Positions 1-64,000 of a stretch of 64,000 nt of DNA are shown here, in pieces. Under the pieces are notes generated by a model. That model was given only the letters and a program-made list of their open reading frames with translations. It had not been told where the DNA came from and did not search any database. The stretch comes from Haliotis asinina (taxonomy: Eukaryota; Mollusca; Gastropoda; Lepetellida; Haliotidae), in NCBI RefSeq assembly GCF_037392515.1, contig NC_090288.1, positions 57,955,673 through 58,019,672 on the forward strand, written 5' to 3'. Positions within the stretch are counted from its first letter, which is position 1; each line of letters begins with the position of its first letter. The translations under genes and the position numbers were made by a program.

Positions 1-312
1 AAAGCACAAGTATCACTTATTCATGACATATATTATACATTGCCGTTTGTAAAAAAACAAATAAACAATATTATAAGCATACAATCAGGATTCAAAAGTG
101 CAATATTTTGTACTTGGGCTTACTTCCCTCGAAACGAACTCCTCGGGAGACCGAACCCAGTCGTAGAGGGTTGGGGGTGCACCGAAGTGTAACGACGGCT
201 TCCGATTGGCTGGTTCATTTGCTGATACGCTGAGGGTTCATAGTGTGTTCACAAAGATGATCTGTTTGATGGGCATTTTAGAAGTATGACGAGTCACAAG
301 AAAGTAAGATTC

Positions 313-418
313 TTTATGGATAACAACTTCATTTATTGTACTTGATGTGTTGTTTCAGTATGGATTCGTATACCGTTGTCAAACAAAATCATTTCCACTA
401 GAAGTTGTTATCCATAAA
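313..418. repeat. Foldback / MITE-like inverted repeat
   Basis: Perfect 18-nt inverted arms (313-330 and 401-418, TTTATGGATAACAACTTC and its complement) flank a 70-nt spacer. The form suggests a small foldback or MITE-like element. No target duplication was identified. Confidence 0.6.
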
Positions 419-512
419 TAATGTGTATATAAAGATGTTGGCTTTTCTAAATACATGTTCCCTGAATTTGCGTTCGATCCCAAAAAATTGATCAAAAATC
501 ATCTCAGTAGAG

Positions 513-650
513 ATGGTGAACTACTGCGTGACTGGAAACTGTCATTCGTCCCAGTACCAAGCAGGACTTGAAACTGACAAGAGTTTGCATCAGTTTCTGT
601 CTGATCCAATCATCCGAGAAAAATGGAGGACTTGGGTGGACGAGTCATAA
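513..650 (+). pseudogene. THAP-type zinc finger N-terminal fragment
   Basis: A 45-codon frame starts at ATG 513 and ends at TAA 648-650. It opens with MVNYCVTGNCHSS and continues through a basic stretch ending in a KWRTW segment. This resembles the start of a THAP (C2CH) DNA-binding domain: an N-terminal methionine followed by a C-x(2-4)-C pair and a conserved tryptophan. The second Cys-His pair and the AVPSY-like box are missing, so it is either a first exon whose partner is not visible or a truncated relic. THAP domains occur both in host regulators and in P-element-like transposases. The sequence does not decide between them. It lies upstream of the tyrosine kinase exons on the same strand but is not related to them. 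Confidence 0.5.
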
Positions 651-1156
651 GTCAATTTATTTTGTTTATGGCGTATAACCTGATAGGTGTAAACTTCAAA
701 TTGCATGTGGTCAATGATTGAAGCTGTGTATTGCATACTGTCTTTAGCAGACAGGCAGATAGCCATATAGGTGTCAATAAACCAGACATTGAGCATGCTC
801 TGTGACAGAGGCTGCTTACCACAATCAACAAGTTTTTGTTTATGTAATGAGTAGATTATTTACTTGTTTGTGTACACAACTAAGATAAGACTACTGCTCA
901 CGACCTCATACTCCGGGCATTCTAGCTCCGGGTTCAAGCTTCGCGAACCTATTCACTGTGCATGCGTTATGTGCGCAGCGCAGCACAGCTGTTGAAACCA
1001 CAAATTTAGTGAATCTTTTGAACTCCAATTTCGCAGGCTTTTTTTTTCATCGCGTTTCTTTTCAACTTTATATGTTGAATTGGCATTTTTGATGATTTCT
1101 TTTGGTGAGTGCATACTGAATCTGCAAAGTTGTGTTTTATGTTGCATGTGACCTTT

Positions 1157-1317
1157 GAGATTGTAGGTGGCCCAGTCATTTAAGATTGTAGGTGGCCCAG
1201 TCATTGAAGATTGTAGGTGGCCCAGTCATTTAAGATTGTAGGTGGCCTAGTCATTTAAGATTGTAGGTTGCCCAGTCATCTAAGACTGTACGTGGCCCAG
1301 TCATATGAGGCTGTACA
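1157..1317. repeat. 25-bp minisatellite, about 6.5 copies
   Basis: Tandem copies of a 25-bp unit containing GTAGGTGGCCCAGTCAT. They diverge toward the right end, where the last two copies carry several substitutions. The array ends about 90 bp before the kinase exon at 1409, so it sits in the upstream intron. Confidence 0.85.
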
Positions 1318-1408
1318 TGATTGAAAATATCCACTACAACCAGGAATCAATGCGTAGTAATCAGTGCATTTTTGTCTTTGATCTTGATTGTATGCTCCTT
1401 TGTTGCAG

Positions 1409-1545
1409 TGGTCATTTGGTGTTGTATTATGGGAGCTAATGACAAGGGGAGTTAACCCATACCCTGAGGTGGACAACTGGGACGTCATCCGCTACTTGAA
1501 GGCAGGACGGAGGATGGCACAACCACAGTACTGCCCCGACCCTCT
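1409..1545 (+). CDS. MET: Met/Ron-like receptor tyrosine kinase, penultimate exon
   Basis: The exon is bounded by a pyrimidine-rich acceptor ending TTGCAG (1403-1408) and a donor GTAAGA at 1546. It translates from TGG at 1409 as [14 protein letters not shown], then an [15 protein letters not shown] stretch, then [14 protein letters not shown]. These are kinase subdomains IX-X: WSFGV, the PYP motif and the QPxYCPDPLY motif that is characteristic of MET and RON. It ends in phase 2 (CT), which is completed by the G that opens the exon at 7852. Joined, they give 121 residues of C-terminal kinase. Met-family receptors are membrane receptors for growth factors of the HGF/MSP type. The extracellular part, membrane segment and most of the kinase lie outside the window. 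The Met/Ron assignment rests on recognised motif resemblance, not on an alignment. Confidence 0.9.
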
Positions 1546-1915
1546 GTAAGATTTACATTTTTATCCCCCCCGGCACGTAATGTGGTGGGATATAGTTGAT
1601 GCCTCGTCCGTCCGTCCGTCTGTCATAATCTTGTTCCCGGAGCATAACTCTGAAACTGTTCAATATTTTAAGACCAAAATTGATAGATATAATAATCTCA
1701 ACCTATGGTTGCGCCTTTTGCTATTTACAGATTTTTGGCATTTTTAGTTTTTTTGTTTTTCCATGGAACACTTTTGTGTTCGTCTAGTGGTTGGGTGGGC
1801 TTCGTTTCCAGAGCAGAACTATAAAAATATTCAATATTTTTACGCGAAACTTGGTAGATATATCAGTCAGAACCTAAAGAGGTGCCTTTCACTATTTACA
1901 GGTTTTTGTGATGTA

Positions 1916-3089
1916 CAGTCAGGCCGCGTAAATCCGGACACTTTTGTTTTTCATCAAAAACGTTCGGATAGTGAAACGTACAGACTACTGAAATGAACTT
2001 TTATGAACACAACTACAGTAGGGTTACTTCCTTTTGACATGGCAATACAAGAACATATGAACGTATACAAGTATCAAAAGACTTTATTACAGTTTGTAGA
2101 CATAATAACTTGAATATTCATATAATAACCAATCAATGCATACAATCATGTCTGGATAGATTATACATACACGTAACAAAACTCACTTGTGAAAGAAATC
2201 TACATGACGGTAACAGTTCTGAATGGTGGAGCTTTTTACTTTGGACCAGGCAGTTTTCTCTGTGCTTCACGGAGATTAAGCGTCTGTGGCCGGTCGGCAC
2301 ACTGAATGAAATGCTTGACGAGATATTACTTGTAGTGGGCCTTGAAAGTTCTCATGATGCCAGCATCCATTGGCTGAATGTGCGATGTGGTGTTTGGGGG
2401 CAAGAAATTAACTTTCACATTGGTCAGTTTGACATTGGCACCCTTGTGACTGGCAGTATTGTCACGAAGTAAGATCACGTGTCAACCACGTGATTGCATC
2501 TGTCTGTCAAATGATCATAGCCAATCACTAAACATATCCGATGTCCAAAATTGTGCTCGTGCTGATAGAATGTCCGAATTCTTGACCAAAATGTTTACAC
2601 ATAAGATCAAAATTGGCTTTAGGGTTTTCTTTTTCTTTGTGCGGCAGTAATTTCACATCTTTTACGCCTTGGGCCGGGACTTGCCATTATAACTGACAAG
2701 CGTCAGCTGATCTCATTTTGACACGATCAGTGTTTTATACAGGAAGTAAGCATTACAGGTATTACTCCAACTAACCAAAAGTGAGACCTACTAATTGATC
2801 AAAATCACAAACTAACGACATCTTCACCTCGCAAGTGTCACTTAACAATTATCACTGAATGGGGCTCATGGTGTGAAGGGATTATCCGAACCTTTTTGAT
2901 GTACTGCCGGATTAATGAAGCAAAACTATGTGTAATTAGCTAAGCTGTTATCGCTGATTAACGTTTGGATACGGAGAGTGAAGCACCAGATTACTGAATC
3001 AACAGGTAATAAGTTTATATAGTAAACAAGATTGGTTACAGCTAGCTATTGTATTATAGTCCGGGGTCCGGACTAACGTGTCCTGACTG
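1916..3089 (-). mobile_element. pogo/Tigger-like DNA transposon (Tc1/mariner superfamily), decayed
   Basis: The element begins CAGTCAGG and ends CCTGACTG, with further terminal matching (a CGT-AATCCGGA-like segment) inward. It is flanked by TA on both sides (1914-1915 and 3090-3091), the target duplication of the Tc1/mariner superfamily. It is 1174 bp long. On the minus strand it carries part of a DDE transposase (separate entry). It inserted into the surrounding tandem repeat element, so it is the younger of the two. Confidence 0.85.
2215..2463 (-). pseudogene. Transposase fragment, DDE domain of pogo/Tigger (CENP-B-like) type
   Basis: Minus-strand translation from 2463 reads DNTASHKGANVKLTNVKVNF, then FLPPNTTSHIQPMDAGIM and RTFKAHY. 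This is the second-Asp region of the DDE catalytic domain in pogo/Tigger transposases (DNA.H...LPPNTTS..QPMDAGII). In-frame stops follow KAHYK and again after a GPK triplet near 2240. The DNA-binding N-terminus and the rest of the catalytic core are missing, so it cannot encode an active enzyme. Confidence 0.85.
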
Positions 3090-3710
3090 TATTATTTTCT
3101 CGGTTTCCATGGAAACGTTTTGGATGTAGTCTCAAAAGTGAGAGGTGTGTTTCTTTCCCGGAGTAGAACTAAAAAACCATTCAATACTTTTCTGCAAAAC
3201 TTGGTAGATATATCAATCAGTGGTGCCTTTTGCTATTGACAGGTTTTTGTGATTTGTTATTTTCTTGGTTTCCATGAAATGTTTCAGACTTTGTGTCAAA
3301 ATGGAGGGATGGGCTTAGTTTCTGGAGCAGAACTCAAAAACTTCTTAATATATTTCAGTAAAACTGAAATTCATGTTTGAGGAGGACCACACAGTAGTAC
3401 CTTTTGCTATTTACAAAACATTGGCATTTTTATTTTTCCCGGTTTCCATCAAAATGGAGGGATGGGCTTCTACTCCGGAGCATAACTTGAAAACATTTCA
3501 TATCTTTCAGCAGATCTTGGCAGATATATGAGACAGATCTTGAAATGGAGTCTTTTTCTGATTACAGATATATGGCATTTATATTTTTCATGAATTGCAT
3601 GGAAACAATTCAAACTTAGTCTAAAAGAACATTAAGTAACTGTCATATGATTTGTCCTTTCAAATATGTGGGGGCCGGGGGATATGTCATCTTTTGATGA
3701 CTCTTGTTCC

Positions 3711-3880
3711 TTATCCTGAGTCATGCTTATTATGCTTATCTCCTCCCTCTATGCAAAGATATTGGAACACTTGAAATCCCTTGAAGTTCCCTTCTAATTG
3801 ATGCGGACATAGAATACACTCACCTCCCTTTCCCGCCATTACAGTCACATGACCAGCCATGCTTGGCACTCTCTCTTTCA
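3711..3880 (+). repeat. Left inverted terminal repeat of the DIRS-like element
   Basis: It starts TTATCCTGAGTCATGC and continues through GCTTATCTCCTCCCT, GAACACTTGAAATCCCTTGA, ATACACTCACC and GTCACATGACC. The same blocks occur in the same order on the opposite strand at 6798-6972. The two arms differ by scattered substitutions and small indels. Confidence 0.85.
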
Positions 3881-4018
3881 TCACCTGGCAAGAACGGATG
3901 GAGGCACTTTGGGTCCTGATACAGCGATAAGTTTTCGCTTTAATGTCGGTCCTATGGTCTAAATTATGTCATATTTGTTTTTGGATTGTAATTACTATTG
4001 TCTAGATCTCAGAAGAAA

Positions 4019-4867
4019 ATGTTGTCAAAATCAGGATCATCTCAACCTATGAAATTAAGGTCGTCTTTGTCAAAGACTAAGTCTACGACTACTTTGAAGT
4101 CTTTTAGTGATGAGATTGTGTCTCCCTTCTGCGAGTCAACCGCCACTGAGAACCAACTGGTGCAGCAGTCACTGGACACCAGCCTCTTCATGCAGCAGTT
4201 CACTCTTTCATGGAAATCATCGCCATTGGCTGTATCCTCATGTAGCAGTATGGAGGATGTTCCATTGGCTGTATCCTCATGTTGCAGTATGGAGGATGTT
4301 CCATTGGCTGTATCCTCATGTAGCAGTATGGAGGATGTTCCATTGGCTGTATCCTCATGTTGCAGTATGGAGAATGTTCCATTGGCTGTATCCTCATGTT
4401 GCAGTATGGAGGATGTTCCATTGGTTGTATCCTCATGTTGCAGTATGGAGGATGTTCCATTGGCTGTATCCTCATGTTGCAGTATGGAGGATGTTCCATT
4501 GGCTGTATCCTCATGTTGCAGTATGGAGGATGTTCCATTGGTTGTATCCTCATGTTGCAGTATGGAGGATGTTCCATTGGTTGTATCCTCATGTTGCAGT
4601 ATGGAGGATGTTCCATTGGCTGTATCATTGCAAGCTCTTTTCTCAGACAATGAGATTACATCATGTATCACAAACGGTTTCAACCTGGTCTTAAAATCGA
4701 AGGACTCCAACGAGGCTCATACCTATATGATGAGTAGCGGGGACATCAACACTTGGACGTTTCCGCTGATTGCGCCGATGTCTACCACCCTGGAAACTCT
4801 GTCAACAGCCTTTCAGACAGCGACTAAGTATCAGCAACAACACATCCTGGCCTTCAGCGCTCGTTGA
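4019..4867 (+). CDS. gag-like ORF1 of the DIRS-like element, N-terminal part
   Basis: The frame runs from ATG 4019 (MLSKSGSSQ) to TGA at 4865. A Lys/Ser/Thr-rich start is followed by a 13-residue tandem repeat of the form PLAVSSCCSMEDV (10 full copies and a partial one, 4223-4626), then by a non-repetitive tail (EITSCITNGFNLVLKSKD and onward). Its place directly inside the left terminal repeat is where DIRS elements carry their gag-like ORF1, and that position is the only evidence for the function. After the stop, related coding resumes in another frame (4868-5210), so the original protein was longer. An open frame can be drawn from 3998, but it would need a TTG start. ATG 4019 is the first usable one. 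Confidence 0.5.
   Translation: MLSKSGSSQPMKLRSSLSKTKSTTTLKSFSDEIVSPFCESTATENQLVQQSLDTSLFMQQFTLSWKSSPLAVSSCSSMEDVPLAVSSCCSMEDVPLAVSSCSSMEDVPLAVSSCCSMENVPLAVSSCCSMEDVPLVVSSCCSMEDVPLAVSSCCSMEDVPLAVSSCCSMEDVPLVVSSCCSMEDVPLVVSSCCSMEDVPLAVSLQALFSDNEITSCITNGFNLVLKSKDSNEAHTYMMSSGDINTWTFPLIAPMSTTLETLSTAFQTATKYQQQHILAFSAR
4223..4626 (+). repeat. 39-bp coding minisatellite inside gag
   Basis: Ten full copies and a partial copy of a 39-bp unit (CCATTGGCTGTATCCTCATG...GAGGATGTT). The unit length is a multiple of three, so the gag frame is kept and reads PL(A/V)VSSC(C/S)SME(D/N)V. Because the unit lacks stops in other frames too, it generates long shadow frames on both strands. Confidence 0.95.
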
Positions 4868-5210
4868 TTCCCACTTCTTCATATGGAGCCCTTTGTGAAA
4901 GTGCTGAAGTAGATGAATTGTACAAGCTCGCACTAGATCCTACAAAGTGGAGTATAAGCGATTAGCCCTGTTGGATGCAACCACTCGTCATTCCTTCTTC
5001 GGAGTCACCCATTCCAGGGCTATCAATGAGGATCTCATTTCCAAGTGCAGCAACTCAGAGAATGATGAAGAAAGGATGATCTTCTCTGCTTCTGTCACCC
5101 AGAAGAAGGATCAACAATTCATTTCTGGTCAGCATCCACTGTGTTCGACGGCAGAATTGAGGATGTCGCTAAATCCATTACTCTGGACACAAGGGAAGTA
5201 ACGATGATAA
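4868..5210 (+). pseudogene. Frameshifted continuation of the DIRS gag-like protein
   Basis: After the TGA at 4865 the shifted frame reads SSYGALCESAEVDELYKLAL, then DPTKWSISD and a stop at 4963. A further shifted frame reads LALLDATTRHSFFGVTHSRA and INEDLISKCSNSENDEERM up to about 5200. The continuous protein-like character across frame changes marks decay of one reading frame. I do not recognise a specific domain. Confidence 0.45.
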
Positions 5211-5553
5211 AGTCCACTGACACTTTGACTGCTCTCCTTAAGCAAACTTCTCCGTGTTCCTGTAACAAGTAAAAGTTCCCCGGATTTCAGAGAGTGAGAA
5301 ACAAGAAGTACAATGCTTGCAATTGCAAGGGCTCTTTTTGTCACTCAGCCGGAGGAAGCAGGCGCTCACGTTGAACAGGCCTTCCTGCCAGGAGCGCTAA
5401 AGGAGGAAAGCACTGAAGATCAGGTTCAAGATCAGACAGGAACCTTCCACCCCCAGCCATTCCTGTACAGCCTTCGCAAGTGGATGGACGTCTACTGTGC
5501 TACTGGAGGTACCCAAGAAAAACTCCAAAGAAAAGTTTTGACTTATATACAAC

Positions 5554-5750
5554 ATGAAGGAGTTCAACAAGGATTATCTACTGAAGCCAGAACGGTTCAG
5601 AATGATCCATCTACCACAAATGCGGCATCTCATCCATCCAGCGGATTATCTAGCCAGTATCTATCTACAAGATGTCTACTTGCACATTCCAGTACATTTG
5701 GACTCCAGGAAATACTTGCGCTTCCTATTATACGATGATAAATGGATGCG
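5554..5750 (+). pseudogene. Reverse transcriptase fragment, DIRS type
   Basis: The translation includes NKDYLLKPERFRMIHLPQM, then LIHPADYLASIYLQDVYLHI and IPVHLDSRKYLRFLLYDDKW. This is the RT palm segment in which DIRS elements normally have ASIDL.DAYLHIPI and RKYLRF. Here the motif Asp is replaced (SIYLQDVY), and the frame ends before the catalytic YxDD region. RNase H is absent in the expected place. A possible short remnant (a REDKFNWIRSNHRT-like stretch) occurs near 6650. Confidence 0.8.
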
Positions 5751-6129
5751 GCAGGAAACATACATCAGAAATAAGACTTCACTGAAACGAAGGCCACACA
5801 TCCTCAAATAGCAGACTACTCATGTCTTCTACGACATACCTCATGAGTGATGTCTACGAGCCATGAATTATTGTTTGAATTATTGACATAGAAAATGCTG
5901 TTCCTACTTGCCCCAGCAACAGTGGCACAGATGTCAGAAATACATGCTCTGGACTTCAAATGCACATGATTCTTGTCCGTCATTGTGAGATTGTACATCG
6001 AGGACTGAGATGGGAGCATTGGAAATATATCACCAACATGCCAAGACAAGATGACAACAAGCAGCTATTCATCCCAGTATCTACTGAGTAACCTACGGAA
6101 ATATCCCACAACACTATCTCAGTATGGAT

Positions 6130-6405
6130 GAGAGCTGTAAAAACTGAGGGCCTACAAAGCAGCAGGACTTGACATCTCCAGTCCACATGACGTGAGAGCC
6201 TTGGCGTTGACACTCACTCTACATGGAAACTGTGTCATTAACAACTATAATGGAGGACAGCTTTTGGAAATCAAATATGACGTTTGGCAGTCACTGCCTT
6301 CAGGACATCGCCACAGATGTCGTTGCTGGCATTCATCAGTTTCGGCCACTTGTGGCTGCACAACAACTAACAGTTCCACAATGGTGCTGAGTTTCACTCA
6401 CCCTT
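6130..6405 (+). pseudogene. Tyrosine recombinase C-terminal fragment, DIRS type
   Basis: Near 6186 the frame reads SPHDVRALALTLTLHGN, matching the HxxR-bearing box (HDVRA.A..) of DIRS tyrosine recombinases. About 100 bp on, in a shifted frame, it reads QDIATDVVAGIHQFRPLVAA then AQQLTVPQW and a stop at about 6390. That is the usual C-terminal tail type (RD.....G....GP.VAAQQ). The catalytic region is interrupted by a frameshift, so no active enzyme is encoded. Confidence 0.7.
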
Positions 6406-6797
6406 TTATCACGTGACTTGTTGAGACCAAGATGCTTTGTGGAGTATAATGTTTGAAAGTCCATGCGCACATCTTGAACATGCTAGCATGAGTGATTATG
6501 ACCCTGTACTTGTAACAAGGATACTTGTACATGAAGAAGGGTTGCGACTGGTGTTGATTGGAAATCTTGACATAGAGTTGCATTAAACACTCGCAGGATG
6601 CTAGCTGATCTACATATCATCACGTTCCAGTCAATGAATGCTTCAAGAGAAGACAAGTTCAACTGGATTCGATCCAACCATCGCACAGATGAATACTGGA
6701 AGAACAGGATTGAACTATCACCATTACAATTCCCTCTAGGTGGGGGAAGTACTGGACTGAATTCCCAGTAATTCTTGTGTTGGGCTTATGAGATTCG

Positions 6798-6972
6798 GAG
6801 AGAGTGGCAAGTATGGCGGGTCATGTGACCATAATGGGGGAAAGGGAGGCTTCCGATGGGTGAGTGTATTGTACGTCCATTTCAGTTAGAACGGAACTTC
6901 AAGGGATTTCAAGTGTTCCACTGTCTTCGCGTAAAGGGAGGAGATAAGCATAATTAGCATGAGTCAGGATAA
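6798..6972 (-). repeat. Right inverted terminal repeat of the DIRS-like element
   Basis: The reverse complement begins TTATCCTGACTCATGC and matches the left arm block by block (GCTTATCTCCTCCCT, GAACACTTGAAATCCCTTGA, ATACACTCACC, GTCACATGACC). It has one extra block near 6845-6860 that is absent on the left. The element ends at 6972, immediately before GTATAAAATATA. Confidence 0.85.
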
Positions 6973-7072
6973 GTATAAAATATATTTTATTCAGAAATTT
7001 TCAAATCTGTATGGTGTTTGACATCTGTGAAAAATGCTTTCATGTACTGACCACCTTGTCCATGAATACCTG

Positions 7073-7290
7073 TGAAGGTCCGGGGTAGAATATGTCTTTA
7101 GCAACCCATGCTTGCCATAAAAGGTGACTATGCTTGTCGTAAGAGACGACTAACAGGATCGGGTGATCAGATTCGCTGTCTTGATTGACACATTCCATCA
7201 GTTCCCTTTTGCACAGATCGATGCTCTTGCTGTTCACTGGATTGTCTGGTCCGGAGTCGATTATTTGCAGACACTCCCTGTATCCATGAA
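7073..7290 (+). mobile_element. SINE-B copy (abalone-type, tRNA-like core)
   Basis: It runs from GGTCCGGGGTAGAATA through GCAACCCATGCTTGCC, CTTGTCGTAAGAG, GATCGGGTG, CAGATCGATGCTC and CACTGGATTGTCTGGTCC. The 3' tail with the GCTGGAATATTGCTGAG piece is missing. This is the family that recurs eight times in the window. Confidence 0.8.
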
Positions 7291-7554
7291 AATCTGATCT
7301 CTTTGTGTGAGACTGTTGTATTGTAGTTGTTTATCTGGCCCCTACCTATTCAACAGCCAGAACAGTAATGTTGTGTCTTACTCAGCAACTGCTGAGTATG
7401 GATGTTGCCTATAGTTACTATACAAGTGATTGGAAAGGTACCAAGATTTGTTCACATCTGGTTGGTCCTCATCATGTTTTCTAGGTCAGTTCTCACCGTA
7501 CAATGCTGATGAGTAGCGAGTGAACATTGTTTTACTTCGATTTTAGCAGTTTTC

Positions 7555-7675
7555 CAGCTTTATCACAGCTGGGGATATGAGAAATGGGTTTGACACACAG
7601 TACCCATGTGGGGAGTTGAACCGGGGTCTTTGGTGTGTGTCGAGCAGATGCTTTACCCATTAAGCAACCTCATTG
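7555..7675 (-). mobile_element. SINE-A copy (tRNA-derived), diverged
   Basis: In reverse orientation it shows a box-B-like segment (plus strand GGGGAGTTGAACCGGGGTCT), the CCCATGTGGGGA piece and a TTTACCCATTAAGCAACC head corresponding to the tRNA-like 5' end. It lies in the Met-like intron about 170 bp before the last exon. Confidence 0.6.
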
Positions 7676-7851
7676 CTGATGGTTGTCTTTAAAGTTGTGA
7701 ATGTCTTATTCTCTGTCACTATCTTATGGGCTTTACTTTCAGTCACACTATGAGAACTTCAGTATCAATTAAAATTGCATTACACCAAACTAAGCAACTG
7801 TATGTGCCGACCACTGCAAACGTTTGAACTGTTTTTTTGTTGTCTTTACAG

Positions 7852-8080
7852 GTACACCATCATGCGTCACTGTTGGTCTGCCACACCAAACGATCGGCCA
7901 TCCTTTGCAGACGTGGCTCGTGACATCACAGATATGATCTCGCAGCTTGAACACAACACTGGCCCCCAGCGGAGGAACATTGAGAACACCTACGTGAATG
8001 TGGACATGAGTTCACAGTGCCACTACACTGATGACTTTAACCCTCGAGCAGCAGCAGGAGCAACTGCATCAGAAGCTTGA
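7852..8080 (+). CDS. MET: Met/Ron-like receptor tyrosine kinase, terminal coding exon
   Basis: The acceptor TTGTCTTTACAG ends at 7851. The first base completes the codon split from 1545, then YTIMRHCWSATPNDRPSFAD follows. It carries the subdomain XI signature CWxxxPxxRPSF, a helix (DITDMISQLE) and a tail with NIENTYVNVDM, then a stop at 8078. YVNV matches the pY-x-N-x form bound by the GRB2 SH2 domain, and vertebrate MET has the same NATYVNV context in its docking tail. After it the tail has one more tyrosine (CHYTDDF) and an Ala-rich end. The intron to the previous exon is 6306 bp and full of transposons. The family assignment is by motif. The docking role is inferred. Confidence 0.92.
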
Positions 8081-8466
8081 TATGTGTTTCTTGTACCTGA
8101 AAGGGTTAACATGTGAATAACAAGCTCGTATACACCATCATGAACACAGATCAACAACACTTGATAATCATCAAATAGCCTTTCTGTTTAGCATCTCAGG
8201 GGTTATGATATCATTTTGGGGTATCAATTCTTCATCCAGTCTAATTACATCTATAAAAGTGTCAACATTTATTGTTAAAAGATAGCTTTAGTGTTTATTC
8301 TGTTAACTCAGGGGGTTTTGGAACTCTGAATTTGGTTTGAAATTATACTGCAAGAATACTGAAATTTAACCATTAACTAACATTGGGACATGTGAAACAG
8401 TGTAAAATAATCATTCTGTTCTTAAAAGCTGGTATTTATTGAGTGCGTGGCATCTCTGTGTGTAAA

Positions 8467-8885
8467 AGGTTAAGTATCACTTCTCCAACTATGTGGTTCA
8501 GGTCATGTGAAGGGTTAAGTATCACTTCTCCAACTATGTGGGTCAGGTCATGTGAAGGGTTAAGTATCACTTCTCCAACTATGTGGGTCAGGTCATGTGA
8601 AGGGTTAAGTATCACTTCTCCAACTATGCGGGTCAGGTCATGTGAAGGGTTAAGTATCACTTCTCCAACTATGTGGGTCAGGTCATGTGAAGGGTTAAGT
8701 ATCACTTCTCCAACTATGCGGGTCAGGTCATGTGAAGGGTTAAGTATCACTTCTCCAACTATGTGGTTCAGGTCATGTGAAGGGTTAAGTATCACTTCTC
8801 CAACTATGTGGGTCAGGTCATGTGAAGGGTTAAGTATCACTTCTCCAACTATGCGGGTCAGGTCATGTGAAGGGTTAAGTATCAC
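8467..8885. repeat. 45-bp minisatellite downstream of the kinase stop codon
   Basis: Nine tandem copies of a 45-bp unit (GGGTTAAGTATCACTTCTCC AACTATGTGGGTCAGG and TCATGTGAA). Copies differ mainly at TGTGGG/TGCGGG/TGTGGT. It lies about 390 bp after the kinase stop and so may fall within the 3' UTR. The unit is divisible by three and stop-free in two frames, giving spurious open frames on both strands. Confidence 0.95.
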
Positions 8886-8889
8886 TGCT

Positions 8890-9600
8890 CATGTTGCTCA
8901 GGTCACTAAAGAGTTAGTTTTTCCTGAACCAGGGTTGGTGACCTCTGTATTTTGAAAACAATGTTGCGTTATTTTGTGTGGTCAGTATTCAGATTGTTTG
9001 TTTGCTCTTGGTTTACAGCTTGTGGTTTTCATGTTTGTGGGAAAATCATCAGAAAACAAGAAATGAAACTTGTATGTCTTGTCAGTTCAACTGCCTAAGT
9101 ACAACATTTTTTCAGGAAATTAGTACTCTTCATGCCATAATGATGCAGATGGCAAAATAACAATTATTCATTTGACATAGCATTAATATGGATAAATTTT
9201 AATATATACTTTTGTGTCATTTCATGTCATGACAGCAAAATGATTGAGGTGGTTTAGTGTGTATATATGACTTCTGTAAACCAAAGAGTGACCAAATTAT
9301 CACCGTATGAGTCAGCGATGTCTGGCACATAAATATGTGTCCGGTGAAACTAGTGTACATTGTTGTTTGTACATCACTTTAAAGGTTTAGTGTGATAATC
9401 TGAAGGGATAGATGGGAACAAACAAGATATTCCGATCAAATGAACATGTTTGTGTTTATATACATTTGTGGAGGACTCATGATGAATTATACTTGAGTAG
9501 AACTATTAATGGAAATTCATTTTAGATGTTTTCTTATAACCATGTAAATATGACTGCCTCTTTGATTTAATGGATAGAATGTCTGATCTTTGTTTGTCAG
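8890..9600. other. Stretch without recognised gene
   Basis: AT-rich sequence downstream of the kinase gene. I see no coding exon and no canonical AATAAA close to the stop codon. The 3' end of the transcript is therefore not placed. Confidence 0.4.
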
Positions 9601-9610
9601 AACCACCTCA

Positions 9611-9780
9611 GTGGTCTAGTGGTTAGACTAGTCTAGTTGCTAGAGTGGTCTAGTGGATAGACTAGTCTAGTGGCTAGAGTGGTCTAGTGGTTAGACTAGT
9701 CTAGTCGCTAGACTGGTCTAGTGGATAGACTGGTCTAGTGGCCAGAGTGGTCTAGTGGCTACACTGGTCCACTGGATAGT
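9611..9780. repeat. 34-bp minisatellite, about 5 copies
   Basis: Tandem copies of a unit of about 34 bp built from GTGGTCTAGTGG and TAGACTAGTCTAGT pieces. It is rich in CTAG and partly palindromic. Confidence 0.8.
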
Positions 9781-9789
9781 GTACCACAT

Positions 9790-11870
9790 CCAAAGAGTTT
9801 TTACCTTGCTTTCTCCTTGGCAGCAAGGAGACAGAAGAAGGACTGGACTAGGTTGCAGTGTCTGTGTCTGGTATCCATGTTAAACTTAATTTAGAGCAAA
9901 AATACTGAAGGATAGTTCTATAAAACGTTTCAAGTTTCCCGATACCTCAAAACACTCAAGCCTGTTTGATACTAAGGAATACTGATCAGTTATTGATCAA
10001 CCATAAACAATAGGGATATATAATGAGACTGTAAGTATCATTTTGTAATGAGTGTCCGGTTTTCAAAGCAAGTTAGTATCACTATCAGAAGATAATCCAA
10101 TTGAGGATAACATGATGTTATAATTGTTCAAGGTACTTCTGGATAAATATACTATTTTAATTTTGCTTTATCTCCATTCTAAGAATGTCAGCCATTTTTT
10201 AGCACTTGTTATCAAGCACATTCAAAGATCTCAAAGACATGGTAAAACCACAGTAGTCATATATGGGATAACACCCTAGATGTGATACAAGATGTATTAG
10301 GTAGGTCACAATTTCCTGTCATTCCATTTCCACATTTCTCATACTAGGCGCTCTGCTCCAATAACTGTCTCTTGACCAACTTCTTTAGGTGTATTTGCAG
10401 GAATAAACTTCATTAACACCTCTTACCACCATCTGGTCCACTTTTTGTGGTCTTTATATCATTCCCTACAAACTGAAATGAAAGTATTTCCTTGTGTATT
10501 GTGAATGTAAAACTCGTATACCTGCACAAGAAAAGGGGTAGTGATATGTAATTGCTTTCTGCATTTCAGATCAATTTCAGAGAAGTTTTAAGTTTCATTT
10601 AAGGATGTTTTGTACTATGATTGTCCAGCATGACTCAATCTCGGAAAACAAGTGAAACACACAATGGATAAAGTATTAGTCCCTTTCTTATTTTCATGGA
10701 CATCCAGACTGCTTATTACAGTAAATACGGTATGGCCATTACTGTGACGTGTACAGGTAGTTATGTTTCCTAGGGCACCTGGTTCAGCAGATTTAAATGC
10801 AAATCAATGAATCCTGGATAGAACCCTGTTGGGGACTTGTGGCGGTCAAAGCTGATTTTCTGCTGAAATGTGCACCTGTCGCTATCCCTGCATTTCAGGT
10901 TGTATGTCACACTAATATTGAAGACTTGTTGATGTAACAATGCTATATATATTACCTGGTACTTCACTGATAGATTAGAGATGACAGACTGACACAGTCA
11001 TGTCATGTCATTGTAATTTGACATAATTGATAAATAGTTGGGTTTATTTGCATGGGTAAATAACAAGTGTAAAGAAGTATACAGTTCTTCAAGTTCACAT
11101 GAAGCTTATTTGCCATCTTTCCTACTGAGTATGGTAGCCTCACCCAGCAGTATTACAACACACCAGAGGCAGCTACACTGAAGGAACATCCCTTCATTTT
11201 ATATAATACATTTTAATTGATGATTATTTCTGGTTTCAACTTGGATGTTCTTCCTTTCTATCATTTCAAACTTTATTATGTTGATTTGGGTACATATTGC
11301 CTTGATGAATGTATAATAATGTATGTATATTAGTATAAAATATATATATATTTCTACTTTATAAATGACATTTTTAGACATTTGTAAATAGAAGTCCAGC
11401 TTCAACTTTTATCTTGATCTGTTTTAAATTTGCAAGAAATAACTTACTTTATATTTTATCCTCAAAAGTATTAGTGATCAATTTCTAATGACATGCAGCC
11501 ACTGTTATCAATGTGGGACTATGTGATTGTATATATATTCTTTTTCCTGTGCCTTTGATAGTTGGTATTGCGGAGCTTATGGTATACTGCAATATAAAAA
11601 TTATGTACGTGCAAGCAATCAGTGTTCTGATACTATGTATAAAAAGAACATGCCATTACTGTGCTGAAAGTTCAGTGGCTTTGTCATACAGGTTTAGTTA
11701 TAGGGGTAATGTCATTAAACAAGGACTGGTAGACTTCTCAGTGTAATGTGTCTGGTGAGTAGCCATGTTAGTCTGTGGTGTCGTATATTGATGGTCTGGC
11801 GTATACATGTATAATGTTAACATGATATTTAAACCCATTTGGTCCCCCTCACCTCACATAAAACTCTCTA
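9790..11870. other. Stretch without recognised gene
   Basis: AT-rich non-coding sequence. No exon with a convincing protein motif, SINE or tandem array was recognised. Confidence 0.4.
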
Positions 11871-12055
11871 TGTTGTCTCACCTGAATTAATATCACCTCT
11901 CCTCACCTCACCTCACCTCACCTCACCTCGCGTCACCTGAAAACCCTCCTTACCTTGCTTCACCTCCGATCACCTGACAACTCTCCTGAACTTGACACAC
12001 CTCACCTCATCCCTCTCCACCTCACCTCAACCCACTCCACCTCACCTAATCTCTA
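11870..12055. repeat. CACCT-rich simple repeat
   Basis: Imperfect repeats of CACCTCACCT on the plus strand, cleanest at 11893-11930, decaying to either side. Confidence 0.8.
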
Positions 12056-12849
12056 AATAGACAGTATGCTGTGATGAAGGAGCAGGAAAACATTACTGAA
12101 ACAAAGGAAATACAATTGTTTTTCAATTTAATAACATTTTTGCAAAATTGTTGTTCAATATTTCCATGTTGTTTGCCATATTTGGCAGAGACTGATTTCC
12201 AGATGTAGAATTATGATTGGTCTGGCTTGTTCTGATTCCACAGAATTGCCTCACACTTATGCTTGTTACCTTTGTAGTTAATTGTACAGAAAGTTCTATG
12301 CATGTAAATGAGTTGCTGTCTGTAAGACAACTATCATTTTCTACAGATTTTGTTACTTTGACTGTGCCTTTGCTCTCCAAATGGTTTAAGTTTTCCTTTG
12401 AAGAATATATTCATGTTTTGGGTATGGCAAATAATATGGATGACAGCTTCTGGGCTATTTCTTAGCCTGTCGTCAGGTGAATTGATGAATTCGTCACATC
12501 AATCTGAATCTGATTTCTGTTTGTAGTAGTGTGTTTGTTATTCACTGATGTTCACACAAGCCATATCACTGCCAGGCACATCACTTACACAGCATCAGGA
12601 TTCACAATATTCCTGGGTTACACAGATCTCCAACCAATATTTTCTTTGGAACACCCTTCAGTCATCAGATTGTGGCATCCTCTGATATTGGGACATTTTG
12701 TTTTGTTTGAATTGTGACTTCAGGGATTCGTCCTAACTTACAGAAACTCACAACATGCCATTGTTGACTCATGTCTGGTCAATGGTGCTGACACATCTCA
12801 GATACTGTACAGTCTTTGTATCCTGTATTCTGATATAAACAGGCTATGA

Positions 12850-13080
12850 CAGCTACAGCCTTGCTGAAATGACTGTATTGCCTACAGATTTCAGCACAAC
12901 ACAACATTATGCATATATTGCCTAGAATCAACATTGCCTTCAGGAGCTGACTGTCTTGCTAATGATACAACCACAGTGCCTATATCCCTATGTTGCCTAC
13001 AGATTACATTTACAACACACCAGCATGCCTATGGCGCCTACAATCCACATTGCCTACACACCTAGATTGCCTTACTGGTG
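12850..13080. repeat. Degenerate ATTGCCTACA-containing repeats
   Basis: ATTGCCTA-type words recur about eight times at irregular spacing, often preceded by ACA or followed by CAGAT. It looks like an old decayed tandem array. Confidence 0.45.
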
Positions 13081-13084
13081 ACAC

Positions 13085-13245
13085 TGACTGACTGAATATG
13101 ATTTTATGTCGCTTGTAGCAATATTCAGCAATATCATGGCAGGGGACACAGCATGGGCTTCACATATTGTGCACATTTGGTGAATTGAACCCAGTTTGTC
13201 GGCAAGTCAGTGCTATAACCACTAGTCTACACCAACGCCCATGCT
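13085..13245 (-). mobile_element. SINE-A copy (tRNA-derived)
   Basis: In reverse orientation it has the shared tail (GCAATATTCAGCAATATCATGG), the GGGCTTCACATATTGT piece, a box-B remnant (GAATTGAACCC) and a tRNA-like head (GCTATAACCACTAGTCTAC). Confidence 0.75.
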
Positions 13246-13249
13246 AAGG

Positions 13250-14320
13250 ACACAGTCACAGTACATACATACAGTGTATGAAACTCCTTCAAAAAGACAG
13301 GAAGCCCACAGGGCTGATAAGTAAAACATGTTGCAGGCCCTGTTAACATGTAACCAGCCATGTATATGGTGTTAAAAATAGTAATGCAGAAATTACTTGT
13401 AGTGAGGTATACGTACACATGTGCAAAGGCAAATTTAATAAAACCATGGCTTGGTGGTCACTGATAATTCTTGGCACAGCCATCAGAAAATGACGACATT
13501 ATTCAATGCGTGAAAGCATTCCCTAGAAGAAGTCATATTTAATGTGAGATGAATGGGGAGGTTGATCTGTGGAAGTTACTGTTTGATTGTTGATGACCTA
13601 TACAGACTTCATCTAGTTAAGACAATTGTAGATCATTTTTGAAATATTTCCCATAGTCAGTGACATGGTCAAATATATAGCCTTGGGCAATGTGTGTGTA
13701 TTGGTGCAAATCTGAAGAAAACTGATCCACCAGTAATGTTTCAAGATTTATGCCAATATGGCCGAGTGAAGGATTCGGCAGAATTAAGGACGTGGTTCAA
13801 ACATTAGTTCCAGTTTTCATCCAAAATATATCAGTGGGAATATCGGATGGAATTCTTTAGAAATCCAGAGCAATATAACAGCTTTTGGGTAGAAATCCAT
13901 AGCAATACAACCACAGTTTTTGTTTTGAATAAAAAATACCTCCATGATATAGTGATCAACAAAAGAAATGTAACTGACTTTTTGTCAATATTTTAAAAAT
14001 ATTGAACACACAAACATGAATGTTTCCGGATTTCTTTTTTCGCTTTTAGTCGTATAGTTCCAGCTCAGCTGATTGTTTGACCAGTATATGCCGATATATG
14101 TATTACAGTTTTAAAAATTTTTTTTGTACTCTTGAATTATATATTTCACAGATGGTGCTTACATTAAAATTACATACTGAGCATGTGATGAAGATCTGTA
14201 GTGTTTTGCTCTCTGTTACCATTGCTTCAACTTATGAGTACTTCATCATGTTTCAGGAATGGTGTGATTATTTCATGGAATGAAGTCCCAGTGTGATTTC
14301 TTAATATGTTTTTCGTGAAA
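13250..14320. other. Stretch without recognised gene
   Basis: AT-rich sequence with no recognisable exon. Short open frames here lack splice sites or protein motifs. Confidence 0.4.
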
Positions 14321-14364
14321 TTTACCCAGTGCTTTGATTGGGATACAGGGACCTTCGTAGGTCA

Positions 14365-14482
14365 TGAAGATATTGCTGGAATAATGCTGAAGGTGGCCTA
14401 AAGCTAAGCTCGCTCGCTCGCTCGCTCCCTCGCTCCCTCCCTCCCTCCCTCACACACACACACACACACACAGACACACACA

Positions 14483-14563
<81 letters not shown>

Positions 14564-14565
14564 AT
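14365..14565. repeat. SINE tail followed by compound microsatellite
   Basis: A SINE-A tail (GATATTGCTGGAATAATGCT, then AAAGCTAAGCTC) at 14369-14410 runs into (GCTC)n, (CTCC)n and an uninterrupted CA tract reaching about 14561. The CA tract is responsible for the poly-Cys/Val shadow frames on the minus strand. Confidence 0.9.
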
Positions 14566-14569
14566 GTCA

Positions 14570-15345
14570 TTGAAGGTCATTTGTCCCTGTTTCCTTGATT
14601 GTCCATCGTGATGTATAACCACTTTCACCACCATGTTCCTGTGTCAAGGTCATGTCACCCTGACATAGTGACTGTTTATCACAGCAAGTCAGTGTGACTG
14701 ACTGAAGGAGAGGTCATCATGCGTATATAATCAAATTAAGTGTTGATTTTTGTCATTGGCAGTCTGTAATTGAATTTTGAAAAGTTGCTTTACTGTCAGA
14801 GATAATGTGAGTGGAATGTCTATAGTCTTATGTCCTGTATTTGAGACATGCATAAGTATTGTTAGTAATGCTTATTTCAGTCTTGATAATCTCATTTATC
14901 AGCTGTTATAGTGTTTTATCTGTCCAAACTGATTTAAATGAAGCTATGTTGACAGACAGGTCCAAGGTATTTTTCACAGAATGGAATGTAACACCTTTGA
15001 TTGTCAAGGGGGTCTCAGGAGGGGGATGTGGGGATCATCGTGCCAGAAATTGTGTATAGCTTAACTAATTTAATTTTGGAACATGAAGTGGTAAAATTGA
15101 CTTGACATACATCTGGTATTGTTTTGTTGGTGTTATTCATATCTATTCATATGTTTTATATATGTATGTTTATAAAAAGTTATATAGCATTAGATGGAGA
15201 TTGATGCAATATTCACTGTTCATGTTTATTTACATTTATATTAAGTCCACAGAAAGTAAACCAGTAGATAATATAATATGTAACATATAAGCCGTATCAT
15301 GTTAGTGTTTTTTTATTCCCTTTCTTGGTAGTGTTACTGTACACT
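14570..15345. other. Stretch without recognised gene
   Basis: No exon, SINE or array recognised. Confidence 0.4.
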
Positions 15346-15348
15346 GAC

Positions 15349-15750
15349 TCCCTAACACACAGAGATTTTGAGATTTGTGTCTCCAGTTATGGCATTGAAT
15401 TAGGACCTTAATGAAACAACATGCTGTTTGTTTGAGTCATGCATTGAATTAGGACCTCAATCAAACAGCATGCTGTTTGTCTGAGCAGAGACCATATATC
15501 TATTATATGGTCTTTGGTAGGAGTTAAACCTTAAATTAGGTGTGTGTGTGTGTTAAATCTCCCTAACACACAGAGATTTTGAGATTTGTGTCTCCAGTTA
15601 TGGCATTGAATTAGGACCTTAATGAAACAACATGCTGTTTGTTTGAGTCATGCATTGAATTAGGACCTCAATCAAACAGCATGCTGTTTGTCTGAGCAGA
15701 GACCATATATCTATTATATGGTCTTTGGTAGGAGTTAAACCTTAAATTAG
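15349..15750. repeat. Recent tandem duplication, about 191 bp at offset 211 bp
   Basis: The segment beginning CCCTAACACACAGAGATTTT occurs at 15350 and again at 15561. The two copies appear identical over about 190 bp, to TTAAACCTTAAATTAGG. They are separated by a 20-bp TG-rich spacer. Within each copy a 40-bp piece (CATTGAATTAGGACC to GCATGCTGTTTG) is itself repeated. Confidence 0.9.
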
Positions 15751-15996
15751 GACCTTAATGAAACAGCATGCTGTTTGTCCAGTCGAGTACAGACTCTCCC
15801 AGACTCTTGTTACTTACAAGCTAAATGTATATGTATGCTCATACTCTCATGTGTTCATGATTTTATATCAGTTTATGTAACATTATGGAAATGTTTTCTT
15901 TATGTTATCTATTACTGTTACTTTGATAAACGTCATCTGTCAATTTGTATGGTGTTATTGCTTACACAGGACATCCCGATCTGGCCCGTGGAATAA

Positions 15997-16245
15997 GTGA
16001 GTGAGTGAGATTTGTTTTAGATGAGCCGTACTCAGCAACAGTCCAGAATTATGACAGCTGTTTGTACGTAATCAAGTTTAAACCAGACAATCCAACGATA
16101 AACATCTCATCTCGAGCATCAATCCAAGCAGAAGGGATACAGTGACATGTCAACCAAGTCAGCAAGACTGTCCACCCGATTCTTTTAGTCGCCTCTGACG
16201 ACAGGCATGGATCACCGAAGATCGATTCTAGTCCGGGTCCTCATG
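15997..16245 (-). mobile_element. SINE-B copy, diverged
   Basis: In reverse orientation the tail end (GAGTGAGTGAGA) is followed by ACTCAGCAACAGTCC, ACCAGACAATCCAACGAT, ACATGTCAACCAAGTCAGC, CACCCGATTC and TTAGTCGCCTC. Confidence 0.75.
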
Positions 16246-16554
16246 GATTGACATTTTCCTTTGCCCTGACATTTGTGTGGCATAGTATACTAAGCCCCCA
16301 ACTTAAAGGTCAGAGTTCATAGCTCAACACACAGCCTTATCAAAGCTGTCCTTTGATACAAAGCAAAGCAGTATTCAAATACATTCCATGAAATATCACC
16401 ATATTGACATACTGGATCAAGAAGATATCAAACCACAATACCTAAAAAGCATGTTGTGATGACTATCTGCGACTCTTATTCCGATCAGTCATCGAAAGCA
16501 AGAATGACCTCTGCAAACTCAAAGATTAAGATTTAGTAGAAGTGGAGTACCAGT

Positions 16555-16670
16555 TTCAGTATGTGGGGCCATGATTGTTACATGTAGAACCTGGTGGTTA
16601 TGTGTAGGACCATCTGATGTTTACGTGTAGGACCTTCTGGCCGTTGTGTGTACTGTAGGTCCCACTGGGC
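16555..16670. repeat. Degenerate tandem repeat of about 30 bp
   Basis: Three to four imperfect copies of a unit with GTGTAGGACC and CTGGTGGTTA-like words. Confidence 0.5.
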
Positions 16671-16679
16671 TGGAGCACC

Positions 16680-17690
16680 GTAATTCCATAATTCCGTCCA
16701 TAAACCACTTGTCAGTACGATGAACCAGGTTCAGTACGTTGTCTGAAGCAACAGCCAGGCCAACCAAAGCTTTGACACTTCAACTTGCCATGCATTATCG
16801 CAAATATCATCATGTCGTTTAATTTAAGTGGAACTACATGTACATTAATCACCCTTTCTTCAAGCCGAACAACGTACCCTTCACTGACACTGGTAAATGG
16901 ATTGTACCATTATTTTATAGGACGAAAATCATTTCCCATCCTACCCATAGTTATGCTTGTAGGCAAACTGGGATGTGGGCCAATTAGTATTGCAGGTAGA
17001 ATTTGATGTAACCTGATGTAATTCAGTACAAACTGTATGACGTCATCTCTCAACTGAAGAGTACCGATGTTTACATTGTGATTTTATCAAGTTTGCGTAC
17101 TTCGTGTGTATGTTGACTCATAACATATGTAGTACTTCAAGGTTACAAACTAATTTTGATATTGGGAAAGCCTACTTACCAGCTGTGAAAATGAACTGAA
17201 GGAATGCCTTGAAAAATCCACATGTCTTCATTGTTCTGTCCGAAGAATTGTAGTTTCGGGAAGTAGTTATTCAATTAAAAGGAAATGGCAGTCAGTTTTA
17301 GATCCAACTGCTGCGGGCGAGTGATGTCTGGCTTTCAGACGGCGTTAGCGCCACGGTGAACGCTATTCCTCCATAGCAGGTCTTAAGGTTTTACAAGTTA
17401 GCATCGCACACAGTACCAGTATGGGCTATCGTATACTGGGGCTTCGACGTAACGAGTAAAATATCTAAGCACGTGCACTCCGTATATAACGTCTTTTATA
17501 AATATAAGCGTGTCGTTATGGTGGGGTTATTTTCTAGATTGATTGAATGTGGTTTCATGCCTCTTCTTTTGTCTCCAGACTGTGGGCATCGGTGGGTGAG
17601 TCAAGATTTCCAGTCAGATCGGGTATATTTCAGCCATATCGTGACTAAAACATGCCATCCTTAAATAACATGAGTTATAACATCTGCCAC
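16680..17690. other. Stretch without recognised gene
   Basis: Moderately GC-rich in places (17280-17460) but no exon with a known motif was found. Confidence 0.35.
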
Positions 17691-17691
17691 C

Positions 17692-17801
17692 ATACGTGTA
17701 TTTGCACGAACCCGCAGCTTCTGTAGCCAAACATTTAAATAAATTCAATTACCGAATTATATTTATTAAATGCCTAGGCTACATTTTATGATGTGCAATG
17801 A
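17692..17801 (+). repeat. Dispersed direct repeat, copy 1
   Basis: A 110-bp sequence starting ATACGTGTATTTGCACGAAC and ending near ATGTGCAATGA. It recurs in the same orientation at 19431-19540 with about a dozen differences. Confidence 0.8.
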
Positions 17802-18150
17802 AGGCAGGAATCTCCGACCACACAGTGCACAACAGGCTTGAGAAGACTTTTTGTCAGAAGGCCACTTGAAGGTCAAGTCGTTCCCGTTATCAACGTCAGT
17901 TGTTGATCTCTGGACCATGACAATGCTAAACCTACGTTGAACGTATTTGACAGGGCTTCCTCAACAAAACTAGTTCAGGTGTTACCTTGGCCTACTCGGT
18001 CTCTTGACTTGTGCCCCATTGAACGTCTGTGGGATACTCTTGATCGACGCTTGCTCCAGCGTAATCCACTACAAGAACACAGTGACTATCAAAACATGCT
18101 TCAAGAGAGCATTCGGCATCTCCTTTCTTCTGTGGGTCACGTCTGCCAAG
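17802..18150 (+). pseudogene. Tc1-like transposase remnant
   Basis: An N-terminal helix-turn-helix piece (GISDHTVHNRLEKTFCQKAT) is followed, after a gap and stop codons, by DNAKPTLNVF, VQVLPWPTRSLDLCPIERLW and DTLDRRLLQRN. WP.RS.DL.PIE..WD.LDRR is the signature of the Tc1 DDE domain around the second Asp and third acidic residue. The middle third of the protein is missing. No terminal repeats were identified. Confidence 0.85.
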
Positions 18151-18254
18151 CTGGTATCAATGCTCATGGTGGTCGCGATGCTCATGGTTGCGTGACGAGC
18201 GACAAGGCTATCCCACTGCCGGTCGTTGATCCGTGCCAATATATGTCTTCCATT

Positions 18255-18415
18255 TTGTGGAAGCCGCGGTGGTTGAGCGGTTTATGCGCCGGCAATCAGG
18301 TGACTGACTCTGAGGGTGCGGATATTGGTGTGGGTGTGGGTGTGGGTGTGGGTGTGGGTGTGGGTGTGGGTGTGGGTGTGGGTGTGGGTTCGAATCCCGG
18401 ATTTGACTCACCCTA
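18255..18415 (+). mobile_element. tRNA-derived SINE head interrupted by a GTGGGT array
   Basis: A tRNA-like head (GCCGCGGTGGTTGAGCGG, box A type) and a GGTTCGAATCCCGG box B are separated by (GTGGGT)n, about 10 copies at 18327-18389. The hexamer expansion sits where the variable/anticodon side of the tRNA-like fold would be. Both strands are open over the repeat. Confidence 0.65.
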
Positions 18416-18419
18416 ACCA

Positions 18420-19430
18420 AACTGCTATAATCTGTAATTTACTGAGAAAGTGTAATCCCACATATAACATAATTTACTTATGGCGATCCTTGTCAATATT
18501 AATTGGTGTTTTGATCCAGTAGATTGCCTGTCTTTAGTTACAGATGTCTGCTTATAATAAGACTGAACGTTTTAACCACGTTTCCCCGACAACAGGTACA
18601 CACAGACGATGAAGTCATCGCTGTAAAAGTGCATACCGTTAATCCGACACTTGATCCGAACTACTAAAAAATATATTCTGATAACAGAAATGAATTTTGA
18701 TATGATTGTTTGAGTGATTACTTGGGGAGTCAATAACGAAGCATATAGCGTTACTGGTAGCAACTTCTTGTTTAATGCACAGAGCGACGTTTCAGTATAG
18801 ACTGTTTTCGCTTGGTAACGGTGTAAGAATCGTCACCGAAACGTCGCCCTATGTAATAAACATAAATTATCATCCATAATGTTATAGCTTTCACTTTGTG
18901 ATGATATTGCTAATGCGTCTGAATATATCTTGTCAAATCGAGACTTGTACATAATGATTTCCGTTAATTCCGGTATTGATGTCCTTATTTCACTTTGATC
19001 GGAAACGTTTTGTTTGACTCCGTATAAAAGTATTGTTGATAAGACAAAAAACGTCTCCTATATGTGTCAAGCACAACACATTGTGAAACGATCACTTGGC
19101 ATCAGCGTGCTTGGTCTTTTTGTAACGGTTACCAGATTTCAACCGCGAGAGCATTCCGTGAGAATTTTCGCTTACTAACTTAAATACATTGCGTTCTTGA
19201 GCTGAAAAACTGATACATCGGTGAAATCATTTCTTGTGTCAACAGATCTTGGTTCGATGTAAATTGTGTGCAGTCATTGCTGCGGAAACAAACCATATAT
19301 TCGCATCATCCGCAGAGTTAGTTACATTCGGTCTGTACTGACGTATTAAATCAATGCCATGTTTTAAAATATTGGTAAGATGCCTTCAAAACACCATCAC
19401 ACTCATTAAAGTTCCTTTTGTAGGACGGTC
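18420..19430. other. Stretch without recognised gene
   Basis: It contains a short perfect inverted repeat (GCGACGTTTC at 18784 and its complement at 18838). No coding exon recognised. Confidence 0.4.
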
Positions 19431-19540
19431 ATACGTGTATTTGCACGAACACGCAGCCTCTGTAGCCAAACGTTTAAATAAATTCAATTACCAAATTATA
19501 TTTATTAAATGCCTAGACTACCTTTAATAATGTGCAGTGA
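19431..19540 (+). repeat. Dispersed direct repeat, copy 2
   Basis: Second copy of the sequence at 17692-17801, about 1740 bp away in direct orientation, roughly 90% identical by eye. No retroelement coding sequence lies between the copies, so a reading as LTRs is not supported. Confidence 0.8.
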
Positions 19541-19907
19541 TATTTCTTGAAGGGACGTGTTTTTAGATCCTTGAAATTAAAAGAAGGTAGAAATGACCAG
19601 GTATCTACTGTTTTGTCAGTGTCTTCCGCGCAAGTAGTTGGACGTGTATAGTCGGAATGTAATCATGTTATCTCTCTGGAAACACCTGATGCAGAGAGAG
19701 AGACTTATACATTCGACCTTGCGTCTTCGACGTTCGCCTTGAACTTGCTTATCTTATTCCGTAAATCCAGTATCAATCCCTTGGGAAATTGTCGACGTTG
19801 ATTTTGCACCTGTGTAATCATTCAGTGACTATCCTTTTAACCATGTTCATGTTATTGTATTTTTTGTTAAGAATTAACAACTCACAAATAAAGCATAATG
19901 CCAAAAA

Positions 19908-20180
19908 AGTGAGTGAGTGAGTTTAGTTTTACGCCGCATTCAGCAATATTCCGGCTATATGGCGGCGGTCTGTATATAATCGAATCTGGACCAGACGATC
20001 CAGTGATCAACAACATGAGCATCGATCTGCGCAATTGGGAACCGATGACATGTGTGAACCAAGTCAGCGAGCCTGACCACCCGATCCCGTTAGTCGCCTC
20101 TTACGACAAGCTGTGTCGCCTTTTATGACAAGCATGGGTTGCTGAAGGCCTATTCTACCCCGGGAGCTTCGCGGGTCATG
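19908..20180 (-). mobile_element. SINE-B copy, near full length
   Basis: The cleanest copy in the window. In reverse orientation it runs from GTGAGTGAGTGAG and TTTACGCCGCATTCAGC through CAATATTCCGGCTATATGGC, GACCAGACGATCCAGTGATC, ATCGATCTGCGCAATTGGGA, ACCAAGTCAGCGAGC, CCCGATCCCGTTAGTCGCC and TTCTACCCCGGGA. Confidence 0.9.
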
Positions 20181-20412
20181 CCCCCCCCCCCCCAAAAAAA
20201 AAATAAATAAATAAAAAATAAAACCCACCACCACCAACAGCAACAACCCCCCCTCCCCCAAGAAAAAAACAACAAAAAAACAAACAAACAAAAAAACAAC
20301 AAAACTCCCAAACAAACAAACAAACGAACGAACACACACACACACACACACAAACAAAAAACCAAAAAACAACAACAGCAAACAAACAAACAAGAAACAA
20401 AAACAAACAAAC
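20181..20412. repeat. A/C-rich low-complexity tract at the SINE 5' end
   Basis: A poly-C run, A-rich runs, (CAAA)n and (CA)n follow the SINE-B head directly. Frames rich in Phe, Gly and Cys on the minus strand are products of this composition. Confidence 0.9.
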
Positions 20413-20419
20413 CCATAAT

Positions 20420-21715
20420 AATTATTCGAAGTTAACTGTTATTAGCTAAATATATACCGAACAGAGGGCAGCGCTGATAAAAGCATCATCGATTAGTCAA
20501 CATTTACCAAATTTCAAATTTCAGGTGTTCAATATGACTTCCCAGTTTTCTGCTGTGTCATTACCGCTTTTAAATCAATATTGTCACGTTAAAACGTTTA
20601 TAAAAATAATTTCGAGTGTGACTAATGAAATAAAGTTGACGGGAAGTTATATTTTAACCGTATATATTGACTGAAAAAACATTTTTTAACCAAAATTGTG
20701 CATCAATTCGATTTTTTTATTGCGTTCAATATCGCGTTAAACTTCTACAGTATTCAGTGAAAACATACTTCAGACGCATTAGGTAAAAATGTGAATTACA
20801 ATATGGAAACAGAATCAGAATGTAAAAGCTGTGAATATAACATTTATTGAACTTGGTTTAGGTATTCTTCTCGCAGCAATACATTTGTCTAGGGAAAATA
20901 TGTCTTTAAGCCGTTTTGAAAGTATGTATATTTCCGGACTGATGAAAGTATGGATGTCGTTACAACCAAAACAAACAAATATACATATATGAAAGGATTT
21001 AAATTTACTTAGGCTACACACTAATGCCCTTCTAGATTCGTTGATAATTTCCTCTCGGAATAGATAATTTCATGAAGAAATCCTCACTGCAAATCTAACA
21101 GTGTAACCTGAGGTTGATTCTAAAGTTCATATCAATGGACACCGAGTACATTTTCAATTTACAGTAACAATCAGAAATCGATTGCCATATTTTCATAAAC
21201 TGTAATATTACATGTATTTTATATTAAGTGATTTTGTTAAGTGAAGTTAGATAAGAACATTTACGCAATCCCTGTAATGGTGCGATCATGCTTTCTTCAT
21301 TGTTGCTTTGAAAATCCTAAAGTGCTATAGCAAAGGATGTGAAAAACACGCAGAAGAGCACCAATATCAAAACAAAAGGGAAAGAGAATGTGGAGGCCGT
21401 TTTCGACTACTTTTCTGTGTTTGAGATTACGTTTTGTCTTCCATAGTAAAAATCTTGCATTGTTGGGTGAGCTAAGGTGTGGGTGCCAAAATGTTTCGCA
21501 AAAGAGATAGAGGAGATGCGACGAAAACCCCTGTATTAGCCTACTGCATCAGTAGTATGTATCATGCTTATTGGAAGTTGCTAAATAAGCCAAAATTCTT
21601 GGGACGAGATGATGCTGACTATGTCATTGGGCTCAAACTACCCAATGCATGGAACCACCTTATCCTCAGTGACTAACCTTTATCCAAACATCTTTACTTG
21701 TAACTCGTTAAGCTA
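20420..21715. other. Stretch without recognised gene
   Basis: AT-rich sequence. No exon or repeat family recognised. Confidence 0.4.
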
Positions 21716-21717
21716 AT

Positions 21718-21955
21718 CAATACAAACCTGTACGCCAATCAATTGAAGCCTGTACATAAGTTGAGGCCTGTACATCAATCAATCGAAGCCTGTACATCAA
21801 TTAATAGAAACCTGTATATCTTGTTACCCATTGTTATCAGTCTACTGTTATGTGTATATATACTACAAACCTTTAGTTTTACCCTCACTTCACCTGAAGA
21901 AGAGACTAGGAACTGTCTCGAAACGTTGTGACCTTGTATAATAAAGAAGTTGAAC
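21718..21955. repeat. Short CCTGTACATCAATCAAT repeats and a GAAACGT element end
   Basis: Three to five imperfect copies of a unit of about 26-30 bp with GCCTGTACATCAATCAAT lie at 21725-21820. They are followed by GAAGAAGAGACTAGGAACTG then TCTCGAAACGTTGTGACC at about 21895-21935, a motif I associate with widespread invertebrate interspersed repeats. The element class is not determined. Confidence 0.5.
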
Positions 21956-22268
21956 CATAAAGCATTTTTAGTTTGATTCCACCAACTTCCAAATGCCTTT
22001 GAAACAACAAATGTCATTAACATCACCTCATGTCACTGTCAACCTCCCCTAGAATAAAGCTGAACGTAGCGTACACCGATACACTTTCACACGCTGCGAC
22101 AGTAAATCCATCTTCTTAAACGAACCAGATACAGTAATAAACAACACTATTTAAACAAAAAATGAGTAAAAATACTACGTCCCATCGGCAATATTTCCAC
22201 CATATCGTGACGACAGAAAGTCATGTTAACAGAGTCTGTCTCACATCCGAACAACGCCTACCGACACA

Positions 22269-22477
22269 TTACATGAAATATTCGCACAGAATGTAGTCAC
22301 AGTAATGACAGGTTGTATCCATCAGACCATCGTTGTCCATAGCGAGGCAGTCCTGTCCCAGCGTTTCCCCGTTTGGCTGACCTGGAGCCCAGTCAATGGG
22401 CGGCATGGGCCTTGCAGTCCCTTCCTCCCAGTAGGCCCACTCTCCAGTGCTGGGGTTCCTGTCGCCTCGGATATAGG
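22269..22477 (-). CDS. Copy 1, exon 3 (C-terminal half of the lectin domain)
   Basis: The acceptor CTTTCAG ends at 22478. The exon starts with YIRGDRNPSTGEWAYWEEG after the split codon and ends in CEYFM and TAA (22271-22269). Length and phase equal exon 3 of copy 2. Confidence 0.85.
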
Positions 22478-24150
22478 CTGAAAGGTAGGAAACGTTGGGT
22501 ATCAGAATAGAGGACTTTATATATATTTTATCTATTTTGACAAGAAAATAAAGTAAAGACAAATACTAAAATCAACAAACGAACCAACAAATGACCCAAC
22601 AACAATATAAAACCAAAAATACCCGAAGAACAAACAATACCTCCCCTCTCCCAATCCAACCCTCCACCAACGTGACTGGTCCAGAGCAGCAAAACGGAAG
22701 CCCTCATTTTCACATTTGAGACCAGCCGACTTCATTATGGCGAAGAAGTCGATTGGGTTGCTGTTCTGTTCCACAAACTGCGTGTACACACGATGCAATG
22801 GCTTCTCAGAAAGGTTCTCCACAAAGTACCGACTCAGGGCAGACCTTCTGAAGGACTTCACCTGGTTTTCTCCCTTCGCTTTGCCGTCCAGCAGTACATC
22901 ACCATCAACAAAATCAACCTAAAATAGTAGAGGTCCAACAATCTTGGCACGCTTAAAATAGCGGAAAATGCCCCTACTTACTACAATCGCCAGCAGGTAT
23001 CAGGAGCTTGAAGAAGTCTTGCTTTTCCTGAGTGTCAATCTTCATTAGATCAGAACCTCCTTCTTGCACACATACATCCTTGTCTGCTGGACTGTTTGAG
23101 AAGACGCGCTTGTAACAGACTTGGAGAGTTACTTCATAGTTGAAATCACTTCCAATCTGACAACCTCGATAATCTAAATGAAGAAATAATGAGATTGCAT
23201 TAAAGGTTTATTTTAGTTTGAGCTTCAATCAATGTTCATGAAGACATATTCCCATATGTCATATGAGAGGGTATGAAAGTCCAGTCTCATTCAAAATATT
23301 TTTGTATCTACCATCGGTTTCATAGAAGACTGTGTTTTCATTTAATGTGGAGTTAAATGTGGCTATAATCGCCAACTTCTGAAAGGATGGTGTAAATCCA
23401 TTTGGGGTCCATACAGGTAGTCAATGTACTACAAGTCTCCATGGTCCGTAGTGTGGTTATCTATTTTCAGTTGCAGGAGATCTTTTCATCTGTTTGTGTA
23501 TTGTTTTGTTCTTTATAGTGATAACCTATATGATAACACGCAGGTTTCAAAGCAAATCTGTGCTATTCTGGTAGTTTTACTCTTCTTTGATGCCAAGGTC
23601 ATATTTCTGAATTTATTTATGTCTAACGAATAAATTGTTCTCGTCACGACATGGATGAAATATTGTCGATGTGGCGGTTGACATTAACTCACTCATTCAA
23701 CAAGAATAAATAATAAGGATCGCCTTCGGCTTCTGTGCCAAGAAACACAAGAGTAAGTACATACATTGCGTTGCGAATAATTTCCCTCCCATCCCTCCCC
23801 AACTTGGTATATGTTTATTGTAAATAAAAAAACCCTTAAAAATATTCTGAGAATTGCAACGTGAACTCACCGGGTCCGGGAATAAAAGGAATAGTTCCAT
23901 TGCAGTCTGGATTCCTTTTGAAGTTGTATATCAGTAACTCAACATCAGGTGAAGCCATGAGATTCGCCTCAATATATCCCTCGTATAAATAACACGTAAG
24001 ATTATGGGTGAACGCTATAGCCTCACACGTGGACTGGCGGACACATGCGTAGGTACAGTCACGTACACTGTCCACTTTCACAACCGTCATATAACTGGTG
24101 GGGAGGGTGTTCATTAGAACCAGATCGAACACCATCATAACGCTAGCCAT
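22269..24150 (-). CDS. PAN/Apple-like plus C-type lectin domain protein, copy 1
   Basis: Three exons: 24150-23871, 23173-22982 and 22477-22269 (280, 192 and 209 nt), giving 226 residues. All introns are GT/AG and phase 1. Exon 1 encodes a PAN/Apple-like domain with SVRDCTYACVRQSTCEAIAF and a second Cys pair (LTCYLYEG and PDCNG). Exons 2-3 encode a C-type lectin fold: CYKRVFSN, CVQEGGSDLM, then GEWAYWEEG, DWAPGQPN, GQDCLAMD and ILCEY before the stop. The sugar motif is QPN, a mix of the mannose EPN and galactose QPD types, and the usual WND calcium motif is replaced by HYCDY. A secreted or surface recognition role is inferred. No signal peptide is seen. The frame is open upstream of the ATG (HFTVNM) to a possible AG at 24173, so a 5' exon may be missing. 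Confidence 0.78.
22690..22918 (-). pseudogene. Coding-like fragment inside intron 2 of copy 1, unidentified
   Basis: Minus-strand translation from 22918, after an AG, reads VDFVDGDVLLDGKAKGENQ, then VKSFRRSALSRYFVENLSEK, RVYTQFVEQNSNPIDFFAI and KSAGLKCENEGFRFAALDQS. It looks like genuine protein, but I do not recognise the family. Its phase (0) does not fit the flanking phase-1 lectin exons: joined to exon 2 it would stop at once. It is therefore not a cassette of that gene. A captured exon or retrocopy fragment is the simplest reading. Confidence 0.45.
22982..23173 (-). CDS. Copy 1, exon 2 (N-terminal half of the lectin domain)
   Basis: Acceptor TTCATTTAG to 23174, donor GTAAGT from 22981. 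It encodes DYRGCQIGSDFNYEVTLQVC, then YKRVFSNSPADKDVCVQEGG and SDLMKIDTQEKQDFFKLL. Its 192 nt keep the phase. Confidence 0.85.
23871..24150 (-). CDS. Copy 1, exon 1 (PAN/Apple-like domain)
   Basis: ATG at 24150 in a favourable AACATGG context, donor GTGAGT from 23870. It opens with MASVMMVFDLVLMNTLPTSY and ends in an IPGPG-like stretch at the donor. The same ATG context is conserved in copy 2. Confidence 0.8.
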
Positions 24151-24179
24151 GTTAACCGTGAAATGTCTGTTCCTAGTGT

Positions 24180-24870
24180 GTTATTGATTAAAAGAAACTT
24201 AAACTTTCAATTTAATGCAGATAGTTTCTGCGTCAAGTGAAAATATTGGCTCCGACTTCTGACTCACGTGAGCAGTAGATAACACGTATTTTAAAAGCTC
24301 TGAAAATACGGCTAAATGTGTATCGGATTCTCAGTCCCCTGTACCAGATGCCAATTATAACATTATAACCTTGGCAACTTCTGGTAATACCTTTGTGGTC
24401 ACAATATGAATTTATCACACTCTCACTAATTAATTCCTACTGAAACTATCAAAATTATTCCATTGTGCACACGCAGAAACTAGTCCAATCTAATCCGTGT
24501 CAGAATTGAATGATTTGTACTTTTAATGATACTGATTTTCCTTGTGGGCACTCTTGACAGTTTGAAGACATTTTCTGTTCAAATATTGCATCCACAGATT
24601 ATGACTAATTGCCTTTTATCAAACAAGCAGTTAATTTGCATGCTTCTTTTTAATCTAGTTTTACAAAAAAATCCACCTCAGCTCCAAATCAGGCCACGTA
24701 ACTTGCTTCAATCACTGTAACAGTACGTGTCCTTTGTTGCAATTCGTTACATCACAAGCTAACTTTGCGTTGACTAAAGTCTGTTATTATTTACTCGCTT
24801 GTATGAATAAAACCCTATGAAACCACAGGCGTGTCTGTCGAATTGATTCTGTTTGTCATCAAAGGTCAAA
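24180..24870. other. Upstream region of copy 1
   Basis: No exon recognised. A promoter or signal-peptide exon for copy 1 would be expected here, but I cannot point to one. Confidence 0.35.
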
Positions 24871-24873
24871 TAG

Positions 24874-25267
24874 CAGTGGAAATGACATACGTTGACGAAT
24901 GGGTGCTCTACATGACAGCAGTGGAAATGACATACGTTGACGAATGGGTGCTCTACATGACGAATGGGTGCTCTACATAATAGCAGTGGAAATGTCGTAC
25001 GTTGACGAATGGGTGCTCTACATGACAGCAGTGGAAATGACATACGTTGACGAATGGGTGCTCTACATGACAGCAGAGGAAATGACGTACGTTGACGAAT
25101 GGGTGCTCTACATGACAGCAGTGGAAATGACATACGTTGACGAATGGGTGCTCTACATGACGAATGGGTGCTCTACATAATAGCAGTGGAAATGTCGTAC
25201 GTTGACGAATGGGTGCTCTACATGACAGCAGTGGAAATGACATACGTTGACGAATGGGTGCTCTACA
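24874..25267. repeat. 45-bp/63-bp minisatellite upstream of copy 1
   Basis: The basic unit of 45 bp contains TACGTTGACGAATGGGTGCT and CTACATGACAGCAGTGGAA. Two longer 63-bp variants (near 24930-25000 and 25140-25200) carry a second GACGAATGGGTGCTCTACAT. This gives a short higher-order pattern in which a 207-bp block is repeated. Confidence 0.92.
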
Positions 25268-25269
25268 CA

Positions 25270-26590
25270 GTGATGCAGGTCATTCCGATTTTACGAAACG
25301 AGTGTTGTTTGCCGAGTGATGTCACATAGTCGTCTTCTAAAAGGTCCTGTTGAAACCTCGTCTATGCTTTAAATATGTCTATTTGCTTGAGTAATTATCG
25401 GCTTTCATCTTTACTGAACTTTATCAACAGCGCATGTATTTTGTTTCAGTAGATTACATCCGTGTGGATGGACCAATGTATATGAGGAAGTCATTGATAA
25501 TAGTAGTTTTGAATAAGTCTTAAGCTATAAAATCTTCATGAAGGTGTTCTTTTTTCCATTCGTAAATGTATAATTTTGCTAAACATTTTAGATAGTAGAC
25601 AGAAGGCCCAACTGTCAGTAACCGTTGCGTAAGTTGCACCACAGAGGGCCACATCCTGCAGTGTTAGGCGACGACGGCTACGTTAATATTTCAGTTACGC
25701 CATTATAGCAAGACGAACGGCGGAACATTGGCATTTGATCATAACAAGGTCAAATATACGCTCTCTTCACGCGCCTTCACTCTATCCCTTCTAATTTTCT
25801 GTCTCACTGATAACATACTCCAAACCGTATTACACCACGTCAACACTGCTAAAACGTTCTCCTGTAAAAGAGAACGATTATGATTTTGATGCCAAACATA
25901 AACAGACGTATACAACCCTGCAATACGACCAGATAACATTTGTTTCTTACAGCCCCAAACGGTTCTGCTATTCCAAATAACTCATTTTGTTTTCCACATT
26001 CGACTCATCCGGAGGGAATTCTGTGGAAGTATTGAGTCAGATTCAAAACACATAAGCATCAAAGAGTACTGAGCGTAGTTAATGTTGCCGGGGTTATCAA
26101 GTACAACTCACTAATGTTTACATTTCCAATATAGCATTGTTAATCTTCAGAAGAAATCGATTCTTTCAAAATATGCAAACACTAAACTTCTTGACAATTG
26201 GTTTGACTTGCTGAAGTCGATCATCTGTTAAGTTTAAATACATATATATATACACACATGTTGTTTGCATAATAAGCAAAATTCAGTCGAAATCGATTTT
26301 CAGTTTGATCAAAGTGCTTTGCAACATTTGAATGTATATGGTTACGCATCACTGCGAATGTGGTATACGGCCGTCTAGAAGTGTCAGCAGAACATTGGTG
26401 ACACGCATGACACATGTACAGTGTACGTCTATTTTGTTCAACGTACGCCCGGTTTTGTATCATGACCACATGGTACTGAGGAGACTATACATAGTGATAC
26501 TCACGTTATAGCTTCCTTAGTCTGTTCCCAATCTAGGTATCATAATCTCCAATATGGTCACCTGGCTTCAGTTTGCTGGTGATCTGTTAT
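25270..26590. other. Stretch without recognised gene
   Basis: No exon with a recognisable motif and no array. Part of 25600-25740 is GC-richer than its surroundings. Confidence 0.35.
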
Positions 26591-26594
26591 TAGC

Positions 26595-26800
26595 TTTTTA
26601 TATCGTATGAGGCGACCAACGGGATCGGGTGGTCAGGCCCGCTGACTTGGTTGACACATGTCATCGTGTCCCAGTTGTGTAGATCGATGCTCATGTTGTT
26701 GATCACTAGATTGTCTGACCCAGGCTCGATTATTTACAAATCGCCACCATATAGCTGGAATATTGCTGAGTGCGGCGTAAAACTGAACTCACTCATTCAG
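26595..26800 (+). mobile_element. SINE-B copy, 3' part
   Basis: It contains GAGGCGACCAACGGGATCGG, GTGGTCAGG, ACTTGGTTGACACATGTCAT, TAGATCGATGCTCATGTTG, ATATAGCTGGAATATTGCTG and GCGGCGTAAAACTGAACTC, and ends in ACTCATTCA. Confidence 0.85.
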
Positions 26801-26809
26801 CTACTCAGC

Positions 26810-27750
26810 TACACGTAAGTAGTCTAAATCCTGTTACATGTTAAACCAATGATGGAGTTTTGCAGTTGTTTTAATGAGATTCATTGTCTATATGACATTC
26901 ACTGAGGGGCAGTGGAGTGCTATATTACAACTACATTTAGACTGACAGATGTGAATTAGGCTACAAGGAGCTTATACCAGAATATTTTACCTAGTAAGCG
27001 AGTATCGTAGGATTTTCTGGCATCGTTTTCTTTCGGTATATAATGGGAGTTAACTGATGACTCTCATCTAAAATATCTCAAGTGACCAGAAAACCAACAG
27101 TTTGTTCGTGTGTCAGTGCGTATGTGTATGATGATGATATTGTTATATCCTGCCAATGTTTGCAATGTTGATGCCATGATTGCAGGTCGGTACTGAGAGG
27201 TGAGTATTGCCAGCACTGTCACTATAAACAATACTCACTCATTACCTTCGAAGTTGGACTGTCACCGTTATACCCCTGTAGGGCTTTGCATTAATTTGTA
27301 AATTTTATTGCTTTTTATAAGAATTTTGATAATAACAAGTTTGTTGTTTGTCACATAATTCCTTTAGGGACCGGCTTCCAGTTAGCTATGGATTTGCAAC
27401 TTGGGAACAAACTTATATTAATATTCATGACTCTTTTTCAACACGAAGACAAAGGACTGAAACTTCAAACATTTGACTCATCCTGTGCCTATAAGCTGGT
27501 AAAGCCCAGACACCCAGAGATGGTGAATTATTTTCCCTGTATGTCAGAATAACGGATATTAATTGAGTGTAAATAATTCTATGATTGCTTACTTCAGTGA
27601 CAAGTAATACCAACATCCTTTGAAGTATAAACGGTGTGTGATTAAAACATTGTGGTTGTATTGAAGGTATTTGTGGTGAAGTATATTTTCAACAGAAACT
27701 AGTTTTGTGTGATTCATACTCAAGAGACACGGGTCTGTGCTTTTCTGCTC
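26810..27750. other. Stretch without recognised gene
   Basis: AT-rich. Nothing recognised. Confidence 0.4.
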
Positions 27751-27756
27751 TCAGAG

Positions 27757-27895
27757 GCGGTTGGCTAGCCCAGTTGTTAAAGCGTTCGCCCGTCACGCCG
27801 AAGACCCGGCTTCGATTCGCTGCATAAGTACAACGTAAGAAGACTATTGCAGGTGTCTCCGATATTGTAATATTGAGGGAATATTACTATGATCC
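27757..27895 (+). mobile_element. SINE-A copy (tRNA-derived)
   Basis: tRNA-like head GGCGGTTGGCTAGCCCAGTT then GTTAAAGCGTTCGCCCGTCA, box B GGCTTCGATTCGC, and a diverged tail. Confidence 0.75.
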
Positions 27896-27899
27896 GTTA

Positions 27900-28735
27900 G
27901 CTCTGAGAAATCTAGAAAAAAAGCAGAAGCACACTCTATCATTCTGGTTACTTCGCATTATACTTGCAACAATATGAATAGTTTGCTTTGTTTGAATTTC
28001 CAAGGGTATTGCAGATATTGATAGCTCCATTTCTGTCTTTAATCAGTTTCTTAATGTTAAGGTTAATAATCTGCCGCGACTATGGTATAAGAAATCCCCT
28101 ATGAACCAGCAAACTACAACACTGACAAGTCTAAAATATTCAATATTGTGTATTGAGCAGACAAAAGCAAGGTACAACGATTCACAAGAGAGGTTTCTAG
28201 TACAATGCAACTGAGCCAAACCTAAAATAATGGGTCAGTAATATAATATCAACTCACCAAAGTGTTGGTTTCTCAGTGAGAAACAATTCTACTAACTTTC
28301 ACAGTGAGTCGTCTTGAATGCAGGTAGGCCGAATGATATAGATAGACAGATATAGGATATTTATATAGCGCACATTTCCACGCAGTAGTGCATGCTCAAG
28401 GCGCTCGTATTTTCCCCTCGATTACTGAATGTCAATCGCAACAGCACATCGTATTTCAATCTCAGCTCCCTGGGCAGTATACGACTCTTGCTGCCACTAG
28501 GCGTACCGAGTTTATTGTGACTTTCTCATCCTAAGTTGACATCTGGGTGGACTGGGACACATAGTCACAGCACGTTGTCCAAGTTTACTGCACGTTGCTG
28601 TACCCGTAACTAGGTGTATGTACTAGGTGTATCAAACTTTTTCAGCATTTCTTGACATACCGTGGTATGGTACGGCACTTCTTACACATTCCCATTCTTT
28701 TACTTGCAGTGATAGAATATTTTCTGACCACATAT
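27900..28735. other. Stretch without recognised gene
   Basis: No exon or repeat family recognised. Confidence 0.4.
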
Positions 28736-28739
28736 CTGT

Positions 28740-28815
28740 GCCCCCCCCCACCCCCCCTCCCCCATACACACAACTGCAACACCGTCCCCGACCCACCCCA
28801 ACCCCTTCCCCCCTT
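28740..28815. repeat. C-rich low-complexity tract
   Basis: Runs of C broken by A and T. Shadow frames rich in Pro (plus) and Gly (minus) result. Confidence 0.85.
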
Positions 28816-29039
28816 CAATGACTGTATGTAACTTTGAATTTGGTTGAGGTATAGCGTTCCATTCTTGGTGGGGGCTTGTTCTAATGATTCAATATCCAAT
28901 AATGTCCAAAAAAGCTCTCGGGGTTTGAAATCTGAACCTTTGGTGGGCCAAAACAAAGCTGCTACCCTCTCTTGAAGCCAACAGGACATGCACGATGTTG
29001 TCTACCATTGCCCTTCATGAAGACTGGCCATGTATTCAG

Positions 29040-29190
29040 AGGATGGTCACTGGTTAAAGTGTTCGCTCGTCACGCCGAAGACCCGGGCTCGATTCCCGGC
29101 ATGGATACAATGTGTGAAGCCCACTCTCGGTGTCCCCCGCCGTGATATTGCTGGAATATTGCTAAAAGCAGTGTAAAACATAAATAGTGT
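29040..29190 (+). mobile_element. SINE-A copy (tRNA-derived)
   Basis: Head GGTTAAAGTGTTCGCTCGTC then ACGCCGAAGACCCGGG, box B GGCTCGATTCCCGG, body GTGTGAAGCCCACTCTCGG and tail GTGATATTGCTGGAATATTG. Confidence 0.85.
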
Positions 29191-29194
29191 TACA

Positions 29195-30375
29195 GTGTAC
29201 ATTGGTATATTAGTATAAATAGTAATACTATACAGTGTACTTAAATGCTGATTCAAAGGCCCAAATAGAATACTGCTGTTCATGTAACTGGATAAGTGCT
29301 ATGCTCGTGACATCTCTTTGACAGGATTATCTCAAGCCGCAAAGTAATGGTTTTCGATTATTCCCATTCCAAATGACATACCTGGAATGTTACTGAATTC
29401 GAAGTAAATGTAAGCGGCAAAACATTTCCAGAACCATAAAAAAACAACTTTTCGAAAAGTCCGTATTTCATTTCAATAATATCATAAGCTTATACATGTG
29501 AATCTTCTTCAACCAGTGATAACGCCAGATAACTAAGGGGCATAACGCAAGTCAAAACAGCTACACCGAAATTGCCACCAATGCCTCGAAGTCTGATATA
29601 TCGCTCGGTCTTTCATCCTGCAAGTAGAATCTCCAAGATCATATGGAAAGAACTCACCTGACAACAACATCCAATAGCCGTAAAACATATCAAAGCATTT
29701 AGGAACGCCCAGCTTATGGAACGTCTACCACCCCAAAGTGATTCCTTTAGCCTCACTCTTCGTGACATATCAGACAATCCACGCGCAGACACAGTCAAAG
29801 CGGTCTACTGGCAGACAGGGAATTGAGCGGAAGGGAAGCGTCCACTCCACAATCAGTACCATATAACATATTTGTAATCGTGCTCAGAGTAATACATTGG
29901 TATCTCACGTCATGAGTATGCACTACACTATCATTCTGTTCTCCTGGGGCGAGAACAAGTTACAAAACTATGTCATCCTAACTTACCAAGGTACACAAGA
30001 CCAATCACATCCTTTGAAGCCGGGATGCCTTTCTACGTCCACCCAACAACCTCACTACCACCCTCCACTAACCTACCGTAACTAAAGCGTGTGGTCCGGG
30101 ATGAGTTTCCTCTCCGTTAAAATACCGGCGTCACATATGGCAATGCTTTCTGCATGACTCCCATCAAGGACAGTCAACTATCAAATAGTTCATGTGGTGA
30201 TGCATACATAAGTGCTCCTGGAGGCCGTGCCAGACAATCTCTTCTTTGGACACCAACTTTCACACGAACAGGGGAATTCAAACTTAGATTCTCGTCTTTT
30301 TTGTTCCAATGACAACACGAATCAAATGCTGAAAACAGCTTTCACCAATTCAGTCAAACACTAATTATATGAACA
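29195..30375. other. Stretch without recognised gene
   Basis: No exon or repeat family recognised. Confidence 0.4.
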
Positions 30376-30379
30376 GACA

Positions 30380-30600
30380 AGTTTGTTGTTTAATGCCACC
30401 CAATATTGGATCCAGCTGGATCGTGGCGATCTGTAAATAATTAAATCTGGATCAGACAACTAGCTGATCAACAGCAGGAGCATCAATCTACCCAACTGGG
30501 GTACGATAATGACGATTACTACCCGTTATTTGACATTTACGACAAACATGGGTTCTTAGAAACCAGTTCGAACCCAGATCTCCAGAGAAACACATTTCAC
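30380..30600 (-). mobile_element. SINE-B copy, strongly diverged
   Basis: In reverse orientation: TTTAATGCCACCCAATATTG, CGTGGCGATCTGTAAATAAT, AAATCTGGATCAGACAACTA, GATCAACAGCAGGAGCATCA, then CGACAAACATGGG near the 5' end. Confidence 0.65.
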
Positions 30601-32890
30601 ATTTTGGGTAAACTACTGCATTTACATAAACAATTATGAAAATCATCTACAACTCAAGAAACTACACGTAATGTCACCATGGAGCAGGTATTTATAAATA
30701 CTGCACTGTAAACTTACCAGCTCCTGGTACCGACGTGCCAGCTCCACCCCATTCTATACTGCTCTGACATCAATTTGAAAACAAATCAATACCAAACATT
30801 GAAGGGTGTTTGGTCTATATGTTACAGCGTTACATGTGTAATGTATGATGTACAGGGCGCGATAGTGTGTTGGTTCCAAGGATTGAATACAGTCGAGTAA
30901 ACTGCCCACTCCTATAACAGTCCTGTAATCGATAGCTCTGATACAAGATCATTAGCCATCTAAACAGTTCAGCCTGTGCTCTCATACCCTTACTGTAACT
31001 CGCCAACACTGGAATGTTCGTTAGTTCATCTCATCACCAATGGTACATATTTGCTCAATCTGATATTTGTACCCATTAAACGTTATATTTTAACTGCATC
31101 TCCTGGCAACCAGTAAACGATGTAATGATTACATTTCTGATGAAGTACAGTTTGGTTTCGTGAAGAGGAGGTGCTTGTTTGAAGTGACACTCTGATTTTA
31201 TGGACACTGTCTTGAAATCGTTTCATCAAGTACAGTACACGCTCAAATACCAACTCCAGCAATGGTCATTTGTATGGCTACGTTTATTCTCCAGTTTTAG
31301 AAGTACTGTAGACGAATATCTTTTCTCTAATCATAGACTGTTTCTATTGGTGCAATTATGAATATATATTTGAAGAGCTTAACCATTTGTAAGTTTATGA
31401 AATAAGAAAGCTTCAAAGAGTACCGAGCGTGCAACTCGCACACACATAAATTCAATATTTAATGATTTTACCCATATTTCTACAAAGGAGGAATAGTAAC
31501 ACATATTTACATTCCTTTATTTGACTCCATATTTACACTAACAGCTATCCAACCGATTTGTCCCGAAAATAAACGAGTGGCCATAGAAGTAGAGCAGAGT
31601 GATAAACGCTGATGCCATAAAAATTGTACACAACGCTCCGATTTCTCGAAACAAGCTTAAGTCTGAATTTTGTTTTTACTCAAATTTTCGAAAATGCAGG
31701 AAAATACATTTTCCGGAATGGACTGAAATCGATATTAAACTCAAACATAGTAGACAATTTGAGTTTTGTTTATAGATTACTTAAGGTGCATGGGCTTTTT
31801 CTATTTTAGAAATGCAGGTGAATTAAAATTCAACAGTTGTCAAATTTTGAGTAAAAACTTGAATAGAGATGTGTTGATGATGATTTTAAAGGGGTTGTTC
31901 TCGGAAGGTAGGCGAATGAGAGAAATTGTACACATGTACAATGGGGGTTCATTGATCTTATGCATGACATGGGGAGCGGTAGGGGGTCACTTACTTTGTT
32001 CACAAACGTGTTTGGGTGGGTGGATGTGTGGGTCCTTAACATTGTACATCCTACTACATCAGAAATCATCATCACCCCTTAGCCGTAAATTACGAAGGGT
32101 ACCTACGTATTAGTGCTTTGAATATTGAGGTGGCCTAACTGCAGATTAGATAGCTCTTATTTCAGGTTTTATTCGATTACTTGCCAAACGACGGCCAGAC
32201 CTGTTATTGTGTTTACGTTTAGCTAGATATACTGCAAGAAGAAACAATGCTACTACAACCATAGATAAAAACAAAAACAAACCAACAAACAAACGTTGAA
32301 TGATCTCTAAGATGTAGCTGTAAAATTGGGACTAAATTGTCAATCTCACGTCTGGGTTGACCTCTGCAGTAATGGACGCCATTTTCAGAAAGAAACGCCT
32401 TAGCAATAGATCACCAATGTATTCATACCAAGGTTTATGTATTTTACAAGGTCCAATGGCGGTTTAAATTTCAACCCTAACATGGTCACTTATATAATTA
32501 GAACAGGCACATTCGTGCTTCCGCCATCACGTGGGAGGAAGTACGTTATGAACGTTTGTAGCGCAACAATTCATATGAGAGAAGCTTCATCACCAAGCTC
32601 TGATGCCTTGTGTTGGTGATTTTAGAACTTCTCCAGTTTGTACATAGAGGGTGAGGAGCCTTCCCTCGAACGACGGCGTCTAAAATATCTCTCCGTTTTT
32701 TGTTGGCTACAGAGTCATGTCTTCTACAGCACGTTATTCATTTGTCATTTGGATACTGAGTGAAAACCGCTTCCATAATATACTACATAGTATACAAAAA
32801 AGAAACGCATAGACGAGAAATTTGTTGCGAAAATGTATTTTCAAACATGTATAACACGCCCACAATTAGACTTTAGTGCATGCAGTCTTA
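30600..32890. other. Stretch without recognised gene
   Basis: No exon recognised. A short inverted repeat lies at about 31669-31690 and 31838-31862 (TTTTTACTCAAA-type arms). Confidence 0.4.
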
Positions 32891-32892
32891 CA

Positions 32893-33309
32893 TCAGTTTA
32901 GAAGAAGGTAATCTCGAGCATACATTCTTTCTATGACGATGTTCCGTGTCGCAGAGTCAAGACGTGACGTAATGAATTGATCTTGAAACCCCTTCAAGAT
33001 GAATGCCAATTGCTTTGAGTAATCTGGATATTTATTGCCAGACAGTGAATGCTCTTTGCTGCACAATTTCAAATGGAAGGTGATTTCTGTTGCGTTGTGG
33101 CAATGACAGTTGTGTAAAATCATGTTATCAACACTTACGTTGCATATTTTGACGATTGTCTGAACACAACAGGTAACTGATAGATATTGATGTGTTTTAT
33201 GTGTTTCTTTTCTTGGAATATACTGCCCTGATGATCTCCTATTCGCCTTGTGTTTCTCTATATTTCGTGGCTTATCAATTTCCCCGGTCCAGCAAATTGG
33301 TAAACGCAA
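32893..33309 (-). other. 138-residue open frame of uncertain status
   Basis: The frame includes VTCCVQTIVKICNVSVDNMI, LHNCHCHNATEITFHLKLCS and SRLDSATRNIVIERMYARDY. It is Cys/His-rich in the middle. A GTAAGT inside it (at about 33140, minus strand) could be a splice donor. I do not recognise the protein. It may be one or two real exons or chance. Confidence 0.2.
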
Positions 33310-33459
33310 AGCATCATAATCTCCAGGTTTAGTGCTGCCGTGTGATGTAACTGTCGCGGGTTACTCTGACAGTGTGGGTTTACTGACAAAGTGTAGTAAA
33401 TGCTATAGAACACACTGTGTGTTGACACATGTGACCACGTCCTGTATGGCATGTGCTCC

Positions 33460-34005
33460 GGCTTTCCTAACTTATAAACATTAATTAATCACGAATGGGC
33501 GTATGCAAAATTCTTTATTACAAGGAACGTGTCCCACTCTGTATTATGTACCCAGAGCAATGTAACAATAAGAGTGGCTATATAAATAAATATATATAAA
33601 ACAAGTGATTTCTTCTGGTACATCAGCAGCAGATATATAAGATATATCTTTGCTTGTTAATACTTCTTTATAAAAACAATGTATTTCGCTACACAACGGC
33701 TCATCACATACACACAATTATTGTCTGTCTTTGATTATGTAACTCAGTGAACACAGTATCTATATGTACATACAACATGATAACTAGACAAATAATACTT
33801 ATAACAGACGGAGTGAGTGAGTGAGTGGTTTGTGTGTTCCATATCAGAGAACGCTATATTCAATATTCCTAAATCGATTTCGGAAAACACCGAAGTAAAA
33901 CATCGTGCCACTCTACCTAGTCAAACCAATTAACATTTGCTCTCTTGTACAATGCAGTCCCGAGTGCCGCTACTAATGGTGGCAATGTCTCCGCTGGCAA
34001 TGAGA
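33460..34005. other. Stretch without recognised gene
   Basis: AT-rich sequence with a GAGT microsatellite near 33811-33826. Confidence 0.4.
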
Positions 34006-34007
34006 AA

Positions 34008-34170
34008 GTGAGTGAGTATGATTCTACACCGCTTGTAGGAATATTTCAGCAGTATCACGGTGGTTCACACCAGAAATAGACACTACACACTGTAACCATG
34101 CTGGGCATCGACCCCGGATCTTCGGCATGACGAGCGAACGCATCACCCACATGGCTACCCCACCGTCGGT
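34008..34170 (-). mobile_element. SINE-A copy (tRNA-derived)
   Basis: Reverse orientation: GTGAGTGAGTATGATTCTAC, AATATTTCAGCAGTATCACG, GGGCATCGACCCCGGATCTT, CGGCATGACGAGCGAACGC and a GGCTACCCCACCG head. Confidence 0.85.
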
Positions 34171-34271
34171 CCGTTGGCAATCATTTTCGACCAGGAGGTT
34201 AATTTCCACATTTACCATCTTGTTAATAGCACCGTCACCGTAAACAGCTATTATCGTAGCTATGGTAAACA

Positions 34272-34425
34272 GTGACTAAGACGCGGTTGAGCAGCGTGGC
34301 GGTTGAAACGCCATGGCGAGGATCCGGGTTCGATTCCCTACATGGGTACAATGTGTGAAGCCTGGTGTCCCCCACTCTGATATTGCTGGAATGTTGCTAA
34401 AGGCGGTGTAAAGCTAAGCTCATGC
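34272..34425 (+). mobile_element. SINE-A copy (tRNA-derived)
   Basis: A diverged head, then GATCCGGGTTCGATTCCCTA (box B), ATGGGTACAATGTGTGAAGC and tail GATATTGCTGGAATGTTGCT with AAAGGCGGTGTAAAGC. It lies about 100 bp from an oppositely oriented copy. Confidence 0.85.
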
Positions 34426-34544
34426 ACCTGGTCTTCTTCTCTCACTAACTCTGAGTATTCATTTCTGTTTCTAGCTAGCTATTTAATGCCAACTGGTACA
34501 TAATAACAAATTCAAAATGACATTAATTGTCAGAGACGTTATTT

Positions 34545-34708
34545 GAATTAGTTCAGTGGCAGTGTATCGACATTTCTAAAACCAGTCGCCGCTACGAGAC
34601 AACATGTAATGGTGATTTTGAAGAGACAGATTTGCATCCATGCAATGCAAGTATGCAGCAATTTGGACTGAAATATTACCCCTACATATGTCGATCTTGC
34701 ATGGTGGT
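34545..34708 (+). other. Candidate Cys-rich coding exon
   Basis: The frame reads WQCIDISKTSRRYETTCNGD, then FEETDLHPCNASMQQFGLKY and YPYICRSCMV, and ends at a GTACGT donor (34709). CAG acceptors are available near 34552-34558. The spacing of six cysteines suggests a small secreted domain, but no family is recognised and no partner exon is clear. The next frame (ALGEKCLPNTPGANPRNVTG, near 34765-34825) may be another. Confidence 0.3.
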
Positions 34709-34879
34709 ACGTATGGTGAAAATGTTGTTGTTTTGATATTGTTCATTCAAGAAATTATTGTAAGCGCACTTGGTGAAAAGTGTCTCCCTAACACACCAGG
34801 GGCAAACCCACGAAATGTGACAGGTAATATTATCAATATGACTGGCTGCTCACTGGGTGAACAGAAGCAATTTTGAACA

Positions 34880-35940
34880 AAATTACTTAGATAAGGAGAG
34901 ACCACGGGTATTACATATGCTTCGTTGTTGGGTAGGTCTGACGTCCCAGAAACTCTCAGGGGTCAAACTGCCAAACACGATCACAGACATCGGTATTTAA
35001 TCTGTACGTGTTTCGATGTTAATTTTACTTCCACAGTGGAACGGAGAAGATTGTCTAATGGGAAAAGAAGGGAAACTATGGCTGTGCATAAGTCTGGTCG
35101 GGAACTGAATGTAGTCTACACAGCTGTCAATTGCGTGGGCAGTATTTCCACTTTGTGCTGGATCCAGTTGTAGTTCCACATATTGATAACCAACCTTTAA
35201 CTACAGTATCTGTATTTATGGATGTCAACGTTATACTACACTGTTCTCGTGTAGTGACAGTTTTCATTCAGAATAAGCATTGATTCATCTTAGTGGTCCG
35301 CCATGAGTCACGACCTCAGGCCCGCAGCACATTAGGACTTTATTGTCTCTATTTAAGCATGTGTGCAACGTGTTCAAACTTTGCTTGGATTGGACGCAGC
35401 TTTGCACTATGAATGGCGACAGTTTCCGTTGCACAGGATACGACGACCGACGTAAGGTGCAAGTAGGGTGTACAGATAGTTATCAAGACTCGTGGAGGGT
35501 ACACTAGATACTGACTGCACAACGTTCCCAAGCTACAAATAAACGGCTTGTCTTATCACATAAGGTCATACTCCTTTCTCTACCTCCATACATGTAACAA
35601 ATGGTATTTTGAGCCTAACTAGATGATTTTTGTATTCTGTCATATCCATTATTCAAACGTTGAAGGAAAGTATCGTTTTTGTGTTTTCCTGTGATCTGTA
35701 AGATCATTACAGATAAGCATATAGCTTTATTCTGCAGACCGCTGATGTCAGTCAGCTTTACAGCTTTGTAAAAACATACAGCTTTGTAAAAATACCCGGA
35801 GAGCTTAATCCTTTTCAAGGTGCACATGCAGCTATAGATGGTTACTTTGCCAATTCCTTCGGAACAATTACGTTTTATGTAGCCAATTTTAATCCACAAT
35901 GCTCGTCCTACAACACGTTGGAAACGTACATGCATCCCTG
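34880..35940. other. Stretch without recognised gene
   Basis: Downstream flank of lectin copy 2. No exon recognised. Confidence 0.4.
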
Positions 35941-36149
35941 TTACAGATGATATTCGCAGAAAAAATAATACCAGTGATTACAGGGTGCATCATGTTGACC
36001 CGTGCTGTCCAAGGCCATGCAGTCTTGTCCCCGGGTAGCCCCGTTTGGCTGACCCGGTGACCAGTCGATAAAGGGCATAGGTCGTGTGGTCCCCTCCTCC
36101 CAGTACGCCCACTCTCCAGTAGCCGGGATCCGGTCTCCGCGGATGTAGG
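35941..36149 (-). CDS. Copy 2, exon 3 (C-terminal half of the lectin domain)
   Basis: Acceptor ACCATTTCAG to 36150. Translation YIRGDRIPATGEWAYWEEG through FFCEYHL, stop at 35943-35941. 209 nt, as in copy 1. Confidence 0.85.
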
Positions 36150-39100
36150 CTGAAATGGTAGAAAACTGAATCAACAAATTTAGGGTTGTGATTTTAAATT
36201 GTATAATTTTTTATAGCTCTGTTCTGATACGTGTCATTCCTAATTACGAATAATTCTGCATATTAGTACAATTATAAACACTGTAAGGTAAATAAATAAT
36301 ACTTTGCCAGTATTCATGTGGTCACTTTCTGGTCAAATACCAACGAATTCGTGGGTTCTTTCAAGTGCACATGGTTGTGTACTATGCACTAGGGGTTGTG
36401 ACAACACTGAAAGAGTCTGCACACAAAGTTGACTGCAAGGTTTTTACACCTTGTGGTGACACCTGACATGTGGTATCGATCTCGGCACCTTCAAGCTCAA
36501 TGGATCACTAGCCTGGCGCCTTAGACCGTTCATCCATCATGTTCGAGATCTCCTCACCTGTTTCATAAAGAGGTTGGTTTTAAGCAATATTCAAGCAATA
36601 TCACTGAGGGGAAAAACCAGGAATGGACTTTACACATGGTAACCATGTGGGGAATCGAACTCAGTGACGAACACTTTAACCACTGGGCTACCACGCCGAT
36701 TCCATAAAGATTCAGACACAAAACACACGAGCTTTCCAACCATCTCTTTAAATCGAGCAATAGTCTAGCAGCTACAGCCTCCGGTGTTGACATTTCTGAA
36801 GAACAATCGATAAACACGATTAGAAAGAGCCACATACGACTGTTGCTCCAAGAGCGTCTGATCAATTTTATAAAGTAACAAGGACGTCAGTACAGCTTTC
36901 ACATAGTTTAGACATGATGGTTTGTAGCGTTGTGACGATGTATAGTTTACATCGTCTTGTGAACTATACAAACATTTTGGAAATGACTTCAAAAGACATA
37001 AATCAGTGAGAAAAAATATTGCGATTGTATTGAAATAGTTGGTCGCAACAGACTATTGCTATCGCAGGAGATGCTTCTCCGTCAAGTGTCACTCCGAAAA
37101 GCTAGTGACAAACACGACATCAGATGCAACTCCCTATACGTTCCCGTTCTATTTGCAAGTTGAACAATTGACTAGGTTTTGCGTGTGTGGATGAATACGT
37201 TCAACTTATTGTGAACACCTAGTGTCATCGATATTTTTTTGGTGATTTATAAACGCAAGCTCATGAACTAGCATACATCGTGCAATCCATCCCTAGATTT
37301 CTTACTGAATGTTTATTCCCTTTTTTCTTTCAGTAAATGACAGTCGGTGGTCATCGTCAGATACAGATGACCAGTTCATACCTTTGATGTACAATTAGTG
37401 TTATAATCTTCAATAACACGTAGGTAATTAATGTTAAAATAACAATATTATCCTGATAAAATCACTTAGTACATCGTATAAATAAAACCATCCAGCAATG
37501 GTTACCAAAACAATGGAAATTAAAGCTTGTTTCGAAAACAGGAACGAATATTTTTGTTTGAATGGTAAATTTGCAAAAATATCGATTCATCATCACAAAC
37601 TGGTTTCCACAGGAGACATCACTCGACATTTCCAAAGAGGCACCAGTGCAATACAAATCTACTACAAAGCTTTGTAGCCAGCAGTCACGTGTTCATTTCC
37701 TTTGTCTGTGGGTTTAAAGGAGATATATAAAAAGTAATTTCGCTGCCACTGGTGTGGTAACTGTTTCAGTTTGCTAAGGACGAGTAGAAATATGTTTTAT
37801 GGGGAAAAAAACAACTTGAAAAAACCCAACAAATCACAATCCTGTGAAATTCAAATAAAAGCTCAGTGTCACTTTTGTAGTCACCCGATGACTTCAAATT
37901 GTTGCCGACCCGTGAAGTTCCGGGGTAGAATAGGCCTTCAGCAACCCATGCATGCCATGAAAGGCGACTATGCTTGTCGTAAGAGGCGACCAAAGGGATC
38001 GGGTGGTGAGGCTCTCCGACTTGGTTGACACATGTCATCAGTTCCCAGTTGCGCAGATTGATGTTCATCCTATTGATCACTGGATTGTCTGGCCCAGACT
38101 CGATTATTTAGCTGGAATTTTTCTGAGTGCGGCGTAAAACTCAACTCACTCATTCAAATTGTTCTCGATGATTCGGAAAATAATAGCTCACGCACTCTAT
38201 CAATCTAAATGTACAGGATGGGTGAAACATAAAATGTTATAATTACTATATTCGATTCCAGGAACCAGAGGTCCGAAGAAGTCCTGCTTTTCCTGTGAGT
38301 CAACCGTCAGAAGATCAGAACCTCCTTCCTGGATACAGGTGTCCTTGCCTGATCGATTGGTTGAGTAGAGGCGTTTGTAACAGACATTAAAGGTGAGTTC
38401 ATAACTGTAACCGTTGCTCATAGGACAGATCCGAAATGCTAGAAACAAACAAATTTGATAATGCTTAGACACAGGTTTCAAATCTGAAATAAATGTGTTG
38501 TAATGACATACTATGCAGCATCATATATAATAGTATTTACAGTATCTGCTTAACCTAGATCTAAGAAATCGTCGTCAGCAACACATGCTTTCTATAAGAG
38601 GAGACGAGCGGGATTAGGTATTCAGGCTTGTGATTTGATATTTGTAAGAGGAGACGAGCGGGATTAGGTATTCAGGCTTGTGATTTGATATTTGTAAGAA
38701 GAGACGAGCGGGATTAGGTATTCAGGCTTGTGATTTGATATTTGTAAGAAGAGACGAGCGGGATTAGGTATTCCGGCTTGTGATTTGATATTTGTAAGAA
38801 GAGACGAGCGGGATTAGGTATTCAGGCTTGTGATTTGATATTTGTAAGAAGAGACGAGCGGGATTAGGTATTCAGGCTTGTGATTTGATATTTGTAAGAA
38901 GAGACGAGCGGGATTAGGTATTCCGGCTTGTGATTTGATATTTGTAAGAAGAGACGAGCGGGATTAGGTATTCCGGCTTGTGATTTGATATTTGTAAGAA
39001 GAGACGAGCGGGATTAGGTATTCCGGCTTGTGATTTGATATTTGTAAGAAGAGACGAGCGGGATTAGGTATTCAGGCTTGTGATTTGATATTTGTAAGAA

Positions 39101-42100
39101 GAGACGAGCGGGATTAGGTATTCAGGCTTGTGATTTGATATTTGTAAGAAGAGACGAGCGGGATTAGGTATTCCGGCTTGTGATTTGATATTTGTAAGAA
39201 GAGACGAGCGGGATTAGGTATTCAGGCTTGTGATTTGATATTTGTAAGAAGAGACGAGCGGGATTAGGTATTCAGGCTTGTGATTTGATATTTGTAAGAA
39301 GAGACGAGCGGGATTAGGTATTCCGGCTTGTGATTTGATATTTGTAAGAAGAGACGAGCGGGATTAGGTATTCCGGCTTGTGATTTGATATTTGTAAGAA
39401 GAGACGAGCGGGATTAGGTATTCCGGCTTGTGATTTGATATTTGTAAGAAGAGACGAGCGGGATTAGGTATTCCGGCTTGTGATTTGATATTTGTAAGAA
39501 GAGACGAGCGGGATTAGGTATTCAGGCTTGTGATTTGATATTTGTAAGAAGAGACGAGCGGGATTAGGTATTCAGGCTTGTGATTTGATATTTGTAAGAA
39601 GAGACGAGCGGGATTAGGTATTCAGGCTTGTGATTTGATATTTGTAAGAAGAGGAGACGAGCGGGATTAGGTATTCAGGCTTGTGATTTGATATTTGTAA
39701 GAAGAGACGAGCGGGATTAGGTATTCCGGCTTGTGATTTGATATTTGTAAGAAGAGACGAGCGGGATTAGGTATTCAGGCTTGTGATTTGATATTTGTAA
39801 GAAGAGGAGACGAGCGGGATTAGGTATTCAGGCTTGTGATTTGATATTTGTAAGAAGAGACGAGCGGGATTAGGTATTCCGGCTTGTGATTTGATATTTG
39901 TAAGAAGAGACGAGCGGGATTAGGTATTCCGGCTTGTGATTTGATATTTGTAAGAAGAGACGAGCGGGATTAGGTATTCCGGCTTGTGATTTGATATTTG
40001 TAAGAAGAGACGAGCGGGATTAGGTATTCAGGCTTGTGATTTGATATTTGTAAGAAGAGACGAGCGGGATTAGGTATTCAGGCTTGTGATTTGATATTTG
40101 TAAGAAGAGACGAGCGGGATTAGGTATTCCGGCTTGTGATTTGATATTTGTAAGAAGAGACGAGTGGGATTAGGTATTCCGGCTTGTGATTTGATATTTG
40201 TAAGAAGAGACGAGCGGGATTAGGTATTCCGGCTTGTGATTTGATATTTGTAAGAAGAGACGAGCGGGATCAGGTATTCCGGCTTGTGATTTGATATTTG
40301 TAAGAAGAGACGAGCGGGATCAGGTATTCAGGCTTGTGATTTGATATTTGTAAGAAGAGACGAGCGGGATTAGGTATTCCGGCTTGTGATTTGATATTTG
40401 TAAGAAGAGACGAGCGGGATTAGGTATTCAGGCTTGTGATTTGATATTTGTAAGAAGAGACGAGCGGGATTAGGTATTCCGGCTTGTGATTTGATATTTG
40501 TAAGAAGAGACGAGCGGGATTAGGTATTCAGGCTTGTGATTTGATATTTGTAAGAAGAGACGAGCGGGATTAGGTATTCAGGCTTGTGATTTGATATTTG
40601 TAAGAAGAGACGAGCGGGATTAGGTATTCCGGCTTGTGATTTGATATTTGTAAGAAGAGACGAGCGGGATTAGGTATTCAGGCTTGTGATTTGATATTTG
40701 TAAGAAGAGACGAGCGGGATTAGGTATTCCGGCTTGTGATTTGATATTTGTCAGCGTATCCTTTTAGCAGAGATCGATGTTCTTCATATCAGTCACTGGA
40801 TTGTTTGGTCCAAACTCGATTGCATAGAGACTGCCGTGATTCATCTGAAATATTGCTGAGTTGCGCGAAACAACAGACACGGGCCCGTTCTTTCATTCTT
40901 TAACATAGTACTGAAGGCGTTTAGCTGTGGTTTCAGTCAAGGGAACAACTTGGATCTGCTTTATACTCAACACAAAAAGAAAGTATACCTTTCATAATTG
41001 GCATTTTCATTGATGTCTTCTGTTTAGTGTATGTTTCATTTTTTTCAAAACAACACTACAAAGCACATACGACGAGTAAAACATGCATCGGTTTGGTCCG
41101 GAGTAGGAAAAATACGAGAAAGCAACGAAAACATGTCAAATACCATACCCGGCATGTTCAGTGAACAGTTTGAGGGAACAAATGTGCACAAGTGAAAATA
41201 AAATAGCCTTACAAATACGGGAATTATGCTAAAAGGTGTTATGGGTCTTTCATAGAAATCTAACGTTAAGAAGTGCTATTGTTTGGGTTTTTTTTCAAAA
41301 TCAACGGAAAAGGGCTGTTGGACATAAATCTGACACTAAAAATGAGCTATTGGTTTTTTGTTTTCGAAATTAACGTAAAACGGCTGTTGGACAGAAATCT
41401 GACACTAAAAAACCAGTGCCATTGTGATTTGTTTCAAAGTCAACGCGAAAATGCTGTTGGATATAAATCCGACACTGAAAATGCGTTATTGTTTATTTTT
41501 GAAAGAGCTGTTAGATACGAATCTGATATTAAAAAGGTGCCATGTCTTGTTTTCAAAATCGACGTGAAAGGACTGTTGGACAGGAATCTGAAACTAGTGG
41601 AGGTGCCATGATTGTTTCATGAATCTACGTAAAGAGGCTGCTAGTATATTGTTAGCATGCATCTCTGTGCAGATGGACAGATTTCATCGTTGCAAAAGCA
41701 GCCATCGTGCCAGTGGTACATGTTCGAACTTTCCAGGGAGTATTTGTTTGATGGCACGTCGTTTTGACTGTCATTACGTAAACTGAACGCTGATTATTTC
41801 GTTGAATATATCGAATAAGAAAATCTAGAGTATACTGTATACATTGGCATTTCCAGTGCAGTAGATCACAGTCAATGGTTAATAGTTCTTTTTGTCTTCA
41901 CCAGCTAATGCTTGTCGCAAGAGGCGACTAACTGTATCGAGTGGTCAGGCTCGCTGATTTCGTTGACACATGTTTCCGGTTGTGTAGATCGATGATCACT
42001 GGATTGCTTAGACCAGACTCGATTATTTACAGACCGTTGCCATATGACTGTAATATTGTTGAGTGCGACGTTAAACAACAAAAGAAAGAATAGTTTCGTT

Positions 42101-42956
42101 GAGTTTTGTTACAAGCACGGACATAACTTTCTTACCAAGGTACAGCCTTCATGTATTCAAGAAATATATATAGTTTACTGAAAGAATTTGACCTGTTATT
42201 GCAACAACTGATTACCAGATAAGTGATGGAGTACTAGATAATGTGTCATTGTTCAAAAATATTACACAGTCATGGAACAGGCATAACGAAACGACAAGTA
42301 TTACTGTTTCATGGAGCAGTACAATTGATGAGTACAACTGAAATATATGGTTATTTTTAACCATTTATCAGTTTATACATGTAGTGCGGCTCGGTTAATC
42401 AGGGCCCCTTTCCACAAAACAAGAGCAGGCCTACGACCGTCGTACGTCTATGTTAAAGTATTATGGAAATATACGATAACCCTAGCACAAATGTACAGTG
42501 GAACACTCTCAGTTGTTAGAATTATACACACGCATACGCATGCACACATAGACTATCAGCAAAGTAGACACACATGTATGGTACAAAACATAAGACGTTT
42601 TACTCGTAAAAGCAATATAGATTTCATAGTTTCTTTTCTGACCAGCAATATATAAATTGTACAGTAAACTCACCAGGTCCAGGAATGGATCCTATAGGTC
42701 CAGTGCACTGAATACCTCTGTTCAAGTTGTATTTCAACATTTCCATATCCACCAGAGCGGATGGATCCGACTGGAAGGTGTCCTGGTAGACATAACAAAT
42801 CAAATACAGGACACTAAAGGCTATGGCTTCACACGCTGCCTGCCGCATACACGCATGGGTGCAGTCCGCTAAACTACCAACTTTCATCACAGTTATGAAG
42901 TTAGTAGGAAGGGTGTTAATCTGTACCAGGTGAAACGTCATTTCAGCTGTTGCCAT
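35941..42956 (-). CDS. PAN/Apple-like plus C-type lectin domain protein, copy 2
   Basis: Three exons: 42956-42674, 38438-38247 and 36149-35941 (283, 192 and 209 nt), 227 residues, all GT/AG and phase 1 as in copy 1. Exon 1 is PAN/Apple-like (LADCTHACMRQAACEAIAF, LICYVYQD, IQCTGP). Exons 2-3 are the lectin fold: CYKRLYSTNRSGKDTCIQEG, GSDLLTVDSQEKQDFFGPL, GEWAYWEEGTTRPMPFIDW, SPGQPN, GQDCMALD and FFCEYHL. It shares the unusual QPN motif and lacks WND. Upstream of its ATG the codon matching AGA in copy 1 is TGA, so if the true start lay further 5' this copy would be truncated. Intron 1 (4.2 kb) holds a 50-bp array and SINEs. The 99-bp array begins about 700 bp upstream of the ATG. A recognition function is inferred. 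Confidence 0.78.
36160..36570. other. Intron 2 of copy 2, no exon seen
   Basis: Non-coding. The first 40 bases closely match 60304-60345 upstream of copy 3 exon 3, showing that the duplication included intron sequence. Confidence 0.5.
36575..36700 (-). mobile_element. SINE-A copy (tRNA-derived), in intron 2 of copy 2
   Basis: Reverse orientation: GCAATATTCAAGCAATATCA, CCATGTGGGGAATCGAACTC (box B) and TTTAACCACTGGGCTACCAC (head). Confidence 0.85.
36705..37900. other. Intron 2 of copy 2, no exon seen
   Basis: No coding exon recognised. A short TTTGAATTTCACAGG-type segment near 37840 (minus strand) resembles the degenerate array at 41248-41645. Confidence 0.4.
37905..38155 (+). mobile_element. 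SINE-B copy, near full length
   Basis: GTGAAGTTCCGGGGTAGAAT, CAGCAACCCATGCATGCC, CTATGCTTGTCGTAAGAGGC, GGGATCGGGTGGTGAGGC, GACTTGGTTGACACATGTC, CACTGGATTGTCTGGCCCAG and TTTCTGAGTGCGGCGTAAAA, ending in ACTCACTCATTCA. It lies in intron 2 of copy 2, antisense to the gene. Confidence 0.9.
38247..38438 (-). CDS. Copy 2, exon 2 (N-terminal half of the lectin domain)
   Basis: Acceptor TTGTTTCTAG to 38439, donor GTAATT from 38246. Translation FRICPMSNGYSYELTFNVC, YKRLYSTNRSGKDTCIQEGG. 192 nt, as in copy 1. Confidence 0.85.
38560..38600 (+). mobile_element. SINE-B, 5' piece split by the 50-bp array
   Basis: TCGTCAGCAACACATGCTTTCTATAAGAG-like sequence matches the SINE-B head (CAGCAACCCATGCTTGCC), then runs straight into the 50-bp array. 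The 3' half of the SINE resumes at 40752. Confidence 0.75.
38601..40751 (+). repeat. 50-bp tandem array, about 43 copies, derived from a SINE core
   Basis: The unit is GAGACGAGCGGGATTAGGTA, TTC(A/C)GGCTTGTGATTTGA, TATTTGTAAGAA. Two copies carry a 3-bp GAG insertion (near 39652 and 39805); the rest are exactly 50 bp. The main polymorphism is A or C at one position (TTCAGG/TTCCGG). The unit matches the SINE-B core (CGTAAGAGGCGACTAACGGG, ATCGGGTGGTCAGGCTCG), and SINE flanks continue on both sides, so the array arose inside a SINE. It sits in intron 1 of lectin copy 2. Confidence 0.95.
40752..40890 (+). mobile_element. SINE-B, 3' piece after the 50-bp array
   Basis: CAGAGATCGATGTTCTTCAT, CACTGGATTGTTTGGTCC, AACTCGATTGCATAGAGACT and GAAATATTGCTGAGTTGCGC match the 3' half of SINE-B in order. 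Confidence 0.8.
41248..41645. repeat. Degenerate tandem repeat of about 63-72 bp, 6 copies
   Basis: Copies share GGGCTGTTGGACATAAATCT, GACACTAAAAA and TTTTCAAAATCAACGG-type blocks with many substitutions and indels. It gives a repetitive open frame (RNLTLK-like motifs) without other coding support. Confidence 0.7.
41895..42090 (+). mobile_element. SINE-B copy, 3' two thirds
   Basis: AATGCTTGTCGCAAGAGGCG, GAGTGGTCAGGCTCGCTGA, GTGTAGATCGATGATCACTG, ACCAGACTCGATTATTTACA and ATTGTTGAGTGCGACGTTAA. Confidence 0.85.
42095..42640. other. Intron 1 of copy 2, no exon seen
   Basis: Short (CACA)-rich stretch near 42530. Nothing else recognised. Confidence 0.4.
42674..42956 (-). CDS. Copy 2, exon 1 (PAN/Apple-like domain)
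   Basis: ATG at 42956 (AACATGG), donor GTGAGT from 42673. It opens with MATAEMTFHLVQINTLPTNF and ends in GSIPGPG. 283 nt, three more than copy 1, with the same exit phase. Confidence 0.8.
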
Positions 42957-42959
42957 GTT

Positions 42960-43672
42960 TAACGTGAAGTGTCAGTTCTGTATACAGCGAATCAAATATA
43001 AGATTATCCTTCCTTAAGCATCGTCATGATGAGATCGATGTTCCGCAACTGCCCCGTGAAGCACCCAGTCAACTGATTATTTGATTTATGAACACCGTAG
43101 CACAAGCGACTCACGGAGCGACTTCTAAACACTGCATTGATTTCAGATCTATATTGTCAAGAACAGCTTTACTTTAGCGGGGCGATATTCTAAAACCACC
43201 GATCCGCGTGTCGAGGATAGATAAACAAATATTTTGGTAGATTTGCCATCTCTTGAAGGCAATCACTCCACGTGTGCTTCAGACTCAATGCATCAGTCTT
43301 CATGTACAAAATGTTATGGACACCATTGTATGTCGAGATGTAGTCAATAAAGTGTTTTAGGAGCTCTGTAAGTTAATATTCTGTTTGATCTGTAGTAAGT
43401 GGGATAAAATATCATTTCTTAGATTTGTATACAATTCCGTTTTACAATGACGGTGCAGTTACAGAGGATAGAGGGCCTGTAAGTAGGCAGCCAGACCAAG
43501 GTTTAGAGCTTACGGTGACAAAAGAAGTGTCATATCCTTTCGAGTGGTCTCATGGTTGCCATCTGAGTCTAACTTGAGTAAGGAACCGAAAATCATTGCA
43601 CAAATAACAAAATTCCTATCTAACCGTACCCAAACTAGCAAACTGTCACGACTGTCGACAGCTGTGACAGCC
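42960..43672. other. Region between copy 2 and the 99-bp array
   Basis: Probable promoter side of copy 2. No TATA box or exon identified with confidence. Confidence 0.35.
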
Positions 43673-46600
43673 AAGCATGTGTGTACACTTGGTCCGGTTC
43701 AGTAAAGTCAGTCCGGAACCAGAAGTATGTGATGAATACCCACTTGTAACGGGTAGTTTGGTACCGGAAGTAAGCATGTGTGTACACTTGGTCCGGTCCA
43801 GTAACGTCAGTCCCAAACCAGAAGTATGTGATGAATACCCACTTGTAACGGGTAGTTTGGTACCGGAAGTAAGCATGTCTGTACACTTGGTCCGGTTCAG
43901 TAAAGTCAGTGCGGAACCAGAAGTATGTGATGAATACCCACTTGTAACGGGTAGTTTGGTACCGGAAGTAAGCATGTCTGTACACTTGGTCCGGTCCAGT
44001 AACGTCAGTCCGGAACCAGAAGTATGTGATGAATACACACTTGTAACGGGTAGTTTGGTACCGGAAGTAAGCATGTCTGTACACTTGGTCCGGTCCAGTA
44101 ACGTCAGTCCGGAACCAGAAGTATGTGATGAATACACACTTGTAACGGGTAGTTTGGTACCGGAAGTAAGCATGTGTGTACACTTGGTCCGGTCCAGTAA
44201 AGTCAGTCCGGAACCAGAAGTATGTGATGAATACCCACTTGTAACGGGTAGTTTGGTACCGGAAGAAAGCATGTCTGTACACTTGGTCCGGTCCAGTAAC
44301 GTCAGTCCGGAACCAGAAGTATGTGATGAATACACACTTGTAACGGGTAGTTTGGTACCGGAAGTAAGCATGTGTGTACACTTGGTCCGGTTCAGTAAAG
44401 TCAGTCCGGAACCAGAAGTATGTGATGAATACCCACTTGTAACGGGTAGTTTGGTACCGGAAGTAAGCATGTGTGTACACTTGGTCCGGTCCAGTAACGT
44501 CAGTCCCAAACCAGAAGTATGTGATGAATACCCACTTGTAACGGGTAGTTTGGTACCGGAAGTAAGCATGTGTGTACACTTGGTCCGGTCCAGTAACGTC
44601 AGTCCCAAACCAGAAGTATGTGATGAATACCCACTTGTAACGGGTAGATTGGTACCGGAAGTAAGCATGTGTGTACACTTGGTCCGGTCCAGTAAAGTCA
44701 GTCCGGAACCAGAAGTATGTGATGAATACCCACTTGTAACGGGTAGTTTGGTACCGGAAGTAAGCATGTCTGTACACTTGGTCCGGTTCAGTAAAGTCAG
44801 TGTAGAACCAGAAGTATGTGATGAATACCCACTTGTAACGGGTAGTTTGGTACCGGAAGTAAGCATGTGTGTACACTTGGTCCGGTCCAGTAAAGTCAGT
44901 GCGGAACCAGAAGTATGTGATGAATACCCACTTGTAACGGGTAGTTTGGTACCGGAAGTAAGCATGTGTGTACACTTGGTCCGGTTCAGTAAAGTCAGTC
45001 CGGAACCAGAAGTATGTGATGAATACCCACTTGTAACGGGTAGTTTGGTACCGGAAGTAAGCATGTCTGTACACTTGGTCCGGTCCAGTAACGTCAGTCC
45101 GGAACCAGAAGTATGTGATGAATACACACTTGTAACGGGTAGTTTGGTACCGGAAGTAAGCATGTGTGTACACTTGGTCCGGTTCAGTAAAGTCAGTCCG
45201 GAACCAGAAGTATGTGATGAATACCCACTTGTAACGGGTAGTTTGGTACCGGAAGTAAGCATGTGTGTACACTTGGTCCGGTCCAGTAACGTCAGTCCCA
45301 AACCAGAAGTATGTGATGAATACCCACTTGTAACGGGTAGTTTGGTACCGGAAGTAAGCATGTGTGTACACTTGGTCCGGTCCAGTAAAGTCAGTGCGGA
45401 ACCAGAAGTATGTGATGAATACACACTTGTAACGGGTAGATTGGTACCGGAAGTAAGCATGTGTGTACACTTGGTCCGGTCCAGTAAAGTCAGTGCGGAA
45501 CCAGAAGTATGTGATGAATACCCACTTGTAACGGGTAGTTTGGTACCGGAAGTAAGCATGTCTGTACACTTGGTCCGGTTCAGTAAAGTCAGTGTAGAAC
45601 CAGAAGTATGTGATGAATACCCACTTGTAACGGGTAGTTTGGTACCGGAAGTAAGCATGTGTGTACACTTGGTCCGGTCCAGTAAAGTCAGTGCGGAACC
45701 AGAAGTATGTGATGAATACCCACTTGTAACGGGTAGTTTGGTACCGGAAGTAAGCATGTGTGTACACTTGGTCCGGTTCAGTAAAGTCAGTCCGGAACCA
45801 GAAGTATGTGATGAATACCCACTTGTAACGGGTAGTTTGGTACCGGAAGTAAGCATGTGTGTACACTTGGTCCGGTTCAGTAAAGTCAGTCCGGAACCAG
45901 AAGTATGTGATGAATACACACTTGTAACGGGTAGTTTGGTACCGGAAGTAAGCATGTGTGTACACTTGGTCCGGTTCAGTAAAGTCAGTCCGGAACCAGA
46001 AGTATGTGATGAATACACACTTGTAACGGGTAGTTTGGTACCGGAAGTAAGCATGTGTGTACACTTGGTCCGGTTCAGTAAAGTCAGTCCGGAACCAGAA
46101 GTATGTGATGAATACCCACTTGTAACGGGTAGTTTGGTACTGGAAGTAAGCATGTGTGTACACTTGGTCCGGTCCAGTAAAGTCAGTCCGGAACCAGAAG
46201 TATGTGATGAATACCCACTTGTAACGGGTAGTTTGGTACCGGAAGTAAGCATGTGTGTACACTTGGTCCGGTCCAGTAAAGTCAGTGCGGAACCAGAAGT
46301 ATGTGATGAATACCCACTTGTAACGGGTAGTTTGGTACCGGAAGTAAGCATGTGTGTACACTTGGTCCGGTCCAGTAAAGTCAGTGCGGAACCAGAAGTA
46401 TGTGATGAATACTCACTTGTAACGGGTAGTTTGGTACCGGAAGTAAGCATGTGTGTACACTTGGTCCGGTCCAGTAAAGTCAGTGTGGAACCAGAAGTAT
46501 GTGATGAATACCCACTTGTAACGGGTAGTTTGGTACCGGAAGTAAGCATGTGTGTACACTTGGTCCGGTCCAGTAAAGTCAGTCCGGAACCAGAAGTATG

Positions 46601-49600
46601 TGATGAATACCCACTTGTAACGGGTAGTTTGGTACCGGAAGTAAGCATGTGTGTACACTTGGTCCGGTTCAGTAAAGTCAGTGCGGAACCAGAAGTATGT
46701 GATGAATACCCACTTGTAACGGGTAGTTTGGTACCGGAAGTAAGCATGTGTGTACACTTGGTCCGGTTCAGTAAAGTCAGTCCGGAACCAGAAGTATGTG
46801 ATGAATACCCACTTGTAACGGGTAGTTTGGTACCGGAAGTAAGCATGTGTGTACACTTGGTCCAGTCCAGTAAAGTCAGTGCGGAACCAGAAGTATGTGA
46901 TGAATACTCACTTGTAACGGGTAGTTTGGTACCGGAAGTAAGCATGTGTGTACACTTGGTCCGGTCCAGTAAAGTCAGTGCGGAACCAGAAGTATGTGAT
47001 GAATACCCACTTGTAACGGGTAGTTTGGTACCGGAAGTAAGCATGTCTGTACACTTGGTCCGGTTCAGTAAAGTCAGTGTAGAACCAGAAGTATGTGATG
47101 AATACCCACTTGTAACGGGTAGTTTGGTACCGGAAGTAAGCATGTGTGTACACTTGGTCCGGTCCAGTAAAGTCAGTGCGGAACCAGAAGTATGTGATGA
47201 ATACCCACTTGTAACGGGTAGTTTGGTACCGGAAGTAAGCATGTGTGTACACTTGGTCCGGTTCAGTAAAGTCAGTCCGGAACCAGAAGTATGTGATGAA
47301 TACCCACTTGTAACGGGTAGTTTGGTACCGGAAGTAAGCATGTGTGTACACTTGGTCCGGTTCAGTAAAGTCAGTCCGGAACCAGAAGTATGTGATGAAT
47401 ACCCACTTGTAACGGGTAGTTTGGTACCGGAAGTAAGCATGTGTGTACACTTGGTCCGGTTCAGTAAAGTCAGTCCGGAACCAGAAGTATGTGATGAATA
47501 CCCACTTGTAACGGGTAGTTTGGTACCGGAAGTAAGCATGTCTGTACACTTGGTCCGGTCCAGTAAAGTCAGTCCGGAACCAGAAGTATGTGATGAATAC
47601 CCACTTGTAACGGGTAGTTTGGTACCGGAAGTAAGCATGTGTGTACACTTGGTCCGGTTCAGTAAAGTCAGTCCGGAACCAGAAGTATGTGATGAATACA
47701 CACTTGTAACGGGTAGTTTGGTACCGGAAGTAAGCATGTGTGTACACTTGGTCCGGTTCAGTAAAGTCAGTCCGGAACCAGAAGTATGTGATGAATACCC
47801 ACTTGTAACGGGTAGTTTGGTACCGGAAGTAAGCATGTGTGTACACTTGGTCCGGTTCAGTAAAGTCAGTCCGGAACCAGAAGTATGTGATGAATACCCA
47901 CTTGTAACGGGTAGTTTGGTACCGGAAGTAAGCATGTCTGTACACTTGGTCCGGTCCAGTAACGTCAGTCCGGAACCAGAAGTATGTGATGAATACACAC
48001 TTGTAACGGGTAGTTTGGTACCGGAAGTAAGCATGTGTGTACACTTGGTCCGGTTCAGTAAAGTCAGTCCGGAACCAGAAGTATGTGATGAATACCCACT
48101 TGTAACGGGTAGTTTGGTACCGGAAGTAAGCATGTGTGTACACTTGGTCCGGTCCAGTAACGTCAGTCCCAAACCAGAAGTATGTGATGAATACCCACTT
48201 GTAACGGGTAGTTTGGTACCGGAAGTAAGCATGTGTGTACACTTGGTCCGGTCCAGTAAAGTCAGTGCGGAACCAGAAGTATGTGATGAATACCCACTTG
48301 TAACGGGTAGATTGGTACCGGAAGTAAGCATGTGTGTACACTTGGTCCGATCCAGTAAAGTCAGTGCGGAACCAGAAGTATGTGATGAATACCCACTTGT
48401 AACGGGTAGTTTGGTACCGGAAGTAAGCATGTCTGTACACTTGGTCCGGTTCAGTAAAGTCAGTGTAGAACCAGAAGTATGTGATGAATACCCACTTGTA
48501 ACGGGTAGTTTGGTACCGGAAGTAAGCATGTGTGTACACTTGGTCCGGTCCAGTAAAGTCAGTCCGGAACCAGAAGTATGTGATGAATACCCACTTGTAA
48601 CGGGTAGTTTGGTACCGGAAGTAAGCATGTGTGTACACTTGGTCCGGTTCAGTAAAGTCAGTCCGGAACCAGAAGTATGTGATGAATACCCACTTGTAAC
48701 GGGTAGTTTGGTACCGGAAGTAAGCATGTGTGTACACTTGGTCCGGTTCAGTAAAGTCAGTCCGGAACCAGAAGTATGTGATGAATACACACTTGTAACG
48801 GGTAGTTTGGTACCGGAAGTAAGCATGTGTGTACACTTGGTCCGGTTCAGTAAAGTCAGTCCGGAACCAGAAGTATGTGATGAATACACACTTGTAACGG
48901 GTAGTTTGGTACCGGAAGTAAGCATGTGTGTACACTTGGTCCGGTTCAGTAAAGTCAGTCCGGAACCAGAAGTATGTGATGAATACCCACTTGTAACGGG
49001 TAGTTTGGTACTGGAAGTAAGCATGTGTGTACACTTGGTCCGGTCCAGTAAAGTCAGTCCGGAACCAGAAGTATGTGATGAATACCCACTTGTAACGGGT
49101 AGTTTGGTACCGGAAGTAAGCATGTGTGTACACTTGGTCCGGTCCAGTAAAGTCAGTGCGGAACCAGAAGTATGTGATGAATACCCACTTGTAACGGGTA
49201 GTTTGGTACCGGAAGTAAGCATGTGTGTACACTTGGTCCGGTCCAGTAAAGTCAGTGCGGAACCAGAAGTATGTGATGAATACTCACTTGTAACGGGTAG
49301 TTTGGTACCGGAAGTAAGCATGTGTGTACACTTGGTCCGGTCCAGTAAAGTCAGTGTGGAACCAGAAGTATGTGATGAATACCCACTTGTAACGGGTAGT
49401 TTGGTACCGGAAGTAAGCATGTGTGTACACTTGGTCCGGTCCAGTAAAGTCAGTCCGGAACCAGAAGTATGTGATGAATACCCACTTGTAACGGGTAGTT
49501 TGGTACCGGAAGTAAGCATGTGTGTACACTTGGTCCGGTTCAGTAAAGTCAGTGCGGAACCAGAAGTATGTGATGAATACCCACTTGTAACGGGTAGTTT

Positions 49601-52600
49601 GGTACCGGAAGTAAGCATGTGTGTACACTTGGTCCGGTTCAGTAAAGTCAGTCCGGAACCAGAAGTATGTGATGAATACCCACTTGTAACGGGTAGTTTG
49701 GTACCGGAAGTAAGCATGTGTGTACACTTGGTCCAGTCCAGTAAAGTCAGTGCGGAACCAGAAGTATGTGATGAATACTCACTTGTAACGGGTAGTTTGG
49801 TACCGGAAGTAAGCATGTGTGTACACTTGGTCCGGTCCAGTAAAGTCAGTGCGGAACCAGAAGTATGTGATGAATACCCACTTGTAACGGGTAGTTTGGT
49901 ACCGGAAGTAAGCATGTCTGTACACTTGGTCCGGTTCAGTAAAGTCAGTGTAGAACCAGAAGTATGTGATGAATACCCACTTGTAACGGGTAGTTTGGTA
50001 CCGGAAGTAAGCATGTGTGTACACTTGGTCCGGTCCAGTAAAGTCAGTGCGGAACCAGAAGTATGTGATGAATACCCACTTGTAACGGGTAGTTTGGTAC
50101 CGGAAGTAAGCATGTGTGTACACTTGGTCCGGTTCAGTAAAGTCAGTCCGGAACCAGAAGTATGTGATGAATACCCACTTGTAACGGGTAGTTTGGTACC
50201 GGAAGTAAGCATGTGTGTACACTTGGTCCGGTTCAGTAAAGTCAGTCCGGAACCAGAAGTATGTGATGAATACCCACTTGTAACGGGTAGTTTGGTACCG
50301 GAAGTAAGCATGTGTGTACACTTGGTCCGGTTCAGTAAAGTCAGTGCGGAACCAGAAGTATGTGATGAATACCCACTTGTAACGGGTAGTTTGGTACCGG
50401 AAGTAAGCATGTGTGTACACTTGGTCCGGTCCAGTAAAGTCAGTGCGGAACCAGAAGTATGTGATGAATACCCACTTGTAACGGGTAGTTTGGTACCGGA
50501 AGTAAGCATGTCTGTACACTTGGTCCGGTCCAGTAAAGTCAGTCCGGAACCAGAAGTATGTGATGAATACCCACTTGTAACGGGTAGTTTGGTACCGGAA
50601 GGAAGCATGTGTGTACACTTGGTCCGGTTCAGTAAAGTCAGTGCGGAACCAGAAGTATGTGATGAATACCCACTTGTAACGGGTAGTTTGGTACCGGAAG
50701 TAAGCATGTGTGTACACTTGGTCCGGTCCAGTAAAGTCAGTGCGGAACCAGAAGTATGTGATGAATACCCACTTGTAACGGGTAGTTTGGTACCGGAAGT
50801 AAGCATGTGTGTACACTTGGTCCGGTTCAGTAAAGTCAGTCCGGAACCAGAAGTATGTGATGAATACCCACTTGTAACGGGTAGTTTGGTACCGGAAGTA
50901 AGCATGTCTGTACACTTGGTCCGGTTCAGTAAAGTCAGTGCGGAACCAGAAGTATGTGATGAATACCCACTTGTAACGGGTAGTTTGGTACCGGAAGTAA
51001 GCATGTGTGTACACTTGGTCCGGTCCAGTAAAGTCAGTCCGGAACCAGAAGTATGTGATGAATACTCACTTGTAACGGGTAGTTTGGTACCGGAAGTAAG
51101 CATGTGTGTACACTTGGTCCGGTCCAGTAAAGTCAGTGTGGAACCAGAAGTATGTGATGAATACCCACTTGTAACGGGTAGTTTGGTACCGGAAGTAAGC
51201 ATGTGTGTACACTTGGTCCGGTCCAGTAAAGTCAGTGCGGAACCAGAAGTATGTGATGAATACCCACTTGTAACGGGTAGTTTGGTACCGGAAGTAAGCA
51301 TGTGTGTACACTTGGTCCGGTTCAGTAAAGTCAGTCCGGAACCAGAAGTATGTGATGAATACCCACTTGTAACGGGTAGTTTGGTACCGGAAGTAAGCAT
51401 GTGTGTACACTTGGTCCGGTCCAGTAAAGTCAGTGCGGAACCAGAAGTATGTGATGAATACTCACTTGTAACGGGTAGTTTGGTACTGGAAGTAAGCATG
51501 TGTGTACACTTGGTCCGGTCCAGTAAAGTCAGTGCGGAACCAGAAGTATGTGATGAATACCCACTTGTAACGGGTAGTTTGGTACCGGAAGTAAGCATGT
51601 CTGTACACTTGGTCCGGTTCAGTAAAGTCAGTGTAGAACCAGAAGTATGTGATGAATACCCACTTGTAGCGGGTAGTTTGGTACCGGAAGTAAGCATGTG
51701 TGTACACTTGGTCCGGTCCAGTAAAGTCAGTGCGGAACCAGAAGTATGTGATGAATACCCACTTGTAACGGGTAGTTTGGTACCGGAAGTAAGCATGTGT
51801 GTACACTTGGTCCGGTTCATTAAAGTCAATCCGGAAGCAGAAGTATGTGATGAATACCCACTTGTAACGGGTAGTTTGGTACCGGAAGTAAGCATGTGTG
51901 TACACTTGGTCCGGTTCAGTAAAGTCAGTCCGGAACCAGAAGTATGTGATGAATACCCACTTGTAACGGGTAGTTTGGTACCGGAAGTAAGCATGTCTGT
52001 ACACTTGGTCCGGTTCAGTAAAGTCAGTGTAGAACCAGAAGTATGTGATGAATACCCACTTGTAACGGGTAGTTTGGTACCGGAAGTAAGCATGTGTGTA
52101 CACTTGGTCCGGTCCAGTAAAGTCAGTGCGGAACCAGAAGTATGTGATGAATACCCACTTGTAACGGGTAGTTTGGTACCGGAAGTAAGCATGTCTGTAC
52201 ACTTGGTCCGGTCCAGTAAAGTCAGTGCGGAACCAGAAGTATGTGATGAATACCCACTTGTAACGGGTAGTTTGGTACCGGAAGTAAGCATGTGTGTACA
52301 CTTGGTCCGGTCCAGTAAAGTCAGTGCGGAACCAGAAGTATGTGATGAATACCCACTTGTAACGGGTAGTTTGGTACCGGAAGTAAGCATGTCTGTACAC
52401 TTGGTCCGGTCCAGTAAAGTCAGTGCGGAACCAGAAGTATGTGATGAATACCCACTTGTAACGGGTAGTTTGGTACCGGAAGTAAGCATGTGTGTACACT
52501 TGGTCCGGTTCAGTAAAGTCAGTGCGGAACCAGAAGTATGTGATGAATACCCACTTGTAACGGGTAGTTTGGTACCGGAAGTAAGCATGTGTGTACACTT

Positions 52601-55600
52601 GGTCCGGTCCAGTAAAGTCAGTGCGGAACCAGAAGTATGTGATGAATACCCACTTGTAACGGGTAGTTTGGTCCCGGAAGTAAGCATGTGTGTACACTTG
52701 GTCCGGTTCAGTAAAGTCAGTCCGGAACCAGAAGTATGTGATGAATACCCACTTGTAACGGGTAGTTTGGTACCGGAAGTAAGCATGTCTGTACACTTGG
52801 TCCGGTTCAGTAAAGTCAGTGCGGAACCAGAAGTATGTGATGAATACCCACTTGTAACGGGTAGTTTGGTACCGGAAGTAAGCATGTGTGTACACTTGGT
52901 CCGGTCCAGTAAAGTCAGTGCGGAACCAGAAGTATGTGATGAATACTCACTTGTAACGGGTAGTTTGGTACCGGAAGTAAGCATGTGTGTACACTTGGTC
53001 CGGTCCAGTAAAGTCAGTGTGGAACCAGAAGTATGTGATGAATACCCACTTGTAACGGGTAGTTTGGTACCGGAAGTAAGCATGTGTGTACACTTGGTCC
53101 GGTCCAGTAAAGTCAGTGCGGAACCAGAAGTATGTGATGAATACCCACTTGTAACGGGTAGTTTGGTACCGGAAGTAAGCATGTGTGTACACTTGGTCCG
53201 GTTCAGTAAAGTCAGTCCGGAACCAGAAGTATGTGATGAATACCCACTTGTAACGGGTAGTTTGGTACCGGAAGTAAGCATGTGTGTACACTTGGTCCGG
53301 TTCAGTAAAGTCAGTCCGGAACCAGAAGTATGTGATGAATACCCACTTGTAACGGGTAGTTTGGTACCGGAAGTAAGCATGTGTGTACACTTGGTCCAGT
53401 CCAGTAAAGTCAGTGCGGAACCAGAAGTATGTGATGAATACTCACTTGTAACGGGTAGTTTGGTACCGGAAGTAAGCATGTGTGTACACTTGGTCCGGTC
53501 CAGTAAAGTCAGTGCGGAACCAGAAGTATGTGATGAATACCCACTTGTAACGGGTAGTTTGGTACCGGAAGTAAGCATGTCTGTACACTTGGTCCGGTTC
53601 AGTAAAGTCAGTGTAGAACCAGAAGTATGTGATGAATACCCACTTGTAACGGGTAGTTTGGTACCGGAAGTAAGCATGTCTGTACACTTGGTCCGGTCCA
53701 GTAAAGTCAGTGCGGAACCAGAAGTATGTGATGAATACCCACTTGTAACGGGTAGTTTGGTACCGGAAGTAAGCATGTGTGTACACTTGGTCCGGTTCAG
53801 TAAAGTCAGTCCGGAACCAGAAGTATGTGATGAATACCCACTTGTAACGGGTAGTTTGGTACCGGAAGTAAGCATGTCTGTACACTTGGTCCGGTTCAGT
53901 AAAGTCAGTCCGGAACCAGAAGTATGTGATGAATACCCACTTGTAACGGGTAGTTTGGTACCGGAAGTAAGCATGTGTGTACACTTGGTCCGGTTCAGTA
54001 AAGTCAGTGCGGAACCAGAAGTATGTGATGAATACCCACTTGTAACGGGTAGTTTGGTACCGGAAGTAAGCATGTGTGTACACTTGGTCCGGTCCAGTAA
54101 AGTCAGTGCGGAACCAGAAGTATGTGATGAATACCCACTTGTAACGGGTAGTTTGGTACCGGAAGTAAGCATGTCTGTACACTTGGTCCGGTCCAGTAAA
54201 GTCAGTGCGGAACCAGAAGTATGTGATGAATACCCACTTGTAACGGGTAGTTTGGTACCGGAAGTAAGCATGTGTGTACACTTGGTCCGGTTCAGTAAAG
54301 TCAGTGCGGAACCAGAAGTATGTGATGAATACCCACTTGTAACGGGTAGTTTGGTACCGGAAGTAAGCATGTGTGTACACTTGGTCCGGTCCAGTAAAGT
54401 CAGTGCGGAACCAGAAGTATGTGATGAATACCCACTTGTAACGGGTAGTTTGGTACCGGAAGTAAGCATGTGTGTACACTTGGTCCGGTTCAGTAAAGTC
54501 AGTCCGGAACCAGAAGTATGTGATGAATACCCACTTGTAACGGGTAGTTTGGTACCGGAAGTAAGCATGTCTGTACACTTGGTCCGGTTCAGTAAAGTCA
54601 GTGCGGAACCAGAAGTATGTGATGAATACCCACTTGTAACGGGTAGTTTGGTACCGGAAGTAAGCATGTGTGTACACTTGGTCCGGTCCAGTAAAGTCAG
54701 TCCGGAACCAGAAGTATGTGATGAATACTCACTTGTAACGGGTAGTTTGGTACCGGAAGTAAGCATGTGTGTACACTTGGTCCGGTCCAGTAAAGTCAGT
54801 GTGGAACCAGAAGTATGTGATGAATACCCACTTGTAACGGGTAGTTTGGTACCGGAAGTAAGCATGTGTGTACACTTGGTCCGGTCCAGTAAAGTCAGTG
54901 CGGAACCAGAAGTATGTGATGAATACCCACTTGTAACGGGTAGTTTGGTACCGGAAGTAAGCATGTGTGTACACTTGGTCCGGTTCAGTAAAGTCAGTCC
55001 GGAACCAGAAGTATGTGATGAATACCCACTTGTAACGGGTAGTTTGGTACCGGAAGTAAGCATGTGTGTACACTTGGTCCGGTTCAGTAAAGTCAGTCCG
55101 GAACCAGAAGTATGTGATGAATACCCACTTGTAACGGGTAGTTTGGTACCGGAAGTAAGCATGTGTGTACACTTGGTCCGGTCCAGTAAAGTCAGTGCGG
55201 AACCAGAAGTATGTGATGAATACTCACTTGTAACGGGTAGTTTGGTACCGGAAGTAAGCATGTGTGTACACTTGGTCCGGTCCAGTAAAGTCAGTGCGGA
55301 ACCAGAAGTATGTGATGAATACCCACTTGTAACGGGTAGTTTGGTACCGGAAGTAAGCATGTGTGTACACTTGGTCCGGTTCAGTAAAGTCAGTGTAGAA
55401 CCAGAAGTATGTGATGAATACCCACTTGTAACGGGTAGTTTGGTACCGGAAGTAAGCATGTGTGTACACTTGGTCCGGTCCAGTAAAGTCAGTGCGGAAC
55501 CAGAAGTATGTGATGAATACCCACTTGTAACGGGTAGTTTGGTACCGGAAGTAAGCATGTGTGTACACTTGGTCCGGTTCAGTAAAGTCAGTCCGGAACC

Positions 55601-56846
55601 AGAAGTATGTGATGAATACCCACTTGTAACGGGTAGTTTGGTACCGGAAGTAAGCATGTGTGTACACTTGGTCCGGTTCAGTAAAGTCAGTCCGGAACCA
55701 GAAGTATGTGATGAATACCCACTTGTAACGGGTAGTTTGGTACCGGAAGTAAGCATGTCTGTACACTTGGTCCGGTTCAGTAAAGTCAGTGCGGAACCAG
55801 AAGTATGTGATGAATACCCACTTGTAACGGGTAGTTTGGTACCGGAAGTAAGCATGTGTGTACACTTGGTCCGGTCCAGTAAAGTCAGTGCGGAACCAGA
55901 AGTATGTGATGAATACCCACTTGTAACGGGTAGTTTGGTACCGGAAGTAAGCATGTCTGTACACTTGGTCCGGTCCAGTAAAGTCAGTGCGGAACCAGAA
56001 GTATGTGATGAATACCCACTTGTAACGGGTAGTTTGGTACCGGAAGTAAGCATGTGTGTACACTTGGTCCGGTTCAGTAAAGTCAGTGCGGAACCAGAAG
56101 TATGTGATGAATACCCACTTGTAACGGGTAGTTTGGTACCGGAAGTAAGCATGTGTGTACACTTGGTCCGGTTCAGTAAAGTCAGTCCGGAACCAGAAGT
56201 ATGTGATGAATACCCACTTGTAACGGGTAGTTTGGTACCGGAAGTAAGCATGTGTGTACACTTGGTCCGGTCCAGTAAAGTCAGTGCGGAACCAGAAGTA
56301 TGTGATGAATACTCACTTGTAACGGGTAGTTTGGTACCGGAAGTAAGCATGTGTGTACACTTGGTCCGGTCCAGTAAAGTCAGTGCGGAACCAGAAGTTT
56401 GTGATGAATACCCACTTGTAACGGGTAGTTTGGTACCGGAAGTAAGCATGTCTGTACACTTGGTCCGGTCCAGTAAAGTCAGTGCGGAACCAGAAGTATG
56501 TGATGAATACCCACTTGTAACGGGTAGTTTGGTACCGGAAGTAAGCATGTGTGTACACTTGGTCCGGTCCAGTAAAGTCAGTCCGGAACCAGAAGTATGT
56601 GATGAATACCCACTTGTAACGGGTAGTTTGGTACCGGAAGTAAGCATGTGTGTACACTTGGTCCGGTTCAGTAAAGTCAGTGCGGAACCAGAAGTATGTG
56701 ATGAATACCCACTTGTAACGGGTAGTTTGGTACCGGAAGTAAGCATGTGTGTACACTTGGTCCGGTCCAGTAACGTCAGTCCGGAACCAGAAGTATGTGA
56801 TGAATACACACTTGTAACGGGTAGTTTGGTACCGGAAGTAAGCATG
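43673..56846. repeat. 99-bp satellite-like array, 133 units
   Basis: From AAGCATG at 43673 to the same word at 56840 is 13167 bp, exactly 133 x 99. There is no net indel across the array. On the plus strand each unit encodes 33 residues (VSMCVHLVRSSKVSAEPEVC, DEYPLVTGSLVPE). One minus frame (MLTSGTKLPVTSGYSSHTSG, SALTLLDRTKCTH) is also open throughout. A second minus frame is broken only where a unit carries TACTCA. Variation is limited to a few positions (TGT/TCT, TCC/TTC, AAA/AAC, GCG/CCG/GTG/GTA, CCA/ACA/TCA). Nearly every unit contains ACCGGAAGT. I see no splice sites, initiator context or domain that makes it a gene. A repetitive coding exon cannot be excluded. Confidence 0.95.
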
Positions 56847-56849
56847 GGT

Positions 56850-59100
56850 CTTTCTCGCATATCACAAGTTGGCGCCCGCAGAGGAGGTCGAGAACCAGCT
56901 TAGTGCTGGAAGTAGCGCCTCCGAGACATACAGGCTATATTAGTTTATGTATGTCATATCATGCAGCTTTTCATTCTCCGTTTCACTCTTTTGTGGATTA
57001 CCCAAGTAAAAATATTTTAACGAAGATAGAAGGCACAAGTAAAACACACTATTACATTGAAAAAATCCCTTTTCACATTTATAAGAAATCTATGCCAAAA
57101 GCAGAGTCGATTGTACTATTTTGAATGCACTAAACCAGATATTGGTGTCAGCAGTACTACAGCTGTATAATGTTGTTTGTAACAAATCAGGTCTGAACTG
57201 GACAATCCAATGATTATCACCATGTTCCCAAGAGGTAACGTATCCTGTCCCACAGGTGACACCGCCATAAAGATATGTTGAGTCTAGTGATTTGTTCACC
57301 TGAAATAATTCGGGAAGGTATGGTATAAGTAAAAATAGAGAATTTCATTTTTTGTCACCGATGCATCAAAGTATAAATGCTGTGACATCTTATAATAAAT
57401 ACTTGAAGGAAATAGGTCCTTTCTCAGAAACTGTAATTGATTGCTTGTTTTAAATTAGGGATTATTATTAAAATCATGAGTAATATTGTTGTAGCACGTG
57501 TCTTAAGTTGTGAATATTTTTTTAGTCCATGTTTAAAAAAATGTCATCGATATTGCAATGTTGCAAGATTTTGTGTTGATAATCGAATTCTGTGTTTGTA
57601 TCTTAATAGCGTTGCTATATGGCAACGTTAACTTGTGAACCACTCATTTATATGAGAGTGTGGTTAAAAAACGCACGTGTTTAACAGACTTTTCATGAGT
57701 GTTTTGTAGGGTTATTTCCTCCCGTATCAAGTAGACGCGTAGCCATGTGACTGCAATACTGCAGTTTTATTTGGGTGTTGATGCATGTGAACCAAGAATA
57801 TACATGTAAATGTACAATTTAACCGAAGAAACCGTGTTAATTTCTCCAGACATCAGGATAAACTTTTAATAAATTAACGTTTTATTCCATACTATGCACA
57901 CGAAAAGCGTGGACATAAAGACAGGCCACTTAAAGCCATTATATTACGTACTGTAATCGGTCGACCGATAACTACAATGTCAGTCAAGGGACAAAGCTTC
58001 TTTCTGTCCTCTTGGAAAGATTTTATTGACTGGGATTCTAGATGTTGAGGAATGAGGACAATGTTTCTGGATGTACAACGTCTTTATTCTGTATAGCCGA
58101 TCTTTTGAAATGGATTTTAATGTCACATTCTTGGCAACGACAGTGAATCTATAACAAAACATCGCCATACAAACGATAACCTGAAAGAATTATTTTGAAT
58201 TTACATTCATATTGATTTGCTACATATTGTCTCGATTTTGTAAGAAATGAGATTTTCTTTAACATTAGACGTAAGTGGATAGATTTAAACAGAATACTGA
58301 ATCTCGGATCAGGACTCCATTGGTTACAATCTGCGCTGTATACCAGGAGGATTGCAACAAGCACCTGTTTATGATTTATTTAGTAAGTGACGTTTTTTAC
58401 CCGGAGGGCAAGACCTTTTTGTCCTTTTTGTGAACGATCAGATATTGCATATATTTTTTTCAGTTCTCTGAAGTATGAATCGAACATTCGATAGCCTAAG
58501 GAATTCTTTATTGTTTGCGTATACCCAATTAAACCGAATAGATACAGTCAAGCCTTATCATTACATTCAACAAAAATATGATATCTATAATCTTTAATGG
58601 TTTGTATTAAAAAACCCACAAATTAAAGTAAAGCTAAAGTAATTAATTAATTTCATTTAAGTAAGTAGAAATTACGAGACTTGTAAACATTCAAAGGGAA
58701 ACAATACATACCGTGGCGTGATGTGCATCAAAATCAGAAAGCAATCAACGGAGAGTACATTATTATGAAAACAAAGTTAACAGGACCTGTCAGTCACGGA
58801 CAGAAGCTGAGAAGTGTAACAGTCAGACTGTAACAATGTAGGGAAGAAGGCAGTACCTTTATGTAGAATGGTTATTATATGTCAAATAGAAATACTTGTT
58901 TCATGAGAACGGGTAGACACAACTAGCAACAGCTTCTTTGGAAAAGAGCACGGACATAAGTCAAGTGTATAGCCCACACGAGCAAGAATGAGGGTCCTAC
59001 AGGTATTTTCAAAAATAGATAACGGGTTTTGTGCATTGAAATGTAATATGATCCTGAATCTGTATGGTTACTGCAAATAACACTGACTATATAAAACCGT
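56850..59100. other. Region right of the 99-bp array
   Basis: AT-rich. A possible SINE-B remnant (TCTGAACTGGACAATCCAAT at 57192-57211). A minus-strand hydrophobic frame near 58365 (VLVAILLVYSADCNQWS, after a CAG) resembles the end of a signal peptide but lacks a start and a fitting partner exon. Confidence 0.35.
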
Positions 59101-59104
59101 TTCT

Positions 59105-59185
59105 GGTGCCCATCGCCATGGTATTGCTGGAATATAGCTAAGAGCGACGTAAACATAACCTCAGTCACTCATTCACTCACACACC
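59105..59185 (+). mobile_element. SINE-A 3' part
   Basis: GTATTGCTGGAATATAGCTA, AGAGCGACGTAAACATAAC and CACTCATTCACTCACAC. The tRNA-like head is absent. Confidence 0.75.
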
Positions 59186-59189
59186 ACAG

Positions 59190-59880
59190 AAATCAGAATA
59201 TATCAGAAACTGTGTCCCGATGAGAGAATGTGTACGATTTCACCCCGCCTTTAACAAAATGTCAGTGACATCACGGCTTGAGACACCAGATATGGCATCA
59301 AAATGTACAGAGAGGAGGGCGTGTAGGGGTGCACGGGTGCGCATCCCGCTTTATACCTCCTTTTGTTCTGAAAGTTTAATCATTCACCACTGAAACTTCT
59401 CTCGTGAAAACGGGTGATAAGAACTATACAATCCCCACTCTCTAAAAAAAAACCTGTATCCGCTTATGAATGGGCTTCAGACATTGTATGTTGCGTTCTC
59501 TGTCATTCGTCGTGACGCGAGGACACGATGTAAGCACCCGACAGACATACAAAGACAAAATCTTCTTCATCTTGGGGGTTTATGCTGCCCTTGTCTCTCA
59601 AGATACTATTGCCAAAAATGGCCAAAATCACACGGTGTCTATGTCTCGAGAACATAGTGCACCCAAAGGATAATCCCCAAATCTCAACTACAAATATGGA
59701 CATGCTTCTACTTATTACATAAGATTCGCAGAAACAAGTACTCCCGAATAAATCGATAGTACAGGTACATATGGGTGACAATTTACATTCTAGAGCAGGA
59801 CGTTTCGATACAGCTTTTTGTGTCGTTTTCAAGTAATGATAGTAAAAATGGCACTCAAAGAAACTCAAATACATCGTGAG
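59190..59880. other. Stretch without recognised gene
   Basis: No exon recognised. Confidence 0.4.
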
Positions 59881-59884
59881 ATGC

Positions 59885-60302
59885 ATCATGGTGACCCAGA
59901 CTGTCTAGGGTCTTGAAGTCCCGTCCCCTGTAAACCGTGTTTGGCTGGTCGTGTGTCCACCTGATGAACGGCATGGCCTTGCAATCCAATACTCTTCTGT
60001 GCTGGGGAGCCGGTTTCCACATGTGTTCGCTTATCGTTCACTAGTACCAGAGAATATGGACATGTTGACCTGTTCTGTACCAGGCCAGTCAATGAAGGGC
60101 ATAGATCGGGTTGTCCCTTCCTCCCAGTAGACCCACTCTCCTTGAAACCACTCTCCTCGGGTCCACTATCCTTTGATCCACTCTCCTTGGATCCACTCTC
60201 CTTGGGTCCACTCTCCTTGGGTCCACTCTCATTGAATACGCTCTCTTGGGGTGCACTCTCCTTGGACCCATTCTCCCTGGGTCCGGTCTCCGCGGATAGA
60301 GG
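59885..60302 (-). pseudogene. Lectin copy 3, exon 3, broken
   Basis: After an acceptor (CATTACAG, ending 60303) the frame reads SIRGDRTQGEWVQGE as in copies 1 and 2, but stops at a TGA after ERIQ. A 15-bp repeat (60135-60290) intervenes, then GEWVYWEEGTTRSMPFIDW appears intact at 60086-60140. A second degenerate MPFI-W-HDQPN-like stretch follows near 59945-59985. The terminal Cys motifs are not recovered. The first bases upstream match intron 2 of copy 2. This is a duplicated, rearranged and non-coding lectin exon. Confidence 0.75.
60135..60290. repeat. 15-bp minisatellite inside the lectin pseudo-exon
   Basis: About ten imperfect copies of CTCTCCTTGGGTCCA (plus strand). The flanking lectin-exon copies contain CACTCTCC at the GEW codons, which is the probable seed of the expansion. 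Confidence 0.85.
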
Positions 60303-60304
60303 CT

Positions 60305-61185
60305 GTAATGGTGGAAAGCTGAATTAGCAATTTTCAGTTATGATTTGAAATAGACAGTGCCGTTCGGTCTCTCTGTTCTGATACATGGCACCTATATCAT
60401 TCTGGAAGTAGACTGCAGTTTTGTAAACGAAGTGAGAAGCGTTAGACTGATCCAAAACACAATACACCGCTAACCGGGACATTTTGATCCTTTGCCAATG
60501 TTCTCGCTTTGAATAAAATTTGTTATTTTTCAGGGTCAGGATTTGTCACATTGTCGCATGACGCGTTGATCTGAGTTAAATGAATAACGACATGAATAAA
60601 ATAGTTTATTGTTCAGAGCTTGATTTGATGAGACAATCACCACGTCCTATAACGACATACCATAGGAAACATATACCTTACGCCATAGAAGCATGGTAGA
60701 TAAATATGACACTATCCCACTACAGAAAATGGCAATAGCTCCACCCTCGATATAGTCGATAATTCATGTGATTACAGAACGTACAATATCCTAATTACTA
60801 TACTGTTAGTATGGAATTAGGCTGATAGGCAACAATGATTTTGCAATCGAATACCCATCAGTAATTGAATTGCCAGGTTAGAAGAGTGAAAAAACTGAAA
60901 CAGGTAATTTCATTGCCCTGATGTGGCAGGTTTCATCCTTAATACTGAAGACATTACTACAACAATGTTCAATTTAATTCAAATAGCTGCATCAACACCA
61001 GTATATAACAAGTATTGATATAATTCTAAAAAGACACAGTCTGAAAGAGACACTCAGGTGAAAATCTTAATATGCATATTTTCCAAAAAATGGTTAACGC
61101 AGCTGTTCTCGTCACACTGCCGATGTGTCACACTGTAATATCTCACGAACGCATTCACTGGATGGGTGGAACATAAAATTTTTAA
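60305..61185. other. Intron-like region of lectin copy 3, no exon seen
   Basis: The first 40 bases match copy 2 intron 2. The remainder is AT-rich and unremarkable. Confidence 0.4.
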
Positions 61186-61189
61186 TTAC

Positions 61190-61380
61190 TATATTCGGTT
61201 CCAGGAACCAGAGGTCCGAAGAAGTCCTGCTTTCCCTGGGAGTCAACCGTCTGAAGATCAGAACCCCCTTCCTGGATACAGGTATCCTGGCCCGATCGGT
61301 TGGTTGAGTAGAGGCGTTTGTAACAGACGTTGAGGTATGGTTCATAACTGTAATTACCATCTGTAAACATTCTCGATGCG
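61190..61380 (-). pseudogene. Lectin copy 3, exon 2, frameshifted
   Basis: Translation GNYSYEPYLNVCYKRLYSTN, RSGQDTCIQEGGSDLQTVDS and QGKQDFFGPLVPG is very close to copy 2 exon 2. The exon between the conserved AG (ends 61381) and the GTAATT donor (61189) is 191 nt, against 192 in both intact copies. The single missing base lies before GNYSY and breaks the phase-1 frame. No PAN exon for this copy is visible up to the window end. Confidence 0.8.
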
Positions 61381-61384
61381 CTAA

Positions 61385-62155
61385 TCGAAAATCATACTAT
61401 ATAATCACAAGTAAAAATTAAGGTATCCGTTCACCCAGTCAGAAAAAATCACAATGTTACAAATCAATCAACATTGTCAGGTATTGAGAACAAAAATGCC
61501 CAAAAGTGGTCCAGTGATAACTAAAACTTGTTGTTTCGCAATATTACTTTTACACTTTGTACTTCTTGTCTTGTATATAGTTGTTCAGTGAACCATGTAT
61601 TGTGATGTGCAGTTGTACATGAATTTTGTTGGTTATGCAGGGGTTAGTGAGCAAGTTGCCAAAATGTTAGACCAAAGACGCTAAAATATGCAGTCATCAC
61701 GGAAAGAAATTTCCTATAAAAAGTATTGTAAAAGATACAGGTCTAGACATGTGAACAATCTAAATATGTATAAATTCCATGTCATGAATGTATATTCTGC
61801 AGATTTTCACTGATAACAACATCAGTATGATTGCTGGTTCGGAAATGTATATGTTGTGTTTTTCACATATGTATTCAAAATATTCCACGAAAAAGGCCAA
61901 GTTTGGTAAGTGGCATTCCATATTTTCAACTATAGAGCTGAACCAATATGTTTTAAGATAATGTAAGGGAATAATGTTAACTGGTTATTGTGCTATGAAC
62001 CCGTGTAATAATCATGGTAAGTGTGTGCTGAAATCTTACAGTCAATACAAAAAAGTACATTTTTTCAACACGAAACCTAATTTCACGTAGAAATGCATAC
62101 CTATGCCAATCATTACTTTTAAATTCCATTGGTACGCGTGTTTTTTTCATGAAAA
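61385..62155. other. Stretch without recognised gene
   Basis: AT-rich. No PAN exon found. Confidence 0.4.
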
Positions 62156-62157
62156 CT

Positions 62158-62296
62158 GGGGCAGTTTGGTAGCCTAGTGGTTAAATCATTCGCTTGTCAC
62201 ATTGAAGGTCCGGGTTCGATTCCCAAAAAGGTCCGAATGTGTGAAGCCCATTTCTGCTGTCCCCGCTGGAATATTGAGTAACTCACTCACTCACGC
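62158..62296 (+). mobile_element. SINE-A copy (tRNA-derived)
   Basis: Head GCAGTTTGGTAGCCTAGTGG then TTAAATCATTCGCTTGTCAC, box B GGTCCGGGTTCGATTCCC, body GTGTGAAGCCCATTTCTGCT, truncated tail and CTCACTCACTCAC end. Confidence 0.88.
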
Positions 62297-62500
62297 TGAC
62301 AATCAATTCTCATACATTCATTTTTATAAGTTTAATGTCAAATCAACATCACAGTTAAAATAAGAAATCTTCCTAAATTTGTGTTTGCTTTATCCACACA
62401 ACAAAACAATAAACAAGCTTTCTATGACTACTCTGAAATTTGTATTCAGCCTGAAAAATGATGAAACAATATGAACTGGAATATTTTCATGGACACTCAC

Positions 62501-62795
62501 CTAATTCTCAGTGAATTATCTGAGAGTCCCAAAAATGTCACAAGACGTTCCACAACACCTTGCTGAAGATAAGCATCTCCTGTACAAGCAAGTGTCCAAA
62601 GTATGATGTATGGGGCTTTAATATGTTTTATAACTGTATATACAAGATTTGCTGTTTCTTCATGGGCAGTATGTTGCTTAACCGCCAGATGTTGAAAGAA
62701 ATCTAAAGATCTGTTGTATTTTGTGTTGCTCTTGATATGATAATGATAACTGTGGTGAAACATCTATCCTTCTTTTTCCTCTTTCTCCTGTTAAA
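62501..62795 (-). CDS. Candidate 5' exon of an unidentified helical-repeat protein
   Basis: The exon would run from acceptor TTTTTCCAG (ends 62796) to donor GTGAGT (from 62500). From ATG 62763 it reads MFHHSYHYHIKSNTKYNRSL, then DFFQHLAVKQHTAHEETANL, VYTVIKHIKAPYIILWTLAC and TGDAYLQQGVVERLVTFLGL. The spacing of Leu/Ala helices and the LACTGDAYLQQGVVERLV stretch look like an armadillo/HEAT-type repeat, but I cannot name the protein. A stop lies in frame upstream of the ATG within the exon, which fits a first coding exon after a non-coding one. Following exons to the left were not found. Confidence 0.45.
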
Positions 62796-63314
62796 CTGGA
62801 AAAATACATAACACATATGAAACCCTATTAAGAACTTTGAACAAAAATCACTGTATGAAAATTGTCATCATTAGTTACACTCAAATGTTTCACTCATTAC
62901 ATTTATTTTTTTTTCAGAAATGAACCTGGAATTTCGTGGCACATATAGTTATTTTCTGGATAAGTCAAAAATACAAATTTGCATGATTTATTATATGATA
63001 TTTATTAACACAGTTCCCTATAAAATGTTGTTCTTTTCACAACATGGTTACTTTATTACAAATATTGACTCCTCAAAATCACAAAACCTCAATAACTCTG
63101 AAGAACTTCACATTGCTACATGCTGGAAATTGATCAGAATAAATTTATTTATTTATGATGTTAGATGTTCCTACTGCATCATCTTACTATACGATAACAA
63201 ATGATATCAAACGATTCACTGATCTGCACACGTCAGCTCCTCGCTTACTGCACGTGCCAGGATTAAACTATGCCAGCCGTTTAATGGAAACAAAGACATA
63301 GATGCCAAACTCAC

Positions 63315-63620
63315 CTTGATTAATGACCAGTCTGAAGAAGACGATCTGACACCTCTGCAGTTGATTGGACAGGTTGACGTGCTATTCATGCAACGTAGTC
63401 CAAGTGATTTTGCAGTTTGGTGCGAGTGTTGTCCGTGTTTCTGATCGTGAGTGACACGGCGAACGTCGATCTGCGAGTATGGTTATCTGGGACATGTCCC
63501 TTGTATCTGTACTGTCACCATAGCCGCAAGCCGTTGTTTGTCACCGGAAGTACTAAGCAACGTAAGGTCTCGCGAATCGCCGTGACCTACGTACGGGGAG
63601 CTATATGACCTTGACCATGC
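63315..63620 (-). promoter_or_regulatory. Possible promoter and non-coding first exon of the minus-strand gene
   Basis: A GC-richer block (about 63400-63610) has several CpGs and an ETS-type ACCGGAAGT at 63542-63550. It is followed on the minus strand by a good donor (CAAG/GTGAGT, exon end 63315). Together with the exon at 62501-62795 this suggests a transcription start near here. TATA is not evident. Inferred from motif and splice layout only. Confidence 0.35.
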
Positions 63621-63624
63621 CATG

Positions 63625-64000
63625 CATTTACTAATAATGACTGTACTTTCTTGACTCACATAGTTTTCTTTCTCGGTCTTTTAAATACGTTTTGGAATTC
63701 ATCCCGTTACCTTCTGTAAATTTCCTAAAATTCTGTCCGATGTAAAAGCTCCAGATTTTCTCTGTTTCAGTCAGCCTAAGACACTATCCTTCCAAGGGGG
63801 CTTTGATGGGATATTTTGCCTGATAAACTTCCCCAAATGTATGATACCGACGTCGTTTGATCTACATTTCAACGCCCCGATACAATTTGACACATTACAA
63901 TCAATACACGGTTTCTTCAACACTGAGGTAGACTTGTTCCAAGCAGCAAGGACAATAGCCTAAACTTTACTTAAGAAGACGTTAATATGTTCATATGTAT
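63625..64000. other. Stretch without recognised gene
   Basis: No exon or repeat recognised. Confidence 0.4.

Follow-up and report, generated by a model that had tools for sequence, protein, structure and literature searches.

Two reading frames, one on each strand, stay open for some 4,400 codons through a single tandem array in the abalone Haliotis asinina, and the question raised by this locus is whether they are held open by selection on a giant protein or by the arithmetic of the repeat itself. Judging from sequence, we consider it probable, at about nine chances in ten, that the array is a non-coding, selectively neutral minisatellite, satellite-sized at 13.2 kb, which is situated between two genes encoding PAN and C-type-lectin domains. 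Very long open frames within tandem arrays would then be weak evidence for genes: what counts as the sample is the set of independent changes, here 22, rather than the 4,400 codons, and the remainder is owed to a unit length divisible by three.

The array is contained in the 64,000-nucleotide stretch of DNA that was analysed (the window), and the features referred to below are collected in Table 1. A preliminary description of this DNA had reported that the first and last AAGCATG are separated by exactly 133 x 99 bp with zero net indel, and both the TRF call (period 99, 133.1 copies, 0% indels, over the same span) and a fixed 99-bp grid agree with this exactly, all 133 units on the grid having 0–5 mismatches to the consensus. 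Both edges are clean, as the 99 bp beyond the left edge differ from the consensus at 72 positions and those beyond the right edge at 67, and when the unit was aligned to the 400 bp on each side in search of decayed outer units, the score was not above that of shuffles. The mean pairwise identity among units is 97.5%, and the units fall into 30 distinct types that are built from 22 distinct substitutions at 19 sites; since they carry only these 22 substitutions, the 133 units are not independent witnesses. C>T or G>A changes are found at 4 of the 8 CpG bases and at 5 of the 39 other C/G bases (P = 0.03), which suggests ordinary decay. The variable sites are also clustered, with 11 of the 19 lying within 24 bp (P = 0.015, for a window length picked post hoc), and we offer no explanation for this. 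Within the window the array is a single head-to-tail locus, and the best match to the unit elsewhere in the masked window is 22 bp long (E 0.12). That the 99-bp unit arose long ago as a dimer (about 45 + 54 bp) is suggestive only and is not claimed here: its best internal alignment scores 13.5, whereas the null has a mean of 9.3 (sd 2.1) and 6 of 200 randomised units reach the score.

Table 1. Position and strand of the features discussed, in window coordinates; units are counted from 0.
Feature	Position	Strand	Remarks
Gene 2, first coding exon (PAN-like domain)	42674..42956	-	Start codon at 42956, placed on the model of gene 3
Imperfect palindrome, 28 bp	43643..43670	.	12 of 14 positions paired; 2 bp separate it from the array
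Open frame, minus strand	43646..56860	-	4404 aa; read as fortuitous
Tandem array	43673..56846	.	133 units x 99 bp + 7 bp (AAGCATG), indels 0; TRF and unit-by-unit comparison
First AAGCATG	43673..43679	+	Same 7 bp end the array at 56840-56846; short direct repeat
Open frame, plus strand	43677..56903	+	4408 aa from ATG (4411 aa stop to stop); read as fortuitous
25-unit block, units 13-37	44960..47434	.	Recurs at 47831-50305 (units 42-66), lag 29 units
22-unit block, units 56-77	49217..51394	.	Recurs at 52880-55057 (units 93-114), lag 37 units
21-unit block, units 87-107	52286..54364	.	Recurs at 54068-56146 (units 105-125), lag 18 units; copies overlap
Right flank with hairpin-forming sequence	56846..56960	.	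z -2.6 for the fold as single-stranded DNA, matched by 2 of 200 shuffles
Gene 1 (upstream paralogue), last exon, degenerate-looking	59870..60340	-	Contains in-frame stops and an expanded 15-bp repeat; array about 3 kb away

The two long open frames, one per strand and each of about 4,400 codons as first described, are present at the lengths given in Table 1. A tandem array without indels is open throughout whenever its unit is open, and two frames stay open here because the 99-bp unit, whose length is divisible by three, was by chance open in three of its frames. The third of these, a minus-strand frame, has no stop in the consensus but 11 in the real array, so the array tolerates stops in that frame. 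When 5,000 random 99-mers drawn from window positions 1 to about 37,100 were tandemised, 22.3% were open on both strands, at least one frame was open in 64.6% and three or more in 9.2%; for random units with the dinucleotide make-up of the array unit, the corresponding values are 24.3%, 83.8% and 13.3%. Hence, the array is not more open than chance gives. In the plus frame a stop lies just before the array and the first ATG is found inside the first unit, so a product of this frame would have no unique N-terminus unless one were spliced on; the minus frame has a start ATG whose first base lies 14 bp outside the array.

The substitutions tell the same story as the openness. Silent changes account for 5 of the 22 in the plus frame and 6 of the 22 in the minus frame, where neutral expectations are 5.4 and 6.5, and both frames of the real array are free of stops, as are 50% (plus) and 49% (minus) of 4,000 draws of 10 random transitions and 12 random transversions, a null that, like those used for openness, unit order and block scores, ignores descent among units. 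Codon positions 1, 2 and 3 are evenly struck (6/9/7 in the plus and 9/6/7 in the minus frame). Neither open frame displays an excess of silent change or an avoidance of stops relative to random substitutions in this small sample of 22 variants. The preliminary description had found no bias toward silent change in either frame and had itself doubted coding on that ground, and both points are borne out by these tests. Its more specific statement that every common variable site is a replacement site in the plus frame holds for the most frequently changed sites, 26, 40, 8, 67 and 41, and fails for position 42, which is silent in that frame and is changed in 14 of the 133 units, as often as 41.

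How the array reached its present length is recorded in the order of its units. In the block pair at lag 29, 22 of 25 units are identical and 3 nucleotides differ in 2,475 bp; at lag 37, 17 of 22 units are identical, with 6 nucleotide differences, and at lag 18, 14 of 21, with 7 differences. The corresponding block scores are 72.7, 46.1 and 23.8, compared with a maximum of 22.4 in 300 shuffles, so that lag 18 is barely above it. Seventeen consecutive unit types recur in unbroken order 29 units further on, and the longest such run in 200 shuffles of unit order is 5. Identical neighbouring pairs, in turn, number 10 against 12.6 expected; as neighbours are no more alike than expected, recent growth seems to have proceeded by blocks rather than by slippage of single units. 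Divergent types are found mainly at one end of the array: units bearing 33C are units 1, 3, 4, 6, 8, 9, 14, 16, 43, 45 and 132, a concentration at the left end plus the last unit (P = 0.00015), and the mean deviation from the consensus is 2.94 in the first 17 units and 1.57 in units 17–131 (P = 5e-5), both contrasts having been picked post hoc. The effect is one-sided, as the last 17 units deviate by 1.29, below the interior, and unit 132 is the only divergent type on the right. In established theory, older types at the edge and a renewed interior are the expected mark of unequal exchange. Of the two options initially put forward for this array, recent expansion with homogenisation is thus favoured by the near-identical multi-unit blocks and by the divergent types crowded at the left end, and preservation of the frame for a giant repetitive protein is left with neither a shortage of stops nor an excess of silent change.

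The ends of the array hint at its beginnings. With AAGCATG, 7 bp long, at either end, it would fit the model of Haber and Louis (1998), described in PMC6947457, in which repeats of 5–10 bp flanking a motif seed the first duplication of a minisatellite; the 7 bp fall within that range, and later growth by slippage, conversion or unequal exchange, as given there, is common to the model and to our reading of the array. The palindrome abutting the left edge is rare, its score being reached by 3 of 50,827 28-bp windows outside the array, a length picked post hoc; the other two top-scoring palindromes are two copies of one, in a 211-bp tandem duplication at 15.3–15.8 kb. As a single-stranded DNA fold it is not unusually stable (z -0.48), a point against its having a part in the origin of the array. 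A palindromic sequence also adjoins the BvMSat05 array of Beta vulgaris, for which PMC2820488 proposes replication interference and slippage. BvMSat05 differs in having 21-bp units, head-to-head junctions and several arrays, whereas here there is one head-to-tail array of 99-bp units, and with 133 units and 13.2 kb the latter exceeds the minisatellite lengths cited in PMC2820488, which run from 0.5 kb to several kb. Amplification of multi-unit blocks and homogenisation of units are shared with satellite DNA that has higher-order repeats and evolves in concert, as outlined in PMC8122249; in contrast to such DNA, the array is located between genes, occurs at a single locus in the window and has no fixed higher-order period.

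We therefore favour the following scheme for the origin of the array as a neutral minisatellite. The first step would have been a single duplication, through replication slippage or through unequal exchange, of a 92-bp stretch between two 7-bp AAGCATG repeats; stalling of the replication fork at the palindrome may have aided it. Subsequent growth would have occurred mainly through duplication of blocks by unequal exchange, as we infer from the block lags of 29, 37 and 18 and from the divergent types at the left end; in this way each unit would have stayed exactly 99 bp long while the interior and the right part were renewed. The two frames would have remained open through chance and shared descent, and not through selection on a protein. 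Minisatellite units range from roughly 10 to 100 bp, and the array combines minisatellite or satellite-like traits, namely head-to-tail units, growth by blocks of whole units and no coding constraint over 22 variants. Should this scheme hold, the locus is a readable example of multi-unit block growth beside a palindrome and, if polymorphic, a possible variable marker in abalone. Among the titles and abstract openings listed on abalone minisatellites, on Haliotis satellite DNA and on wider topics, none describes this array.

The surroundings of the array are those of a tandem gene family on the minus strand, in which a PAN-like exon is followed by two exons that form a C-type-lectin domain. For gene 3 (22.2–24.2 kb, minus strand), the spliced model agrees at 226 of 226 residues with an 'uncharacterized protein [Haliotis asinina]', which places the window in, or very near, the donkey's-ear abalone, and six other matches (seven in all among 33 candidates), from H. 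rubra, H. cracherodii, H. rufescens and H. asinina, are 54–84% identical. The three exons of gene 2 (35.9–43.0 kb) join without a stop into 227 aa that are 79% identical to an H. rufescens protein, and the gene is apparently intact. Because the H. asinina model starts at the PAN exon, the start of gene 2 was placed at the analogous position, which puts the edge of the array 717 bp upstream of this start. Gene 1 is located at 59.9–61.4 kb; no PAN exon for it was seen in the window. Read in this way, the array is intergenic and occupies the spacer between genes 1 and 2, a possible untranslated upstream exon aside. The window contains no match to Rfam at the gathering score and no tRNA genes, and 990 bp of the array and a 32-bp core had no match in phage and viral collections, as expected for animal DNA.

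Four other explanations have been weighed against a neutral minisatellite. That the array encodes a giant repetitive secreted or structural protein of about 4,400 residues, composed of 33-residue repeats and with its frame under selection, is barely credible to us. Two frames of this length without an indel speak for such a protein, and the abalone egg-coat protein VERL, with about 22 repeats of about 150 residues and more than 1000 kDa according to PMC3567151, provides a precedent for a long repeat protein and resembles the array in being a long, tandem, internally homogenised abalone sequence. However, VERL is coding, whereas the array shows no coding sign: its silent fraction and lack of stops match random substitutions, random 99-mers from its flank are often open on both strands too, and the plus frame lacks an N-terminus of its own unless one is spliced on. 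Moreover, 330-aa pieces of the two frames have no relatives among the best 7,993 and 7,995 word-sharing candidates of about 181–577 aa, and no match in the PDB at E<=1. Thirteen Pfam families were listed for the array frames, with SdpA, NucA/NucB, VanY and UPF0193 above whole-protein cut-offs; in none of the 13 did a single stretch pass alone, and we read the matches as sums over repeats. We also regard it as unlikely, although less so, that the exact copy number is an artefact of assembly, by collapse or false expansion. Assemblers err at long near-identical blocks such as the 2.5 kb with 3 differences found here, and collapse of repeats in assemblies is documented in PMC6868369, but the blocks differ by scattered single bases, their lags are not the same (29, 37 and 18) and both edges are clean.

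Two further explanations would give the array a role, or an origin, beyond its own growth. A mobile element of Helitron-like or similar type might have the array as its tandem-repeat core, with the palindrome marking its left end and the hairpins its right end. Mobile elements with minisatellite cores are known in molluscs, and the palindrome and the structured right flank (Table 1) would suit such ends; we nevertheless hold this to be very unlikely, as the unit does not recur in the masked window, a comparison of the 1-kb flanks on both strands gave no inverted or direct terminal repeat beyond chance (11 bp at best, E 0.43), and the flanks themselves do not recur there either, leaving aside the gene 2 exon, which matches its gene 3 paralogue. 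That the array regulates the lectin gene whose start lies nearby, for example through the repeated ACCGGAAGT, which we take to be an ETS-type site, is highly improbable. This motif is present in 127 of the 133 units, the array lies close upstream of gene 2, and the paralogous gene 3 likewise has an array, unrelated to this one, beginning 719–722 bp from its start codon. However, ACCGGAAGT was picked post hoc from many possible motifs, its 9 bp contain 4 of the 22 distinct variants where its share of the unit predicts 2, which means that it enjoys no protection, and the regions upstream of genes 2 and 3 align no better than shuffles over about 730 bp. More speculatively, and to our mind far-fetched, the palindrome and the 7-bp overlap could form a fork-stalling site from which blocks of 18–37 units are copied again and again, while the some 130 ETS-type sites that result, 0.7 kb upstream, tune an immune-type lectin gene by the length of the array. 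As a separate observation, a stretch beside the start codon looks alike in the upstream regions of genes 2 and 3.

The complete lack of indels in the 99-bp array is mildly remarkable at most. At assumed indel/substitution ratios of 0.05, 0.1, 0.15 and 0.2, the Poisson probability of no indel alongside 22 substitutions is 0.33, 0.11, 0.04 and 0.01 (0.012), respectively. Nine other arrays in the window were scanned, one of which is too short to measure, and seven of the eight measurable ones are without an indel shift. They include arrays with 25- and 17-bp units, which have no shift though frame-keeping is impossible in them. Two units of the 50-bp control array are 53 bp long, each a +3 shift, and hence indels do occur nearby. 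One of the seven shift-free arrays, at 24872, is compound, and a 45-bp period fits it poorly. Finally, and with no explanation offered on our part, six of nine arrays in the window have a period that is divisible by three (P = 0.04).

Genes 2 and 3, two of the tandem minus-strand paralogues with PAN and C-type-lectin domains, each have a tandem array upstream, and the distance from array start to start codon is nearly the same, 717 bp for the 99-bp array of gene 2 (43673-56846; start codon placed by analogy with gene 3) and 719-722 bp for that of gene 3 (24869-25267). The two arrays are unrelated to each other, and when the stretches between array and start codon were compared, their alignment did not rise above shuffles. 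The near-equal distances are probably a coincidence. Within the 99-bp unit, 11 of the 19 variable sites lie in 24 bp, one quarter of the unit (positions 23-46, counted from 0; P = 0.015, with the 24-bp length chosen afterwards). The only other palindromes equalling the one beside this array (43643-43670) are found in both copies of the 211-bp duplication.

Other repeats and gene fragments are listed in the table. The plus strand of the 50-bp array inside gene 2 carries more G than C, as in the 99-bp array, and two of its units, at about 39595-39851, are 3 bp longer. The dispersed repeat, present in at least six places in the window with a pairwise likeness of about 70-88%, is probably a short mobile element, such as a SINE.

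Repeats and gene fragments in the window
Feature	Position	Strand	Remarks
211-bp tandem duplication	15348-15751		100% match by TRF
50-bp x 43 array	38595-40751		between first two exons of gene 2
Dispersed ~200-bp repeat	7068-7272, 15992-16208, 19910-20177, 26603-26799, 37907-38156, 41908-42076	both orientations	
289-aa ORF	3998-4867	+	TTG start
Fragment like end of protein kinase domain	7754-8080		Pfam PK_Tyr_Ser-Thr, E 6e-4, below cut-off
Last C-type-lectin exon of gene 1	59870-60340	-	expanded 15-bp repeat, in-frame stops

The last exon of gene 1, the upstream paralogue, looks like a degenerate copy with a minisatellite within the exon. In the 289-aa ORF, which lies about 3 kb from the kinase-like fragment, a 39-bp repeat encoding a 13-residue unit occurs about ten times.
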